A DNA stretch of 46,578 bases. It comes from Verrucomicrobiaceae bacterium (lineage in GTDB: Bacteria > Verrucomicrobiota > Verrucomicrobiia > Verrucomicrobiales > Verrucomicrobiaceae). The DNA lies in assembly GCA_029865835.1 (NCBI GenBank), contig JARXAL010000119.1:1-46578 (forward strand). Reading direction: 5' to 3'. Positions within the stretch are counted from its first letter, which is position 1. The number at the start of each line of letters is the position of its first letter. Below are positions 1 through 46,578 of the stretch, one piece after another. The notes under the pieces are model-generated. The model was not told where the DNA came from, did not search any database, and saw only the letters and a program-made list of their open reading frames with translations. A program made the position numbers and the translations under genes.

Positions 1-2
1 TC

Positions 3-218
3 GACTCCGGCGAAAAACTGACCCTCCCCGACCTCCTCCGCCATCGCATCCGCCTGTTCAGCGACGCCATCGCCCTAGGCTCCAAAGACTTCGTCGACGA
101 AGTCTTCCAAACCCAACGCCACAAATTCGGCCCCAAACGCCGCCAAGGCGCCCGCCCCGTCCCCCAATCCCCAACCCCCCTCTACTCCATCAAACGAGTG
201 CGAAAATGGGATGCCTAA
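3..218 (+). CDS. RAYT-like transposase, C-terminal fragment (cut by left edge)
   Basis: The frame is open from the window edge and ends with TAA at 216-218, giving about 71 residues. The segment LFSDAIALGSKDFVDEVF, followed by a basic stretch (KFGPKRRQGARP) and a short tail, resembles the C-terminus of REP-associated tyrosine (Y1-type, IS200-like) transposases that I know from Verrucomicrobiota. The catalytic HUH and Tyr motifs would lie upstream, outside the window, so I cannot tell whether the gene is intact. RAYT proteins are usually single-copy, domesticated enzymes linked to short palindromic intergenic repeats. The assignment rests on family resemblance of the tail only. Confidence 0.6.
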   Translation, partial: DSGEKLTLPDLLRHRIRLFSDAIALGSKDFVDEVFQTQRHKFGPKRRQGARPVPQSPTPLYSIKRVRKWDA

Positions 219-391
219 CACCGCCTCATTCCACCCGCTCGAAAAGCCAAAAATCCACCAATCAGCTGCCCTTCCCTTTCTCGTTCGATTTCCTCACGTA
301 TCGAAACGTTGCCGTTCACACAACATGCGCTCATCACCGACAAAAGCGCATCTGACGATCACTCGCCCCTTCGATGTGCGTTCTTGTGGGG

Positions 392-2134
392 ATGACATTT
401 CCCCACTGGACCCTCTACGCCCCGATACTTCTCGCATCCACTTTGCAGGCTGAGACCTGGCCGCTGGATAAAGTGGATGGCACCATGATCGTGCACGGCG
501 AGGCCAACACAGCTGCGGGCGCACTGGCACAAAGCTTGGTTCTAGATGGCAGCTCAGTGATCGAACTGAAGGACACAGCAGCCCTCCATGCTGAGCCCGG
601 TTTCACCTTATCCATCTGGTTCAATCCGTACGTGGTCTCAGGCTCTCAACAGGTCATCGCAGGCAAGACTCGTTACTCGCTGAACGAAAGGCAGTGGACC
701 CTCGCCGTAGAGCCGGATGGCAAACTCAAAGCATTCTTTCAGCAAGACGGTTGGAAGACCATCAGCAGCAATGAACCCCTCAAGGCCGGACATTGGCATC
801 TCGCAACCCTCACCGTCAGCTCCAAAATCGCGACACTCTATCTGAACGGCAAACATGCGGGTGAGACCATCCTCAAGAAGCCGCTGCCCGTCACGCCGTC
901 ACCCATCACACTCGGAGGCATAGCGGATGCGGGCCACCTGAAACAAACGTTCTCCGGTGCCCTCGATGAGTTCCACTACGAACCGCGCACGCTCACCGCA
1001 GCGGAGATCGCACAGAGCTTTCGACTCGTCACAGCCACACATGATCTACCCAAGCCCCTGTTATCAGAAACACCGTTGTGGGACGAGCGCGTGCCTTTGC
1101 TCAATGCCGCTGAACTACCCGTGCTTGAGGACGTGGCGTTTCATGTCATCAAGCACCCTCGACCCGACACCGATGAGTGCAAGTGGACCCTCGGAGTCGG
1201 CCTCGCATGGCATAAAAGTCAGCTCTTCGCCTCTTACGGCTTCAACAAAGGCGAGGAAAACACCCCCACCGAAGAAGCGCACGTCCGCATCAGCAACAAT
1301 GGCGGCCAAACCTGGGGAAAGCCTGTCGTCATGGATTCGGGTGAAGGCAACCTAGGCGTCAGTCACGGCGTCTTCCTATCCCACAACAACAAGCTGTGGG
1401 CGTTCATGGGCGCGTTTTACGATCGATTCCAACGCACCCACACCCGCGCCTACTCGCTGGATGAAGCGACAGGTCAATGGCAGGCAAAAGGTGTGGTGCT
1501 CGAAGGTGGCTTCTGGCCCATGCAAGAGCCTCAAAAAATGGACGATGGCAATTGGATCATGGCCGGAGCCAACATCGGCGATCGCAACCCCGCAGCCGTG
1601 GCGATCAGTCAGGGCGATGATTTCACCCAATGGAAAAAAATCATCATCCCCGTCTCGAAGAAGCTGAACATGTGGGGGGAGTCCACCGTCATCATCAACG
1701 GCAATCGCATCACCAACATCTCCCGCTATGGGGCCCAACCCATCGCACTCATCGCCACCAGCGGAGACTTCGGGCGCACGTGGAGCACCATGCTACCCTC
1801 AAACCTCCCCATGGCGACCAGCAAGCCCTACGCAGGCACCTTGAGCACCGGCCAGCGCTATCTCGTCTGCACCACCACCGCCGACAGCCGCGGCAAGCGC
1901 TCGCCATTGACCATCGCCGTCAGCAAACCGGGTGAATCCGTATTCAGCAAGGTCTTCGTGATTCGCCACTCCGTCCACTCCAATGGCCCCGGTGTCTCCG
2001 ATCCCCGGGCCGACTTCAGTTACCCATACGCCATCGAACACGACGGGAAGCTCTATGTCGGCTATACCCACAAAAGCCATGCTGCGAACGAACTAGCCGT
2101 CATTCCAATCGAAAAACTCCGGTTCAACCCGTGA
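392..2134 (+). CDS. Secreted LamG/sialidase-like protein
   Basis: A 580-residue exported protein. I chose the ATG at 392 over the one at 374 because it follows GTGGGG and opens a standard signal peptide (hydrophobic PILLASTLQA, cleavage near residue 20). Residues about 25-205 look like a concanavalin-type LamG domain. The remainder is a BNR/sialidase-like propeller with two Asp-box motifs, the degenerate SNNGGQTW and the well-formed SGDFGRTW. Such proteins act on glycans outside the cytoplasm, but no substrate can be read from the sequence; it may be a non-hydrolytic homologue. It heads a plus-strand run with an esterase, a LarA homologue and a GH105 enzyme, which points to breakdown of a decorated acidic polysaccharide. 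Confidence 0.85.
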   Translation: MTFPHWTLYAPILLASTLQAETWPLDKVDGTMIVHGEANTAAGALAQSLVLDGSSVIELKDTAALHAEPGFTLSIWFNPYVVSGSQQVIAGKTRYSLNERQWTLAVEPDGKLKAFFQQDGWKTISSNEPLKAGHWHLATLTVSSKIATLYLNGKHAGETILKKPLPVTPSPITLGGIADAGHLKQTFSGALDEFHYEPRTLTAAEIAQSFRLVTATHDLPKPLLSETPLWDERVPLLNAAELPVLEDVAFHVIKHPRPDTDECKWTLGVGLAWHKSQLFASYGFNKGEENTPTEEAHVRISNNGGQTWGKPVVMDSGEGNLGVSHGVFLSHNNKLWAFMGAFYDRFQRTHTRAYSLDEATGQWQAKGVVLEGGFWPMQEPQKMDDGNWIMAGANIGDRNPAAVAISQGDDFTQWKKIIIPVSKKLNMWGESTVIINGNRITNISRYGAQPIALIATSGDFGRTWSTMLPSNLPMATSKPYAGTLSTGQRYLVCTTTADSRGKRSPLTIAVSKPGESVFSKVFVIRHSVHSNGPGVSDPRADFSYPYAIEHDGKLYVGYTHKSHAANELAVIPIEKLRFNP

Positions 2135-2215
2135 GCCTCATCCATACACGCCTTACCTTCCTGCTGCCCGCAGAGGCTGGCTGTGAGAGTTCACCTCCAA
2201 AAACGTTCACCCGTC

Positions 2216-3148
2216 ATGTCACAACGCCTTTTCGCCCTCCTCATCTTCGCATCCATCCTGCCAGCCCTTGCTGCAAAACCCAAAATCAAAGTCACCCAAA
2301 CGAACTCGGACGACATGTGGGTCACTTCACCCGTGCCCGAACTGCCGACCCATGTCACGCATCACACTTTTCGCAGCGCATCCATGAATCGCGACGTTGG
2401 CTACTGCATCTACCTGCCGCCAAGCTACGATCAAGACACCACCCAACGATTTCCCGTGATTTATCATCTGCATGGCGCAGGTGGAAATGAAACTCGCAGT
2501 GTGTATTCAGCGACGGTGCTTCATGAAGGCATCGTGTCGGGGAAGTTGCCCAACATCATCATGGTCTTCCCCAATGGCGGGCGCTCGACGATGTATCAGG
2601 ATTCCGGCGACGGCCGCTTCATGGCGGAGACCATGATGATCCACGAACTCATTCCTCACATCGACGCGACCTATCGCACTCTCGCCGACCGCAAGGCGCG
2701 CTGCATCGAAGGCTTCAGCATGGGAGGGCGCGGCTCCACCAATCTGGCGATGAAACATCCGCAAATGTTCGGCTCGCTCTTCAATCAAAGCGGCAACGTC
2801 TATCACGTCTCCGATCCTTCCAAACTGCCCAACGCCTACCTCGGCGACGACCCCGAGCGCCTGCGTGCCAACGATGCCTTCCTGAACCTCAAAAAGAACC
2901 TCGACTTCATCAAAGCAAACCTCCGCATCCAGGTTGCCTGCGGCACCGCCGATCCAGAGCATCTCGTTTCGGTGCGCGAATTCCACCAAGCTCTCACCGA
3001 GGCAGGCATGCCCCACAGCTACTTCGAAGTCGAAGGCCTGGATCACAATCAGAAGAAGATGATCGACGGACGCAAAGCGAACTGGTTCGATTTTCAAATC
3101 GAATCCCTCAAGCTCAACCAAGTGCCACTCCACTACCTTAAACCATGA
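2216..3148 (+). CDS. Secreted esterase, esterase D / feruloyl esterase-like alpha/beta hydrolase
   Basis: A 310-residue protein. The ATG at 2216 opens a clean signal peptide (MSQRLFALLIFASILPALA); an in-frame GTG at 2183 would add a poor leader. The alpha/beta-hydrolase landmarks are YLPPSY, the oxyanion-type HLHGAGG near residues 85-90, the nucleophile elbow GFSMGG (Ser168), GTADPEH (Asp246) and GLDHN (His277), so a full Ser-Asp-His triad is visible. The family (PF00756) removes acyl groups from polysaccharides or small esters. With sialidase-like and GH105 neighbours, a polysaccharide deacylase or feruloyl-type esterase is a reasonable inference. The substrate is not known. Confidence 0.85.
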   Translation: MSQRLFALLIFASILPALAAKPKIKVTQTNSDDMWVTSPVPELPTHVTHHTFRSASMNRDVGYCIYLPPSYDQDTTQRFPVIYHLHGAGGNETRSVYSATVLHEGIVSGKLPNIIMVFPNGGRSTMYQDSGDGRFMAETMMIHELIPHIDATYRTLADRKARCIEGFSMGGRGSTNLAMKHPQMFGSLFNQSGNVYHVSDPSKLPNAYLGDDPERLRANDAFLNLKKNLDFIKANLRIQVACGTADPEHLVSVREFHQALTEAGMPHSYFEVEGLDHNQKKMIDGRKANWFDFQIESLKLNQVPLHYLKP

Positions 3149-3233
3149 CCCTTCGTTTCTCGAAGGGGAAGGCCAAGTGAGTGCAACCGATTGACAAACA
3201 CGCCATCGGCCAGACGGGTGCCCCTTGGCCTTC
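3149..3233 (+). promoter_or_regulatory. Two adjacent stem-loops between esterase and larA-like gene
   Basis: Directly after the esterase stop, CCCTTCG (3149-3155) pairs with CGAAGGG (3161-3167) over a 5-nt loop. The next bases, GAAGGCCAAG (3168-3177), pair perfectly with CTTGGCCTTC (3224-3233). The two helices would stack end to end. There is no U-tract, so this is not a classical terminator. It may be an mRNA processing or stability element that sets different levels for the genes on either side. Confidence 0.4.
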
Positions 3234-3252
3234 TTCGATCGGCTGATCCACC

Positions 3253-4578
3253 ATGCCAACTGTCGACATTCCCTTTGAGCAAGGCGTTCTCTCCGTTCCA
3301 CTGCCGGAAGGTTGGCAAGTCGTCGATACCATCCGCCCCTTGCCGCACGCCAAACTCGAGGACGAAAGCGCCGGCCTCATCGCAGCGCTGGAGCATCCCA
3401 TTGGAACCTCGCCCTTGCGAGACAAAGCTCTGGCCCAAAAACGCATCGTCATCTGCATCGACGACATCAGCCGCCCCACCCCCACCGCCAGGTACTTCGG
3501 CACCCTGCTCAACTACCTGGTCGCCCATGGCGCCAACCCCGGGAACATGCTGATCCTCTTCGCCCTCGGCGTGCACCGCGATATGACTGCTGAGGAGGCG
3601 CGGCAAAAACTCGGCGCTGCCGATCTCCTCGGCATTCCCTGGCACAATCACTCCAGCACCGATTCACGTGAACTCGCCACTCTGGGCACCACCACACGGG
3701 GCACTCACATCGCCCTCAATCGCCACCTCGTTGACGCTGACCTCATCCTCACTCTCGGCGCTGTCGATCCCCACCTGTTGCTGGGCTTCAGCGGCGGTTG
3801 CAAAATGATCCTCCCAGGCCTGGCCTCCGCCCGCACCATCGCTGAAAACCACATGCAGGGTGTCAGCCATGCTCACTACAACTACATCGGCATCGCCGAC
3901 AGTCCGATGCGCCTCGATCTTGAGGAAGGCGCGAACATGCTCGGCAAAGAAATCTTCATCATCAACGCGGTGATGAACGAATCACTCGAGGTCTGCGCCT
4001 TTTTCGCCGGGCACCCCGTCGCTGCGCATCGCGAAGCGGTGCGCGTTGTTCAATCAATCAACGCACGCCCGGTCCAGGAGCCGGTCGACGTTGTGATTGT
4101 CGCCTCCAACCCGATGAACGCGGATTTGCGTCAGGGCTTGAAATGCATCGGCAATGTGGAAGCCAGTGTGCGTCCTGATGGATTGATCATCGGTTTTCTG
4201 GAGTGTCGGAACGGCATCGGCGACATTACCATCCCAACCTCCAAGTCCCTGCCGAACAGGGTGCTTCGATTCCTTCTGAAATGCATCGGCAGCAAGCGAG
4301 TGCTTGGGCTGATTGACCGGGTCAAAAAAGGCGCCGGCATCGAAGAGCGTTTTTTGGCTCACTTCTCGATGCAGCTCGCCCGCAACTGCCAAATTTATGT
4401 CCACTCACACAAACTTCCAGGCAACATCGGGGCAAGGGTCGGCTTGTTCGTTCAATTTGCCACGGTTGAAGCCATGATGACCGCTGCCCGCAAACGAGCT
4501 CCCAAAAATGCCAGCGTCCTCGTGTATCCCTACGCAGGCGCGACGTATCCCACTCTCTCAAAAGATCGCCAACCATGA
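3253..4578 (+). CDS. larA: LarA-family nickel-pincer racemase/epimerase
   Basis: A 441-residue cytoplasmic protein of the lactate racemase (LarA, DUF2088) family, which interconverts epimers of 2-hydroxy acids using a nickel-pincer nucleotide. Residues matching those I recall for Lactobacillus LarA are all in place: Arg74 in DISRPTP, His108 in GVHRDM, His174 in VDPH, Lys184 (cofactor lysine) in GGCKMILPG, His200 in AENH, and Gln294 and Lys297 in RQGLK. The residue before Gln294 is Arg where LarA has Tyr, which suggests a substrate other than lactate. No larB, larC or larE (cofactor synthesis) is in the window. The stop overlaps the GH105 start (ATGA), so the two are probably translationally coupled and the substrate may be a sugar acid. 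The symbol marks the family, not proven lactate activity. Confidence 0.85.
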   Translation: MPTVDIPFEQGVLSVPLPEGWQVVDTIRPLPHAKLEDESAGLIAALEHPIGTSPLRDKALAQKRIVICIDDISRPTPTARYFGTLLNYLVAHGANPGNMLILFALGVHRDMTAEEARQKLGAADLLGIPWHNHSSTDSRELATLGTTTRGTHIALNRHLVDADLILTLGAVDPHLLLGFSGGCKMILPGLASARTIAENHMQGVSHAHYNYIGIADSPMRLDLEEGANMLGKEIFIINAVMNESLEVCAFFAGHPVAAHREAVRVVQSINARPVQEPVDVVIVASNPMNADLRQGLKCIGNVEASVRPDGLIIGFLECRNGIGDITIPTSKSLPNRVLRFLLKCIGSKRVLGLIDRVKKGAGIEERFLAHFSMQLARNCQIYVHSHKLPGNIGARVGLFVQFATVEAMMTAARKRAPKNASVLVYPYAGATYPTLSKDRQP

Positions 4579-5798
4579 TTCATCGCACTTGCACCCTTGC
4601 ATCGCTTCTCTGCCTCACCTCACTTCAGGGGTCCTCTTCGGCCGCAGAGAACGAGTCTGCAGCACAACTGCGCGTCGTCGCTGAACATGTGTTAACGCAA
4701 ACGACCCGCCGGATGATTGATCGGAGCAGCGGACAGACCTTTGAAGAGACGACCGGCCTCGCACCCAAACCGGAGATCAGTATCGAGAGCAAATTCAACG
4801 CGTGGTTTTACCAGACGTGGCTGCTCACGGATGGCATGCGACGTGCTGCCGCCGCACTCAATGAACCGCGATACCACGAATACGGCGAACAGAATCTGGA
4901 GTTCATCTTCCGGCACATGGACTACTTTCAGCGTCAGCATGATGCACGCATCAAGGCTGCTCCAGTCGGAGACGGAAAGCTTTCGCCCATCGGCTTCTAC
5001 TTCGACATCACCGCACTCTGGCACACCGGTCTCGCGCCGCTCGTGCTGGAGCGCTCCCAAGCAACAAGTGAGCCGAAGTACGATCCCTTTCTGAGACGAA
5101 TGAGACACTTCATTACCGAGTGCCCCCGTTTCGACGACGGCCTGCTTTACCGCAAAGGCAAAGGCGCAATGACGGATGATCCGTTCATGACCGTCCCCTT
5201 CCTCGTTCGGGAGGCACGCTTTGATGAGGCGATCTCGCAGGTGCTCGGCACGCACAGACGTCTGCTCGATCCAAACAAACATCTTCTTCGGCATTTGTGG
5301 GATTTAAAAACCCAAAAGCCAGCTGGTGAGTTTTGGGGACGAGGCAATGGCTGGACCATTCTCGCACATGTCGAACTCCTCGCGACCATGCCGAAAGATC
5401 ATCCTCGCAGAGACGAGGTTCTGGCAGCCTATCAAAAGCACCTGACCGCAATCCGCGACTGCGCCGACCCACAAGGCGGCTGGCATCAAGTGCTGAATCA
5501 TCCAGAATCCTGGCTGGAAACCTCAGCCACTGGCATGTTGACCTATGGCATCGCTCGTGGCGTCAATGAAGGCTGGCTGGACACTTCATTCACAGAAACC
5601 GCCCGCAAAGGCTGGGCCGCGTTGCAAACCAAGGTCCTGCCCGATGGCGATCTACTCGACGTTTGTGGTTCGACCGATACTGGCGACTTGGACTATTACC
5701 TCAAGCGCCCTCGACTTCAGGGAGATCTCCACGGCTTTGGCAGCTACCTGCTGGCCGGTGCCGAAATCGTCCGTCTGCAATCCAGCAAATCCAAGTGA
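4575..5798 (+). CDS. GH105 (GH88-like) unsaturated glycuronyl/rhamnogalacturonyl hydrolase
   Basis: A 407-residue protein with an N-terminal signal-like stretch (LASLLCLTSLQGSSSA), so probably exported to the periplasm. It has the alpha/alpha-barrel motifs of GH105: DDPFMTVPFL at 201-210, WGRGNGW at 254-260, and the C-terminal HQVLNHPESWLETSATGM followed by YGIARGVNEGW. Family members hydrate and remove the unsaturated uronic acid left at chain ends by polysaccharide lyases, for example on rhamnogalacturonan or ulvan fragments. The ATG lies in the larA-like stop codon (4-bp overlap). No polysaccharide lyase is present in the window. Confidence 0.9.
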   Translation: MIHRTCTLASLLCLTSLQGSSSAAENESAAQLRVVAEHVLTQTTRRMIDRSSGQTFEETTGLAPKPEISIESKFNAWFYQTWLLTDGMRRAAAALNEPRYHEYGEQNLEFIFRHMDYFQRQHDARIKAAPVGDGKLSPIGFYFDITALWHTGLAPLVLERSQATSEPKYDPFLRRMRHFITECPRFDDGLLYRKGKGAMTDDPFMTVPFLVREARFDEAISQVLGTHRRLLDPNKHLLRHLWDLKTQKPAGEFWGRGNGWTILAHVELLATMPKDHPRRDEVLAAYQKHLTAIRDCADPQGGWHQVLNHPESWLETSATGMLTYGIARGVNEGWLDTSFTETARKGWAALQTKVLPDGDLLDVCGSTDTGDLDYYLKRPRLQGDLHGFGSYLLAGAEIVRLQSSKSK

Positions 5799-5877
5799 TC
5801 CCCTTGAACCGTTTTGACAGGGCTTCAATGATCGCATGAGCGGTTGAATTGCAGTCGTTTTAGCGCACAGATTTCGC

Positions 5878-7740
5878 ATGTCGCGCGCCCGATCTTCCAA
5901 ACCATCGCCTCCTCTCGTCTATCTGGGTATCGAAGGAGGAGGCACCCGGACCACCGTGCGCTTGGAGGCTGAAAACGGTTCGGTTTTGGCCGAGTTCGCG
6001 ACGGGTCCCGCCGTGCTTTCTTTGATCTCAGACCGGGAGTTGCAATGGCACCTCCGCGATATCGCCGAACGCCTTCCTTGCACACCCTCTGCCATCGGCA
6101 TTGGCCTCGCCGGTGTGCGAACCGAAACCGATGCCGAACGCCTGCGCCGTGCCGCTTCGCGGATCTGGCCAGAGATTCCTTGCGTCGCCACCAACGATCT
6201 CGAGACCGCCCTCGCCGCCGTGCCTTTGTCGAGACTGCCTAGCTCTCGAGTCCTGGTGCTGAGCGGCACCGGATCCTGCTGCTTTGGCCGTTCCTCCGAT
6301 GGACGCACCGCTAAAGTCGGTGGCCGGGGTCACGTCATTGGCGATCGCTCCAGCGCCTGCGACATCGGCCTGCGGGCTCTCCGCGCTGTCATCGCAGATC
6401 TGGATCATTCTGGAAAAATGGGACCGCTCGGCGCCGCCATTCTGAATGCGCTGATGTTCAATGAGCCAGAGCAGCTCATCCCCTGGTCCGTGCAGGCCAG
6501 CAAAACGGAAATCGGGAATTTGGCAGTGACCGTTTTCGTTGAAGCTTCCAAGGGGGATGCCCTCGCCAAAAAACTGCTAAACGACTCCGCAGCCATGCTC
6601 GCCGAAGATGCCAGTGCCTGCGCGCTCCAACTCAAGCGCGATGTTGAGCCCATTGAGTTTGTTTTCAACGGTGGCGTGCTGCTCAAGAACCCGCCCTTCC
6701 TGAAAGAGGTCTGCCGCCGACTCCGAGTCGCCGTTCCCGGGGCCAAGATGATCCCGCTGACCGTGCCTTCAGTCTTGGGCGCCGTCGCCCTCGCACGCGC
6801 TCAAGGCGTTGTCGGCCCGGCTCAGGCGCATAGCCCAGCACGCGCATTGTTTCGCACCTTAACTTTGCCGGCTCCGTTAGCGGACTTAGGCGTGCTGGCC
6901 TTGTCACCCACCGAACGGCGCAACACACGCAGCCTGAAGCTCGACAAAATGTCGGTGGAGAAGGCCGTCGAGTTGATGCTGAGCGAAGACACTCTGATTC
7001 CTGCTGCCGTTGAAAAAGAGAAACGTGCCATCGCCGCTCTAGCAAAGCGGGTCGCTCGCGCTTTTGCAGCCGGCGGGCGGTTATTCTACGTCGGCGCGGG
7101 CACCAGTGGTCGGCTGGGCGTCCTGGATGCCAGCGAGATTCCCCCCACCTTCCGCGCGCCACGCGAGCAGGTGCAAGGCATCATCGCTGGGGGTCGCCAA
7201 GCGCTATGGAGCGCGGTGGAGGGGGCCGAAGACGACGTACAAGCGGGTGCCGCAGCAGTCACTCATCGTCGTGTCGGAAAAAAGGACGTGGTCGTTGGCA
7301 TCGCCGCTAGCGGACGCACCCCATTTGTCTGGGGGGCTTTGCACGAAGCTCGGCGGCGAGGAGCACACACGGTGATGCTCTGTTTCAATCCCGCCATGCG
7401 TCAGGCGGTTACTAAACTGAAAGGCCCGGACCAATCCTGGGCACCCGACCTCCTCCTTGCATTGAACCTCGGCCCGGAGGTTTTGACTGGCTCTACTCGT
7501 CTCAAATCCGGCACGGCAACCAAGCTGGTGCTGAATTTGATCTCCACTCTCGCCATGGTGCAATCCGGCAAGGTGATTAGCAACCTCATGGTCGATTTGA
7601 ACCCTTCCAACGTCAAGCTGCGCGACCGTGCCGAACGCATGGTTGCGGAACTCACACAGCGCTCTCTCGAAGATGCCCACGACGCCCTAACCGCCTCCGG
7701 ATGGGTCGTCAAAAAAGCCTGCGCCAAGCTAGGTCTTTAG
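5878..7740 (+). CDS. murQ: Fused BadF-type amino-sugar kinase and MurQ etherase
   Basis: A 620-residue two-domain protein with no signal peptide. Residues about 13-310 form a BadF/BadG/BcrA ATPase-type sugar kinase (N-terminal GIEGGGTRTT phosphate loop, LSGTGSCCFG near 128-137, GDRSSACDIG, NGGVLL). Residues about 343-620 are a full N-acetylmuramic acid 6-phosphate etherase: TERRNTRS, VGAGTSGRLGVLDASEIPPTF (Glu420), VEGAED (Glu448), SGRTPFVWGAL, EVLTGSTRLKSGTATK. Glu420 and Glu448 match the two catalytic glutamates known in E. coli MurQ. The kinase half resembles the GlcNAc/MurNAc kinase (MurK) type, so one polypeptide could phosphorylate MurNAc and then release GlcNAc-6-phosphate and D-lactate. 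A GlcNAc-only kinase remains possible. Confidence 0.9.
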   Translation: MSRARSSKPSPPLVYLGIEGGGTRTTVRLEAENGSVLAEFATGPAVLSLISDRELQWHLRDIAERLPCTPSAIGIGLAGVRTETDAERLRRAASRIWPEIPCVATNDLETALAAVPLSRLPSSRVLVLSGTGSCCFGRSSDGRTAKVGGRGHVIGDRSSACDIGLRALRAVIADLDHSGKMGPLGAAILNALMFNEPEQLIPWSVQASKTEIGNLAVTVFVEASKGDALAKKLLNDSAAMLAEDASACALQLKRDVEPIEFVFNGGVLLKNPPFLKEVCRRLRVAVPGAKMIPLTVPSVLGAVALARAQGVVGPAQAHSPARALFRTLTLPAPLADLGVLALSPTERRNTRSLKLDKMSVEKAVELMLSEDTLIPAAVEKEKRAIAALAKRVARAFAAGGRLFYVGAGTSGRLGVLDASEIPPTFRAPREQVQGIIAGGRQALWSAVEGAEDDVQAGAAAVTHRRVGKKDVVVGIAASGRTPFVWGALHEARRRGAHTVMLCFNPAMRQAVTKLKGPDQSWAPDLLLALNLGPEVLTGSTRLKSGTATKLVLNLISTLAMVQSGKVISNLMVDLNPSNVKLRDRAERMVAELTQRSLEDAHDALTASGWVVKKACAKLGL

Positions 7741-7756
7741 AGCAGCCTAACCCGGA

Positions 7757-7907
7757 TTCCGACATTCGAGGTGATCGAGAGGCGCAGAGGCTTGGTTGCT
7801 CAAGGCTTTCCGGTCGGCAGCGGTTGCATCTTCTTCGATGCCGCCCAAGGAGCGGGAAGCATTGAGCGGCCAATGCTCAAGCCTATCGAGTGCCTCCAAT
7901 GTCGGAG
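7757..7907. repeat. Long imperfect inverted repeat (about 150 nt) between convergent genes
   Basis: The left arm 7757-7815 matches the reverse complement of the right arm (7907 downward) at 21 of 27 positions in the outer block and 19 of 25 in the next block, with one extra base between them. Several mismatches would be G-U pairs in RNA. The centre holds GCATC and GATGC around a short TTCTTC-containing loop. The element fills the gap between the kinase-MurQ fusion and the isomerase-like gene, whose 3' ends face each other. It could be a bidirectional terminator, a structured RNA, or a decayed palindromic mobile element. I see no second copy in this window. Confidence 0.6.
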
Positions 7908-7914
7908 TTTGGGT

Positions 7915-8832
7915 CTATCCCAGCTTCGCGCCAAGTCGGGTCAACATCGCTTCAAGCATTCGGCCATACTTGACGTAGCTGTCATACTGCTCCTTGGCCT
8001 TCTGCTCAGGAGACAATCCGTCAGCCGCGCCGGCACCATGAAACACCACCGCCACGTGTGGTTCAATGCTGATGTAACCCTCATAACCTGTATCCACGAG
8101 GTCTTTCATGATGCGTTCCGTCTGGCCTTCGCCCTCGCCTGGATAGGTGTAGGTGGCATCGTTCTTCGCCGTGTCCCAAACGCCATCCTTGACGTGAACA
8201 TGCGCCATGAAGGGTTTGACGGCTTGATACATCGCCCACGCATCCTGCTTGTGCCCAGGGCGGTCACGGTCGTCAATAAAGACAGGGTTGCCGGTGTCGA
8301 ACACCCACTTCATGCCTGGAACCGCCTCCGCCATGCGCTGGACGTAGCTTGGGCTCATCCCACCCCAATTCATGCAGTTCTCATGAATCACGGTTAGACC
8401 TGCGTCAGCAAAACGCTTGTTGATTTCAATCATGCGTTTGATGCGCTCCGGTGCGAATTGCTCTTCCAAATCCTTGCCGTCATCGTCCTTGCACACGGCG
8501 TAACTCATCACCCGGATCAACTTGGCGCCGAGACGCTGCATCCTCGGGATCGCACGGCTGATCTCTGCCTCAGTGATGCTGAAATCATCGGTGATCTTTT
8601 TGGCCCAGTTGCCGATGAGCGATCCAAAGCCACTGACCTTCATGCCCTTTTCCTCAAGATGGGCCACGACCTTGTCGAACACACCGTCAGGGATCTCATG
8701 CAAATTGCCCTTCACTCCGTCGAATTCCACGCCTCGCGCTTCGATGCTATCCCAGCCAAGGTCCTTGTGGGCTTGAATCTGCACGTCGAGGGGTGCGCCT
8801 GCTTCGTCTGCAATACCGGTAAGTTTGATCAT
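7915..8832 (-). CDS. Sugar phosphate isomerase/epimerase-like TIM-barrel protein
   Basis: A 305-residue protein with no signal peptide, of the xylose isomerase-like TIM-barrel superfamily (PF01261). Typical features are an N-terminal LTGIADEAG strand, the metal-ligand-type segments TVIHENCMNW and WVFDTGNP, HVHVKDGVWD and GYISIEPHV, which give the usual Glu/Asp/His/Glu set. The family isomerises or epimerises sugars, inosose or hydroxypyruvate, and the substrate cannot be told from the sequence. Verrucomicrobiota carry many paralogues near sulfatase or oxidoreductase genes. It stands alone on the minus strand. Confidence 0.8.
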   Translation of the reverse strand: MIKLTGIADEAGAPLDVQIQAHKDLGWDSIEARGVEFDGVKGNLHEIPDGVFDKVVAHLEEKGMKVSGFGSLIGNWAKKITDDFSITEAEISRAIPRMQRLGAKLIRVMSYAVCKDDDGKDLEEQFAPERIKRMIEINKRFADAGLTVIHENCMNWGGMSPSYVQRMAEAVPGMKWVFDTGNPVFIDDRDRPGHKQDAWAMYQAVKPFMAHVHVKDGVWDTAKNDATYTYPGEGEGQTERIMKDLVDTGYEGYISIEPHVAVVFHGAGAADGLSPEQKAKEQYDSYVKYGRMLEAMLTRLGAKLG

Positions 8833-9006
8833 GAGATTAAGAAATGGGAAGTCCTACCTTTAGCGCGGGGGCGGCGGGGTCAAGTGAGAATGCCTTTTCG
8901 GTTGGGTCGTTCTTCCGGTCTCAATCCCCTGATTCAACGCGCGGTCACTGAATGAAATGCAACTGCGTGCTTGAATTTCAGAAGGCGAATCGATTACACT
9001 CCCTCC

Positions 9007-9489
9007 ATGAGTCAAAAATTTGCAATGAAGGCTGTGCCGTTTTTGGCGTTTGGATTGCTTCTTGGGGTCCTGCCTAGCTGTTCCAAAGAAAAACAAGAGG
9101 CTGCGGCGGGTTCGGCACCCGCGACTGCGCCGGTGTTAACCATGAAAGAGCCGGATAGCGCCCCTGTTCCGGCCCCAAGCAACACAGGATCGGTGACGGT
9201 GCGTGCCCGCTTTGACGGTTACGCAGCCCGGGTGGCCAAAGGTTTGTGGCAACCCGTGCCCCTGACGGCCGAAGTCGCAAACTTCGGGCTGATCACACCG
9301 CTGGAATCCATTTCGGCAGGGTCGGGATTGGTGGTTGAAGGTGGACCTGAGGGTTTAGCTGTCGGTACGGTGGCAGGAACTTTGCAAACGACAGATGGCC
9401 GTCCGTTGTTGGCAGGGCGGGAGTACTCGTTTTCGTTCAGCAAAGGGGCGAATGCGATCTGGTCTGTTGAGATCAAGCCAGCACCATAG
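9007..9489 (+). CDS. Small hypothetical lipoprotein
   Basis: A 160-residue protein. The ATG at 9007 gives a signal sequence ending LLLGVLPSC, a plausible lipobox with Cys25 (Pro at -2 is unusual). A low-complexity Ala/Pro linker (residues about 30-60) is followed by an approximately 95-residue C-terminal domain of beta character with alternating hydrophobic residues (TVRARFDGYAARVAKGLW; REYSFSFSKGANAIWSVEI). I do not recognise the fold. An upstream in-frame TTG at 8971 is less likely because it would bury the signal peptide. It converges with the Cys-rich protein gene. Confidence 0.65.
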   Translation: MSQKFAMKAVPFLAFGLLLGVLPSCSKEKQEAAAGSAPATAPVLTMKEPDSAPVPAPSNTGSVTVRARFDGYAARVAKGLWQPVPLTAEVANFGLITPLESISAGSGLVVEGGPEGLAVGTVAGTLQTTDGRPLLAGREYSFSFSKGANAIWSVEIKPAP

Positions 9490-9532
9490 GTGTGCCGCGC
9501 GCGGACCCTGGTCCATTCAGACCGGCAATTCT

Positions 9533-10357
9533 CTAGTCGCCACCTCCACCACATCCTCCACCCCCACAGCCGGAGGAACTACAGCCTGACGAACCTGAAT
9601 CGGAGTGATTCGAACAGCCTGAGTCGGAGCGGTTCGAACAACCTGAACCACAACCGCCTGTCGACCCTGTGCCACTGGTGCAACCGCTGCTATCATTGCG
9701 GTTCTTGGGTCGAGTTCCCGGCGTTCGACTAAAGTTGAACAGGAACACCACCGTCAGGGTCACGCCCAGCACAAGGATAAACAATACATCGCCTATACCT
9801 GACTTGGTGCAGGCAATGATTCCAAAAAGGCAAAGTGCGGATAGGGCTACGGCTGCAGCGAATCGACGAAGGGTCACTTTGGGAACGAGCCAGTGGGTGC
9901 TGGTTTCCACACGAGCAAACCGGCTTCCTGGCGCAAAACGTTCTTCGGTAGATGGCCAAATGTCAGCCGGCGGTTCCGTCTCAAACAGGCGTCGGTAACT
10001 GTCGAGGGTGGCTGCATACCAGTCGCGGTATTTCTCGTCTTCCTGAGTGCCGCCCTGCGTCGGGCCGTGGTGCAGCGGTTTGCCAAGAACCTTGCTGCAA
10101 AGTCCATCCCAGTAGGACCGGGTGTAAGTGAGGTGCAGATGCCAAGCCTGATCGACCGCGTCAGACGGCGTGACTGGATGCCCGGCGCGCATGGCAAGGT
10201 AAACAAATCTTCGGTATTCCTCAACCACGCGCTGCGCGTGGGGAAGCGTCCAGGCATTCTCCCGAGCCAACCGAGCCGCGAAAGCGAGTTCCACAGGAAC
10301 AGGATCGAATTCAAATCCTGACAACTTCTGCCAGAGCAAATCGTCGTGGAGAGACAT
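9533..10357 (-). CDS. Glycine-rich-domain (GRDP-like) membrane protein with Cys/Ser/Gly tail
   Basis: A 274-residue protein. Residues about 1-130 include DAVDQAWHLHLTYTRSYW and KPLHHGPT, a pattern of conserved Trp/His residues I associate with bacterial and plant glycine-rich domain-containing (DUF1399-like) proteins. Two hydrophobic segments follow (about 165-190 and 193-212). The last 60 residues are almost only Ser, Gly, Cys, Asn and Asp, with 11 Cys, a duplicated octamer SGCSNRSD / SGCSNHSD and a closing GGGGCGGGGD. No function is established. The tail could bind metal, be cross-linked by disulfides, or be a spacer. Confidence 0.7.
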   Translation of the reverse strand: MSLHDDLLWQKLSGFEFDPVPVELAFAARLARENAWTLPHAQRVVEEYRRFVYLAMRAGHPVTPSDAVDQAWHLHLTYTRSYWDGLCSKVLGKPLHHGPTQGGTQEDEKYRDWYAATLDSYRRLFETEPPADIWPSTEERFAPGSRFARVETSTHWLVPKVTLRRFAAAVALSALCLFGIIACTKSGIGDVLFILVLGVTLTVVFLFNFSRTPGTRPKNRNDSSGCTSGTGSTGGCGSGCSNRSDSGCSNHSDSGSSGCSSSGCGGGGCGGGGD

Positions 10358-10405
10358 GCTTTGAATGAAACGGTGTTGGGGTTGAAAGACAAGTCGAATC
10401 CAGCT

Positions 10406-11401
10406 TCAGAATCCACCGGATTCATTGAGCAACGGCGCGTAAATGGCGGTCATCATGCTAATGATGCGACTCGCAACATAGAGTGCAACGATGGCGTAGA
10501 GGACTTTGGGGAGCCATGCAGCGACGCGGTCCATGGATTCTCGGGCTTCGTCGGCTTCAAGTTGTGCCCACCGGGCCATTTCATGATCAAGGGTTCCAGT
10601 TTCTTCGGCGGTATCGAGGGAGTCGATGAAGTATTTGGGAAAACCCCCACCGGTTCGGAGTGAGGAAGCAATGGGTTGCCCGTCGGCGATGAGGTTGGCC
10701 GCCGCTTGGGAACCCGCCTGGAATTGGCCACTTCCCGAAGCCTCACCGGCAAGTCGGATCCATTCTTGAGGTCGAAGAGCCGCTAGGAGCGCGGAGTGAG
10801 CCACCTGCGTAAAGCGAGCCAGGGCCCAGTGCTGGCGCATGGGCCCGAGGAGAGGCAGCCTGCCGAGCAAACGATCCGTGGCGGAAGAGGTCTCGGCCCT
10901 TTTGGACAGGGCTTTCCAGCCCCTGAAGACGAGGAAAAGGATAACCCAGAGAATTCCAAGTCGGGATAAGATTCGAAGGGGCAGCTCAGCGAGGGAGTCC
11001 CCCGCGATGGCGGCGGGAAGTTCTGGCAAAATGACCCCCAAGTGAGCCAGGATCAGCGGGTAAATCATGGCGCTACGCGCTTTTCGAGCACTCTCCACAA
11101 CGGATTCGTAATACCGTGCCAGAAGCGTGAAGCTTTGTGCCAAACGTCCGCTGTTTTCGCCTGCGGCGACCAGGGCAAGATCAAGGGCATTCAGGCCTCC
11201 TTGTTGACCCTGTCGAAGGGCTTCAGTCACACCTGAACCGGAACCAAGGCGCTCCTGGGCCGCCCGAAGAAACTGCGCGAGGGCGGGCTTCGGGTTCTGA
11301 TTGAGCAGCAGATCAAACGAGCGATCGAGGTGGAAGTCTGCCTTCAGCAATTTGGCTAATTCGCGAAAGACGGTGGCTTTTTCAGGATCAGTCATGGCCA
11401 T
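10406..11401 (-). CDS. Type II secretion/pilus GspF-PilC-like inner-membrane protein
   Basis: A 331-residue protein with two repeats of the T2SSF fold. Each has an alpha-helical segment ending in the typical LxxxGENSGRL / LDTAEETGTLDHEM motif and a transmembrane stretch (SAMIYPLILAHLGVILPEL near 115, a second near 150, and a C-terminal VLYAIVALYVASRIISMM). GspF/PilC proteins are platform components of type II secretion and type IV pilus machines. Here no ATPase, pseudopilin or other partner lies nearby, so it is an orphan. Starts at 11401 or 11395 are both possible, and neither has a clear ribosome site. It overlaps no neighbour. Confidence 0.8.
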   Translation of the reverse strand: MAMTDPEKATVFRELAKLLKADFHLDRSFDLLLNQNPKPALAQFLRAAQERLGSGSGVTEALRQGQQGGLNALDLALVAAGENSGRLAQSFTLLARYYESVVESARKARSAMIYPLILAHLGVILPELPAAIAGDSLAELPLRILSRLGILWVILFLVFRGWKALSKRAETSSATDRLLGRLPLLGPMRQHWALARFTQVAHSALLAALRPQEWIRLAGEASGSGQFQAGSQAAANLIADGQPIASSLRTGGGFPKYFIDSLDTAEETGTLDHEMARWAQLEADEARESMDRVAAWLPKVLYAIVALYVASRIISMMTAIYAPLLNESGGF

Positions 11402-11492
11402 GCCGGGAAAGAAATTTAAGCGATGTGAAAGATAATGCTTTATGAATTTTCTGATTTTCGCTAGTCTTTAATTATTCTTCCCGATTTGCCCC

Positions 11493-11798
11493 ATGAAACA
11501 AGACATTCCTCCTCGTTCTCACCGACGCCCTGTGACGTCGCGCTCATCGGCATTTGAGTACTCAACGGCGGAGGTGCCATATCGGCCACTCCAACTGACA
11601 CGTCACCCCGTGACGATGCCGGAAGACGCGTCACCTTTCTTGAAAAGTGTTTGGAAGCGGCTGTTGCTTCTAGCAGTCATGGTCGGGTTCGGCGCCATCT
11701 GTATCCATGGTGGGGCAGCAAGAGCGGTCATTTCCTGGGCCCGTTCGTTGAGTGGCTATGAGTCAACGCAGCAGATGGCCTTTGAGTCGGGCCGATAA
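11493..11798 (+). CDS. Hypothetical small membrane protein
   Basis: A 101-residue protein with a charged, proline-containing N-terminus of about 50 residues and one hydrophobic segment (LLLLAVMVGFGAICIHGGAA, about 57-76), then a short polar tail. It is probably anchored in the inner membrane with the N-terminus in the cytoplasm. The preceding gap (11402-11492) is AT-rich compared with its surroundings and could hold promoters for this gene and for the divergent GspF-like gene. I do not recognise a family. The open frame with normal codon use supports a real gene. Confidence 0.55.
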   Translation: MKQDIPPRSHRRPVTSRSSAFEYSTAEVPYRPLQLTRHPVTMPEDASPFLKSVWKRLLLLAVMVGFGAICIHGGAARAVISWARSLSGYESTQQMAFESGR

Positions 11799-11815
11799 CA
11801 CCCATCCACTATCCA

Positions 11816-12190
11816 CTACTCCAGGCCCATGTTGGCGACTTGATCCTCATTCAGGCCCAGATAATGGCCGAGTTCGTGAAGGAGGGTAATGCGAACCTCC
11901 TGCCGAAAAATTTCGGGATCTCCCTCAGCATAGTCCCAAAGGCTATCCAGGAACAACCGGATCCGAGGTAGGCTGTCCAAGTCATCCGGCATGGGATCAC
12001 TGAGCGACGCGCCTTCAAAGAGACCCAGAAGATCGTCGCCAGGAAGGTCTTCTCCGGCTGCAAGGCAATCGTCAATCCATTCCAGCTCGATTCGACAGGG
12101 GCGAACAGCCGTTTTGATCCGCTCAGGCAGATGATGCATGGTGACGCGAACCACCCGCTGGGCGAGTTCTTCGAGGCGTTCAGGGCGCAT
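11816..12190 (-). CDS. Minizincin-type metallopeptidase family protein
   Basis: A 124-residue protein with the zinc motif HELGHYLGLNED (HExxHxxGxxE/D) near residues 105-116 and a preceding conserved helix/strand region (LFLDSLWDYAEGDPE). It belongs to the small metallopeptidase family of PF06262, whose substrates are largely unknown. I chose the ATG at 12190, 13 nt downstream of the trpS stop, because the longer reading would run far into trpS. It is probably co-transcribed with trpS and pnp. Confidence 0.8.
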   Translation of the reverse strand: MRPERLEELAQRVVRVTMHHLPERIKTAVRPCRIELEWIDDCLAAGEDLPGDDLLGLFEGASLSDPMPDDLDSLPRIRLFLDSLWDYAEGDPEIFRQEVRITLLHELGHYLGLNEDQVANMGLE

Positions 12191-12203
12191 GCAAGAGCCA
12201 GGG

Positions 12204-13175
12204 CTAATCTCCGAGACCGACGGCGGAGCGGACACGAGTGAGGGTTTGCCGGGCAACAGCGCGGGCTTTTTCAGCCCCTTCCGCCAGCACCCGCTCGACG
12301 TAACCAGGCTTCGCAAGGATTTCCGCACGGCGTTCACGCATCGGAGCAAAGTAGGTGGTGATGGACTCGCGGAGCCGTTTTTTGAAATCGCCGTAGCCAA
12401 TCCCACCACGCAGGTGTTCTTCAATCATCGCATCGTACTCCGCCTCGGAGGCGACAAGTTTGTATAGGGGCAGAATCGTGCTGCCTTCAATGGGCTTGGG
12501 CAATTCGAGGGCGGTGCTGTCCGTGACCAGCTTTTTCATGATCTTCTTTTTGAGGTCGGCAGGTTCCTCGAAAAGTTGCAGGGTGTTGTCGTAACTTTTG
12601 CTCATCTTCTGGCCATCAAGACCCGGAATGACCGCCGTTTCTTCACGGATGCGCGGTTGTGGCACCTTCAATAGGCCTTCGCCAAAGGTTTCATTCATCT
12701 TGATGGCGAGATCACGGGTGACTTCGACATGCTGTTTTTGGTCCTTTCCAACAGGGACGACATCCGAGTCGTAAATGAGAATGTCAGCGGCCATCAAGAC
12801 GGGGTACGCAAACAGACCATGGGAAGCGACGAGACCGCGCGCGACCTTGTCTTTGTAGGAGTGGCAGCGTTCGAGCAACCCCATGGGGGTGACAGTGCTG
12901 AGAATCCAGGCGAGTTCGGTGTGCTCAGGAACATCACTTTGCCGGAAGAAAACGCATTTTTCGGGATCGAGACCACAGGCGAGAAAGTCGATGGCGAGGT
13001 CTCTGACATGACTTCGAAGCAGCTTGCCATCCTGAATGGATGTCAGGGAATGATAATCGGCGATGAAGTAGTAGGCGTCGCCCTCATGTTGCAGGCGCAG
13101 GGCCGCGTCCATCATGCCAAAATAATTGCCGATGTGGAGTCGCCCGCTGGGTTGGAGGCCGGAAAGGATACGCAT
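12204..13175 (-). CDS. trpS: Tryptophanyl-tRNA synthetase
   Basis: A 323-residue class I aminoacyl-tRNA synthetase that charges tRNA-Trp. The start at 13175 gives the expected MRILSGLQPSG N-terminus. The ATP-binding HIGN motif (RLHIGNYFG) and the KMSKS loop (GLDGQKMSKSYDN) are both present, as are family segments such as DVPEHTELAW, PVLMAADIL and VPVGKDQKQH. Length is normal. The downstream metallopeptidase gene begins 13 nt after its stop, and pnp lies 34 nt upstream, so all three probably form one transcription unit. Confidence 0.95.
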   Translation of the reverse strand: MRILSGLQPSGRLHIGNYFGMMDAALRLQHEGDAYYFIADYHSLTSIQDGKLLRSHVRDLAIDFLACGLDPEKCVFFRQSDVPEHTELAWILSTVTPMGLLERCHSYKDKVARGLVASHGLFAYPVLMAADILIYDSDVVPVGKDQKQHVEVTRDLAIKMNETFGEGLLKVPQPRIREETAVIPGLDGQKMSKSYDNTLQLFEEPADLKKKIMKKLVTDSTALELPKPIEGSTILPLYKLVASEAEYDAMIEEHLRGGIGYGDFKKRLRESITTYFAPMRERRAEILAKPGYVERVLAEGAEKARAVARQTLTRVRSAVGLGD

Positions 13176-13209
13176 AAGCCCGAAGTGATGGGACGGGGCG
13201 GGCGGCAAG

Positions 13210-13986
13210 TCAAGCCAACGCCGCATGAAGCAGGCGCGCTAAATCCTGGCCGGCCGCCAGCCCCACTTCGACAACTTCGCTGTGGTGGAGGGTCGCGGGC
13301 GCAAGACCTGCGGCCCAGTTCGTAAGCAGGGAGATGCCGGCAACCTCGAGACCAAGAGCACGAGCCTGAATGGCTTCGGGGACAGTCGACATGCCGACGG
13401 CATGCGCCCCGAGCGTGCGGAACATCCGGATTTCGGCCGGAGTCTCATATTGCGGACCGGGAACAGCCGCATAAACGCCATGGTGAAGGCGGTGGCTGAG
13501 TTTTTCGGCCGCATTCATAAACGCCTCACGAAGCTTGAGAGAGTAAACAACGCTCATGTCATGGAAGTGCGGACCACCAGTGAGAGGTGAGACACCGAGA
13601 AGGTTAAGGTGGTCGGTAATCAGCATGAGACCACCAACGTGAAAAGAGGGATCAATGGCACCCGCCGCATTGGTCAGAATGAGGCGTTTGACTCCAAGTT
13701 GCTGAGCAAGGAACCGAACGCCAGCGGTCACTTCACTCGCAGAAATCCCTTCATACAAATGGCTCCGCCCCTGAGCGATCACGACTTTTTGGCGTCCGCC
13801 TGGTAGCGTGCCCAGAACAAACTTGCCGGCGTGGCCAGGAACTTTCGATTGAGGTAGCCCAGGCACATCTGAATAGGGAACTGTCAATATCGGAGAAAAA
13901 GTCTCCGCTACGTCGCCAAGGCCTGAACCCAGGATAATCGCGGTGGAAGGTTGCGCGGCGACGAGTTGATCCAGAGCAGAGGGCAT
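13210..13986 (-). CDS. Purine nucleoside phosphorylase (trimeric class)
   Basis: A 258-residue enzyme that cleaves inosine and guanosine with phosphate to give base and ribose-1-phosphate. Family landmarks are ILGSGLGD (phosphate loop), PGHAGKFVLG, QGRSHLYEG, TNAAGAID, GPQYETPAEIRM, GMSTVPEAIQARALG and LTNWAAG. Together these mark the trimeric PNP/MTAP class rather than the hexameric DeoD type. It is the first gene of a likely pnp-trpS-metallopeptidase operon on the minus strand. Confidence 0.9.
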   Translation of the reverse strand: MPSALDQLVAAQPSTAIILGSGLGDVAETFSPILTVPYSDVPGLPQSKVPGHAGKFVLGTLPGGRQKVVIAQGRSHLYEGISASEVTAGVRFLAQQLGVKRLILTNAAGAIDPSFHVGGLMLITDHLNLLGVSPLTGGPHFHDMSVVYSLKLREAFMNAAEKLSHRLHHGVYAAVPGPQYETPAEIRMFRTLGAHAVGMSTVPEAIQARALGLEVAGISLLTNWAAGLAPATLHHSEVVEVGLAAGQDLARLLHAALA

Positions 13987-14051
13987 GCTGCAAGTAGGCT
14001 CTGTTTAGGGAGATTGCAACTCACTGAAGCTCACCTGGCTGTGGGTTTTCG

Positions 14052-14549
14052 CTATTCCTCTTCAGCATAGTAATCGGTGTCCTCGACGACAACTACCCTG
14101 CGCTCAGGGCTCAGCCAACGTTTGCCGGTTCGGGTATACGTGCCCACATCGGCAGGATGGTGGTCCGAGATGACGTAGAAAATCAGGGGCTCGCTGCCAT
14201 CGTTTTCGATTTGATGGGCGTCACCTGGATGATAAATGAGATGGTCACCAGCGACGAGGCGCTCCTGCCGATCATCCTCACCTCGAAGCAGGCCCGTGCC
14301 TGAGAGAATGATGTAAAACTCTGTTTGGGCAGCATGAGAGTGCATCGGAAAATTGACTTTGCCAGGCGCTAGCTTGGTCAGCTCAATATCAAAAGGATGG
14401 CCGCCCGCCCAAGGTCCCTTGTCTTTCAGGCCGCCAAGTGCCAGCGACACATGTTGGCGCTCAAGCTCAAAACGTCCCTTGGGCGACTGACGGTGCTCGA
14501 TGGGCACAGCACTGAGATGGATTTTTCGCATCCCTCCTACGGTGGCCAT
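14052..14549 (-). CDS. Cupin-domain protein
   Basis: A 165-residue protein with a single cupin barrel. Motif 1 is FPMHSHAAQTEFYIILSGTG and motif 2 is the region DHLIYHPGDAHQIENDG, giving the usual His/Glu metal-ligand pattern (HSH...E...H). The C-terminal part ends in an acidic stretch (DTDYYAEEE). Function cannot be assigned; cupins include isomerases, dioxygenases and sugar-binding proteins. The start could be ATG 14549 or ATG 14531. AGGAGG lies only 1 nt before 14531, too close for normal use, so I list the longer form. Confidence 0.75.
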   Translation of the reverse strand: MATVGGMRKIHLSAVPIEHRQSPKGRFELERQHVSLALGGLKDKGPWAGGHPFDIELTKLAPGKVNFPMHSHAAQTEFYIILSGTGLLRGEDDRQERLVAGDHLIYHPGDAHQIENDGSEPLIFYVISDHHPADVGTYTRTGKRWLSPERRVVVVEDTDYYAEEE

Positions 14550-14705
14550 AGATGACGAACATTCAACCTGAACCCCAGCGCGCTGATTTGGAGTTGAACC
14601 CTTCCGTGACGATAAAAACTCGGGAAGGAACTAATCTTTAGTCGACCCGTTCGTTCTTGTCTCACCTTCAGATTTTCCGCATACTGTGATTCGATTCAAC
14701 ACGCT

Positions 14706-16784
14706 ATGAAAACGCTCCAAGTGATTCCCCTGCTCCTCATCATCGGCGCAATGTCCAGTCTCGCTGAAAATCGCACTTGGACGGATACCCAGGGCCGCAA
14801 ACTCGTCGGTGCCTACACTGGGCGCGAGGGAGGCAAAGTCCTGGTCACTGATGCATCAGGCCGACTCATCGCCGTTCCCCTAGAACGGCTGTCTCCCGAA
14901 GATCAGAAATGGCTGGAAACAGCCCCTGCTCCTGTCGTCTCGATTCCAGTCGACCAAACCGTCGCAGCGGCCGCTGCCAAAATCGATGAACTGATAGACC
15001 GCAAGTTGGCCCAAAAAAGCATTCAGCCCAATCCACCCGCGTCAGACGAAACCTTCGTTCGCCGCGCCTATTTGGACATCGCCGGGCGCATCCCCAGTCG
15101 GGCGGAAACGGTGGCGTTCCTCGAAGACACCTCCACCCAAAAACGCTCGCAATTGATTCGCACCTTGTTGAATTCGGACGGCTACACCAGCCACCTCTAC
15201 AACTATTTCGCCGGAATGCTCCGGATTCGCGACCCGGACAATGGCGGCCTCATGAAGGCCGAGCCCTATGTTGCTTGGATCAAGCAGCAAATCCGCGAAA
15301 ATCGGCCTTACAATGAAACCGTCGCCGCCATGCTCACCGCCACAGGCAAGCTCTGGAGCAACGGCGCCACCGGCTACCTCCTGCGTGACTCCGGTATGAC
15401 TCTGGACAATCTCGCCAATACCTTTTCCGTTTTTCTTGGCACCGACGTCGCCTGCGCTCAATGCCACGACCATCCCTTCTCCGAGTGGACCCAAAAGCAG
15501 TTCTATGAATTGGCAGCCTTTTTTGGTGCCACCGCCACAGGTGACTACGGCGGCATGATGGGAGAGGATGTAGTTGAGCGCCTCATGACCGAATTGCGTA
15601 ACACCACCGAAAAAAATGGCGGTGACGTGGAGAAAGTTGAGGGGGTCCGCAATCTGCTTTCGGACGTCATCAATGCCAATCGCTTCGTCGTGCGCGACAC
15701 CAACGAAAACCGCCTCCGTCTCCCGAGTGACTATGCCTACAAAGACGGCAAACCCGGAGATCCCGTGAAACCCAAATTCATTCGCTGGGGTGGCGAAGAC
15801 CGCTACAACGACGCCTATAAGCAAAACAAAAGCAACGAAGAGAAGCTGCGACTCGCCTTTGCTGGTTGGATGACCCATCCATCCAATCCCAGATTCTCCA
15901 TCACGATCGCTAATCGCATGTGGAAACGTGCGTTTGGCGTCGGCGCGGCCGAACCCGTACGCAATGTTGATGATCCCACGGCGGCGGCAAACCCGGAATT
16001 GCTACGTCACTTGGGTCAGGAAATGGTTCGCTTGAAGTGGCAACTCAAAGACTTCATGGAAGTTGTCTATAACACCCGAGCCTGGCAACGCGAGGCCACC
16101 ACCGCCGCAGTCGGAATGGGCGAACCCTACCACTTCCAGGGCCCGCTCCTTCGCCGCATGAGCGCTGAGCAAACTTGGGACTCGTTTATGACGCTTGTCC
16201 TTGGTGATCCCGATTCTTATTCACCTAAAACGGTCGGCCAACAAATGCGTTCTCTCGACCTGGATGTCGAAAAGGCCACCGGCGAACTGGTCGCGTCCAA
16301 GCTCACCGGATTTATGGCGGCTCAGGAAGCAATGAACGAGCGTGGTGGCGGCTTGGCCACCGCTGCCATGGCTGAAGGCGGGAAGAAAATCCTCGAGCAC
16401 AATGGCATGAAACTCCTGCGTGCGGCAGACCTCGAACAACCCGCGCCCGAGGGACATTTTCTTCGGGAGTTCGGCCAGGGTAACCGTGACCTCATTGACG
16501 GTAGCAACACAGCGGGAAGTCAACCTCAGGTGCTCATGTTGATGAATGGCGGCGTTCAAGAAATGCTAACCCACCCTGACTCACTCATCCTCCGCGAAGT
16601 CCTGAAAAACGAACTGCCCAAAAAACAAGTCGAGACCGCCTTTCTCACCGTCCTCAACCGGAGACCCAGTGAGAACGAAAAGAAACTCGCTTTCGACCAA
16701 CTCAACACTCACGGTGACGCCGTCGGCATCTCAAACATCACCTGGGCTCTGCTGACCTCCCTGGAATTCATGTTTGTTCAGTGA
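14706..16784 (+). CDS. DUF1549/DUF1553 protein with N-terminal SHD1-like domain
   Basis: A 692-residue exported protein with signal peptide residues 1-20. Residues 23-70 (RTWTDTQGRKLVGAY ... ERLSPEDQKWL) look like the SHD1/SLA1-homology domain common at the N-termini of Planctomycetes-Verrucomicrobia exoproteins. A DUF1549 domain follows (about 90-290) and then DUF1553 (about 395-685). A CxxCH haem-type motif, CAQCHDHPF, sits at 250-258. The family is abundant in this phylum but has no settled function. DUF1549/DUF1553 genes usually sit beside a DUF1501 gene; none is next to this one. Its last 7 nt overlap the convergent truA copy. Confidence 0.85.
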   Translation: MKTLQVIPLLLIIGAMSSLAENRTWTDTQGRKLVGAYTGREGGKVLVTDASGRLIAVPLERLSPEDQKWLETAPAPVVSIPVDQTVAAAAAKIDELIDRKLAQKSIQPNPPASDETFVRRAYLDIAGRIPSRAETVAFLEDTSTQKRSQLIRTLLNSDGYTSHLYNYFAGMLRIRDPDNGGLMKAEPYVAWIKQQIRENRPYNETVAAMLTATGKLWSNGATGYLLRDSGMTLDNLANTFSVFLGTDVACAQCHDHPFSEWTQKQFYELAAFFGATATGDYGGMMGEDVVERLMTELRNTTEKNGGDVEKVEGVRNLLSDVINANRFVVRDTNENRLRLPSDYAYKDGKPGDPVKPKFIRWGGEDRYNDAYKQNKSNEEKLRLAFAGWMTHPSNPRFSITIANRMWKRAFGVGAAEPVRNVDDPTAAANPELLRHLGQEMVRLKWQLKDFMEVVYNTRAWQREATTAAVGMGEPYHFQGPLLRRMSAEQTWDSFMTLVLGDPDSYSPKTVGQQMRSLDLDVEKATGELVASKLTGFMAAQEAMNERGGGLATAAMAEGGKKILEHNGMKLLRAADLEQPAPEGHFLREFGQGNRDLIDGSNTAGSQPQVLMLMNGGVQEMLTHPDSLILREVLKNELPKKQVETAFLTVLNRRPSENEKKLAFDQLNTHGDAVGISNITWALLTSLEFMFVQ

Positions 16785-17548
16785 ACCTCAACCAGATACA
16801 GCCCGCCAGCCGGGGCTGTTTGATGAGATTGCAGACCGCTCGGTGTTTCGAGCAATTGGGCAAACCACTCAAGCGTGGCACGACCTCGGGCAACCTGGAT
16901 CAAAGAGCCTACAATCATGCGCACCATTCGATAGAGAAAGGCATCGCCTTCAATCTCGATCTCTAGCACATCGCCTCTTTCACTCAACTCGACCCGGCGA
17001 ATGGTTCGGGTTGATCCCAAAACATCTTCCCGCCGTTCCTCTTCCGACTGATTGCCGCGATTGGCCGAGAGGCGGACAAAATTGTGCGTGCCAATCAACA
17101 ACCTGGCTGCGGTCTGCATGACCTCCATATCGAGTGATCCATAAACATGCCAAGCACGATCCGCTTCGAACACGTTCATCTCACGAGCACGCCAAATGCG
17201 ATAAAGATAAGTCTTTCCTCTGCTGCTGCCGCAAGAGTCAAAACCCTCCGGAGCGTGATCGATCGCCAGCACCCGAATCGTTTCTGGCAGTAGCGCGTTC
17301 AAACCACCCATCCAAGCTGATAGGGGGAGCGTGATCGACTCAGGCACATCGAAATGAGCTAACTGAGCGAGTGCATGGACACCCGCATCAGTGCGGCTAG
17401 CGCCTTGAATACGAAGGGGTTGCTTGACGAGGCGCTGAATCGCCGACTCGACTTCATCCTGAACGGTCCCACCTTCTGATTGACTCTGCCAGCCAAGCCA
17501 GGGTGTGCCACAATAGGCGATGGTCATCTTGAACCTTTGATCAGGCAT
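16778..17548 (-). CDS. truA: tRNA pseudouridine synthase TruA, second copy
   Basis: A 256-residue TruA-family protein (pseudouridine at tRNA positions 38-40). The catalytic motif SRTDAGVHALAQ is intact (Asp54), and the GWQ motif, YLYRIWR and FLYRMVRMIVG segments are present. The usual YDG near the N-terminus is YCG here. It is clearly paralogous to the adjacent upstream truA, and its ATG overlaps that gene's stop by 8 nt (ATGCCTGA), so the pair is one transcription unit. Whether it modifies the same positions or another RNA is open. Its 3' end overlaps the convergent DUF1549 gene by 7 nt. Confidence 0.9.
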   Translation of the reverse strand: MPDQRFKMTIAYCGTPWLGWQSQSEGGTVQDEVESAIQRLVKQPLRIQGASRTDAGVHALAQLAHFDVPESITLPLSAWMGGLNALLPETIRVLAIDHAPEGFDSCGSSRGKTYLYRIWRAREMNVFEADRAWHVYGSLDMEVMQTAARLLIGTHNFVRLSANRGNQSEEERREDVLGSTRTIRRVELSERGDVLEIEIEGDAFLYRMVRMIVGSLIQVARGRATLEWFAQLLETPSGLQSHQTAPAGGLYLVEVH

Positions 17549-18359
17549 ATTTGACCTCCACCAAATAAAGTCCGTCAGCCGGTGCCGCTAGATGGCTCTT
17601 CGGCTCAGCGCGCGGACGTTCCAACAAATCGCGAAACCATGCCAGATCTTCCTTGCCTCGCGCCACATGCATCAAGCTGCCAGTAAGCAGACGCACCATT
17701 TTGTAAAGAAACCCATCACCTTCGAATTCCAGTTCCATCACTTCAGAATTGATTCCGAAAATTTCGACACGCTGAATGGTTCGAGTCGTGTTCAGCGGGT
17801 CTTGTCGCCGTTCAGCTTCTTTTTCACCAGCACGATTGGCCGAGAGCCGGGCAAAATCGTGAGTCCCCACCAAAAGCGCCGCCGCGTTTCGCAATGCCGC
17901 CTCGTCGAGACACCCATAGACCTGCCACGCCCGACCCACTTCAAAGGGACTCATGACCCGATGCCGCCAAATTCGGTAGCGATAGATCTTACCCTGCGCA
18001 TCAAACCGCGCGTGAAAGGTCCGCTCTGGTTCGATGACTTCTTGAACTCGAATGCTCGACGGCAGGCAGGCATTCAAAGCATTCGTCCAGGATTCCAACG
18101 AGAGTGAAGCCGTTTCGGGAACGTCGGCATGAGCCACCTGTGCCAATGCATGAACTCCCGCGTCAGTTCGTCCAGAACCATACGTTCGCACAGGAACCCC
18201 CGCCACTTTCTCCAAAGCTACATGCAATGCGTCCTGAATCGTCTCTCCATGCGGCATCGATTGCCAGCCGCGCCATAGCCTCCCATCATACGCCAACGTC
18301 AGCCGCAGACGTTTGAAGCCCGTGGGCGCAGCAAAGCGTGAGCGATCAGGATCCACCAC
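17541..18359 (-). CDS. truA: tRNA pseudouridine synthase TruA, first copy
   Basis: A TruA-family enzyme of about 272 residues with canonical motifs: LAYDGRLWRGWQ, GSGRTDAGVHA (catalytic Asp66), YRYRIWR and FLYKMVRLLTGSLMH. I take the first of two tandem GTG codons (18359) as start because it leaves a 14-nt overlap with ruvX and the TruA homology begins soon after (KRLRLTLAYDG). An in-frame ATG at 18440 would add 27 residues lying wholly within ruvX. It retains all catalytic features and is likely the housekeeping copy. It is followed directly by a paralogue. Confidence 0.88.
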   Translation of the reverse strand: MVDPDRSRFAAPTGFKRLRLTLAYDGRLWRGWQSMPHGETIQDALHVALEKVAGVPVRTYGSGRTDAGVHALAQVAHADVPETASLSLESWTNALNACLPSSIRVQEVIEPERTFHARFDAQGKIYRYRIWRHRVMSPFEVGRAWQVYGCLDEAALRNAAALLVGTHDFARLSANRAGEKEAERRQDPLNTTRTIQRVEIFGINSEVMELEFEGDGFLYKMVRLLTGSLMHVARGKEDLAWFRDLLERPRAEPKSHLAAPADGLYLVEVKYA

Positions 18360-18852
18360 GGCGACGTCGTTCTCGGCTGATGTCAGATGGCCATCCCAAA
18401 TCAATGCCTTCGTCAGGTAACAGATAGCCCTCAGGCCCACGGCTGCTGTTTAGATACTCCTGGAGAATGACCATTGCGGCAAGTTGATCCACCACCTCCC
18501 GCCGAGCATGGCGGTCCGTAATCCCGGCTCGTGATAGACTTGCTTCCGCCTCCACGGAAGAAAGTCGCTCGTCCACCATTTCGATCGGAACTTCATGCCG
18601 AAGTGCTTTGCCGAGCTGTTCGACAAATCTTTCCACTCGCGCCGCAGCTTCTCCATGCTGCCCATTCATGTGCAAAGGCAGTCCAACAATGATCTTTCCT
18701 ACTTCCCGTGCACGCGCGATCTCGACGATCACATCCAAAGGCCCAGCCGCAGCATCCAACGTCTTCAATGGACTCGCCACCAATTCCATCTCATCACTGA
18801 TGGCCAACCCGATGCGGGCTGTGCCATGATCAATGCCAAGAATACGCGCCAT
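18346..18852 (-). CDS. ruvX: RuvX/YqgF-type pre-16S rRNA nuclease family protein
   Basis: A 168-residue RNase H-fold protein. The N-terminus RILGIDHGTARIGLAISD carries the first acidic residue and the conserved GIDxGxxRIGLA motif. VGLPLHMNGQ, VDERLSS and the C-terminal VDQLAAMVILQEYL complete the YqgF signature. The family is known as a Holliday-junction resolvase homologue and, in E. coli, matures the 16S rRNA 5' end. The C-terminal 25 residues are basic and extend past the core. It overlaps the following truA start. Confidence 0.92.
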   Translation of the reverse strand: MARILGIDHGTARIGLAISDEMELVASPLKTLDAAAGPLDVIVEIARAREVGKIIVGLPLHMNGQHGEAAARVERFVEQLGKALRHEVPIEMVDERLSSVEAEASLSRAGITDRHARREVVDQLAAMVILQEYLNSSRGPEGYLLPDEGIDLGWPSDISRERRRRGGS

Positions 18853-18872
18853 ACCAAATTGCTAAGCAGATC

Positions 18873-19946
18873 TTAACGCAGTTTGGCAGGCAACGAATCC
18901 ACCAACTTCTTGATGCTCTCCGCATGACTCTTGCTGGCGATGAGAAGCGCGTCCTTGGTTGCCACCACAATCAAATCCTTCACTCCTAGCAGAGCCACAT
19001 GCTGGTTCGTTTGAGCGAAGACCAAGTTGTCTTGCGACTCTGCCTCGGACAGGGCGCAGTTGTGACAGTTCCCAGCTTCGTCTTTTTGCAAGTAGCCACC
19101 CACGGAAGTCCAATTGCCTACGTCATCCCAATCAAACGTCGCCTCAATGTTCAACACGTGAGACGCTTGCTCCATGAGGGCATAGTCGATCGAGAGTTTT
19201 GGCAATCGTCCAAACTGATGCTGGATCGTCGCGCCGACATCTGTTGATGTCCTAAGCTCGGAAACAAAATCCGCCAAATCGGGGCAGTGACGACTGAACT
19301 CACTGAAAATCGCTGGGATCGTCCAGATGAACATGCCGGCATTCCAACTGAAGGTGCCCTGTGAAAGAAAAAATTCCGCCAACTCCGGGTTGGGCTTTTC
19401 ACGAAACCGCTCAACCTCAAACACTCGCACATGGTCCACGTCTGGAATCGCCGCCTTGCGACCCCTCTCCACATAACCATAACTTGGACAAGGCCACGTC
19501 GGCTTGATACCGATGGTCACCAGACTGTTGCTGCGTTCCGCCGCTGTCATCGCATTGAACAGCACCTTCTGAAACTCGGTCGTATCCTGGATCAAATGAT
19601 CCGCCGGAAGCACCATCATCGTCGCATTCGGATCCCGTCGAACGATCAGCCCCACCGCCAAAGCGATGGCAGGTGCCGTATCGCGTTTTTCAGGCTCCGC
19701 AACAATGTTCTCTGCGGGTAGGTCAGGGATCAAAGCCCGAACTGCCTTTTCCTGGACTTGATTGGTGAGAATGATGATGTTCTCCTTCGGCACCAACCCT
19801 TCCAGCCGATCAATCGTCAATTCGAGCAATGTTTTTTCGCCAAAGAGTTTGAGCAACTGCTTCGGCAACGAATCCCGGCTAAGAGGCCAAAAACGTTGGC
19901 CGCTGCCACCAGCGAGAATAAGGGCGTAACGATGAGAGGTAGACAT
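18873..19946 (-). CDS. manC: Mannose-1-phosphate guanylyltransferase
   Basis: A 357-residue nucleotidyltransferase that makes GDP-mannose from mannose-1-phosphate and GTP. The N-terminal pyrophosphorylase signature is clear (LAGGSGQRFWPLSRDSLPKQ), followed by AEPEKRDTAPAIALA, VLPADHLI, FREKPN, WNAGMFIW, IDYALME and FDWDDVGNW. Its length fits the monofunctional transferase without the C-terminal phosphomannose isomerase domain. It lies 20 nt upstream of ruvX on the same strand, so it may share the transcript. The adjacent gap to the divergent gene is 84 nt. Confidence 0.92.
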   Translation of the reverse strand: MSTSHRYALILAGGSGQRFWPLSRDSLPKQLLKLFGEKTLLELTIDRLEGLVPKENIIILTNQVQEKAVRALIPDLPAENIVAEPEKRDTAPAIALAVGLIVRRDPNATMMVLPADHLIQDTTEFQKVLFNAMTAAERSNSLVTIGIKPTWPCPSYGYVERGRKAAIPDVDHVRVFEVERFREKPNPELAEFFLSQGTFSWNAGMFIWTIPAIFSEFSRHCPDLADFVSELRTSTDVGATIQHQFGRLPKLSIDYALMEQASHVLNIEATFDWDDVGNWTSVGGYLQKDEAGNCHNCALSEAESQDNLVFAQTNQHVALLGVKDLIVVATKDALLIASKSHAESIKKLVDSLPAKLR

Positions 19947-20030
19947 GATTGAAGAGAGACGGCGACGCTAGATCGGGTTTCAGCGAATTTCCACTTTAGG
20001 CTTTCACAATCTGGCGCTATATTTGGCTTC

Positions 20031-20351
20031 ATGACCGAATCTTCCGCTCCCAACCGCTATGAGGCCTATGCATCCGTCATCGCACCCGCTGCCGCAGGAG
20101 TCGCCCTGGGCATGCTTTTTGGCCGGGATATGGAACGAAAGACCTCCAATGTGATTGCGCTGACACTCCTTTCTGCTGCTGCGGTTGTCGCGGCCCCCGT
20201 TTTGACGGATCTCATCCAGCGCGCGGCGAATCGCCCCAGCACCGCCCGCGGTAGCCGTCTCCGACTCCAGGGCATCCGTAATGGCGCCCTGCCAGACCCA
20301 GAAACCGAAGAGTTTTTCGTTTTGGACGATGACCTCTTGAAGGTTAGTTAA
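20031..20351 (+). CDS. Hypothetical small membrane protein
   Basis: A 106-residue protein with two hydrophobic, alanine-rich segments (SVIAPAAAGVALGMLFG, about 15-32; VIALTLLSAAAVVAAPVLTDLI, about 42-63) and a polar, partly acidic C-terminus (PETEEFFVLDDD). It is probably a two-pass inner-membrane protein with both ends in the cytoplasm. No family is recognised. TATATT at 20014-20019 is a reasonable -10 element just upstream, but only a weak -35 accompanies it. Confidence 0.55.
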   Translation: MTESSAPNRYEAYASVIAPAAAGVALGMLFGRDMERKTSNVIALTLLSAAAVVAAPVLTDLIQRAANRPSTARGSRLRLQGIRNGALPDPETEEFFVLDDDLLKVS

Positions 20352-20416
20352 TCCAGGGCTGATGGAAGCCAAAATCCGATCCGTTGCAATAGACTGGCGC
20401 GGATCTCGTTTTCAGG

Positions 20417-21226
20417 ATGATGAATTTTTGGACCCTCTGCTTTCTTTCCGTCACCTCCTACACCCTTCCGCTTTACAGCTCAGACATCACTCCTCCCGCT
20501 GGATTTGAGGCCATCTTCAATGGCAAGGACCTGGCAGACTGGGAAGGCAGCGAAGAATACTGGTCGGTCGAAGACGGTGCCCTGACAGGGGTCACCGACG
20601 GCTCTCTCAAATACAACCGATTCATCACATGGAAAGCAGGCAAAGTTCGGAATTTCGAACTGCGAGTAAAAGTGAAGGTGACGCCTGATGGAAACAGCGG
20701 CCTTCAATACCGGGGCCAGGAACGGCCCGATCTTGGTGAATGGGTCGTCACCGGATATCAATGTGATGTCGTCCCGAAAAACCCCGACTACAATGGCATG
20801 CTCTATGAAGAACGCGGCCGCCGAATTCTGGCTCATACAGGCGAAAAGGTCATCATTAATCCCGCTGGCCAGCCTTGGGTCGTAGGCAAGATGCCCATTC
20901 AAAAATTTCCGGGCGATGAATGGCACGAGTATCGGGTTCGAGTCGAAGGTAATCACCATCAACACTGGATCGACGGCGTTCCCACCGTGGATGTGGTCGA
21001 TTTGGATGAGAAGGGCCGCGCTCTCGAGGGCGTCATCGCTGTGCAAGTCCATGTCGGGCCTGCGATGAAAATCCAATATCGTGACTTCTTTTTGCAGCAT
21101 TTGCCGGCTGACCTTCCACTACTCACCTCATCAGATCGTCCCATCCCTACCGATGCTGTCAAGGTAGTACCCCAAGGCGGAGGTGCAGGGAAAGGCAAAG
21201 CTTCAATCAAGAAGCCCGCCAAATAG
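20417..21226 (+). CDS. DUF1080 secreted protein (3-keto-disaccharide hydrolase-like)
   Basis: A 269-residue exported protein with a hydrophobic N-terminus (FWTLCFLSVTSYTLPLYSS) and one DUF1080 (PF06439) jelly-roll domain. Typical motifs are FEAIFNGKDLADWEG, WSVEDGALTG, ELRVKVKVTPDGNSGLQYRG, YQCDVV, EWHEYRVRVEGNHHQHWIDG and GVIAVQVHVGP. The family has a concanavalin-like fold; some members cleave 3-keto-disaccharides, many have no known function. The C-terminal 25 residues are Gly/Lys-rich. A secreted sulfatase follows 75 nt downstream on the same strand. Confidence 0.88.
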   Translation: MMNFWTLCFLSVTSYTLPLYSSDITPPAGFEAIFNGKDLADWEGSEEYWSVEDGALTGVTDGSLKYNRFITWKAGKVRNFELRVKVKVTPDGNSGLQYRGQERPDLGEWVVTGYQCDVVPKNPDYNGMLYEERGRRILAHTGEKVIINPAGQPWVVGKMPIQKFPGDEWHEYRVRVEGNHHQHWIDGVPTVDVVDLDEKGRALEGVIAVQVHVGPAMKIQYRDFFLQHLPADLPLLTSSDRPIPTDAVKVVPQGGGAGKGKASIKKPAK

Positions 21227-21301
21227 GCAACTTCTCCTGTTCCCCGACATCGATTCTGTTTTTGTGCAATGACACGCATGCCGTCCACGTTTCACCCTAA
21301 C

Positions 21302-22882
21302 ATGTTTCGCCGCTTCCTCCTCTCTTCGCTGTTGTCACTCGCTGGCGTTTCGCAAGCAGCCAGCCAGCCCAACATCCTTTTCATCTTCTGTGATGACCTC
21401 ACAACGCAGGCCATCAGCACCTACGGCGACAAGCGCAAACTCCTTCAAACCCCTGGAATGGATCGCCTGGCCAAAGAAGGCATTCGCTTTGACCGCTGCC
21501 TGGTCACCAACTCCATCTGTGGACCCATGCGCGCCGTCATTCAAACCGGCAAGTACTCCCACCTCAATGGCTTCTACAACAACAGCAATAGCTCATTTGA
21601 CAGCACCCAACAGACCTTCCCAAAGCTTTTGCAAAAAGGCGGGTACACCAATGCCGTCATCGGTAAGTGGCACCTCATGACCGACCCTGTTGGTTATGAC
21701 TATTGGCATGTTCTGCCAGGCCAGGGCGCCTACTACAATCCCCCGATGATTGACAACGGCAAACCCGTCAAACACTCAGGCTATACCACTGACATCATCA
21801 CCGATCTCAGCTTGGAGTGGCTCAAAAACCGCGACAAAACCAAACCCTTTATGCTCATGATGCAGCACAAGGCCCCGCACCGCGAATGGGAACCGCCCAT
21901 CCGACACCTGGGCCATGACAACGACCGGGTCTACGAAGAGCCCGAAACGCTCTTCGACACCTTTGAAGGCCGCACTAAAGCCGTGAGCGACCATGACATG
22001 GGCATCGAACGCACCATGACAGATGGCGATCTCAAACTCAAGCCACCGGGTGGGCTGACTGAAGATCAACTCAAGTATTGGAACGAATACTATGAGCCCC
22101 GGAACGCCAAGTATCACGCCGCCAACCTCACCGGTAAAGAACTCGTCAAATGGCGATATCAGCGTTACATGCACGATTACACCGCATGCGTGAAAGCGGT
22201 CGACGATAGTGTCCAGCGCACCCTTGATTACCTCGACAAGGAAGGCCTAGCAGGGAACACCATCGTCATTCTCAGCAGCGACCAAGGCTTCTACTTGGGT
22301 GAGCATGGTTGGTTCGACAAACGCTGGATCTTTGAAGAGTCCCTGCGCACACCCTTCCTTGTTCGTTGGCCAGGCATCAGTAAGGCCGGAACTTCCAACG
22401 GAAAAATTGTTTCCCTTCTCGACCTTGCCCAAACGTTCCTGGACATCGGCGGTCAGCCTCAACCTGCTGACATGCAAGGCCGTTCCCTCGTGCCGCTCTT
22501 CAAAGGCGAAGAACCCGCCGACTGGCGCAAATCCTTTTACTATCACTACTACGAGTTCCCCGCCCCCCACCGCGTCCGTCCGCACTATGGGGTTATCACG
22601 GATCGCTACAAACTCGTCCACTACTACAAACCCGACGTCGATGACTGGGATCTTCTGGATCGTGAAAAAGACCCTCTTGAAACGAAGAACTTCTACAACG
22701 ATCCCGCCTATGCCGATACCGTGAAAGAGCTCAAAGTCGAACTCGCCCGCCTGCAAACTGAAGTCAAAGAAACTTTGCCTCCGCCTCGCAAGGCTCACGG
22801 CAACAAGGCCTTTGATGGTGAACCCGAAGCTTCCGCGCCAACAAAAAAGGGCAAGGGTAAAGCCAAGGCCAAAGCAAACTAA
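21302..22882 (+). CDS. Secreted sulfatase with unusual CGPMR active-site motif
   Basis: A 526-residue type I sulfatase. I chose the ATG at 21302 because it opens a compact signal peptide (MFRRFLLSSLLSLAGVSQA); 21269 would add 11 residues. Metal-binding DD is in IFCDDLTT, the formylglycine site is C73-G-P-M-R77, and IGKWHL and SSDQGFYLGEHGWFDKR are conserved. The core CxPxR needed for formylglycine conversion is kept, but the fourth position is Met where Ser, Ala or Thr is usual. It ends in a Lys/Ala-rich tail (KKGKGKAKAKAN). The substrate is unknown; probably a sulfated polysaccharide fragment. Confidence 0.9.
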   Translation: MFRRFLLSSLLSLAGVSQAASQPNILFIFCDDLTTQAISTYGDKRKLLQTPGMDRLAKEGIRFDRCLVTNSICGPMRAVIQTGKYSHLNGFYNNSNSSFDSTQQTFPKLLQKGGYTNAVIGKWHLMTDPVGYDYWHVLPGQGAYYNPPMIDNGKPVKHSGYTTDIITDLSLEWLKNRDKTKPFMLMMQHKAPHREWEPPIRHLGHDNDRVYEEPETLFDTFEGRTKAVSDHDMGIERTMTDGDLKLKPPGGLTEDQLKYWNEYYEPRNAKYHAANLTGKELVKWRYQRYMHDYTACVKAVDDSVQRTLDYLDKEGLAGNTIVILSSDQGFYLGEHGWFDKRWIFEESLRTPFLVRWPGISKAGTSNGKIVSLLDLAQTFLDIGGQPQPADMQGRSLVPLFKGEEPADWRKSFYYHYYEFPAPHRVRPHYGVITDRYKLVHYYKPDVDDWDLLDREKDPLETKNFYNDPAYADTVKELKVELARLQTEVKETLPPPRKAHGNKAFDGEPEASAPTKKGKGKAKAKAN

Positions 22883-22930
22883 CCCTTTCAATCAATCCCT
22901 GAACGTCACGCGCTAGCACGACGTCACGGA

Positions 22931-25465
22931 TCAACCAAACAAAGACAACTGGTCCGCATGGGCGACCTTCGGAGTCTTCGTCCTGCGCGGCCTCACTGGC
23001 ACACTCGAGGGCGATGGAACATTTCCCACGCTATCGGCTGGCGGATGTCCCGCTTCAAGTTGCGTTAAAACTTCACGGGCTCTGCTGATGACAGACTCGG
23101 GCAGTCCCGCCAACCTCGCTACCTGAATCCCGTAACTCTTCTCCGCGCTACCGGGAATAATCTTCCTCAGAAAAATGATCTGCTGATTCCACTCCTTCAC
23201 TGCCACATTGTAGTTTTGCACCCCTTTGCGGCTTTTTGAAAGCGCTGTGAGTTCATGATAGTGCGTCGCAAACAGCGCCCGCGCGCCGATGTGATCGTGC
23301 AAATACTCCGCCACGCTCCAGGCTATACTCAAACCATCAAAGGTCGATGTTCCTCGCCCAATCTCATCCAAAATCACCAGGCTGCGCTCCGTCGCGTTAT
23401 TCAGAATGACAGACGTCTCATTCATCTCCACCATGAAGGTACTCTGCCCCCTCGCAATGTCATCACTGGCTCCAATGCGGGTAAAGATGCGATCCACCAG
23501 CCCAATCTCGGCGCTCGCCACCGGCAGGTAGCTGCCGATCTGTGCCATCAATGTCAAAAGCGCCACCTGCCGCAAATACGTGCTCTTACCCGCCATGTTT
23601 GGTCCTGTAATCAGCAGGAGCCGGTTCTCCTTTGGCTCCAGCGTCACATCGTTCGGCACAAATCGATCTCCTCCCGTAAGATTCTGATCAAGCACGGGAT
23701 GCCGCCCGTCCCGAATGAACAGATTCCCCGTCTCATTCAATAAGGGACGGTTGTAGCTGAACAAATGCGCCGTCTCCGCCAGGGAGACCAATGCATCCAG
23801 GGTGGCAATCGCTTCCGCCGTCTCTTGAATCGCCAGCAAATGCTCCAGCACCCTTCCCCGCAGCGCCAGAAATTCCTCATACTCTACCGCCTTCGAACGC
23901 TCCTCAGCCCCCAGAATCTTATCCTCCATCCGCTTCAGTTCATCCGTGATGTATCGCTCGCCATTCGCAGTGGTTTGCTTGCGATGATAATCCGTCGGAA
24001 CAGCGCCGGTATTCGCTTTGGTAATCTCAATGAAGTACCCAAAAACCGCGTTGTACTTGATCTTCAAGCTCTTGATTCCGGTGCGCTCAATTTCCCGCGT
24101 TTGCAAATCCGCAATCCACTGCCGACCAAGGGTGGATGCCGCACGCAACTCATCCAGATGCTCATTCCAGCCCTGTCGGAACAACCCACCCTCCTTGATG
24201 TGCATCGGCGGCTCAGGCACGATCAAATCATTGATCTGGCCTGCAATCACACTCAAATCGTGAAGCCGCCCCAGCAGCTGGGCAGGCAGGGAGGCCGCAT
24301 CCTGCGGACGTGGGTGGGCGCGCTCAATGAGCGTCTGCAAAAGGGTTCGGAGCGCTGGCACCACCTCAAGTGACTGTGCCAGCATTAACAAATCCCGGGC
24401 ATTGCCGCTGCCCTGGCTGAGCCGCCCACTGGTGCGCTCCAAATCCCGCACCTCCTTCAACAAAGTGCGCACCTGAGATTGCAACATCGACTCCTCTAGA
24501 AAACTAGCGATCACATCCTGCCTCTCCACAAGCGCATCCAGATCTCGCAGCGGATGCAAAACCCAGTGTCTCAGACGACGAGCACCCATTGGCGTGCAGG
24601 TCCGATCCAGCGCTCGCAGCAGCGAATGCTGTGGCCCGGACCGCGTGTCCACCAATTCCAGGTGGCTTTGACTCGCCGCATCAATCAGCACACAGTCGCT
24701 CGTTTGCGCCACACGCAAGCGCCGGATATGATCAACACTCCGGCGCAATTGATACTGCACATATTGCAGCACCGCACCAGCCGCGCACAACGCTGCACTC
24801 ATGCCTGTGCAGCCAAACCCATCCAGCGACTGCACCGCAAAGTGCGTCGTCAGACTATGCGTGGCCTGATCGAGCAAGAAATAATAACTCTCGCAAGCCA
24901 GGGCCGAAGGCGGCCGACCCAGCACCTCAAGCAAACCCGGTTGCTCATCACTGTGCAGCAACTCGGATGGCCGAAGCCGCTCCAGTTCATCCGCCAAATC
25001 CTCCCCACTTCCGAATTCCGCCACCTCAAATTCGCCCGTTGTGTGATCCACGTAGGCCAGGCCAAATCTCTTCCCGTCCTGAAACACGGCCGCCAAATAA
25101 TTCGACCGATCCGCATCCAGCAAATTCAGATCATCCACTGTGCCCGCCGTAATAATCTGTGCGATTTCCCGCTCCACCAATTTTCCAGGCTGCGGGGCCG
25201 TCGTCTGCTCAGCAATCGCCACCCTTTTTCCAGCCTTGATTAACCGCGCAATGTATCCCTGGGCCGCGTGATAAGGCACTCCACACATCGGAATGCCATT
25301 GCGCTTCGTCAGCGCGACATTCAGAATCGGCGACGCCGTTTTGGCGTCCTCAAAAAACAACTCGTAAAAATCTCCCAACCGAAAAAACAGCAGCACATCT
25401 TCCGGCAGCTCCCGCCGCATCGCGAGGTACTGCTTCATCATCGGAGTGCTGGTGGCGTCGGCCAT
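22931..25465 (-). CDS. mutS: DNA mismatch repair protein MutS
   Basis: An 844-residue MutS1. The N-terminal mismatch-binding domain has the typical LGDFYELFFEDA (Phe-x-Glu wedge in FYE). The ATPase has Walker A GPNMAGKST near residue 618, the ST-containing GQSTFMVEM loop, Walker B VILDEIGRGTSTFDG and ATHYHEL. The C-terminus ends ADQLSLFG, a good match to the QLxLF sliding-clamp-binding motif. Length and domain order are normal. It stands alone, divergent from the small heat-shock genes and converging with the sulfatase. Confidence 0.97.
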   Translation of the reverse strand: MADATSTPMMKQYLAMRRELPEDVLLFFRLGDFYELFFEDAKTASPILNVALTKRNGIPMCGVPYHAAQGYIARLIKAGKRVAIAEQTTAPQPGKLVEREIAQIITAGTVDDLNLLDADRSNYLAAVFQDGKRFGLAYVDHTTGEFEVAEFGSGEDLADELERLRPSELLHSDEQPGLLEVLGRPPSALACESYYFLLDQATHSLTTHFAVQSLDGFGCTGMSAALCAAGAVLQYVQYQLRRSVDHIRRLRVAQTSDCVLIDAASQSHLELVDTRSGPQHSLLRALDRTCTPMGARRLRHWVLHPLRDLDALVERQDVIASFLEESMLQSQVRTLLKEVRDLERTSGRLSQGSGNARDLLMLAQSLEVVPALRTLLQTLIERAHPRPQDAASLPAQLLGRLHDLSVIAGQINDLIVPEPPMHIKEGGLFRQGWNEHLDELRAASTLGRQWIADLQTREIERTGIKSLKIKYNAVFGYFIEITKANTGAVPTDYHRKQTTANGERYITDELKRMEDKILGAEERSKAVEYEEFLALRGRVLEHLLAIQETAEAIATLDALVSLAETAHLFSYNRPLLNETGNLFIRDGRHPVLDQNLTGGDRFVPNDVTLEPKENRLLLITGPNMAGKSTYLRQVALLTLMAQIGSYLPVASAEIGLVDRIFTRIGASDDIARGQSTFMVEMNETSVILNNATERSLVILDEIGRGTSTFDGLSIAWSVAEYLHDHIGARALFATHYHELTALSKSRKGVQNYNVAVKEWNQQIIFLRKIIPGSAEKSYGIQVARLAGLPESVISRAREVLTQLEAGHPPADSVGNVPSPSSVPVRPRRTKTPKVAHADQLSLFG

Positions 25466-25811
25466 GAGCCGTCACAGTCGAAAGCCCCGCCCCGCCGTCA
25501 ACCGCCAAACTTCGCCGGAACAGCCAACTTCAATTCGGCACCGCGCCCGATACTTGAGCAAAATCAATTCAAAGCACCAATAAGAGTCAATGTGGCTTTT
25601 TATCCGCGCCAAGGAAACTAATCATTTGTGCCATTTTGGCTTTATATGATCCAGAAAACCAACTCGCCATGTTCTCTAACATGCTCATTTTCAACGACTT
25701 ATGTCAGTCTATTCAGCCCTGGCACATTCCATGCAATACAATGGATTGAGAATGGAAACCCACTTTGGGCTTCCCTAAACTGAACCTAAAACAATCAAAC
25801 CCAAAAACACC
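25466..25811. other. Intergenic region between divergent mutS and hsp20 genes
   Basis: These 346 bases contain no convincing gene. The half near hsp20 is AT-richer than its surroundings and should hold both promoters. I see a sigma-54-like site at 25720-25735, a TACAAT -10-like hexamer at 25737-25742 without a matching -35, and a 6-bp dyad CATGTT-N4-AACATG at 25668-25683 that could be an operator but could also be chance. I found no CIRCE element and no sigma-32-type heat-shock consensus. Confidence 0.5.
25720..25735 (+). promoter_or_regulatory. Candidate sigma-54-type promoter upstream of hsp20 pair
   Basis: TGGCACATTCCATGCA has the -24 TGGCAC and -12 (A)TGCA elements with the exact GG-N10-GC spacing of sigma-54 promoters; only the first T of the -12 TTGCA differs. 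It would start transcription about 65 nt before the first small heat-shock gene. No enhancer-binding activator gene is in the window, so this is a sequence match only. Confidence 0.3.
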
Positions 25812-26258
25812 ATGAGACTGACCCATTGCCAACCCGTTGCTACTGCAAACATCACCCGCCACCCCCTCCAAGGTCTGTTCCGGCATCCTCTCGCCGGACT
25901 CCCCGCCTTTGAACAACTCTTCGATTTGGCCAGTTTCCCGACCTTCAATTCGCAGACTTCCGCCTCACTGGCGGTCGATGTGTACGAAGACGAGGGCAAC
26001 TACCATGCCCGCTTCGAAGTGCCCGGCGTTAAAAAAGAAGACACCAAAGTCAAACTCGAAGACCGCAGACTTGCGGTTTCCGTGAGTCGGAAAACCGTGA
26101 CCTCTGAGAGCGAATCCAGCTTTGAACTGTCTCGCACTCTCACCGTTCCCGACGGCCTCCACGTGGAGGCCATCTCGGCAAAACTCGAAGATGGGCTGCT
26201 CACTGTGACCCTCCCAAAAGCTGAAACACGCAAACCTCGAGTCATCGAACTGAACTAA
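25812..26258 (+). CDS. Small heat-shock protein, Hsp20/alpha-crystallin family
   Basis: A 148-residue ATP-independent chaperone. A variable N-terminal arm (about 50 residues) is followed by an alpha-crystallin domain with VDVYEDEGNYHARFEVPGVKKED, KLEDRRLAVS and AKLEDGLLTVTLPKAE. The C-terminal VIELN provides the I-x-I/V-type anchor motif used in oligomer assembly. It is followed after 32 nt by a second Hsp20-like gene and then a strong terminator, so the two form an operon. Such pairs may co-assemble. Confidence 0.93.
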   Translation: MRLTHCQPVATANITRHPLQGLFRHPLAGLPAFEQLFDLASFPTFNSQTSASLAVDVYEDEGNYHARFEVPGVKKEDTKVKLEDRRLAVSVSRKTVTSESESSFELSRTLTVPDGLHVEAISAKLEDGLLTVTLPKAETRKPRVIELN

Positions 26259-26290
26259 CCCCAATCGAAATTCCAACTCATTCAAAAGCC

Positions 26291-26674
26291 ATGAACAATA
26301 CCTGCACCAATCCCCAAAACACCATTGCCGCCCCCGCTGTCGAATCCCGACCTGCACGCCGTCCGCGTTACCAGATCGAAAACAGCCCGGAGGCCCACAC
26401 TGTGAAAATCGAGCTGCCCGGAGTCGTGAAAGAGGCTGTCCAACTCAACTTGGACGATAGCATCCTTCACCTCAGCGCCCAACGCGCCAACACCGTACCC
26501 GAAACATGGAAACCACTTCACCGAGAGCTTTCGGACATCGGTTATGAGTTGCGCTTGAAACTCAATGACCGCGTTGATGAGGCTGGCCTAACCGCCAATC
26601 TGGCAGACGGCATACTCACTGTGGTATTGCCAGTCAAAGAGGCCGCGAAGCCCCGTTCCATCACGGTTCAATAA
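26291..26674 (+). CDS. Second, divergent Hsp20-like protein
   Basis: A 127-residue protein with a short N-terminal arm and an alpha-crystallin domain from about residue 30: HTVKIELPGVVKEAVQLNLDDSILHLSAQR and ANLADGILTVVLPVKEAAKP. The C-terminal SITV is an I-x-V anchor. It is shorter and more divergent than the upstream Hsp20, with a longer polar insert in place of the central loop. It shares an operon with that gene and ends just before a terminator. It could be a partner or modulator of the first protein. Confidence 0.85.
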   Translation: MNNTCTNPQNTIAAPAVESRPARRPRYQIENSPEAHTVKIELPGVVKEAVQLNLDDSILHLSAQRANTVPETWKPLHRELSDIGYELRLKLNDRVDEAGLTANLADGILTVVLPVKEAAKPRSITVQ

Positions 26675-26688
26675 TCCGATCCACAGCG

Positions 26689-26722
26689 AGCGGTCTCCGA
26701 GTTCTTCGGAGACCGCTTTTTT
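26689..26722 (+). terminator. Rho-independent terminator of the hsp20 operon
   Basis: A perfect 12-bp stem, AGCGGTCTCCGA (26689-26700) with TCGGAGACCGCT (26706-26717), encloses a 5-nt loop GTTCT and runs straight into six T (26717-26722). It starts 15 nt after the stop of the second hsp20 gene. This is the best intrinsic terminator in the window. Confidence 0.93.
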
Positions 26723-26831
26723 GTGCTGAAGTGAGTCGTGGCTAACACCCAAAGACCGTTTTTCCACAGCCCACTGACCATCTCGTCAGACTCTAAACCT
26801 GCCTCTCGACAATCTGATAAGTCACAGGAAA

Positions 26832-27602
26832 ATGACGGCTCTCATGAAGCTCTCTACCTGGAACGTCAACGGCATGCGCGCCGCCCTTAACAAGGGCCTC
26901 AAAGATTATCTCCTCAACACCGACGCCGATGTTGTCTGCCTCCAAGAAACCAAAGCGGAAGGTCATCAAGTCGATCTTTCATTCCTCCAGGGCTGGCACG
27001 CTCTCTGGAACAGTGCCGAAAAGAAGGGGTACTCAGGCACTTGTATCCTCACCCGGGAACCCGTGAACTCCCATTCTTTTGGCATCCGCGTTCCACAACA
27101 CGATACCGAAGGCCGCGTCATCACCGCGACCTTCCCCAATTTTCATGTTGTGAATGTTTACACGCCGAACGCCAAGGCAGAACTCGCACGATTGTCTTAC
27201 CGCCTCGATTGGGATAGTGCCTTTCGCACTTACCTGAAACAGCTTGAGGCCAGCAAACCCGTTCTGGTATGTGGCGATCTCAACTGCGCCCACCAGGAAA
27301 TCGATCTCGCCAATCCAAAATCCAATCGCAACAACCCCGGCTTCAGCGACGCTGAACGTGCCAGCTTCACGCAACATTTGGAGGCAGGTTTCCTGGATGT
27401 CTTTCGGGAATTCGACCCAAACCCAGGACGTTACACATGGTGGACCATGCGCACGGGCGGCGCCGCTCGAGAAAAAAACATCGGCTGGCGGCTCGACTAC
27501 TGGCTCGCTTCAACAGGCCTACGCCCAGCACTCAAAAACTGCCTCATAAGGTCCGATGTCTTTGGCTCTGACCACTGCCCTGTCGAATTGATGATCGATT
27601 GA
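26832..27602 (+). CDS. xth: Exodeoxyribonuclease III / AP endonuclease
   Basis: A 256-residue enzyme of the exonuclease III family (base-excision repair; cuts 5' to abasic sites and degrades 3' ends). All motifs are present: STWNVNGMRA, CLQETKAE (metal Glu), NVYTPNA, VCGDLNCAHQEIDL (Asp/Asn), the LDYWLAS segment and SDHCPVEL (Asp-His). The start may be 26832 or the ATG at 26844, whose MKLSTWN matches relatives better. It stands alone after the hsp20 terminator. Confidence 0.93.
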   Translation: MTALMKLSTWNVNGMRAALNKGLKDYLLNTDADVVCLQETKAEGHQVDLSFLQGWHALWNSAEKKGYSGTCILTREPVNSHSFGIRVPQHDTEGRVITATFPNFHVVNVYTPNAKAELARLSYRLDWDSAFRTYLKQLEASKPVLVCGDLNCAHQEIDLANPKSNRNNPGFSDAERASFTQHLEAGFLDVFREFDPNPGRYTWWTMRTGGAAREKNIGWRLDYWLASTGLRPALKNCLIRSDVFGSDHCPVELMID

Positions 27603-27728
27603 AAGCCTTCGTGATTCGCATTTTTCGTGCGAACCGGATTTAACCTGTTGATTCAGGCAAATGGCAGGACCTCCCTTGCCAAAGCCGTATAAATCCTCGA
27701 CGCATATCCGCGTTTGATCCCATTCCCC

Positions 27729-28604
27729 ATGAATCGTTTCCTGCTTACCCCTTTAGTCATTCTCGCCAGCTGCTCAACTCAGCCAGGAAGCTCGCCGGGC
27801 AGTTTGCCACCAAGCCCAAGCGGCATGCCCCAAATCATCAACGTTTCGGCCTATGACCCCAAGGAACGTCAACGTGAAGGTAGCAGTTTCTCGGAACACG
27901 ACGTCTCTGCGCTTCGCATGAACGGCGCCAGCGGCCTAATCGCGCGCGCGGGCAAGGGCGGAAATCTGGATGAGAAATGCGCTAACTTTTTGGCTTCGGC
28001 AGATCGCAACGGAATGCTTCCCGGCATTTACTATCGAGTCCAGCGGCACGTCGATGCCGTGGCGCAGGCGGATCAAATGGTGAACCGGGCACACGCTCTG
28101 GCTCGTGGCCGCGCTTGGAATGCACCATCGCTACTGCTCTGCGGTGATTTTGATGGCGACCTTCCGCTTCCCTCCATTATACGCTTCATGGATCGCGTGG
28201 AAGAGCGCACGGGGGTCGTGCCGGTCGCGTACCTAGAGAATAGCACGCAGCTCAAGCAGACACTCAGCCGTGCCGATGCGGCAACCAAGGCCAAACTGCG
28301 TCGCATGCCGTATTGGCTGGCGTTGTATGCGCACGATAGCGGTGCCGGTCCAGTCTATCCAGCCCCCGGAAACCCACGCGGATTGGTGAATCAATACGGC
28401 GTCTGGTCAAACTGGACCATGTGGCAATACGGCGGTGTGGACTGGCAGGGCGGTCGCTCTCGTCCGAAAGTCTATAACCACGGCTCGTATCGCTTCAGCC
28501 CCTACTTTGGCAACCTCGATCGCCCGACCGAGCGAAACGTCTTCAATGGCTCCCGGGCAGGCTTGCAGTCGTTCTGGCAACAACACGGCCTTCCGCTTCG
28601 TTGA
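27729..28604 (+). CDS. GH25-like (muramidase-fold) lipoprotein with altered catalytic motif
   Basis: A 291-residue protein. The ATG at 27729 gives a short signal sequence ending ILASC (lipobox, Cys15). A Ser/Pro/Gly linker is followed by a GH25-type barrel: INVSAYDP, SGLIARAGKGG, GIYYRVQRHVDAVAQADQMV, FMDRVEERTGVVPVAYLENS, and a C-terminal MWQYGGVDW. GH25 enzymes hydrolyse peptidoglycan with an Asp and a Glu in a D-x-E pattern. The matching segment here, LLLCGDFDGD, has D-x-D, so activity is uncertain. A beta-helix protein follows after 10 nt. Confidence 0.75.
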   Translation: MNRFLLTPLVILASCSTQPGSSPGSLPPSPSGMPQIINVSAYDPKERQREGSSFSEHDVSALRMNGASGLIARAGKGGNLDEKCANFLASADRNGMLPGIYYRVQRHVDAVAQADQMVNRAHALARGRAWNAPSLLLCGDFDGDLPLPSIIRFMDRVEERTGVVPVAYLENSTQLKQTLSRADAATKAKLRRMPYWLALYAHDSGAGPVYPAPGNPRGLVNQYGVWSNWTMWQYGGVDWQGGRSRPKVYNHGSYRFSPYFGNLDRPTERNVFNGSRAGLQSFWQQHGLPLR

Positions 28605-28614
28605 GCAGCAGTAG

Positions 28615-29580
28615 ATGAAGACGACGTTGACTCTCACACTCCTATTGATATCGGCCTCCTTTGCAGCCGATACGCCCAACCTCGCTGGAACCTCGGGCAA
28701 CGTGGGCACGGGCGAACAACCGAAGCTCGTGCATCGATTGGAGATCACAAAGCCAGGTGTGTATGAAAACTTCCGCGTCGACTCGCAGGGCAAAGGCGGC
28801 AACATTGTCAAAATCACCGCAGACGATGTCACCTTGAGAAACTGCGAGATCTTCAACGGTAGCGGAAATGGTGTCGGCGTCTTTGGTGAACGGGTCCTGA
28901 TCGAAAACTGCCGCATCCATCATCTGCTGAGCGGGACCTTCGAGGATCAGCATGATGCCCATGGCATCACTGGCAGTTGGGGTGATGTGACCATCCGCAA
29001 CTGTGACATCTCGAACATCTCTGGGGACTGCGTGCAATTTGATCCAGATCGTAAATCGCGTGGCCGTGTCACCATCGAACACTGCCATCTCTGGGCAGGT
29101 CCACTCGCAGAAGACGCTCCTGGATTCAAGGCCGGACAGAATCCAGGCGAGAACGCATTCGACTCCAAAACAATGCCCGATGGCGAGCGCTGCCAGCTAA
29201 TCATTCGCCAGTGCTACATGCACGGCTGGAGCCAACCCTCACAGATTCAGAATCGCGCAGCGCTGAATTTGAAGGAGCATATTCATGCGGTGATCTCAAA
29301 CTGTGTTTTCTATGACAACGAAATCGCCATCAGAGCCCGCGGGCCCGGTGGACGCGGCAATGCGCATGTGACCATCAAAGATTGCGCGATCTTCAACACG
29401 CAAGTTGGAGTACGTGCCGAAGACAACATCGAACAACTCAAAATCAGCGGCATGGGCTGGGGGCCACGTGTGAAGTCACGCATCGAGCGACACAACGGCA
29501 AGGAGCTTCCAGGCTTCGAAAGTAATGGCGATCACGATGCAGAGCCAATCAGCGAACTCATCTCAAAACCAACACCTTAA
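28615..29580 (+). CDS. Secreted right-handed parallel beta-helix protein
   Basis: A 321-residue exported protein (signal peptide MKTTLTLTLLLISASFA). From about residue 65 it is built of repeated parallel beta-helix rungs (DVTLRNCEIFNGSG, RVLIENCRIHHL, DVTIRNCDISNISGDCV, RVTIEHCHLW, AVISNCVFYDNEIAIRARG, HVTIKDCAIFNTQVGVRAED). This is the fold of pectate lyases, polysaccharide epimerases and many adhesins. I cannot pick out a catalytic site, so the role is unassigned. It probably shares a transcript with the GH25-like lipoprotein 10 nt upstream. Confidence 0.82.
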   Translation: MKTTLTLTLLLISASFAADTPNLAGTSGNVGTGEQPKLVHRLEITKPGVYENFRVDSQGKGGNIVKITADDVTLRNCEIFNGSGNGVGVFGERVLIENCRIHHLLSGTFEDQHDAHGITGSWGDVTIRNCDISNISGDCVQFDPDRKSRGRVTIEHCHLWAGPLAEDAPGFKAGQNPGENAFDSKTMPDGERCQLIIRQCYMHGWSQPSQIQNRAALNLKEHIHAVISNCVFYDNEIAIRARGPGGRGNAHVTIKDCAIFNTQVGVRAEDNIEQLKISGMGWGPRVKSRIERHNGKELPGFESNGDHDAEPISELISKPTP

Positions 29581-29586
29581 CATCAG

Positions 29587-29927
29587 TCACGTCGTCACTT
29601 TAGCAGCCACCTGCTTCAGCGTATCCACAAAGGCAGATGTCGATGTCGAAGCACGACCCTTTTGCCAAAGGACAATGAAATTCCAGGGGACTTCCCGTCG
29701 CTGGATGGCACGAAACTCACACAAGGATGCGATGATTTGAAAAAGCAATCCGGCAACAGCGTCACCGCATACACCAGCACAACCTCAGATGCCGCATTCG
29801 TATGGCTGTCCCCGATTAGAGCAATATCGAGATCGCCTGCGTTCAAATCTATAACTTGCTCTCGTGGGGACACGTCATGCAGCTTGAGCTTCAAACATGG
29901 CGGCGGTCGTTGACGCTGAGCGCCCAT
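29587..29927 (-). pseudogene. Decayed LysR-family transcriptional regulator
   Basis: Read on the minus strand, 29927 downward gives LKLKLHDVSPREQVIDLNAGDLDIALIG, the start of a LysR substrate-binding domain. It jumps after about 17 residues to TLLPDC, where a working protein has roughly 70 more residues between these motifs. Near 29710-29725 the frame then shifts by one base into REVPWNFIVLWQKGRAS and AFVDTLKQVA, the normal LysR C-terminus, ending with a stop at 29587-29589. The N-terminal helix-turn-helix domain is missing altogether. So the gene has lost its 5' part, an internal segment and its frame. It explains most of the gap between the beta-helix gene and the next gene. Confidence 0.8.
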
Positions 29928-30023
29928 TCCACTGGGTTCACCCTTGATCGACCGCCTGTTTTCATCTCATCAGTCAAATGCAAAACCTTGATTCGCGCCG
30001 AGTGTCGCTCCATGCTCTAACGC

Positions 30024-30584
30024 ATGATACGTTTTCTCATTCCAGGTGTTTTGAGGCGGCCTCCCATTTCGACAGGTGTGACACCGGTTCCTCGCACATT
30101 GCCACCTGATTTGGATGGCTCACTCACCAGCATGGCTAAAGGTGTGAACGATGTGCTCAACTACTACATTCAAGTGACTGACACGAAAGCCAGCATCTTT
30201 ATTGCAGGCAGCGTGGCCGCCGCCTCGTTCTTGCTGATGAAATTTCCAGTGGGCTTCGGACCGCGAGCGCTGTATTTTTTGGCAGCTTCAAGCCTCGGAA
30301 TATCCTTGGTGCTGGCTACCTTGGTTATTTTGCCTCGGCTTCCGGCACGAAGCGGCACAGGCAGCGTGTTCTGGGGTGACATTTCGGGCTGCACCGATTC
30401 GACAGACTATCGCGATCGTTTTGGCAAGACCGCTTCCTCTGGCCTTTTGGATGAAGAGTATAGCGTGCTCAATTTCCACACGGCACGTATTTTGGAGAAA
30501 AAGATCCGAATCCTTCGTTCGGCTATTCTTTGCTTTCTCACCGGAATCTTAACGGCCCTTCCACATCACTTAATCAACTCCTGA
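30024..30584 (+). CDS. Pycsar-effector-like (PycTM/DUF5706) membrane protein, no adjacent cyclase
   Basis: A 186-residue protein. Residues about 42-70 (VNDVLNYYIQVTDTKASIFIAG) carry the D-x-K-A motif at the start of the first transmembrane helix that marks the PycTM family (PF18967). A second helix follows (YFLAASSLGISLVLATLVIL), then a soluble loop with VFWGDIS. The C-terminal part (ARILEKKIRILRSAILCFLTGILTAL) has a charged helix leading into a last membrane segment. In Pycsar phage defence such proteins disrupt the membrane after cCMP or cUMP signalling, together with a neighbouring cyclase. No cyclase gene is found here, so the role may differ. Confidence 0.72.
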   Translation: MIRFLIPGVLRRPPISTGVTPVPRTLPPDLDGSLTSMAKGVNDVLNYYIQVTDTKASIFIAGSVAAASFLLMKFPVGFGPRALYFLAASSLGISLVLATLVILPRLPARSGTGSVFWGDISGCTDSTDYRDRFGKTASSGLLDEEYSVLNFHTARILEKKIRILRSAILCFLTGILTALPHHLINS

Positions 30585-30599
30585 GACCAGGAATTCCCC

Positions 30600-31274
30600 A
30601 TGTCCACCGTCACACGACTTTACCTCATTCGTCACGGAGCCACTGTGCTCACTGCCGAAGACCGCTTTGCGGGCGCCACCAACGTTGCTCTATCTGATGA
30701 AGGCCGCCGACAAGCCACTGCATTAGCCGTTAGGCTCAAAGGAGTTCAATTCACCGCCATCTATGCTTCACCCTTGGATCGCACGATGGAAACCGCCTCC
30801 ATTCTTGCTCAGCCCCATCAGCTGGAAGTTCAAGCCCGCGACGGTCTGCGTGAAATCTCCCATGGCCGCTGGGAGGGCATGACGCGGGAAGAAGTGCTCA
30901 CCGCCTATCCAGATGAAGTCGCTGCATGGGATGAGGATCCCTACACATTCGCACCAGTTGGCGGTGAATCCGGACTCGCTGTCACGGCTCGTGCGCTACC
31001 TCCTCTCATGGAAATCTGCGCAACACACCGCGGTGAACATGTGGCCATTGTTTCTCACAAAGCCACCATTCGGTTGGTGATCAGCTCAATGCTCGGCTTT
31101 GATCCTCGACGTTATCGGGACAATCTGGATCAGTCCCCGTGCGCCCTCAACATTGTTGATGTGCGTGGACCCACGTGCTTCCGGCTTACCCTCTTTAACG
31201 ACACCTCTCACTACCTCGAAGAGGCAGGTGACGTGCCCCCAGTGCCCCAGCGACGCCTTTCAGGTCATTGGTAG
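30600..31274 (+). CDS. Histidine phosphatase family protein
   Basis: A 224-residue protein with the phosphohistidine motif LYLIRHGAT at the N-terminus (RHG), SPLDRTMETA, EISHGRWEGMTREEV (the Glu acid/base region) and VSHKATIRLVI (second catalytic His). It belongs to the phosphoglycerate mutase / alpha-ribazole phosphatase branch; the substrate cannot be set from sequence. A good AGGA ribosome site precedes the ATG by about 9 nt. It lies 15 nt after the PycTM-like gene, so the two may be co-transcribed. Confidence 0.88.
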   Translation: MSTVTRLYLIRHGATVLTAEDRFAGATNVALSDEGRRQATALAVRLKGVQFTAIYASPLDRTMETASILAQPHQLEVQARDGLREISHGRWEGMTREEVLTAYPDEVAAWDEDPYTFAPVGGESGLAVTARALPPLMEICATHRGEHVAIVSHKATIRLVISSMLGFDPRRYRDNLDQSPCALNIVDVRGPTCFRLTLFNDTSHYLEEAGDVPPVPQRRLSGHW

Positions 31275-31479
31275 CGCCAATTCACCTCTCGCAGGGCCTC
31301 CCGCTGCGCAGGCGTCAGATATGCCATTGCCTTGTTCAAGTCGCTGCGTATCAACGCATTTAACTTCGTTGCTTGGGCCATCGAGAGGGACAGTCTTTCC
31401 GTGGAATTTTCTGAAACAGAGCAATCAGGTGAATTGCTGAGATATGGTCTCCATCAAAGCCGTTTCAGGCGCACATCCA

Positions 31480-33390
31480 ATGAAACGATTTGTTACATTC
31501 TCTCTATTCGCGATCAGCTTTGCGCTTCACGGCGCGCCTACCCCAAATGTTCTCTTTATCCTGGCCGACGACCTCGGCTGGAGTGATACCACCCTTCACG
31601 GCACCACAAAATTCTATCAGACCCCCAACATTGAACGTCTCGCCAAGCGTGGCATGACTTTCACCCATGCCTATTCGGCTAGCCCACTTTGCTCACCCAC
31701 CCGCTCTGCCATTCTCACAGGACTGAGTCCCGCCCGCACCGGCATCACCACACCCAACTGCCACGTTCCACAAGTTGTGCTGAACGCAACACCTGGGAAG
31801 AAAGCACCAGTCGATCAAAAAGCAATCCAGCCAAATCCGGCAACTCGCCTCAAGACAGACTACCCCACTTTAGTAAAGTCACTGAAGGCCGCAGGATATG
31901 CCGCAGGCCATTTTGGCAAATGGCACCTCGGACCCGAACCATATTCTCCATTGGAGCACGGCTTTGACGTCGATATACCGCACACGGCGGGACCGGGCCC
32001 TGCAGGCAGTTACGTTGCCCCCTGGAAGTTCAAAGACTTCGACCATGATCCCGATGTTCCCGATCAGCATATCGAAGATCGCATGGCCCTTGAGGCATCG
32101 GCCTGGATTGAGAAAAATCATGACTCTCCCTTTTTCCTCAATTATTGGATGTTCAGCGTGCACGCTCCATTCGATGCAAAGAAGACTTTGATCGAAAAAC
32201 ACCGTACCCGAGTCAATCCCAAGGATCCTCAACGAAGTCCCACTTATGCCGCTATGATAGAAAGCATGGACGATGCCATCGGAACCCTGCTCGATACGTT
32301 GGATCGGCTCAAAATCGCAGAAAACACCATCATCATCTTCACCGCCGATAATGGCGGCAATATGTACAATGAAATTGATGGCACGACACCAACAAGCAAT
32401 GTCCCCTTGCGCGGAGGCAAAGCCACGATGTTTGAAGGAGGCACCCGAGTCCCCTGTGTCATTGCTTGGCCCGGCATTACCACTCCTGGCAGCCGGAGTG
32501 ACGCAATCGTGCAAAGCGAGGACTACTACCCCACGCTACTCAGCGGCCTTGGCCTCGCGTCCAGCCCAAACCAAGTGTTTGACGGCATCGACATTCTCAC
32601 CGCACTCAAAGGTGAAGCACTAGATCGAGAAGGGGCCTTTCAATACTTCCCCCACAATCCATCCGTCCCCGATTGGCTTCCCCCTGCCGTTTCCGTTCAC
32701 CGGGGGAACTACAAGCTCATTCGGATATTCCACGGGGGCGAAGCTGGAGCACATCGACATCTCTTGTACAACGTTCGAGATGACATCGGCGAGAAAGAGA
32801 ACTTGGCCCTCCAAAAGCCGGAGTTGGTTACTGAACTCAATCTATTGATTGATGACTTTCTCACGAAAACCGACGCAGTCGTCCCCATTCCCAACCCAGA
32901 ATTTGATCCCGCCAAGTATCATCCCGAACTTGAGGGCATTCAAAAGCCCAAGGCTAAAGTCCCCGCCAAAGCTGTGGCAAAGTCCAGAACCGTAGGCCGT
33001 TGGAGCCATGGTTCCGATGCATCGCCCGAGCTCGTCGCTGGCAGAATCCAAATCAAAGCCACGGGCGGCGATCCCTGGATCAGCACCCGCGCATTTGTTC
33101 AAACTGATGAGGGCAAGCTCGTTGTGAACCTGACGTTCAGCTCCGAAGCGGCAGGGCCAGCCTCGATCTACTTCACTGAGTTGGATCAAAGAGCCTTTCA
33201 CAAAGACCAGTCCGTCAGCTTTGACACCCATCCAGACGGGTCACCCCACGACTATAAGGTGACCCTCCCCATCTCCAAACTCCACGCCATCCGGCTCGAC
33301 CCCGCCAGCAAAAGCGGCCAAATCCAAATCACTCGATTCACCATCAACAACAGTGCAGGAAAACTTATGGTCGACCTGTTGTCAGATTGA
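31480..33390 (+). CDS. Secreted sulfatase with extra C-terminal domain
   Basis: A 636-residue type I sulfatase. The ATG at 31480 gives a signal peptide ([19 protein letters not shown]); 31444 would add 12 residues. Motifs are LADDLGWSD (metal), the canonical formylglycine site C71-S-P-T-R75 with [16 protein letters not shown] and FTADNGGN. After the sulfatase fold (ending near residue 480), a Lys/Ala/Pro linker leads to a domain of about 125 residues ([13 protein letters not shown] ... [14 protein letters not shown]), all beta-strand-like. That may be a carbohydrate-binding module. Substrate unknown. Confidence 0.92.
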
Positions 33391-33414
33391 CACCGCTCAG
33401 GACGCGAAAAGGCA

Positions 33415-35853
33415 TCAGTCATAAACCAATTGTGCGGACACGACCGCATCAGTGTTCGCCACGAAACGCAGCCAATAAGCACTAAAGGCAGCAGGAAACG
33501 TATGCTGTGTTGGGCGGTCGGCCTGCACATCAAAAACCTGATAAGGCACCCAAAGCCCAGTGCCTGAGATGTCCACTTCGACTGTCACCTGCACCAGTTT
33601 GTCGGCGGTAAGCGTGAGACGCTTGCGATCGTAGCCTGTGCAAAGATAGGGATCACTAGGGACTCCGGTCTTGGTGGCCGTCCTCAGCCAGGGTCCTCCC
33701 TCGCCCCTGACCTTGCCAAACTTCCAAAGATCATCGACCGCACCTACCCAAAGGGCCGTTTTGCCGTCGCTCGACCTAACGATATGCTCGCCTGCTGCAT
33801 CACCGCGAACACCGCTCATCACCATCAAACCCCGGTAGCTGGCATAGTCCTTGATTCGACGATTGTGAGTCGCAATTGGCCGGATCTTGGCAAAGCCTCC
33901 CGCATTTTCGGCTGGCAACTCAAAAAAGGTGCCGCCTGCATTGAACAAGTCTCGCTCAGTGCACACCTCACGACAAACGCGCTCGGCTCCCAAAGGTCCC
34001 TCCTTGTCTAACCCCTTGTCACCGCGTGGCAGACGCCAACGACCCTTGTGATCCACATAAACGATCGATGCCTCGTCGTAGGTGAGGACCCCCTCAGGAA
34101 TAGCCGCCTTTTTCGAGGTCCACTCGAGACCTTGCGGATCCTCCACAGGTTCCAGATCAAATGCAGTGCCCATATCGTAAACCGCTTTCGTGTTCCCTGG
34201 GGTGTTCGAGATAAATCGCAATGTCTTCAAGCCGCCTCCACGTGCCAGCAGTAATCCTCCCGTGACATCCGTATCCGCTACCCCGGCTATCCCTTCAAAC
34301 AAGTCAGCAGCCTCATTCGTTCTCGGATCGTCATTGTGGTAGCGAAACATGGCGGTGATCTTCGGGCATTCGCTGGCGCACTTCACACGCACCCAGACCC
34401 CAACTTCCTCGGACTCAAACGCGACGGTGACGTGCTCCTGGTTCGGCTCAGGACTTAACACCCGAAGACTCTCCCACTTGCCGCTGCCCTTTCGGTCCAC
34501 CTCAACCTCAATGTCGCACTTGGGATTCTCCCCCCATGTGAGGTGTAAGGAACGATGCTTATAACCCTCAAACAAAAAGGGTTCGCTTACCTCGCCTGCC
34601 TTCACCGGATCCTCCAACCAAACCGCCCCACGACCCATCACCGGTCCGAACTGATCAATCTGATCGGGTGCCACAAACCACAAATTCGATTGGGACTGAC
34701 CTGGCCCGGCAAGCTCTCCTTTGGCCTTTCGGACGTTGAGAAATTCCTTGTTCGCCGAGTCATCACAGCCAAAGACAATCCGATCCTGCCAGCGCGCAAA
34801 GTCACCGATCACTTTCAAGTAGTTGCTTCTTGGCAAAATGCCCGCGCTGCTGGTCAGCGTGAAGCCCTTGGGAAAACGCCAGAACGCCCCATGCATCGTC
34901 ATCAATAGATCGTTTTCACCAATGTCTCGAATGCGCGGCCACTCCGTGTTCCAGCCATGCGCTCCATCGTAGCTGTGGCTGGACTTGGGAAGCCTGTAGC
35001 TATGCCATTTCCCCTCGTACAGGCACATCAAAATCAATGATCGGTGATCCCAACCCACACTCCAAATCGGATCGGTTTCCGGGTTCGTATTGCCACTGAT
35101 TCCGCCAGGACCTGACACCTCCGTGAATTGATTGCGCCGCACCAACTTCCAGTCCTCACCAGGTTTCATCCACTCACCGAGCGCACCACTAGGCGTCGCC
35201 GGATCGGTGGTCACACGCTTGTCGCGATCCCCGTTATTCGCATACACCAGCCGTCCCTGACCGCTAAACAGCCCTTTGCCGTGATAGCCTGGCAGTTCCG
35301 ATTTCAGTGTGGCGGGATGCTCCTCCTTGGAAAATCCGGGCTTCGGCGTGTTGCCATCCTGAATGAGCCCAGTGACCTCCAACGTCTTCAAATCCACCTC
35401 ATAGAGCCCCTCCTCCATCGTCGCATAGTACGCTTTTCCAGCCGGATCGATCAAATGCCGCGCATTCCCGGTCAATCGCCCTGGCATCTTCGCCGGAGGA
35501 ATCACACGCACCTGCCGTTCAGCATCAATCACATAGGGCCCGATGAGAAGTTGCTGGGTCTCTGAATGAATCATCCGGTTCGCCGGCGTGCCTCCAACGC
35601 TTTCCGGCCGGCTGACTTGCTTCAAATCCGGCGTGATCTCATAAAGTTTGTCGCTCGATCCAAACGGCAGATGCGGCCCATAAGTGATCACCCAGAGTCG
35701 GTCTGCCCACGGCACCACCGCTCCCGTGCCGCACTCGCCCTCATTGTTAAACATCGCCAAGCTCGGATAGATGCCGCTGATCTGTTTCGGCTGCTCCGCG
35801 CGCAAGCAGACAGCAGCAAGACCCAGGTATGACAAAAGAAAAGCACATTTCAT
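33415..35853 (-). CDS. Large secreted protein of unknown function with duplicated module
   Basis: An 812-residue exported protein; the ATG at 35853 opens a signal peptide (MKCAFLLSYLGLAAVCLRA). The N-terminal half resembles beta-propeller-type repeats (DRLWVITYGPHLPFG, LYEITPDLKQV, GLYEVDLKTLEVTGL). A module of about 115 residues occurs twice, near 391-505 and 697-812. Both copies share LW..., a short WL turn, V-S-[DE]-P-[FY]-L, GY, LTLT-like strands, VEVD-x-x-G-x-G-x-W and a closing tyrosine strand. I do not recognise a named family or active site. It is transcribed divergently from an AraC-type regulator 76 nt away, a likely controller. Confidence 0.8.
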   Translation of the reverse strand: MKCAFLLSYLGLAAVCLRAEQPKQISGIYPSLAMFNNEGECGTGAVVPWADRLWVITYGPHLPFGSSDKLYEITPDLKQVSRPESVGGTPANRMIHSETQQLLIGPYVIDAERQVRVIPPAKMPGRLTGNARHLIDPAGKAYYATMEEGLYEVDLKTLEVTGLIQDGNTPKPGFSKEEHPATLKSELPGYHGKGLFSGQGRLVYANNGDRDKRVTTDPATPSGALGEWMKPGEDWKLVRRNQFTEVSGPGGISGNTNPETDPIWSVGWDHRSLILMCLYEGKWHSYRLPKSSHSYDGAHGWNTEWPRIRDIGENDLLMTMHGAFWRFPKGFTLTSSAGILPRSNYLKVIGDFARWQDRIVFGCDDSANKEFLNVRKAKGELAGPGQSQSNLWFVAPDQIDQFGPVMGRGAVWLEDPVKAGEVSEPFLFEGYKHRSLHLTWGENPKCDIEVEVDRKGSGKWESLRVLSPEPNQEHVTVAFESEEVGVWVRVKCASECPKITAMFRYHNDDPRTNEAADLFEGIAGVADTDVTGGLLLARGGGLKTLRFISNTPGNTKAVYDMGTAFDLEPVEDPQGLEWTSKKAAIPEGVLTYDEASIVYVDHKGRWRLPRGDKGLDKEGPLGAERVCREVCTERDLFNAGGTFFELPAENAGGFAKIRPIATHNRRIKDYASYRGLMVMSGVRGDAAGEHIVRSSDGKTALWVGAVDDLWKFGKVRGEGGPWLRTATKTGVPSDPYLCTGYDRKRLTLTADKLVQVTVEVDISGTGLWVPYQVFDVQADRPTQHTFPAAFSAYWLRFVANTDAVVSAQLVYD

Positions 35854-35929
35854 ACCCCACTTCAGCACAAACAACGGCTGCAAGACAAGACCACCCGCTT
35901 ATGATTCACGGAAATCTGTTACACTTCAA

Positions 35930-36811
35930 ATGTCTGATCCACCTCTCCCTTACTCCCTCTGGCAGGGCCTCCAGTTTGAATGGCTTTGGGTCTATCATGG
36001 CGACGTGCCGCGCGTGGAGACCTGGTCGGGCGAGATCACTGTCCCGGCAGGATGGTTCTGGGTGGATTGCGGTTTAGTCCGGATTGAGGTCGAGGGTCGG
36101 CTCATTACGGTCCGACCCGGCCAGAGTTTCTTCTCCGCGCCTGGAACTCGTCGTCAATGGTTCGCCACGGGCACTCGACTGCTTTCTGTCGGCCTGCGTT
36201 GCCTGACATCAAAAGGTCTGCCGCTGTTCCGGGAGGGATTGAATCTCACGGCGGCTCGCTCCGCCTCTGAACCCCTTCGTAAAGCCACACACACCCTGCT
36301 CCGGGCGGTGCACGGTCGGCGGCGTCGCGTCACCTTCCAGGAAGCCAGCGCGCCTATCGCACGTTCACTGACTACTTGGTGTGATCACGAGGCCGCTTTC
36401 CGCGAATGGTTCCGCAGCTATCTTCTCGCATTGCAGCGCCTGGGAGTGCGGACGACCGCTTCAACCTCCTGCGGCGACCCGCGTCTAGACCGTCTCCTCA
36501 ATGCCCTCAGCGACTGGCCGTTAGATCAGCCTTTGCGACTCGCCGAAATCGCCCACCAGTCAGGCCTTGGAGAGCGGCGTGCACGAGACCTGCTCCGCGC
36601 CCGGCTCGGTCTCTCCCCTCAGGCTTGGCAGGATCGGCGACGACTGGATTTCGCGCAATCCGCCCTCAAGAAGGACTCTCCACCCATCAAAGAAATCGCC
36701 TTCGCTCTGGGTTTCCGTCACGCACCGCATTTCACGAGCTGGTTCAAGCGCGCCACAACCCTGACACCCTCGGCCTTCCGCGCTTCCCAACGCATTTTGG
36801 AGGCCGCCTGA
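35930..36811 (+). CDS. AraC-family transcriptional regulator
   Basis: A 293-residue regulator. Residues about 10-110 look like a cupin-type sensor domain (GEITVPAGWFWVDCGLVRIEVEG, TVRPGQSFFSAPGTRRQW). The C-terminal 100 residues hold two helix-turn-helix motifs (LRLAEIAHQSGLGERRARDLLR; IKEIAFALGFRHAPHFTSWFKRATTLTPSAFR), the AraC/XylS DNA-binding domain. The ATG at 35930 was chosen because the sensor domain starts there. It is divergent from the 812-residue secreted protein and probably regulates it. Its 3' end abuts the end of rnpB. Confidence 0.9.
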   Translation: MSDPPLPYSLWQGLQFEWLWVYHGDVPRVETWSGEITVPAGWFWVDCGLVRIEVEGRLITVRPGQSFFSAPGTRRQWFATGTRLLSVGLRCLTSKGLPLFREGLNLTAARSASEPLRKATHTLLRAVHGRRRRVTFQEASAPIARSLTTWCDHEAAFREWFRSYLLALQRLGVRTTASTSCGDPRLDRLLNALSDWPLDQPLRLAEIAHQSGLGERRARDLLRARLGLSPQAWQDRRRLDFAQSALKKDSPPIKEIAFALGFRHAPHFTSWFKRATTLTPSAFRASQRILEAA

Positions 36812-36819
36812 AGAAAAAG

Positions 36820-37265
36820 TGGGTCGGCCTTCATAAGCCGGATTCTGTTCCTCGGGCTTCGCAGCCTCTGGTATGGTCATTTGTCTGTCAGACCGGATCA
36901 CCCGGCCCTCTTCCTTGCCTTCGAGAAGGTTCAGAATGCGACTATTACCCGGAGTCATCCATTCCGCCGAAGCGGAACTTGCGGCCGAGCCGGCCTTTCC
37001 CCTGTTCTGTCTTGCACCACGTGGGGTTTGTCCTGCCTCCTTCCTTGCGGTTGGAGCGGTGAGCTCTTACCTCGCCTTTTCACCCTGGCCAGACAAAGCC
37101 TAAGCCCTGCCTGGTGGTATGTTTTCTGTGACACTTTCCGTTGCCCCGGCTTACGCCAAAGACCCCCGCGTTTTCACGCGGCACGTTGCTCTGCGGTGTC
37201 CGGACTTTCCTCTCGTCCGCAGCCGACCGAAGCCTGCCCGACGAGCGACCACTCCGGCCGACCCA
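36820..37265 (-). ncRNA. rnpB: RNase P RNA
   Basis: On the minus strand the sequence has the universal RNase P RNA blocks: GAGGAAAGTCCGGACACC (around 37195-37213), ACAGAAAACATACC (37116-37129), GGTAAGAGCTCACCG (37058-37072) and the 3' ACAGAATCCGGCTT (36835-36848). Helix P1 closes the ends: TGGGTCGGCC (37265-37256) pairs with GGCCGACCC near 36829-36821. The length of about 446 nt and the block order fit a bacterial type A RNA, the catalytic part of the tRNA 5'-end processing enzyme. A run of T follows P1 (36819 downward) and can act as the terminator. Ends are set from P1 and may be off by a few bases. Confidence 0.95.
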
Positions 37266-37270
37266 TGGTC

Positions 37271-37299
37271 ACCCTAGGACACGTTAGACAACCACGCAA
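37271..37299 (-). promoter_or_regulatory. Probable sigma-70-type promoter of rnpB
   Basis: On the minus strand TTGCGT (37299-37294) and TAGGGT (37276-37271) are separated by exactly 17 nt. The -10 lies about 6 nt before the 5' base of P1, so the predicted start coincides with the mature RNA end. Each hexamer matches its consensus at only three positions; the spacing and placement are the main support. Confidence 0.4.
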
Positions 37300-37343
37300 G
37301 ACGAAGACGCTTCTGCCATGCGAGCTCCGAGAGAACGTTCGCG

Positions 37344-38789
37344 CTACGCGATAATCCCCTTTACCGGATGGCCATGCACGTCTGTCAGGCGAAACTGGCG
37401 GCCTTGATAGCGATAGGTGAGTGCCTCGTGATTGATGCCGCAAAGCTGCATGATCGTGGCCTGCATGTCATGAATGTGCACCGGGTCTTTGGTGATGTTC
37501 CAGGCAAAGTCATCGGTCTCACCGACCACCGTACCTGCCTTCACACCACCACCGGCCAGCCACATGCTGTAGGCGCGGCCAAAGTGATCCCTGCCATTCG
37601 GCTTCGCAGGATCTCCCTGCCCAAAAGGTGTGCGACCAAACTCCCCGCCCCAAACCACCAGCGTGTCATTCAGCAGTCCCCGCTCCTTGAGGTCCATCAC
37701 CAGCGCCGCGCTTGGGGCATCCGTGTCCTGACACTGGGCCTCGAGCTGGGTGAAGAGATTGTTATGCTGATCCCAACCCGCATGCATGCATTGCACAAAG
37801 CGTGTCCCGCGTTCCAGCAGACGCCGGGCGATGAGACAGTTGTTGGCAAAGGTTCCTTTCACCAGTGCATCCGGACCATAGCGTGCAATCACGTGTTTGG
37901 GCTCATCCGAGAAGTCCAGCAGATCCGGAACACTCGCCTGCATCTTGTAGGACATCTCATATTGGGCGATGCGAGTGTCGATCTCTGGATCACCGTAATC
38001 ACTCAAATGCGCTTCATTCATGGCTCGGAGATCATCGAGCAAGGAGCGTCGCTGTTCGCGACTCATGCCTGGAGGATTCTGCAGATAAGGCACCGGATCA
38101 CCGACATTGCGGAAGCGCACGCCCTGATAACGGCTCGGCAGGAAGCCGCTGCCCCAGTAGTAATCATAAAAAAGTTGGCCGCAGGTCTTGCCTTTATCTG
38201 AAGAGGTCATCGCCACGAAAGCCGGCAACTCACTGGAGTCACAGCCAAGCCCGTAGCTCAACCAAGCCCCGAGACTCGGGCGCCCTGGCACCTGAGCTCC
38301 CGTCATGAAAAAGGTCACCCCAGGCGCGTGATTCACGGCTTCCGTGTTCATTGAGCGCACCAGACAGATGTCATCCGCAATGGACCCGATGTTCGGCAAC
38401 ATGGAACTCATCTCGATACCGCTTTTGCCATACCGTTTGTAGGGCTTGATCGGCGGCGTGATCGGCCATTTGGCATAACTGGCTGACATCGTTGAAAGCC
38501 GTGTTGCTCCTCGAACACTCGCCGGGATGTCCTGCATGGCCATCTTCTGCAGCATCGGCTTCGGGTCGTAGAGATCCACATGCGACGGACCGCCGCCCTG
38601 CCACAAACAGACCACTCGCTTCGCTTTGGGCGCAAAATGCGGCAAATCAGGAAGGCCGGGCACATTGGCAGTCGCCGTTCGCTCACCAAGCAAGGACGCC
38701 AGCGCAATGCCGCCAATGCCTTGCGCCGCATTGCCAAAAAGCTGACGCCGGGTGACGCGCTGTTGATTGAGAAGAAGTTCGTGCTGCAT
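37344..38789 (-). CDS. Tat-exported DUF1501 protein
   Basis: A 481-residue protein of the DUF1501 family (PF07394), related in fold to alkaline phosphatase/sulfatases. The N-terminus VTRRQLFGNAAQGIGGIALASLL is a twin-arginine-type signal. Family blocks present are CLWQGGGPSHVDLYDPKP, VRSMNTEAVNHAPG, LGAWLSYGLG, GTRFVQCMHAGWDQH, NDTLVVWGGEFGRTPFGQ and GRDHFGRAYSMWLAGGGV. Members are encoded next to DUF1549/DUF1553 proteins throughout Planctomycetes and Verrucomicrobiota; the role is unknown. It lies 19 nt downstream of such a gene, clearly one operon. Confidence 0.92.
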   Translation of the reverse strand: MQHELLLNQQRVTRRQLFGNAAQGIGGIALASLLGERTATANVPGLPDLPHFAPKAKRVVCLWQGGGPSHVDLYDPKPMLQKMAMQDIPASVRGATRLSTMSASYAKWPITPPIKPYKRYGKSGIEMSSMLPNIGSIADDICLVRSMNTEAVNHAPGVTFFMTGAQVPGRPSLGAWLSYGLGCDSSELPAFVAMTSSDKGKTCGQLFYDYYWGSGFLPSRYQGVRFRNVGDPVPYLQNPPGMSREQRRSLLDDLRAMNEAHLSDYGDPEIDTRIAQYEMSYKMQASVPDLLDFSDEPKHVIARYGPDALVKGTFANNCLIARRLLERGTRFVQCMHAGWDQHNNLFTQLEAQCQDTDAPSAALVMDLKERGLLNDTLVVWGGEFGRTPFGQGDPAKPNGRDHFGRAYSMWLAGGGVKAGTVVGETDDFAWNITKDPVHIHDMQATIMQLCGINHEALTYRYQGRQFRLTDVHGHPVKGIIA

Positions 38790-38808
38790 GTCGGTAAGGG
38801 ATCGGGTT

Positions 38809-41337
38809 CTATTCGCGAGTCAGGGCTTCGTCGAGATTGAGTAAAATCAGGCACACCGCCGTGAACGCAGCATGCTCGACAGGATCAAGCTTTTCATTCT
38901 TGGGCGCTGAGCCAATGGCAACCACTTCAGCCGCCGCCGCCGGGTCGGCCTGATAAATGGCCAATTGCTTGTCAAAGGCTTTGCCCAGCATGGCCCGATC
39001 TCGATCTGTCGGCGAACGCCCCAGAACACGGCGGTAGGCATAGCTCAACCGCTCATCCCTTTTTTTGGCCGCCTCCATGCTGCGTGCTGCGAGCACTCGC
39101 GCCGCCTCAGCCCACGTCGGATCATTCAGCGTGGTCAGGGCGTGAAGCGGTGTGTTGGTGATGTTCTGGCGCACCTTGCAAACCTGACGGTTCGCAGCGT
39201 CGAACATGTTTGCAGGCCCCACCGTTCGCCGCCAAAACGTGTAAAGACTTCGGCGATACAAGTCCTTGCCGCTTGAGGTCGGATAAGTGAAATCACGTTC
39301 TTTGGTGATGGCAAGCGATTCCCAAATTTGATCAGGCTGATAGGGATAAACGGGGGCTCCTCCAACCCGGTTATCCAGCAGACCACTTGCCCCCAGCGCC
39401 ACGTCACGCAGGATCATCGAAGGCATGCGGAATCGAGCACCACGGGCCAGCAATCGATTCTCAGGATCCATCTGCACCAACTCCCGACTCACTTTGCTGC
39501 TCTGGCGATAAGTCGCACTAGTGACGATGAGGCGATGCAGATGTTTCATGCTCCAACCGCGCTCGCGGAATTCGACAGCCAGCCAATCCAAAAGTGCCCC
39601 GTGCGCTGGCGCTTCACTCTGCACCCCCAAATCTTCGACCGTCTTCACAAGGCCCGTCCCAAACAAAGTCTGCCACATCCGGTTCACCTGCACGCGAGCA
39701 GTCAGCGGATGATCGGGTTGGAACAGCCACTGGGCAAAGCCCAGCCGATTCTGCGGTGATCCCTTGGTTGCAGGCGGCAAAAAAGCCGGGGTCGTTCCGG
39801 AGACCTTCTCCTTGGGTTTCAGGTATTCGCCGCGATCCAAAACGAAGGTATCGCGCGGCTTGTCATCACGCATGATCATTATCCTTGGGATGCGTTCATT
39901 CTTGAACGTGGTCAGCTGAGTCTTCAGATCCTCCACTTGTTTGGATGGCGCATCAGCCGCAGCGATCTTTGGCCACACATCGCTTTCGAACGCAGCACGA
40001 AGACTCTTTTGAAGCTCCCTCTTTTGCTCTTCGGTACGCTTTTCAGCAGGAATGCGCAGCAAAGTCGTAATATTCGGACGCAGCGGACGATCCAGCCGAC
40101 CAGCTTTCGTTTCAGGCGTCACCGCAGCCTCCCAGGCAGCAAAAGCCAGATCTTTTTTGATCTTCACCTGCCCCTCAGCTTCCACTTTGGCGCGTTTGGC
40201 TTCGATCTCAGCCATCTGACGTTTGTTCTCCTCAGTGAGCATCTCCAGAAAGGGTGCCGCGACACGCTTGGCACCGCCTCCACCCCCTGCGCGACCATCT
40301 TCGGAGACCTGATTGAAAATCGACATCAGGCTGTAGTAGTCGCGTTGGGTCATCGGATCATACTTGTGATCATGACATTGCGCACAAGCCATGGTCAATC
40401 CCAGCCACGTGGTTGAAGTGGTATCCACCCGATCAAACAGAATGTTGAAGCGCTGCTCCTCAGGGATGGCACCTCCTTCCCCATTGAGCAGGTGGTTCCG
40501 ATTGAAGGCCGTGGCAATCATCTGCTCCTGCGAGGCATTCGGCAGCAGGTCACCCGCTAGCTGCTCAATGGAGAATTGACTGTACGGCATGTCCGCGTTC
40601 AGCGCTTTCACAACCCAATCACGCCAGACCCATTGAAACGTGTCACCATCCTGCTGGAAGCCATTGCTATCCGCATACCGCGCCGCATCCAGCCAGGGTA
40701 AAGCCAAGCGCTCTCCGTAGTGTTCCGATTTCAACAGCCTCTCCACCAGTTTGTCGTAAGCGTCAGGTGCTTTGTCCGACTCGAACGCATCCACTTCAGC
40801 GGGTGACGGCGGCAGGCCGATCAAATCCAAAGACAGCCGACGAATCAGGGTGGTCTTGTCCGCTTCAGGAGAAGGTTGGAGTTTCTTAGCCTCCAGTTTC
40901 GCCAAAACAAACCTGTCAATCTCATTGCGCACCCACCCAGTCTGCTTCACTTCCGGTAGCGGCGCTTTCACAGGGGCCGTAAAGGTCCAATGCTTCTCAT
41001 AGTTGGCCCCCTCAGCGATCCATTGCTTTAGCAGGGCCTTCTGTTCCTCCGTGAGCTTTCGATTCGACTTCGCCGGCGGCATCAATTCATCAGCCTCATG
41101 CGAAAAGAGCCTCGCAACCAGCTCGCTTTCTTCAGGCTTCCCGGGCACAAACGCCCCGAACTCAACCGCTGCCTCCCGCACATCCAGCCGCAGATCCGCC
41201 TTTCTTTTGTTCGGGTCCTGCCCATGACAATAAAAACAATTCTCCGCCAGAATAGGCCGGACGTCCTGATTGTAGGACACTTCCGCCAGCACAGCAAAAG
41301 TGGGTATCAGGGTAAGAGATGAAAGAACGAACTTCAT
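38809..41337 (-). CDS. Planctomycete-type cytochrome c-like DUF1549/DUF1553 protein
   Basis: An 842-residue exported protein (signal peptide to about residue 18). An N-terminal haem-type motif C34-F-Y-C-H38 followed by MPPAKSNRKLTEEQ is the PSCyt1 domain. DUF1549 runs from about 125 to 330 and ends with a second CxxCH (CAQCHDHKYDPM). A charged coiled-coil-like linker (EENKRQMAEIEAKRAKVEAEGQ) separates it from DUF1553 (about 550-810). I chose ATG 41337; an in-frame GTG at 41343 is also possible. Upstream on its strand is the palindrome TTACG-N6-CGTAA, and TATTAT at 41348-41353 is a plausible -10. It forms an operon with the DUF1501 gene. Confidence 0.92.
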   Translation of the reverse strand: MKFVLSSLTLIPTFAVLAEVSYNQDVRPILAENCFYCHGQDPNKRKADLRLDVREAAVEFGAFVPGKPEESELVARLFSHEADELMPPAKSNRKLTEEQKALLKQWIAEGANYEKHWTFTAPVKAPLPEVKQTGWVRNEIDRFVLAKLEAKKLQPSPEADKTTLIRRLSLDLIGLPPSPAEVDAFESDKAPDAYDKLVERLLKSEHYGERLALPWLDAARYADSNGFQQDGDTFQWVWRDWVVKALNADMPYSQFSIEQLAGDLLPNASQEQMIATAFNRNHLLNGEGGAIPEEQRFNILFDRVDTTSTTWLGLTMACAQCHDHKYDPMTQRDYYSLMSIFNQVSEDGRAGGGGGAKRVAAPFLEMLTEENKRQMAEIEAKRAKVEAEGQVKIKKDLAFAAWEAAVTPETKAGRLDRPLRPNITTLLRIPAEKRTEEQKRELQKSLRAAFESDVWPKIAAADAPSKQVEDLKTQLTTFKNERIPRIMIMRDDKPRDTFVLDRGEYLKPKEKVSGTTPAFLPPATKGSPQNRLGFAQWLFQPDHPLTARVQVNRMWQTLFGTGLVKTVEDLGVQSEAPAHGALLDWLAVEFRERGWSMKHLHRLIVTSATYRQSSKVSRELVQMDPENRLLARGARFRMPSMILRDVALGASGLLDNRVGGAPVYPYQPDQIWESLAITKERDFTYPTSSGKDLYRRSLYTFWRRTVGPANMFDAANRQVCKVRQNITNTPLHALTTLNDPTWAEAARVLAARSMEAAKKRDERLSYAYRRVLGRSPTDRDRAMLGKAFDKQLAIYQADPAAAAEVVAIGSAPKNEKLDPVEHAAFTAVCLILLNLDEALTRE

Positions 41338-41376
41338 GGTCACATCAATAATACGCCACTTTTAACCCATTCTCTG

Positions 41377-41392
41377 TTACGAGGGTTCGTAA
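41377..41392. promoter_or_regulatory. TTACG-N6-CGTAA dyad upstream of DUF1549/DUF1553 operon
   Basis: TTACGAGGGTTCGTAA is a perfect 6-bp inverted repeat with a 4-nt centre. It lies between the response regulator stop and the DUF1549/DUF1553 start. The -10-like TATTAT (41353-41348) follows 23 nt after it on the minus strand, which would put the dyad over the -35 region, where an activator of RNA polymerase often binds. The same dyad frame recurs at 44047-44062. Confidence 0.6.
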
Positions 41393-41394
41393 AG

Positions 41395-42036
41395 TCATGC
41401 CTCGGCTATCAACCGCTCAGCCACTACTTTCGAGACGGCTGCCGTGGCGCAATTCACGTGGAGCTTGCGGTAAATGCTGCGGGTGACGTAATCGGCGGTG
41501 TGGGGATTCAGGCCGGTGACTTCCGCGATTTGTTTTCGTGGCATGCCCGCAACCATGCATTTCAAGACCGACTGCTCCCGCTCATCCAATCCGTAGTCTT
41601 TCCTTGCAGGGGCTAGCTTGGCGAACATCGACAGGACGCGTGTGGCAATGCGCGGGTTCATCGGCGAACCTCCGGCGATCGCTTGATCAATCGCAGTGAT
41701 GACCTGGGCCATGGGCTCAGACTTCAACAGGTAGCCGGAGGCTCCGGCGCAGATAGCACCGAAAATTTTGTCGTCATCTTCAAAAACGGTCAGGATGAGT
41801 ATGCTGGCCGTCGGTGCACGACTTTTAAGATGAGCGATGCCTTCGATGCCATTCATACCGGGCAGACCGACGTCCAAAAGGATGACCTCGGGTGCCGAGT
41901 CTTCATCAAGCGCCAGGATCGCATCTTCACAGTTCACAAAAGCCCGCACCCGATGCTCGTGCGGCTTCATGCTGAGCGCTCGCTCGGTGCCACGGCGAAA
42001 GGCGGCATTGTCTTCGATGATCCAAACGTGGGACAT
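41395..42036 (-). CDS. NarL/LuxR-type response regulator
   Basis: A 213-residue DNA-binding response regulator. The receiver domain has the acidic pair (IIEDN), phospho-acceptor Asp55 in VILLDVGLPG, the Thr switch in LILTVFED and Lys in YLLKSEP. The C-terminal LuxR-type HTH (LDEREQSVLKCMVAGMPRKQIAEVTGLNPHTADYVTRSIYRKLHV, split by the usual turn) binds DNA as a dimer. The ATG at 42036 was chosen over an upstream start at 42063. It follows its sensor kinase by 33 nt in one operon. The flanking TTACG-N6-CGTAA dyads are its likely targets. Confidence 0.93.
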   Translation of the reverse strand: MSHVWIIEDNAAFRRGTERALSMKPHEHRVRAFVNCEDAILALDEDSAPEVILLDVGLPGMNGIEGIAHLKSRAPTASILILTVFEDDDKIFGAICAGASGYLLKSEPMAQVITAIDQAIAGGSPMNPRIATRVLSMFAKLAPARKDYGLDEREQSVLKCMVAGMPRKQIAEVTGLNPHTADYVTRSIYRKLHVNCATAAVSKVVAERLIAEA

Positions 42037-42069
42037 GGTAAGCGGGGGTGCTAAGGAACTCAAACTGAC

Positions 42070-43992
42070 CTATCTGAGCGGGCACTGCAGAGTTAGCGTC
42101 GTACCTTGATGGGTTGAGTGAATTTGGAAAGTGCCACCTAGCTGTTTCGCCCGTTCCCGAAGACTGCTAAGACCAACCCCGGCAGGCACATTGGCGGGAT
42201 CAAACCCTTTTCCGTTGTCTTGAATGACGAGTTCAAAGGTGGCCCCAACAGCTTGCGCCGAAAGCTCGACTTGGGTCGCTTTTGCATGACGTAAAATGTT
42301 GGTGATGGACTCCTTGAAAAAGAGAAACACCTGCCTTCGCGATTCCTCCCGCCAAGCCGTGGGCAATTCCGATGCGGTGACTTTCCAACGCACCTCATGA
42401 TTCGGCAGCAAGCGCTTCGCTACCCTCTGCAATTGCTCCATGAGATCAATCCCAGACTCCTGGCGAGCCCCAACAAGCCAAAGCACTTCCCGCATCGCGT
42501 CCGTGGTCTCGTGAGCGATCCGGTTGATCTCCTTCCAGTCTTCCCGGTCATGCTCCGGCAACTCACTGATCACGGCGATCCCCGCGAGATTACTGCCAAT
42601 CTCATCGTGCATGTCACGAGCAAGCTGGTTGCGGAGTTGCTCCCGATCTCTCGCCTGGCGCCGACGAGAGCGAATCACCGCCCCAAAACCCAGGATGACG
42701 ATCCCCAAGGCGAAAACCGCAACCATCCAAACAAAGCGCTGCCTAGCCGCTCCACGCAAAACAATCGCCCGAGATTCCAGGCTCTGCAGATCTCGCATCA
42801 ATGTTTGCCGCAGCTCCCATTGCTCAAGCCACTGTGGCAACTCCAACAGGCGCCCATAACTTACGTGCCCGTCAGTGAGCAATGAAAGCGGGCGCATGAC
42901 CTCCCGAACCCGATCTCCTGAAGACGTCGCCGATTTCCCCCGCGCCACGTTCTGGTCACCCGAATAAACCTCTAACTCAGAGAGCGCAAAACTTTCAAAC
43001 GCGTCAGGAGACTCCAGCATCGTGATTCTGACAAAACGTCCCGACATAGCCTGCAGTGGCAAGGTGACCGGATTGTTTCCTGGGTTGGGAAATCCGGTTT
43101 CCGCGGATTGAAAGACCGTGACCGAGTCCTGCATGGACTGCCTCTTCGCGACTTCGACCCGAAATCTGACCGGGAAGCGGAATCCCGGCACATCCGCCCC
43201 CTGTCGCGCATGCAAAGGATGCAGGCGGATCTCATCGATCCCATATTCAGCACTGAGATCCACTTGCATCCAAGGCTCCGCCACATCGGGCTGCTTGATC
43301 GCAAACAGCGCATCAAATTCCGGAACAGACGAGCGATCGATGGGAGGGCCGAGGGGAGTGCGTCCATCGGTCATGTTCTGTGCGAGCCAACGCGGTGGCA
43401 GGTTGGTGCCTCTGAGATGATTTACCTTGGCACCGATAGCGATATTGCGGTTTCCCAGCAAGACCATCATCTCCGACAAAGCAAAGGTCCATCGACCCTC
43501 CACCTTCGCCATCGTGGGAATGGTCAGTCGCAGGTAGCGCGCCTTCATGCCAGGCGCGTGTACAACCACCGGAGCAGGTCCAAAAGGCACTGCATCCTCA
43601 TTCAGCTGGACTTTGAGTGGCGTGAAGGTGGCGAAGTTCTCGTCGTCCGAAGCATCCAGGCGGTAGCGGGGTGGAAAGGCGTAGGCGGATTGCGTGAGAG
43701 ACTGGAAATCGACCACCGCAGGGACGAGAGCGACCAAATCAAATGCGAGAGAATCCCCCAAATCCAACTGCACAAAGGGCGACTCCGGAGGCGAATCAAG
43801 CAGCATGGTATGTTGCAGCCCAAACTCCGGCACCGTCTGCCCGATCATCGGTTCCCCCAGTGCCTCCAGGGTCGCCCGTTTCACATTGATCGCCGCATCC
43901 GTCTGACGCAGTTCCGAACTCAACCACTCCCACTCCGCCTCAGCAGGCGCGCACAGGAAAAAGAGCAGTAACAATGGCAACAAACGGTTCAC
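42070..43992 (-). CDS. Sensor histidine kinase with discoidin-type sensor domains
   Basis: A protein of about 640 residues. I take GTG 43992 as start, because it opens a signal sequence (NRLLPLLLLFFLCAPAEA). An in-frame TTG at 44043 would be 17 residues longer, and no ATG is available. The exported part appears to hold two F5/8 type C (discoidin)-like domains; markers are VQLDLGDSLAFD, ARYLRLTIP, MQVDLSAEYGIDEIRLHP and GRFVRITMLE. A transmembrane helix (FVWMVAVFALGIVILGFGAV) leads to a HisKA_3 dimerisation domain with the phospho-His in RDMHDEIGSNLAGI. A HATPase follows (NILRHAKATQVEL, DNGKGF, GVGLSSLRERAKQLGG). It probably senses a glycan outside the cytoplasm and signals to the next gene. 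Confidence 0.92.
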   Translation of the reverse strand: MNRLLPLLLLFFLCAPAEAEWEWLSSELRQTDAAINVKRATLEALGEPMIGQTVPEFGLQHTMLLDSPPESPFVQLDLGDSLAFDLVALVPAVVDFQSLTQSAYAFPPRYRLDASDDENFATFTPLKVQLNEDAVPFGPAPVVVHAPGMKARYLRLTIPTMAKVEGRWTFALSEMMVLLGNRNIAIGAKVNHLRGTNLPPRWLAQNMTDGRTPLGPPIDRSSVPEFDALFAIKQPDVAEPWMQVDLSAEYGIDEIRLHPLHARQGADVPGFRFPVRFRVEVAKRQSMQDSVTVFQSAETGFPNPGNNPVTLPLQAMSGRFVRITMLESPDAFESFALSELEVYSGDQNVARGKSATSSGDRVREVMRPLSLLTDGHVSYGRLLELPQWLEQWELRQTLMRDLQSLESRAIVLRGAARQRFVWMVAVFALGIVILGFGAVIRSRRRQARDREQLRNQLARDMHDEIGSNLAGIAVISELPEHDREDWKEINRIAHETTDAMREVLWLVGARQESGIDLMEQLQRVAKRLLPNHEVRWKVTASELPTAWREESRRQVFLFFKESITNILRHAKATQVELSAQAVGATFELVIQDNGKGFDPANVPAGVGLSSLRERAKQLGGTFQIHSTHQGTTLTLQCPLR

Positions 43993-44046
43993 ACTTTGAT
44001 TTTGCGATATCTCACCTCGCTGGCAACTCAGTGCATGAATCAATTG

Positions 44047-44062
44047 TTACGAAATCGCGTAA
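44047..44062. promoter_or_regulatory. TTACG-N6-CGTAA dyad upstream of the two-component operon
   Basis: TTACGAAATCGCGTAA lies between the sulfatase stop and the sensor kinase start, 55 nt before the GTG. Read on the minus strand, this site and the one at 41377-41392 share the extended form TTACG-N5-TCGTAACA. I see no third copy in the window. It is a candidate autoregulatory site for the response regulator encoded downstream. Confidence 0.6.
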
Positions 44063-44070
44063 GGGATGCT

Positions 44071-45444
44071 TCAGGGTTGAATGGAAGGCAGCCCTTTGAT
44101 TTTGGCAGCCAATGCGTTCACCACATCCGCATGCTGAGCAGAAACCTCATGAAGTTCTTCGGGATCCGCATCGAGATCGTACAGCTCCCGATGGCCATCG
44201 CTCCAGTGATTAAAACGCCAGCGGGCGGTGCGGACACTCTGCCCATAGAGTTTGGGGCTGCGTGTGACAAGGGTGTAGGCTTCCTCCTTCACGTTGACAG
44301 TCGGATTTGCTAAAATGGGAAGGAGGCTGACTCCCGCCGCTGCGTGCGGCATCTTCAATCCGCACAGGTCCGTGATGGTCGGGTAAAGATCGACAAACTC
44401 GACGAGTGAACGGCTTACTTGAGCGCCTTTCATGCCTGGCGCCGCAATGATCAGAGGAGCCCGACAGGCGCGCTCAAACAGGGTGTTCTTGTTCCACCAA
44501 AGACGCTCACCGGTATGATATCCGTGATCGCTCACGAAGATAACAATGGTTTTATCCCAGAGCTTTCTTTCATCCAAAACATCAAGAACGCGACCCAATT
44601 GGGCATCCATGAAAGTGGTGCCAGCGCAATACGCGCGGAGGAGTTCGCGCCAATCATGATCCGTCAGCTTAGCAAACGCTTCCCCATAAGCTCCAAAGCC
44701 TACGGAATCCTTTCGCGCAGGCGTCATATCAGCGGGATCTTGCCAGGATTTGATTGAATCCATGGGATAGAGGTCGAAGTATCTTTTCGGTGCAATAAAG
44801 GGGTCATGAGGCTTCATGAAGCCGCATCCGATGAACCAGGGCGTATCTCCCAATGCTTTGATCTTGGCCACAGTGGCTGCTGCAATCTGCCCATCGGGTT
44901 GATCCTCATCCGTGCCATCCGCCGCCCCCCACTGACACCAGTTTAAGGCGCCCCCGGTGACATTGCGACCTTCAAGGATTTTTTTGCCAGTCTTCGTGGC
45001 TGCGTAGGCCTGCGCCGTTTGCCAGGACTTGCCCAAATCCATCCAAGCCTGCTTGGCCTGAACGTCTTTGCCGCCACCCAAATGAAACAGCTTTCCGAAC
45101 GCATGCGACTGCCACCCAGCCATCTTGCAAAGCTGAGGTAGCGTCACGATATCCGGTAGTTTTTCGCGCAGCTTCAGGTCATTCCCGACAATGCCCGTTT
45201 GTTCGGCGCGTAGTCCCGTCATCATGGAGCTTCGACTCGGATTGCACACCGGGTATTGCACATAGGCACGCTCAAACGATGTGCCATGGGCACGCAGGCG
45301 ATCCAGATTGGGTGTCTTCACCAACTCTTTCGTGTAGGCTCCTCCAAAGTCACGGAAGTCGTCCGCCATCATAAGCAGGACGTTTGGCTGATCTGCTCCT
45401 GCGACGAGCAGAGGAAATAGAGCTAGAATGAGAAGTGGTTTCAT
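44071..45444 (-). CDS. Iduronate-2-sulfatase-like secreted sulfatase
   Basis: A 457-residue type I sulfatase with a signal peptide (MKPLLILALFPLLVAGA; ATG 45444). Metal residues are in MMADDFRDFGG, the formylglycine site is C67-N-P-S-R71 with SSMMTGLRAEQTG, and GKLFHLGG, GCGFMKPHDPF and FVSDHGYHTGERLWWNK are conserved. The CNPSR motif and PHDPF segment are features of the iduronate-2-sulfatase branch. Actual substrate could be another 2-O-sulfated uronic or neutral sugar. The gene starts 2 nt after the stop of the upstream hydrolase gene, so they are co-transcribed. Confidence 0.92.
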   Translation of the reverse strand: MKPLLILALFPLLVAGADQPNVLLMMADDFRDFGGAYTKELVKTPNLDRLRAHGTSFERAYVQYPVCNPSRSSMMTGLRAEQTGIVGNDLKLREKLPDIVTLPQLCKMAGWQSHAFGKLFHLGGGKDVQAKQAWMDLGKSWQTAQAYAATKTGKKILEGRNVTGGALNWCQWGAADGTDEDQPDGQIAAATVAKIKALGDTPWFIGCGFMKPHDPFIAPKRYFDLYPMDSIKSWQDPADMTPARKDSVGFGAYGEAFAKLTDHDWRELLRAYCAGTTFMDAQLGRVLDVLDERKLWDKTIVIFVSDHGYHTGERLWWNKNTLFERACRAPLIIAAPGMKGAQVSRSLVEFVDLYPTITDLCGLKMPHAAAGVSLLPILANPTVNVKEEAYTLVTRSPKLYGQSVRTARWRFNHWSDGHRELYDLDADPEELHEVSAQHADVVNALAAKIKGLPSIQP

Positions 45445-45446
45445 GA

Positions 45447-46578
45447 TCAGCGGACCCACCGGCGATAAGGCGATGAGAAGTGAAAGGGAATGTGGTTTTC
45501 TTCGTGTTTGTGGGTCGAGATCACATCAATCGTTTTTGCGTCGGATGGAATTTCAATTTCACCGCTAAGCGTGTGTTCAGAAATGGCGTCCAATGGCATG
45601 GACTTCCAGAGATCATATTCAAAAGCAAAGGTGTAAGGCGAATGACGATTGATACTCCAAGATAGCTCACTGTGCTGTGGCAGGCTTCCGTTAGCAAAGG
45701 TGACCGAAACATGGAGTTTCGAGCCTTTGATTTCGAGCTCTAGTTTTGGTGGGGAAGGCAATGATCGATGATTGAAAAAATGGTGCCTAGCAAAGGCCAA
45801 CAGGTTTTCTGAGGCCTCGGGTTGGGTTGGTGTTTGTAGCGTGTAACCACTGGACTTGGGTCCGCCATGCTGACCACCGGGAAGGATGTAGAGTGGAAAA
45901 TCGGGTTGGCTCTCCCCAAGTTGGCGCAAGGCAGGACAGACATTGTCATTGCTGCCTACGTGATAAAAGAAATCGAGCCCTCGCTGCTTCAGCGAATCGA
46001 AGTGCTTTGCGATTCGACAAGGATTCCATGCCTCATCGTTCATCCGAAGCATCTCGGCTTCCGTCCACCCTGCAGCGAGGGCCTGTTCGATGGTAATCGA
46101 TTGATCCAGACGTGTCTGTTCACGCTTTTCGAGCGCCTCCTTGGCTGTCGCAGGCAATTCTTTCGGCAGATTGGATAGAAAGACTTCATTCTGCGCGCGC
46201 TCTTTGTGGAGGGCACTGCCGCGAACATAGGCTCCACCAGGATTTCCGAGAATCGGGGCAACGACTGGCATGATAGCCGTAAATCGATCATCGTAGATGC
46301 CGCAAATGGCTGCACCGACACCCCGCTTGGATCCGCCGGTGGCGAGCACTTTTTTCGGACGGAACACCGTGTCTTCAGCCACGGCGGCGGTTAAAGCTCT
46401 CATGTCACTCATTCCCCAAATCCAGGCCGGGGTAAATCGGGCTTCTTTCGTTCTCAAAAGATGATCCTTCATACCCAGATGCAGAGCACCCTTCGGCTCC
46501 ATGACATCGATTGTGCCCATGCCAACCATGACGATACCGACGCCGTGATCAGTGAGTAACTTCAAGTCGGCCCCGGCA
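45447..46578 (-). CDS. PhoPQ-activated pathogenicity-related-like alpha/beta hydrolase (5' end cut by right edge)
   Basis: The frame stays open to the window edge; the visible 377 residues lack the N-terminus. The nucleophile elbow is GGSKRGVGA, close to the GxSKRG motif of the PhoPQ-activated protein family (PF10142), and DDRFTAIMPVVAP follows. A later GSNDNVCPA and PGGQHGG supply candidate Asp and His. The C-terminal 100 residues form a beta-rich domain (LELEIKGSKLHVSVTF). In Verrucomicrobiota such genes lie near sulfatases, and a carbohydrate esterase role is a reasonable guess. It precedes the sulfatase by 2 nt. Confidence 0.75.
   Translation of the reverse strand, partial: AGADLKLLTDHGVGIVMVGMGTIDVMEPKGALHLGMKDHLLRTKEARFTPAWIWGMSDMRALTAAVAEDTVFRPKKVLATGGSKRGVGAAICGIYDDRFTAIMPVVAPILGNPGGAYVRGSALHKERAQNEVFLSNLPKELPATAKEALEKREQTRLDQSITIEQALAAGWTEAEMLRMNDEAWNPCRIAKHFDSLKQRGLDFFYHVGSNDNVCPALRQLGESQPDFPLYILPGGQHGGPKSSGYTLQTPTQPEASENLLAFARHHFFNHRSLPSPPKLELEIKGSKLHVSVTFANGSLPQHSELSWSINRHSPYTFAFEYDLWKSMPLDAISEHTLSGEIEIPSDAKTIDVISTHKHEENHIPFHFSSPYRRWVR

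Follow-up and report, generated by a model that had tools for sequence, protein, structure and literature searches.

Can the acid on which a LarA-family enzyme acts be read from the gene that overlaps its own? The question is raised by a contig of 46,578 nucleotides from a Verrucomicrobiaceae bacterium (JARXAL010000119.1, assembly GCA_029865835.1; henceforth the window), in which larA is directly followed by a gene for a GH105-type glycuronyl hydrolase (Table 1). The original prediction held that this coupling marks an epimerase for an acid released from a polysaccharide. The genes 5' of larA resemble secreted glycan-acting enzymes (Pfam matches, signals judged by eye), and the host appears to be a degrader of complex sugars.

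Table 1. Features of the larA locus and a further candidate glycan-acting protein in the window.
Feature	Coordinates	Strand	Details
LamG (Laminin_G_3) + BNR_2 sialidase-like protein	374..2134	+	Pfam; possible operon member
PF00756 esterase	2183..3148	+	signal-like N-terminus (by eye); 104 nt 5' of larA; possible operon member
LarA-family 2-hydroxyacid racemase/epimerase	3253..4578	+	ATG, 441 aa, full-length; by eye without signal peptide
ATGA stop/start overlap of larA and GH105	4575..4578	+	four bases; in 3/3 genus genomes holding the pair
GH88/GH105-type unsaturated glycuronyl hydrolase	4575..5798	+	ATG, 407 aa; signal-like N-terminus (by eye)
BadF/NagK-type kinase fused to MurQ-type etherase	5878..7740	+	79 nt 3' of GH105
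Beta-helix protein	28615..29577		weak pectate-lyase-like match (Pect-lyase_RHGA_epim 21.1 bits, cut-off 27)

The larA product is a member of the LarA superfamily of nickel-pincer-nucleotide (NPN)-dependent 2-hydroxyacid racemases and epimerases. It matches Lar_N with 172.6 bits (Pfam, cut-off 23.3) and has the residues that define membership, i.e., two catalytic His, the NPN Lys, the Ni-ligand His, and the Arg, Gln, and Lys. In an alignment to LarA_Lp, whose residue roles were taken from PMC7583248, D72, R75, H108, H174, K184, H200, Q295, and K298 correspond to window D71, R74, H108, H174, K184, H200, Q294, and K297, so that the cofactor lysine (K184) and the catalytic histidines (H108, H174) are retained as predicted. 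The Arg predicted to replace the usual Tyr beside the conserved Gln was also found: R293 lies opposite LarA_Lp Y294, and Q294 is next to it. Among 144 aligned homologues, D71, R74, H108, H174, H200, and K297 were identical in all, K184 in 137, and Q294 in 136. An AlphaFold (AF2) model (mean pLDDT 93.4, pTM 0.91) has the two-domain LarA fold; its best solved structural match is LarA_Ip (9EIA; Z 44.8, rmsd 2.6, 417 aligned), with the gluconate epimerase GntE2 (4NAR) scoring lower (Z 32.4, rmsd 3.2, 363 aligned), and fold-search hits ranked after 12 (Z at most 5.5) were set aside as unrelated. Between larA copies within the genus, synonymous codon differences exceed nonsynonymous ones (69:19 and 52:22, raw counts).

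The statement that larB, larC, and larE are absent holds for the window only. The genome search for these genes recovered all three, clustered as larE-larB-larC on another contig (C136), with larC broken by the contig end, and the genome thus does not lack larBCE; the products score 293.4 bits for LarE (NCBIfam cut-off 150), 264.6 for LarB (175), and 194.9 for LarC (90). A single LarA was found in this genome by the Lar_N search. The same search, run as a control on 14 genomes, gave a match in two of them and none in Corynebacterium glutamicum, which has the proven LarA homologue GntE1 (PMC7583248), and six of the nine LarC-bearing family genomes tested for both had LarC without a Lar_N match. 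Since the Lar_N search overlooks divergent LarAs, a second, divergent LarA is possible in the genome, and larEBC may serve more clients. Based on the residues kept, the larE-larB-larC cluster, and the one Lar_N protein in the genome, the larA product is likely a working nickel-pincer enzyme.

Its substrate class was approached through the four published specificity positions, at which the window LarA has L,L,F,L, and through the curated families. The lactate racemase signature F,F,W,E/Q is matched at 0/4 positions, and NF033504 gives 224.9 bits, under its cut-off of 460. The best NCBIfam score, 263.0 bits, is that of the malate racemase family NF052593 and lies below the cut-off of 500, as does the second malate family NF052595 (206.7, cut-off 462). 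Mar2/LarAH6 malate racemase (PDB 6D6Z, 7S91; NF052593) also has the top single-sequence score among solved LarAs and has in common with the window LarA a Pro-Met-Arg before the conserved acidic stretch; unlike Mar2, however, the window LarA is without the Lys for a second carboxylate and without H/Q at the W358 position, having F and L where the malate enzymes have H/Q and K (W358, T359). The gluconate/hexonate epimerase family NF052594 gives 62.1 bits (under its cut-off of 500), the GntE signature E,V,A,H is matched at 0/4 positions, and although GntE1/GntE2 (gluconate 2-epimerases, PDB 4NAR) share the LarA fold and catalytic machinery, the E,V/S of their loop, the W of alpha-11, and the A/V of alpha-14 (PMC7583248) are absent from the window LarA. 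The 2-hydroxyglutarate racemase signature Y,F,H/Q,T, as given in PMC11770544, does not fit L,L,F,L either. What does fit is the rule for hydrophobic 2-hydroxyacid racemases in that paper, F/Y at the W358 position, where the window has F367; LarAH10/52/66 likewise combine Phe/Tyr there with a hydrophobic pocket, while the LarAH10 family itself (NF052525) is reached with 227.1 bits, under a cut-off of 540.

The closest known relative by structure is LarA_Ip/LarAH2, a short-chain 2-hydroxyacid racemase from Isosphaera pallida (PDB 9EIA, 9EID), which is also the best PDB match of the family profile. Fold, catalytic residues, and NPN residues are common to both, as is Leu at the first loop position; the window Leu-Leu loop lies near Leu174-Met175 of LarA_Ip (PMC11851776), with Met175 replaced by Leu176. 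The differences are an identity of only ~26%, Tyr294 to Arg293, the alpha-14 Trp to Phe367, and a C-terminal domain too divergent for alignment by single-sequence phmmer.

By analogy to these enzymes, the substrate is most likely a small or hydrophobic 2-hydroxy acid. The reading favoured here, given about an even chance, is an active NPN-dependent 2-hydroxyacid racemase or epimerase for a short 2-hydroxy acid, lactate-like or other, and not for the uronate that GH105 releases; this is what a hydrophobic pocket would lead one to expect. Its probability rests on the residues and the presence of larEBC and is hence unaffected by divergent LarAs overlooked by Lar_N. Lactate is one possible substrate, given the MurQ-type gene downstream; an acid liberated by the esterase encoded 5' of larA is another. 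On the model of LarA_Lp and LarA_Ip, NPN would be made by LarE, LarB, and LarC of the genome and anchored on Lys184, with His200 as a further Ni ligand; Arg74, Gln294, Lys297, and the two His would hold the carboxylate of the substrate. His108 and His174 would alternately accept and donate the 2-OH proton while hydride passes to NPN and back, so that the reaction would run through a 2-keto acid. Arg293 may stand in for the Tyr contacting the 2-OH, and Leu175, Leu176, Leu296, Phe367, and Leu368 would form a pocket favouring a small or hydrophobic side chain. Co-translation of larA and the GH105 gene would then reflect shared expression, not consecutive steps.

Eleven sequences from 9 lineages form a supported and rare clade, recognisable by Arg293 and by Phe367, where lactate racemase has Trp; this clade is a small branch of a known enzyme family. 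All 11 members have Arg at the Tyr294 position, and those scanned attain the cut-off of no curated LarA family. In LarA_Ip, the Y294A variant is described in PMC11851776 as protein without tethered cofactor, and replacing Tyr by Arg could therefore alter cofactor handling, which speaks against the favoured reading. Arg294 found no mention in the open-licence literature on lactate racemase and Tyr294, and no Arg293 signature appears in the accessible part of PMC11770544. The natural Arg clade may supply a new specificity and offers a ready-made test of the residue's role in cofactor stability and proton/hydride chemistry.

The predicted overlap of the larA stop with the GH105 start was confirmed. 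The downstream product matches Glyco_hydro_88 with 191.7 bits (Pfam, cut-off 26.6), a model spanning GH88 and GH105 alike, and its nearest solved named relatives are GH105. Compared with YteR-type unsaturated rhamnogalacturonyl hydrolases (residue roles from PMC4528949), D201 lies opposite the catalytic Asp143 and M205 opposite Met147, whereas His132 and Trp141 are replaced by Arg193 and Met199 in one pairwise alignment. Adjacency was surveyed in 192 loci by phmmer at 1e-5 with the window proteins as queries; 161 had a LarA ORF. GH105-like ORFs occurred in nine loci, eight of which are overlapping cuts of three genus genomes; the ninth, in Paenibacillus periandrae (Glyco_hydro_88 385.9 bits), is separated by ~2.4 kb from a LarA that belongs to another clade. 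The pair is thus found in three of the four genomes of one genus. Elsewhere, the 8 clade loci, some truncated at contig ends, show no GH105-like ORF, and among the 80 named LarA loci (which include 3 of these 8) that of P. periandrae alone has one. Of the 80 named loci, 57 extend 3 kb or more to either side of LarA, and many unnamed ones have flanks of only 1.5 kb; short contigs may hide some pairs, and one query sequence at 1e-5 can miss distant GH105s. In the same-genus genome G002, no match to LarA, GH105, LarC, or kinase-MurQ was found; this was not counted as co-loss because the genome is 87% complete in ~700 contigs and kinase-MurQ is otherwise common.

These results bear on the view that LarA epimerises a sugar-derived acid (a uronate at C5, or an aldonate) from the GH105 polysaccharide, in consecutive or parallel steps. 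The conserved overlap, the apparent secreted glycan-acting enzymes 5' of larA, and the pectate-lyase-like beta-helix protein agree with it, and LarAH10 epimerises gluconate despite its hydrophobic pocket (PMC11770544), so that such a pocket is compatible with a sugar acid. It is nonetheless considered rather unlikely. GH105 enzymes release an unsaturated uronate that turns into a keto acid; in PMC7953866 the product is described as 5-keto-4-deoxyuronate, which is subsequently converted to KDG. This keto acid has no sp3 CHOH beside its carboxylate and hence offers LarA no alpha-hydroxy carbon for inversion. No polysaccharide lyase family reached its Pfam cut-off among the 16 window proteins scanned, the GntE signature and NF052594 fail as given above, and by eye a signal-like N-terminus is seen on GH105 and none on LarA. 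The idea that GH105 reveals the substrate was accordingly rejected as the leading reading, given a pair confined to one genus and that product. Of the prediction, LarA membership, the residues, the Arg, the overlap, and the cofactor genes stand, and the GH105 coupling as a pointer to the substrate does not. Nothing on lactate racemase together with GH105 was found in the open-licence literature, and none of the literature matches listed joins nickel-pincer with Verrucomicrobia or glycoside hydrolases. A substrate should not be read off one overlapping neighbour, as here the neighbour is lineage-specific and the active-site signature far wider.

The kinase-MurQ fusion follows GH105 on the same strand, an order kept in two other genus genomes. 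MurQ yields D-lactate, and LarA might racemise D-lactate released from MurNAc-6-phosphate by the fusion, feeding an L-lactate route, or the reverse. The pocket is suited to lactate, the MurQ half scores 337.4 bits to PRK05441 (cut-off 168), and the nearest PDB entries of the fusion are MurQ and MurNAc/GlcNAc kinase; however, its score for TIGR00274 (290.4) is 12 bits short of the cut-off of 302, and that for the NagK equivalog NF046058 (79.4) far short of 370. Seventeen of the 20 family genomes sampled also have the fusion, with no LarA within the ~1.5 kb flanks there; it hence needs no LarA. The 8 clade loci from beyond the genus show no MurQ-like ORF, no position of the lactate racemase signature is matched, and this origin of the substrate is deemed unlikely; among the open-licence literature matches listed, none links lactate racemase to MurQ or peptidoglycan recycling.

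A role of the clade in envelope or exopolysaccharide synthesis, with an acid of that pathway as substrate, is suggested by larEBC, which in three of three genus genomes comes immediately after genes for glycosyltransferase, exosortase, and DUF3485 proteins (by Pfam in the window's genome, by gene order and likeness in the other two). A DegT/DnrJ aminotransferase precedes two sister clade members, in one case with a GT2 glycosyltransferase gene two positions before it, and one clade member lies ~0.5 kb behind lpxD. Yet neighbours vary by lineage, the genes scanned beside larA in the remaining five clade loci either belong to other kinds or have no match, and larA itself lies outside the larEBC locus in the genus, making this role very improbable. 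The operon could, as a speculative and doubtful alternative, handle an acylated uronate glycan, with the putatively secreted esterase freeing an ester-linked 2-hydroxy acid such as L-glycerate, a substituent of native gellan, GH105 removing the unsaturated uronate, and LarA inverting the freed acid for metabolism, Arg replacing Tyr as stabiliser of the cofactor and the 2-OH. If so, LarA would racemise acids that decorate glycans, and the Arg293/Phe367 clade would represent a new class of specificity. In a plasmid collection, LarA relatives were found in 15 records, with 27–33% identity for the best 10 of the 15.

The LarA homologue of the window was aligned with solved LarAs, and D71, R74, H108, H174, K184, H200, Q294 and K297 fell on functional residues, i.e., positions of catalysis, NPN (nickel-pincer nucleotide) binding or substrate binding as described in parts of PMC7583248 and PMC11851776. 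The cofactor lysine (K184) and catalytic histidines (H108, H174) reported as kept in the original prediction were recovered in these alignments, as was the Arg in place of Tyr beside the conserved Gln (R293 before Q294). The overlap of the larA stop with the GH105 start was likewise confirmed, the two genes sharing ATGA. By phmmer alone, the C-terminal domain was not alignable to solved LarAs. An AlphaFold model built from a 42-row alignment (mean pLDDT 93.4, pTM 0.91) was compared via VIA-align with LarA_Ip, the short-chain 2-hydroxyacid racemase of Isosphaera pallida (PDB 9EIA; Z 44.8, rmsd 2.6, 417 aligned residues), entries of the lactate racemase reference LarA_Lp (Z 43.1–43.9), Mar2 (Z 38.6, rmsd 4.8), and GntE2 (Z 32.4, rmsd 3.2, 363 aligned). 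Based on this structural match, the C-terminal domain is LarA-like in the predicted structure, with modelled helices at 292–305 (R293, Q294, K297) and 363–378 (F367). The window LarA is a real and very probably functional member of an uncharacterised Arg293/Phe367 clade.

Features of the window and of contig C136, another contig of the same genome (G000)
Feature	Contig	Position	Strand	Basis and remarks
LamG+BNR_2 sialidase-like protein	window	374-2134	+	Pfam; upstream of esterase
PF00756 esterase	window	2183-3148	+	Pfam; upstream of larA
LarA-family ORF, complete, 441 aa	window	3253-4578	+	Pfam
GH88/GH105-family ORF, 407 aa	window	4575-5798	+	Pfam
BadF/NagK-type kinase fused to MurQ-type etherase	window	5878-7740	+	Pfam, NCBIfam; downstream of GH105
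Two overlapping tandem ORFs, both TruA (tRNA pseudouridine synthase)-like	window	16778-18440		by eye
3-keto-disaccharide hydrolase	window	20417-21226		domain match
Sulfatase	window	21269-22882		domain match
Beta-helix protein, secreted-looking	window	28615-29580		Beta_helix 50 bits
Sulfatase	window	31444-33390		domain match
Sulfatase	window	44071-45459		domain match
larE	C136	5812-6615		NCBIfam LarE 293.4 bits, cut-off 150
larB	C136	6612-7385		NCBIfam LarB 264.6 bits, cut-off 175
larC	C136	7505 to contig end		NCBIfam LarC 194.9 bits, cut-off 90

Among 57 genomes (G000 and its nearest relatives), a close homologue was found only in G000 and the same-genus genomes G001 and G003 (95–96%), the remaining two matches being at 31–32%. 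In a phylum sample of 387 genomes, LarA was detected at E 1e-30 in 87, and no LarA exceeded 158 bits except that of G000 itself. A contig scan returned at least 80 loci; among the matches listed, three loci of deltaproteobacterial MAGs matched at 53, 43, and 44% full-length and the rest at 36% or less. A clade profile (A2) was searched in sets of 377, 395, and 195 genomes, totals which include the query genomes G433, G432, and G431. It retrieved G634 and G434 from the first set; G1139 (682 bits), G814 (658 bits), the more distant G943 (410 bits) and G967 (370 bits), and 20 further genomes at 256 bits or less from the second; and G1369 from the third. In a quick 144-row tree, 11 core sequences (the window LarA and those of loci L005, L006, L037, L038, L039, L165, L166, L167, L168, and L170) were split off by one branch with an SH-aLRT of 98. 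Arg293 and Phe367 were present in 11/11 core sequences, outside of which position 293 was Tyr in 113/133 and Arg in 5/133, and position 367 was Phe in 3/133; both residues occurred jointly in 12/144, the twelfth being the neighbour L138. The tree included columns 293 and 367 and is hence not independent of them; two of 430 columns are, however, too few to carry it. The core loop was Leu-Leu in 10/11 and Pro-Leu in L037. The window genus lies inside a clade otherwise encountered in the three deltaproteobacterial MAGs and further genomes of their phyla, and this nesting suggests horizontal transfer. The LarAs of two family genomes (G004, G006) nest among named Verrucomicrobiota loci in the gene tree, by which G000 probably belongs to this phylum. 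In a separate second Arg293 group (L141, L142, L157), the loop was Ala-Thr and the W358 position was occupied by Thr. Seven of the 144 homologues (L147, L150, L152, L154, L156, L159, L161) carried Asn at Lys184 and Leu/Val at Gln294 with both His kept, and may not tether NPN.

The genome search for larB, larC, and larE proposed with the original prediction located all three NPN biosynthesis genes, consecutive and above their NCBIfam cut-offs, in the G000 assembly (4.01 Mb, 292 contigs, 85.6% complete). In 3/3 genus genomes, larEBC lay directly 3' of glycosyltransferase, exosortase (EpsH), and DUF3485 genes (L003:3210-8305, L129, L130), identified by Pfam in G000 and by gene order and likeness in the other two. 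LarC was present in 6/6 clade genomes tested (G000, G001, G003, G431, G432, G433) and in 10/29 further relatives. Of the latter, nine LarC-bearing genomes were searched with the Pfam model Lar_N and six gave no match (G007, G009, G011, G012, G014, G018), which counts against a simple LarC–LarA link; there, either LarC over cut-off is an orphan or LarA lies outside Pfam's reach. A single Lar_N protein was detected in each of G000, G001, G003, G432, and G1369, and two to four in each of six other clade genomes; in 14 control genomes, LarC matched six and Lar_N two. Lar_N missed the control genome of Corynebacterium glutamicum, whose GntE1 is listed as a proven LarA homologue in Table 1 of PMC7583248; the model therefore overlooks divergent LarAs, and the one LarA of G000 is the one visible to Lar_N.

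Specificity rules for LarA_Lp positions F175, F176, W358, and T359 were taken from part of PMC11770544. The window LarA has L, L, F, and L there, sharing 0/4 positions with each of the gluconate epimerase, 2-hydroxyglutarate racemase, and lactate racemase signatures and 0/2 with that of malate racemases; its Phe agrees with the only rule listed for racemases of hydrophobic 2-hydroxy acids (F/Y at W358). Matches to the protein came from seven LarA-type models of NCBIfam, each below its cut-off: malate LarAH6 (263.0 bits, cut-off 500), LarAH10 (227.1, cut-off 540), lactate (224.9, cut-off 460), malate LarAH5 (206.7, cut-off 462), hexonate (62.1, cut-off 500), and two further models (77.7, cut-off 740; 17.3, cut-off 400). 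Six other clade or near-clade members were also below every NCBIfam LarA cut-off. According to the portion of PMC11851776 consulted, Tyr294 of LarA_Ip touches the substrate 2-OH and the Y294A protein is without tethered NPN, so Arg293 must take over that job or alter it. Our best guess is that the window LarA racemises a 2-hydroxy acid that is small or hydrophobic; LarAH10, with its hydrophobic site, nonetheless epimerises gluconate (PMC11770544, in part).

The GH105 coupling had been taken to indicate that LarA epimerises an acid released from a polysaccharide, a link that proved weak. The beta-helix protein (21.1 bits against a pectate-lyase-like model, below the cut-off of 27) and the three sulfatases fit a glycan degrader, and the sulfatases and 3-keto-disaccharide hydrolase would suit an organism that degrades sulfated glycans. 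However, GH105 is described as freeing 5-keto-4-deoxyuronate, which is converted to KDG (PMC7953866, in part), and on chemical grounds LarA should act on neither, as the carbon adjoining the carboxylate is not an sp3 CHOH in either. A GH105-like ORF was found in 0/8 clade loci outside the genus, some ending at contig ends, and in 1/80 named LarA loci listed; with a threshold of E 1e-40, GH105 relatives turned up in 2/31 related genomes sampled (G001, G003). Pair and overlap were retained in 3/3 genus genomes that hold the pair, which is weak evidence since the entire region is syntenic in the genus. Synonymous:nonsynonymous codon differences between genus copies (raw counts) were 69:19 and 52:22 for larA and 28:11 and 85:53 for GH105. 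In a pairwise alignment with YteR, the window GH105 kept the catalytic Asp as D201 but not YteR His132 and Trp141. By eye, signal-like N-termini were seen on the sialidase-like protein, the esterase, and GH105, and none on LarA, so LarA and GH105 should act in different compartments. DNA identity (window 3253-5798 vs L117, L118) was 92.7% for larA and 96.7% for GH105 to G003, and 94.2% and 86.9% to G001, an uneven divergence hinting at recombination.

The kinase–MurQ fusion begins 79 nt past the GH105 gene. MurQ releases D-lactate, which would suit LarA as a substrate, but the fusion was present in 17/20 sampled family genomes without LarA in the flanks examined. Its neighbours changed across these genomes (L176-L192). 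The esterase, 48 nt past the LamG+BNR_2 gene and 104 nt before larA, could supply a hydroxy acid from an ester; one locus among the named ones listed, from Tengunoibacter tsumagoiensis (L066:9995-12450), had a PF00756 esterase directly 3' of a LarA of another clade. Beyond the genus, neighbours at clade loci were unlike one another: a DegT/DnrJ aminotransferase adjoined LarA in two sister taxa of the clade, and further loci had lpxD and OmpH, a peroxiredoxin, an SDR and ABC transporter part, a HisRS-like gene, or a cytochrome c7-like protein.

Follow-up and report, generated by a model that had tools for sequence, protein, structure and literature searches.

A 16-bp dyad as the probable operator of a NarL-type two-component system at PSCyt1-DUF1501 operons of Verrucomicrobiota and Planctomycetota

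The stretch of Verrucomicrobiaceae DNA analysed here (46,578 nt, "the window") contains two copies of the 16-bp dyad TTACG-N6-CGTAA. On comparative grounds the dyad is in all probability the operator of the response regulator (RR) encoded between its copies, which would activate the adjacent PSCyt1-DUF1501 operon and would be autoregulated in Verrucomicrobiaceae. The dyad is kept across two phyla before the same genes, and is therefore very probably the DNA switch by which a two-component system controls a haem-protein operon. Control of the operon of the haem-motif protein had been proposed in the initial annotation of the window, and in comparative terms it is supported across both phyla.

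Genes of the locus and the two dyads

All genes of the locus lie on the minus strand in the order sulfatase, dyad 2, kinase, RR, dyad 1, PSCyt1-DUF1549-DUF1553 gene and DUF1501 gene (Table 1). The PSCyt1 protein possesses its named Pfam domains in the expected order as well as the haem motif CFYCHG, and its DUF1501 partner is present. The RR consists of a receiver (PF00072, E 1e-18) with intact E7, D8, D54 and K104, i.e. the phospho-Asp, the acidic pair and the Lys, and of a C-terminal GerE/LuxR HTH (PF00196, E 8e-8). Its closest solved structure is NarL (PDB 1a04, E 6e-22), with an alignment that spans the full length. The kinase contains HisKA_3 and HATPase domains (PF07730, PF02518) with an intact H-box His462, and its TM segment is read from the sequence. 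Membership of the window's sulfatase and esterase in the conserved unit is not supported, as they do not accompany the kinase in G028, G050 and other relatives.

Table 1. Coordinates of the genes and of the observed and predicted regulatory features; positions refer to the window unless a contig is named.
Feature	Position	Strand	Remarks
DUF1501 protein	37344-38789	-	481 aa, PF07394; operon gene 2, 19 bp downstream of gene 1
PSCyt1-PSCyt2(DUF1549)-PSD1(DUF1553) haem-motif protein	38809-41337	-	842 aa, ATG at 41337; PF07635, PF07583, PF07587
TATTAT, predicted -10 of PSCyt1 promoter	41348-41353	-	first base 24 bp after dyad
Dyad 1	41377-41392		TTACGAGGGTTCGTAA, minus strand TTACGAACCCTCGTAA; predicted RR operator of PSCyt1-DUF1501 operon, ATG 39 bp on
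NarL/FixJ-type RR	41395-42036	-	213 aa; receiver and GerE HTH
Sensor histidine kinase	42070-43992	-	GTG start at 43992; signal peptide, two F5/8C (CBM32-like), TM, HisKA_3, HATPase
Dyad 2	44047-44062		TTACGAAATCGCGTAA, minus strand TTACGCGATTTCGTAA; predicted RR operator of kinase-RR operon, kinase start 54 bp on
Sulfatase	44071-45459	-	upstream of dyad 2
Clade B dyads of the window's genome (G000)	contig C185, L084 1665-1680 and 4259-4274		TCACGCCTTTGCGTGA and TCCCGTGCTCGCGTGG, same two gaps

Both copies of the dyad are exact and a third is absent from the window, as the initial annotation had stated. Its estimate of about 0.04 copies expected by chance agrees with the 0.03 obtained from base composition; dinucleotide shuffles of the window give 0.01 copies and never reach two. 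A search of the whole assembly (4,012,571 bases in 292 contigs, 86% complete), which had been proposed as a check, recovers these two copies only, with none scattered elsewhere. Genome-wide, 2.7 dyads are expected from base composition and about one from shuffles, so the occurrence of the dyad in a genome is not in itself noteworthy. The unusual point is the position of the only two dyads of this genome, in a pair of short gaps separated by 2.7 kb. Shuffled gap pairs share a perfect dyad with 5-bp arms in 4 of 20,000 trials, any spacer of 0-12 being allowed.

The minus-strand extension TCGTAACA noted earlier is present at both copies here, but its trailing ACA varies among relatives. The dyads had also been described as bracketing the two-component system: they do occupy both gaps, but all genes are on the minus strand and each dyad stands upstream of a gene start. 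In this genome the dyad serves 1 of 53 PSCyt1 domains, and the regulon would therefore be restricted to this locus. A wider regulon by way of one-mismatch sites was rejected, as these are mostly coding DNA: 9 of the 11 further sites lie within long open frames, and none of the 11 is followed by a PSCyt1, kinase or RR gene.

Conservation of the dyad and its association with one regulator clade

In the corresponding gaps of relatives the dyad is strongly conserved from Verrucomicrobiota to Planctomycetota. Dyad 1 is kept 5' of PSCyt1 genes in both phyla, and dyad 2 is kept 5' of the kinase in Verrucomicrobiaceae and at L107. Orthologous loci of the same genus carry both dyads; G001 and G003 are 96-97% identical, which makes them hardly informative on their own and is the one point in favour of a chance match or of neutral conservation among close relatives. 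The likelihood of this explanation is practically negligible, given that the dyad is kept in Planctomycetota, Opitutaceae and Chthoniobacter, the flanking DNA of which is not alignable, and in front of relocated operons. A chance match is also rejected by the window and genome counts and gap shuffles given above, and by the association with PSCyt1 in Chthoniobacter flavus and across genomes described below.

The dyad is located 5' of the PSCyt1 operon in G001, G003, G012, G054 and G098, and likewise 5' of the PSCyt1 gene in G287 and G453. Distant Verrucomicrobiaceae, with kinases 61-74% identical, keep the dyad while their flanking DNA differs. The dyad moves together with the operon: it is still in front where the operon is relocated 33 kb from the kinase (G028) or found on a different contig (G050), and in G048, where PSCyt1 and DUF1501 are separated to two places, each has its own dyad. 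It precedes the PSCyt1 gene in Opitutaceae (L102, L104), with one mismatch in Chthoniobacter (L105), and in Planctomycetota (L106, L109, L114), the operon of L114 being inverted relative to the RR. At L101 and L103, the RR of which lacks a PSCyt1 neighbour, a dyad was predicted off the locus and is found before a PSCyt1 gene elsewhere in both genomes; such off-locus targets are 67% (PSCyt1) and 82% (DUF1501) identical in G466 and 47% (PSCyt1) in G468. Most of the extra genomic dyads in relatives fall inside ORFs and are probably due to chance. The kinase gene of G054 (L010/L097) contains an in-frame TAA, i.e. it is a pseudogene or an assembly error; the RR is intact and two dyads adjoin.

Every RR with the dyad at its locus or elsewhere in its genome falls into a single clade of the tree (support 100/100). 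Within the family, the dyad occurs before PSCyt1 in 9 of the 11 genomes with this RR and in 1 of the 48 without it (p = 4e-8, with a few dyads of the RR-less genomes lying outside the inspection). Among the 65 exact dyads of 20 genomes with the RR clade, 23 are followed, at 137-290 bp and in the correct orientation, by a PSCyt1 domain, and seven stand before the kinase. Genomes without the clade have no dyad before PSCyt1 (0/28), two before DUF1501 and one before a sulfatase; the difference between 23/65 and 0/28 yields a Fisher p of 1.2e-4, or 4e-4 once near relatives are collapsed.

It is quite unlikely that the dyad serves a different, unlinked transcription factor while the linked RR acts elsewhere. 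Such a factor would account for G006 (a MAG, 91% complete), where the dyad precedes the PSCyt1-DUF1501 operon and an RR of the clade was not recovered, but the occurrence of the dyad before PSCyt1 tracks the RR clade in the counts just given. In G023 (L203 8916-9973), moreover, the kinase is truncated to a 78-residue remnant next to an intact RR (87% identical), the operon is gone from the locus and no dyad is present anywhere in the genome. The third observation against an unlinked factor is that a paralogous RR clade possesses a different dyad of its own at the same two positions.

This sister group, clade B, comprises kinase-RR-PSCyt1-DUF1501 modules with RRs 51-56% identical, one copy of which is present in the window's genome (C185). 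TTACG-N6-CGTAA is absent from clade B. Instead, 11 of 12 loci carry TC(A/C)CG-N6-CGTG(G/A) (TCMCG-N6-CGTGR) in the gap upstream of the kinase, in that separating RR and PSCyt1, or in both; at L205 it precedes a PSCyt1 gene 8 kb away. The recognition helix reads HTxDY throughout clade A and HTVDT in clade B (L211, in a row labelled B, falls at another place in the tree and carries neither helix). The Y/T position aligns with V189 of NarL, a residue that contacts bases. Among the comparative evidence, the strongest indication that the dyad would be read by the RR itself is this joint change of operator and helix between paralogues. The window's genome also encodes a third kinase-RR pair (L277, RR 45% identical), which is preceded at a distance of about 190 bp by a clade-B-like dyad (TCCCGAGTTTTCGTGA, C27:3097-3112), perhaps an operator that has diverged further.

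The regulon initially proposed, operon plus kinase-RR, fits the window's genome but is larger in some others. C. flavus has 57 PSCyt1 domains in a genome of 7.8 Mb. Of its eight exact dyads, five have a PSCyt1 domain 167-287 bp further downstream (p about 1e-11), and the predicted regulon consists of six PSCyt1 genes, one-mismatch site included. In G466 and G472 dyads lie ahead of sulfatases, with the -10 lacking at +23 to +25, and sulfatases are possible regulon members outside the window's genome. In G453 and G468 a second dyad lies exactly 36 bp before related secreted twin-arginine/NHL-type proteins (L237 4001-4016 and L252 2650-2665), that of G468 being NHL-type by Pfam; these proteins are likely another regulon member.

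Promoter layout, sensor domain and proposed mechanism

When 30 sites are aligned on the dyad, 18 possess TANNNT at +23 to +25 after it, with a peak of 14 sites at +24, as against a largest maximum of 7 in the shuffled control. The motif is missing from this position in 9 of 27 PSCyt1-type sites and in all three sulfatase/dehydrogenase sites. A consensus -35 is absent, the dyad covering about -51 to -36. In most PSCyt1 sites the ATG follows 35-40 bp past the dyad, so PSCyt1 transcripts should be nearly leaderless. The abutting site, fixed -10 and weak -35 are fitting for a class II activator-dependent sigma-70 promoter, and from this layout we infer activation. Repression of the operon by an RR bound against the promoter is rather unlikely: the dyad abuts the -35 region, where a bound dimer could block polymerase, but a dyad just upstream of a constant -10 and no good -35 form the usual activator-dependent class II layout, and NarL-type RRs are mostly activators.

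The initial annotation knew of no regulator described for this gene family. This needs a small correction, as PMC2754498, citing Studholme et al., presents the ECF sigma factor RB10049 as a proposed regulator of RB10051 (PSD1/PSC2) in Rhodopirellula baltica. That pair is likewise a case of a dedicated regulator proposed for a gene of the same family, but the regulator is a sigma factor instead of a two-component system, and no palindromic operator is mentioned for it. By analogy, the element studied here could be the core promoter of an alternative (ECF) sigma factor, and CGTA does recur near the -10 in Verrucomicrobiaceae sites. This explanation is very improbable: CGTA is lost in distant sites, where TANNNT is kept, what is conserved takes the form of a perfect inverted repeat, which an ECF -35 does not, and the linked gene encodes an RR, with no sigma factor gene linked.

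The sensor of the kinase is predicted to form two tandem jelly-roll domains (pLDDT 89). Its Foldseek neighbours are neuropilin b1b2, fucolectin and CBM32 tandems, with low global TM-scores owing to a different arrangement of the domains; the match thus tells the fold class and not the ligand. A tandem CBM32/discoidin fold as modelled suggests a glycan ligand. Discoidin (F5/8C) stretches matching the sensor domains of the window kinase occur in several PSCyt1 proteins of clade B (L084, L206, L208, L212-L214), a hint that sensor and effector may bind related ligands.

With the RR as activator, the kinase would probably sense an extracytoplasmic ligand, either a glycan or derived from one, and phosphorylate the NarL-type RR. 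An RR dimer would then occupy TTACG-N6-CGTAA, immediately adjoining the -35 region in the PSCyt1-DUF1549-DUF1553/DUF1501 promoter, the dyad centre lying near -43.5, and would recruit sigma-70 RNA polymerase (class II activation) to the TANNNT -10 located 23-25 bp downstream, with a predicted transcript start about 0-5 nt from the ATG. The second dyad, before the kinase, would provide autoregulation in Verrucomicrobiaceae. Autoregulation, as claimed earlier, is supported by the kinase-side dyad of Verrucomicrobiaceae and of one planctomycete, but this support does not extend to other distant members; autoregulation is less sure because most of these lack the kinase-side dyad and because this dyad, where present, shows no clear -10, a search for a defined promoter at this dyad having found none.

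Relation to known systems and significance

The RR resembles other members of the NarL/FixJ subfamily (NarL, DevR/DosR, VraR) in its receiver and GerE HTH and, as predicted here, in binding as a dimer to an inverted repeat near the promoter. In the recognition helix, NarL has K188-V189-x-x-K192 where the window RR has D-Y-x-x-R, and the NarL heptamer differs from the half-site TTACG. The Bacillus ComA box, TTGCGG-N4-CCGCAA, is another 16-bp dyad, recognised by an RR of LuxR/NarL type and placed upstream of the -35. The window dyad differs from it in half-site and spacer, and the target genes are unrelated.

In their domains, the genes of the window operon correspond exactly to the PSCyt/PSD (DUF1549/DUF1553) and DUF1501 genes known from Verrucomicrobia and Planctomycetes. 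PMC5615132 describes PSCyt/PSD genes in freshwater Verrucomicrobia, reports their association with CBM and F5_F8 domains and the proximity of sulfatases, and states that their functions are unknown. No two-component system or operator for PSCyt/PSD/DUF1501 genes was found in the literature searched, which left many subscription journals outside. The comparisons support a new regulon of NarL-type two-component kind, with targets in a large family of functionally uncharacterised genes.

A broader proposal, which we hold tentatively and with some doubt, is that paralogous kinase-RR pairs co-duplicated with PSCyt1/DUF1501 modules and acquired private 16-bp operators through one recognition helix. 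With CBM32-like domains common to sensor and effector, and with nearly leaderless effector promoters, such pairs might act as orthogonal glycan-responsive switches among which the 50-60 PSCyt1 genes per genome are divided in Verrucomicrobiota and Planctomycetota. The paralogous pair lets the co-divergence of RR and operator be studied. A named regulator, a 10-base operator and a predicted start site together offer a direct experimental handle on the gene family, with uses in a reporter for the inducing signal and as a defined regulon in the cultured C. flavus Ellin428.
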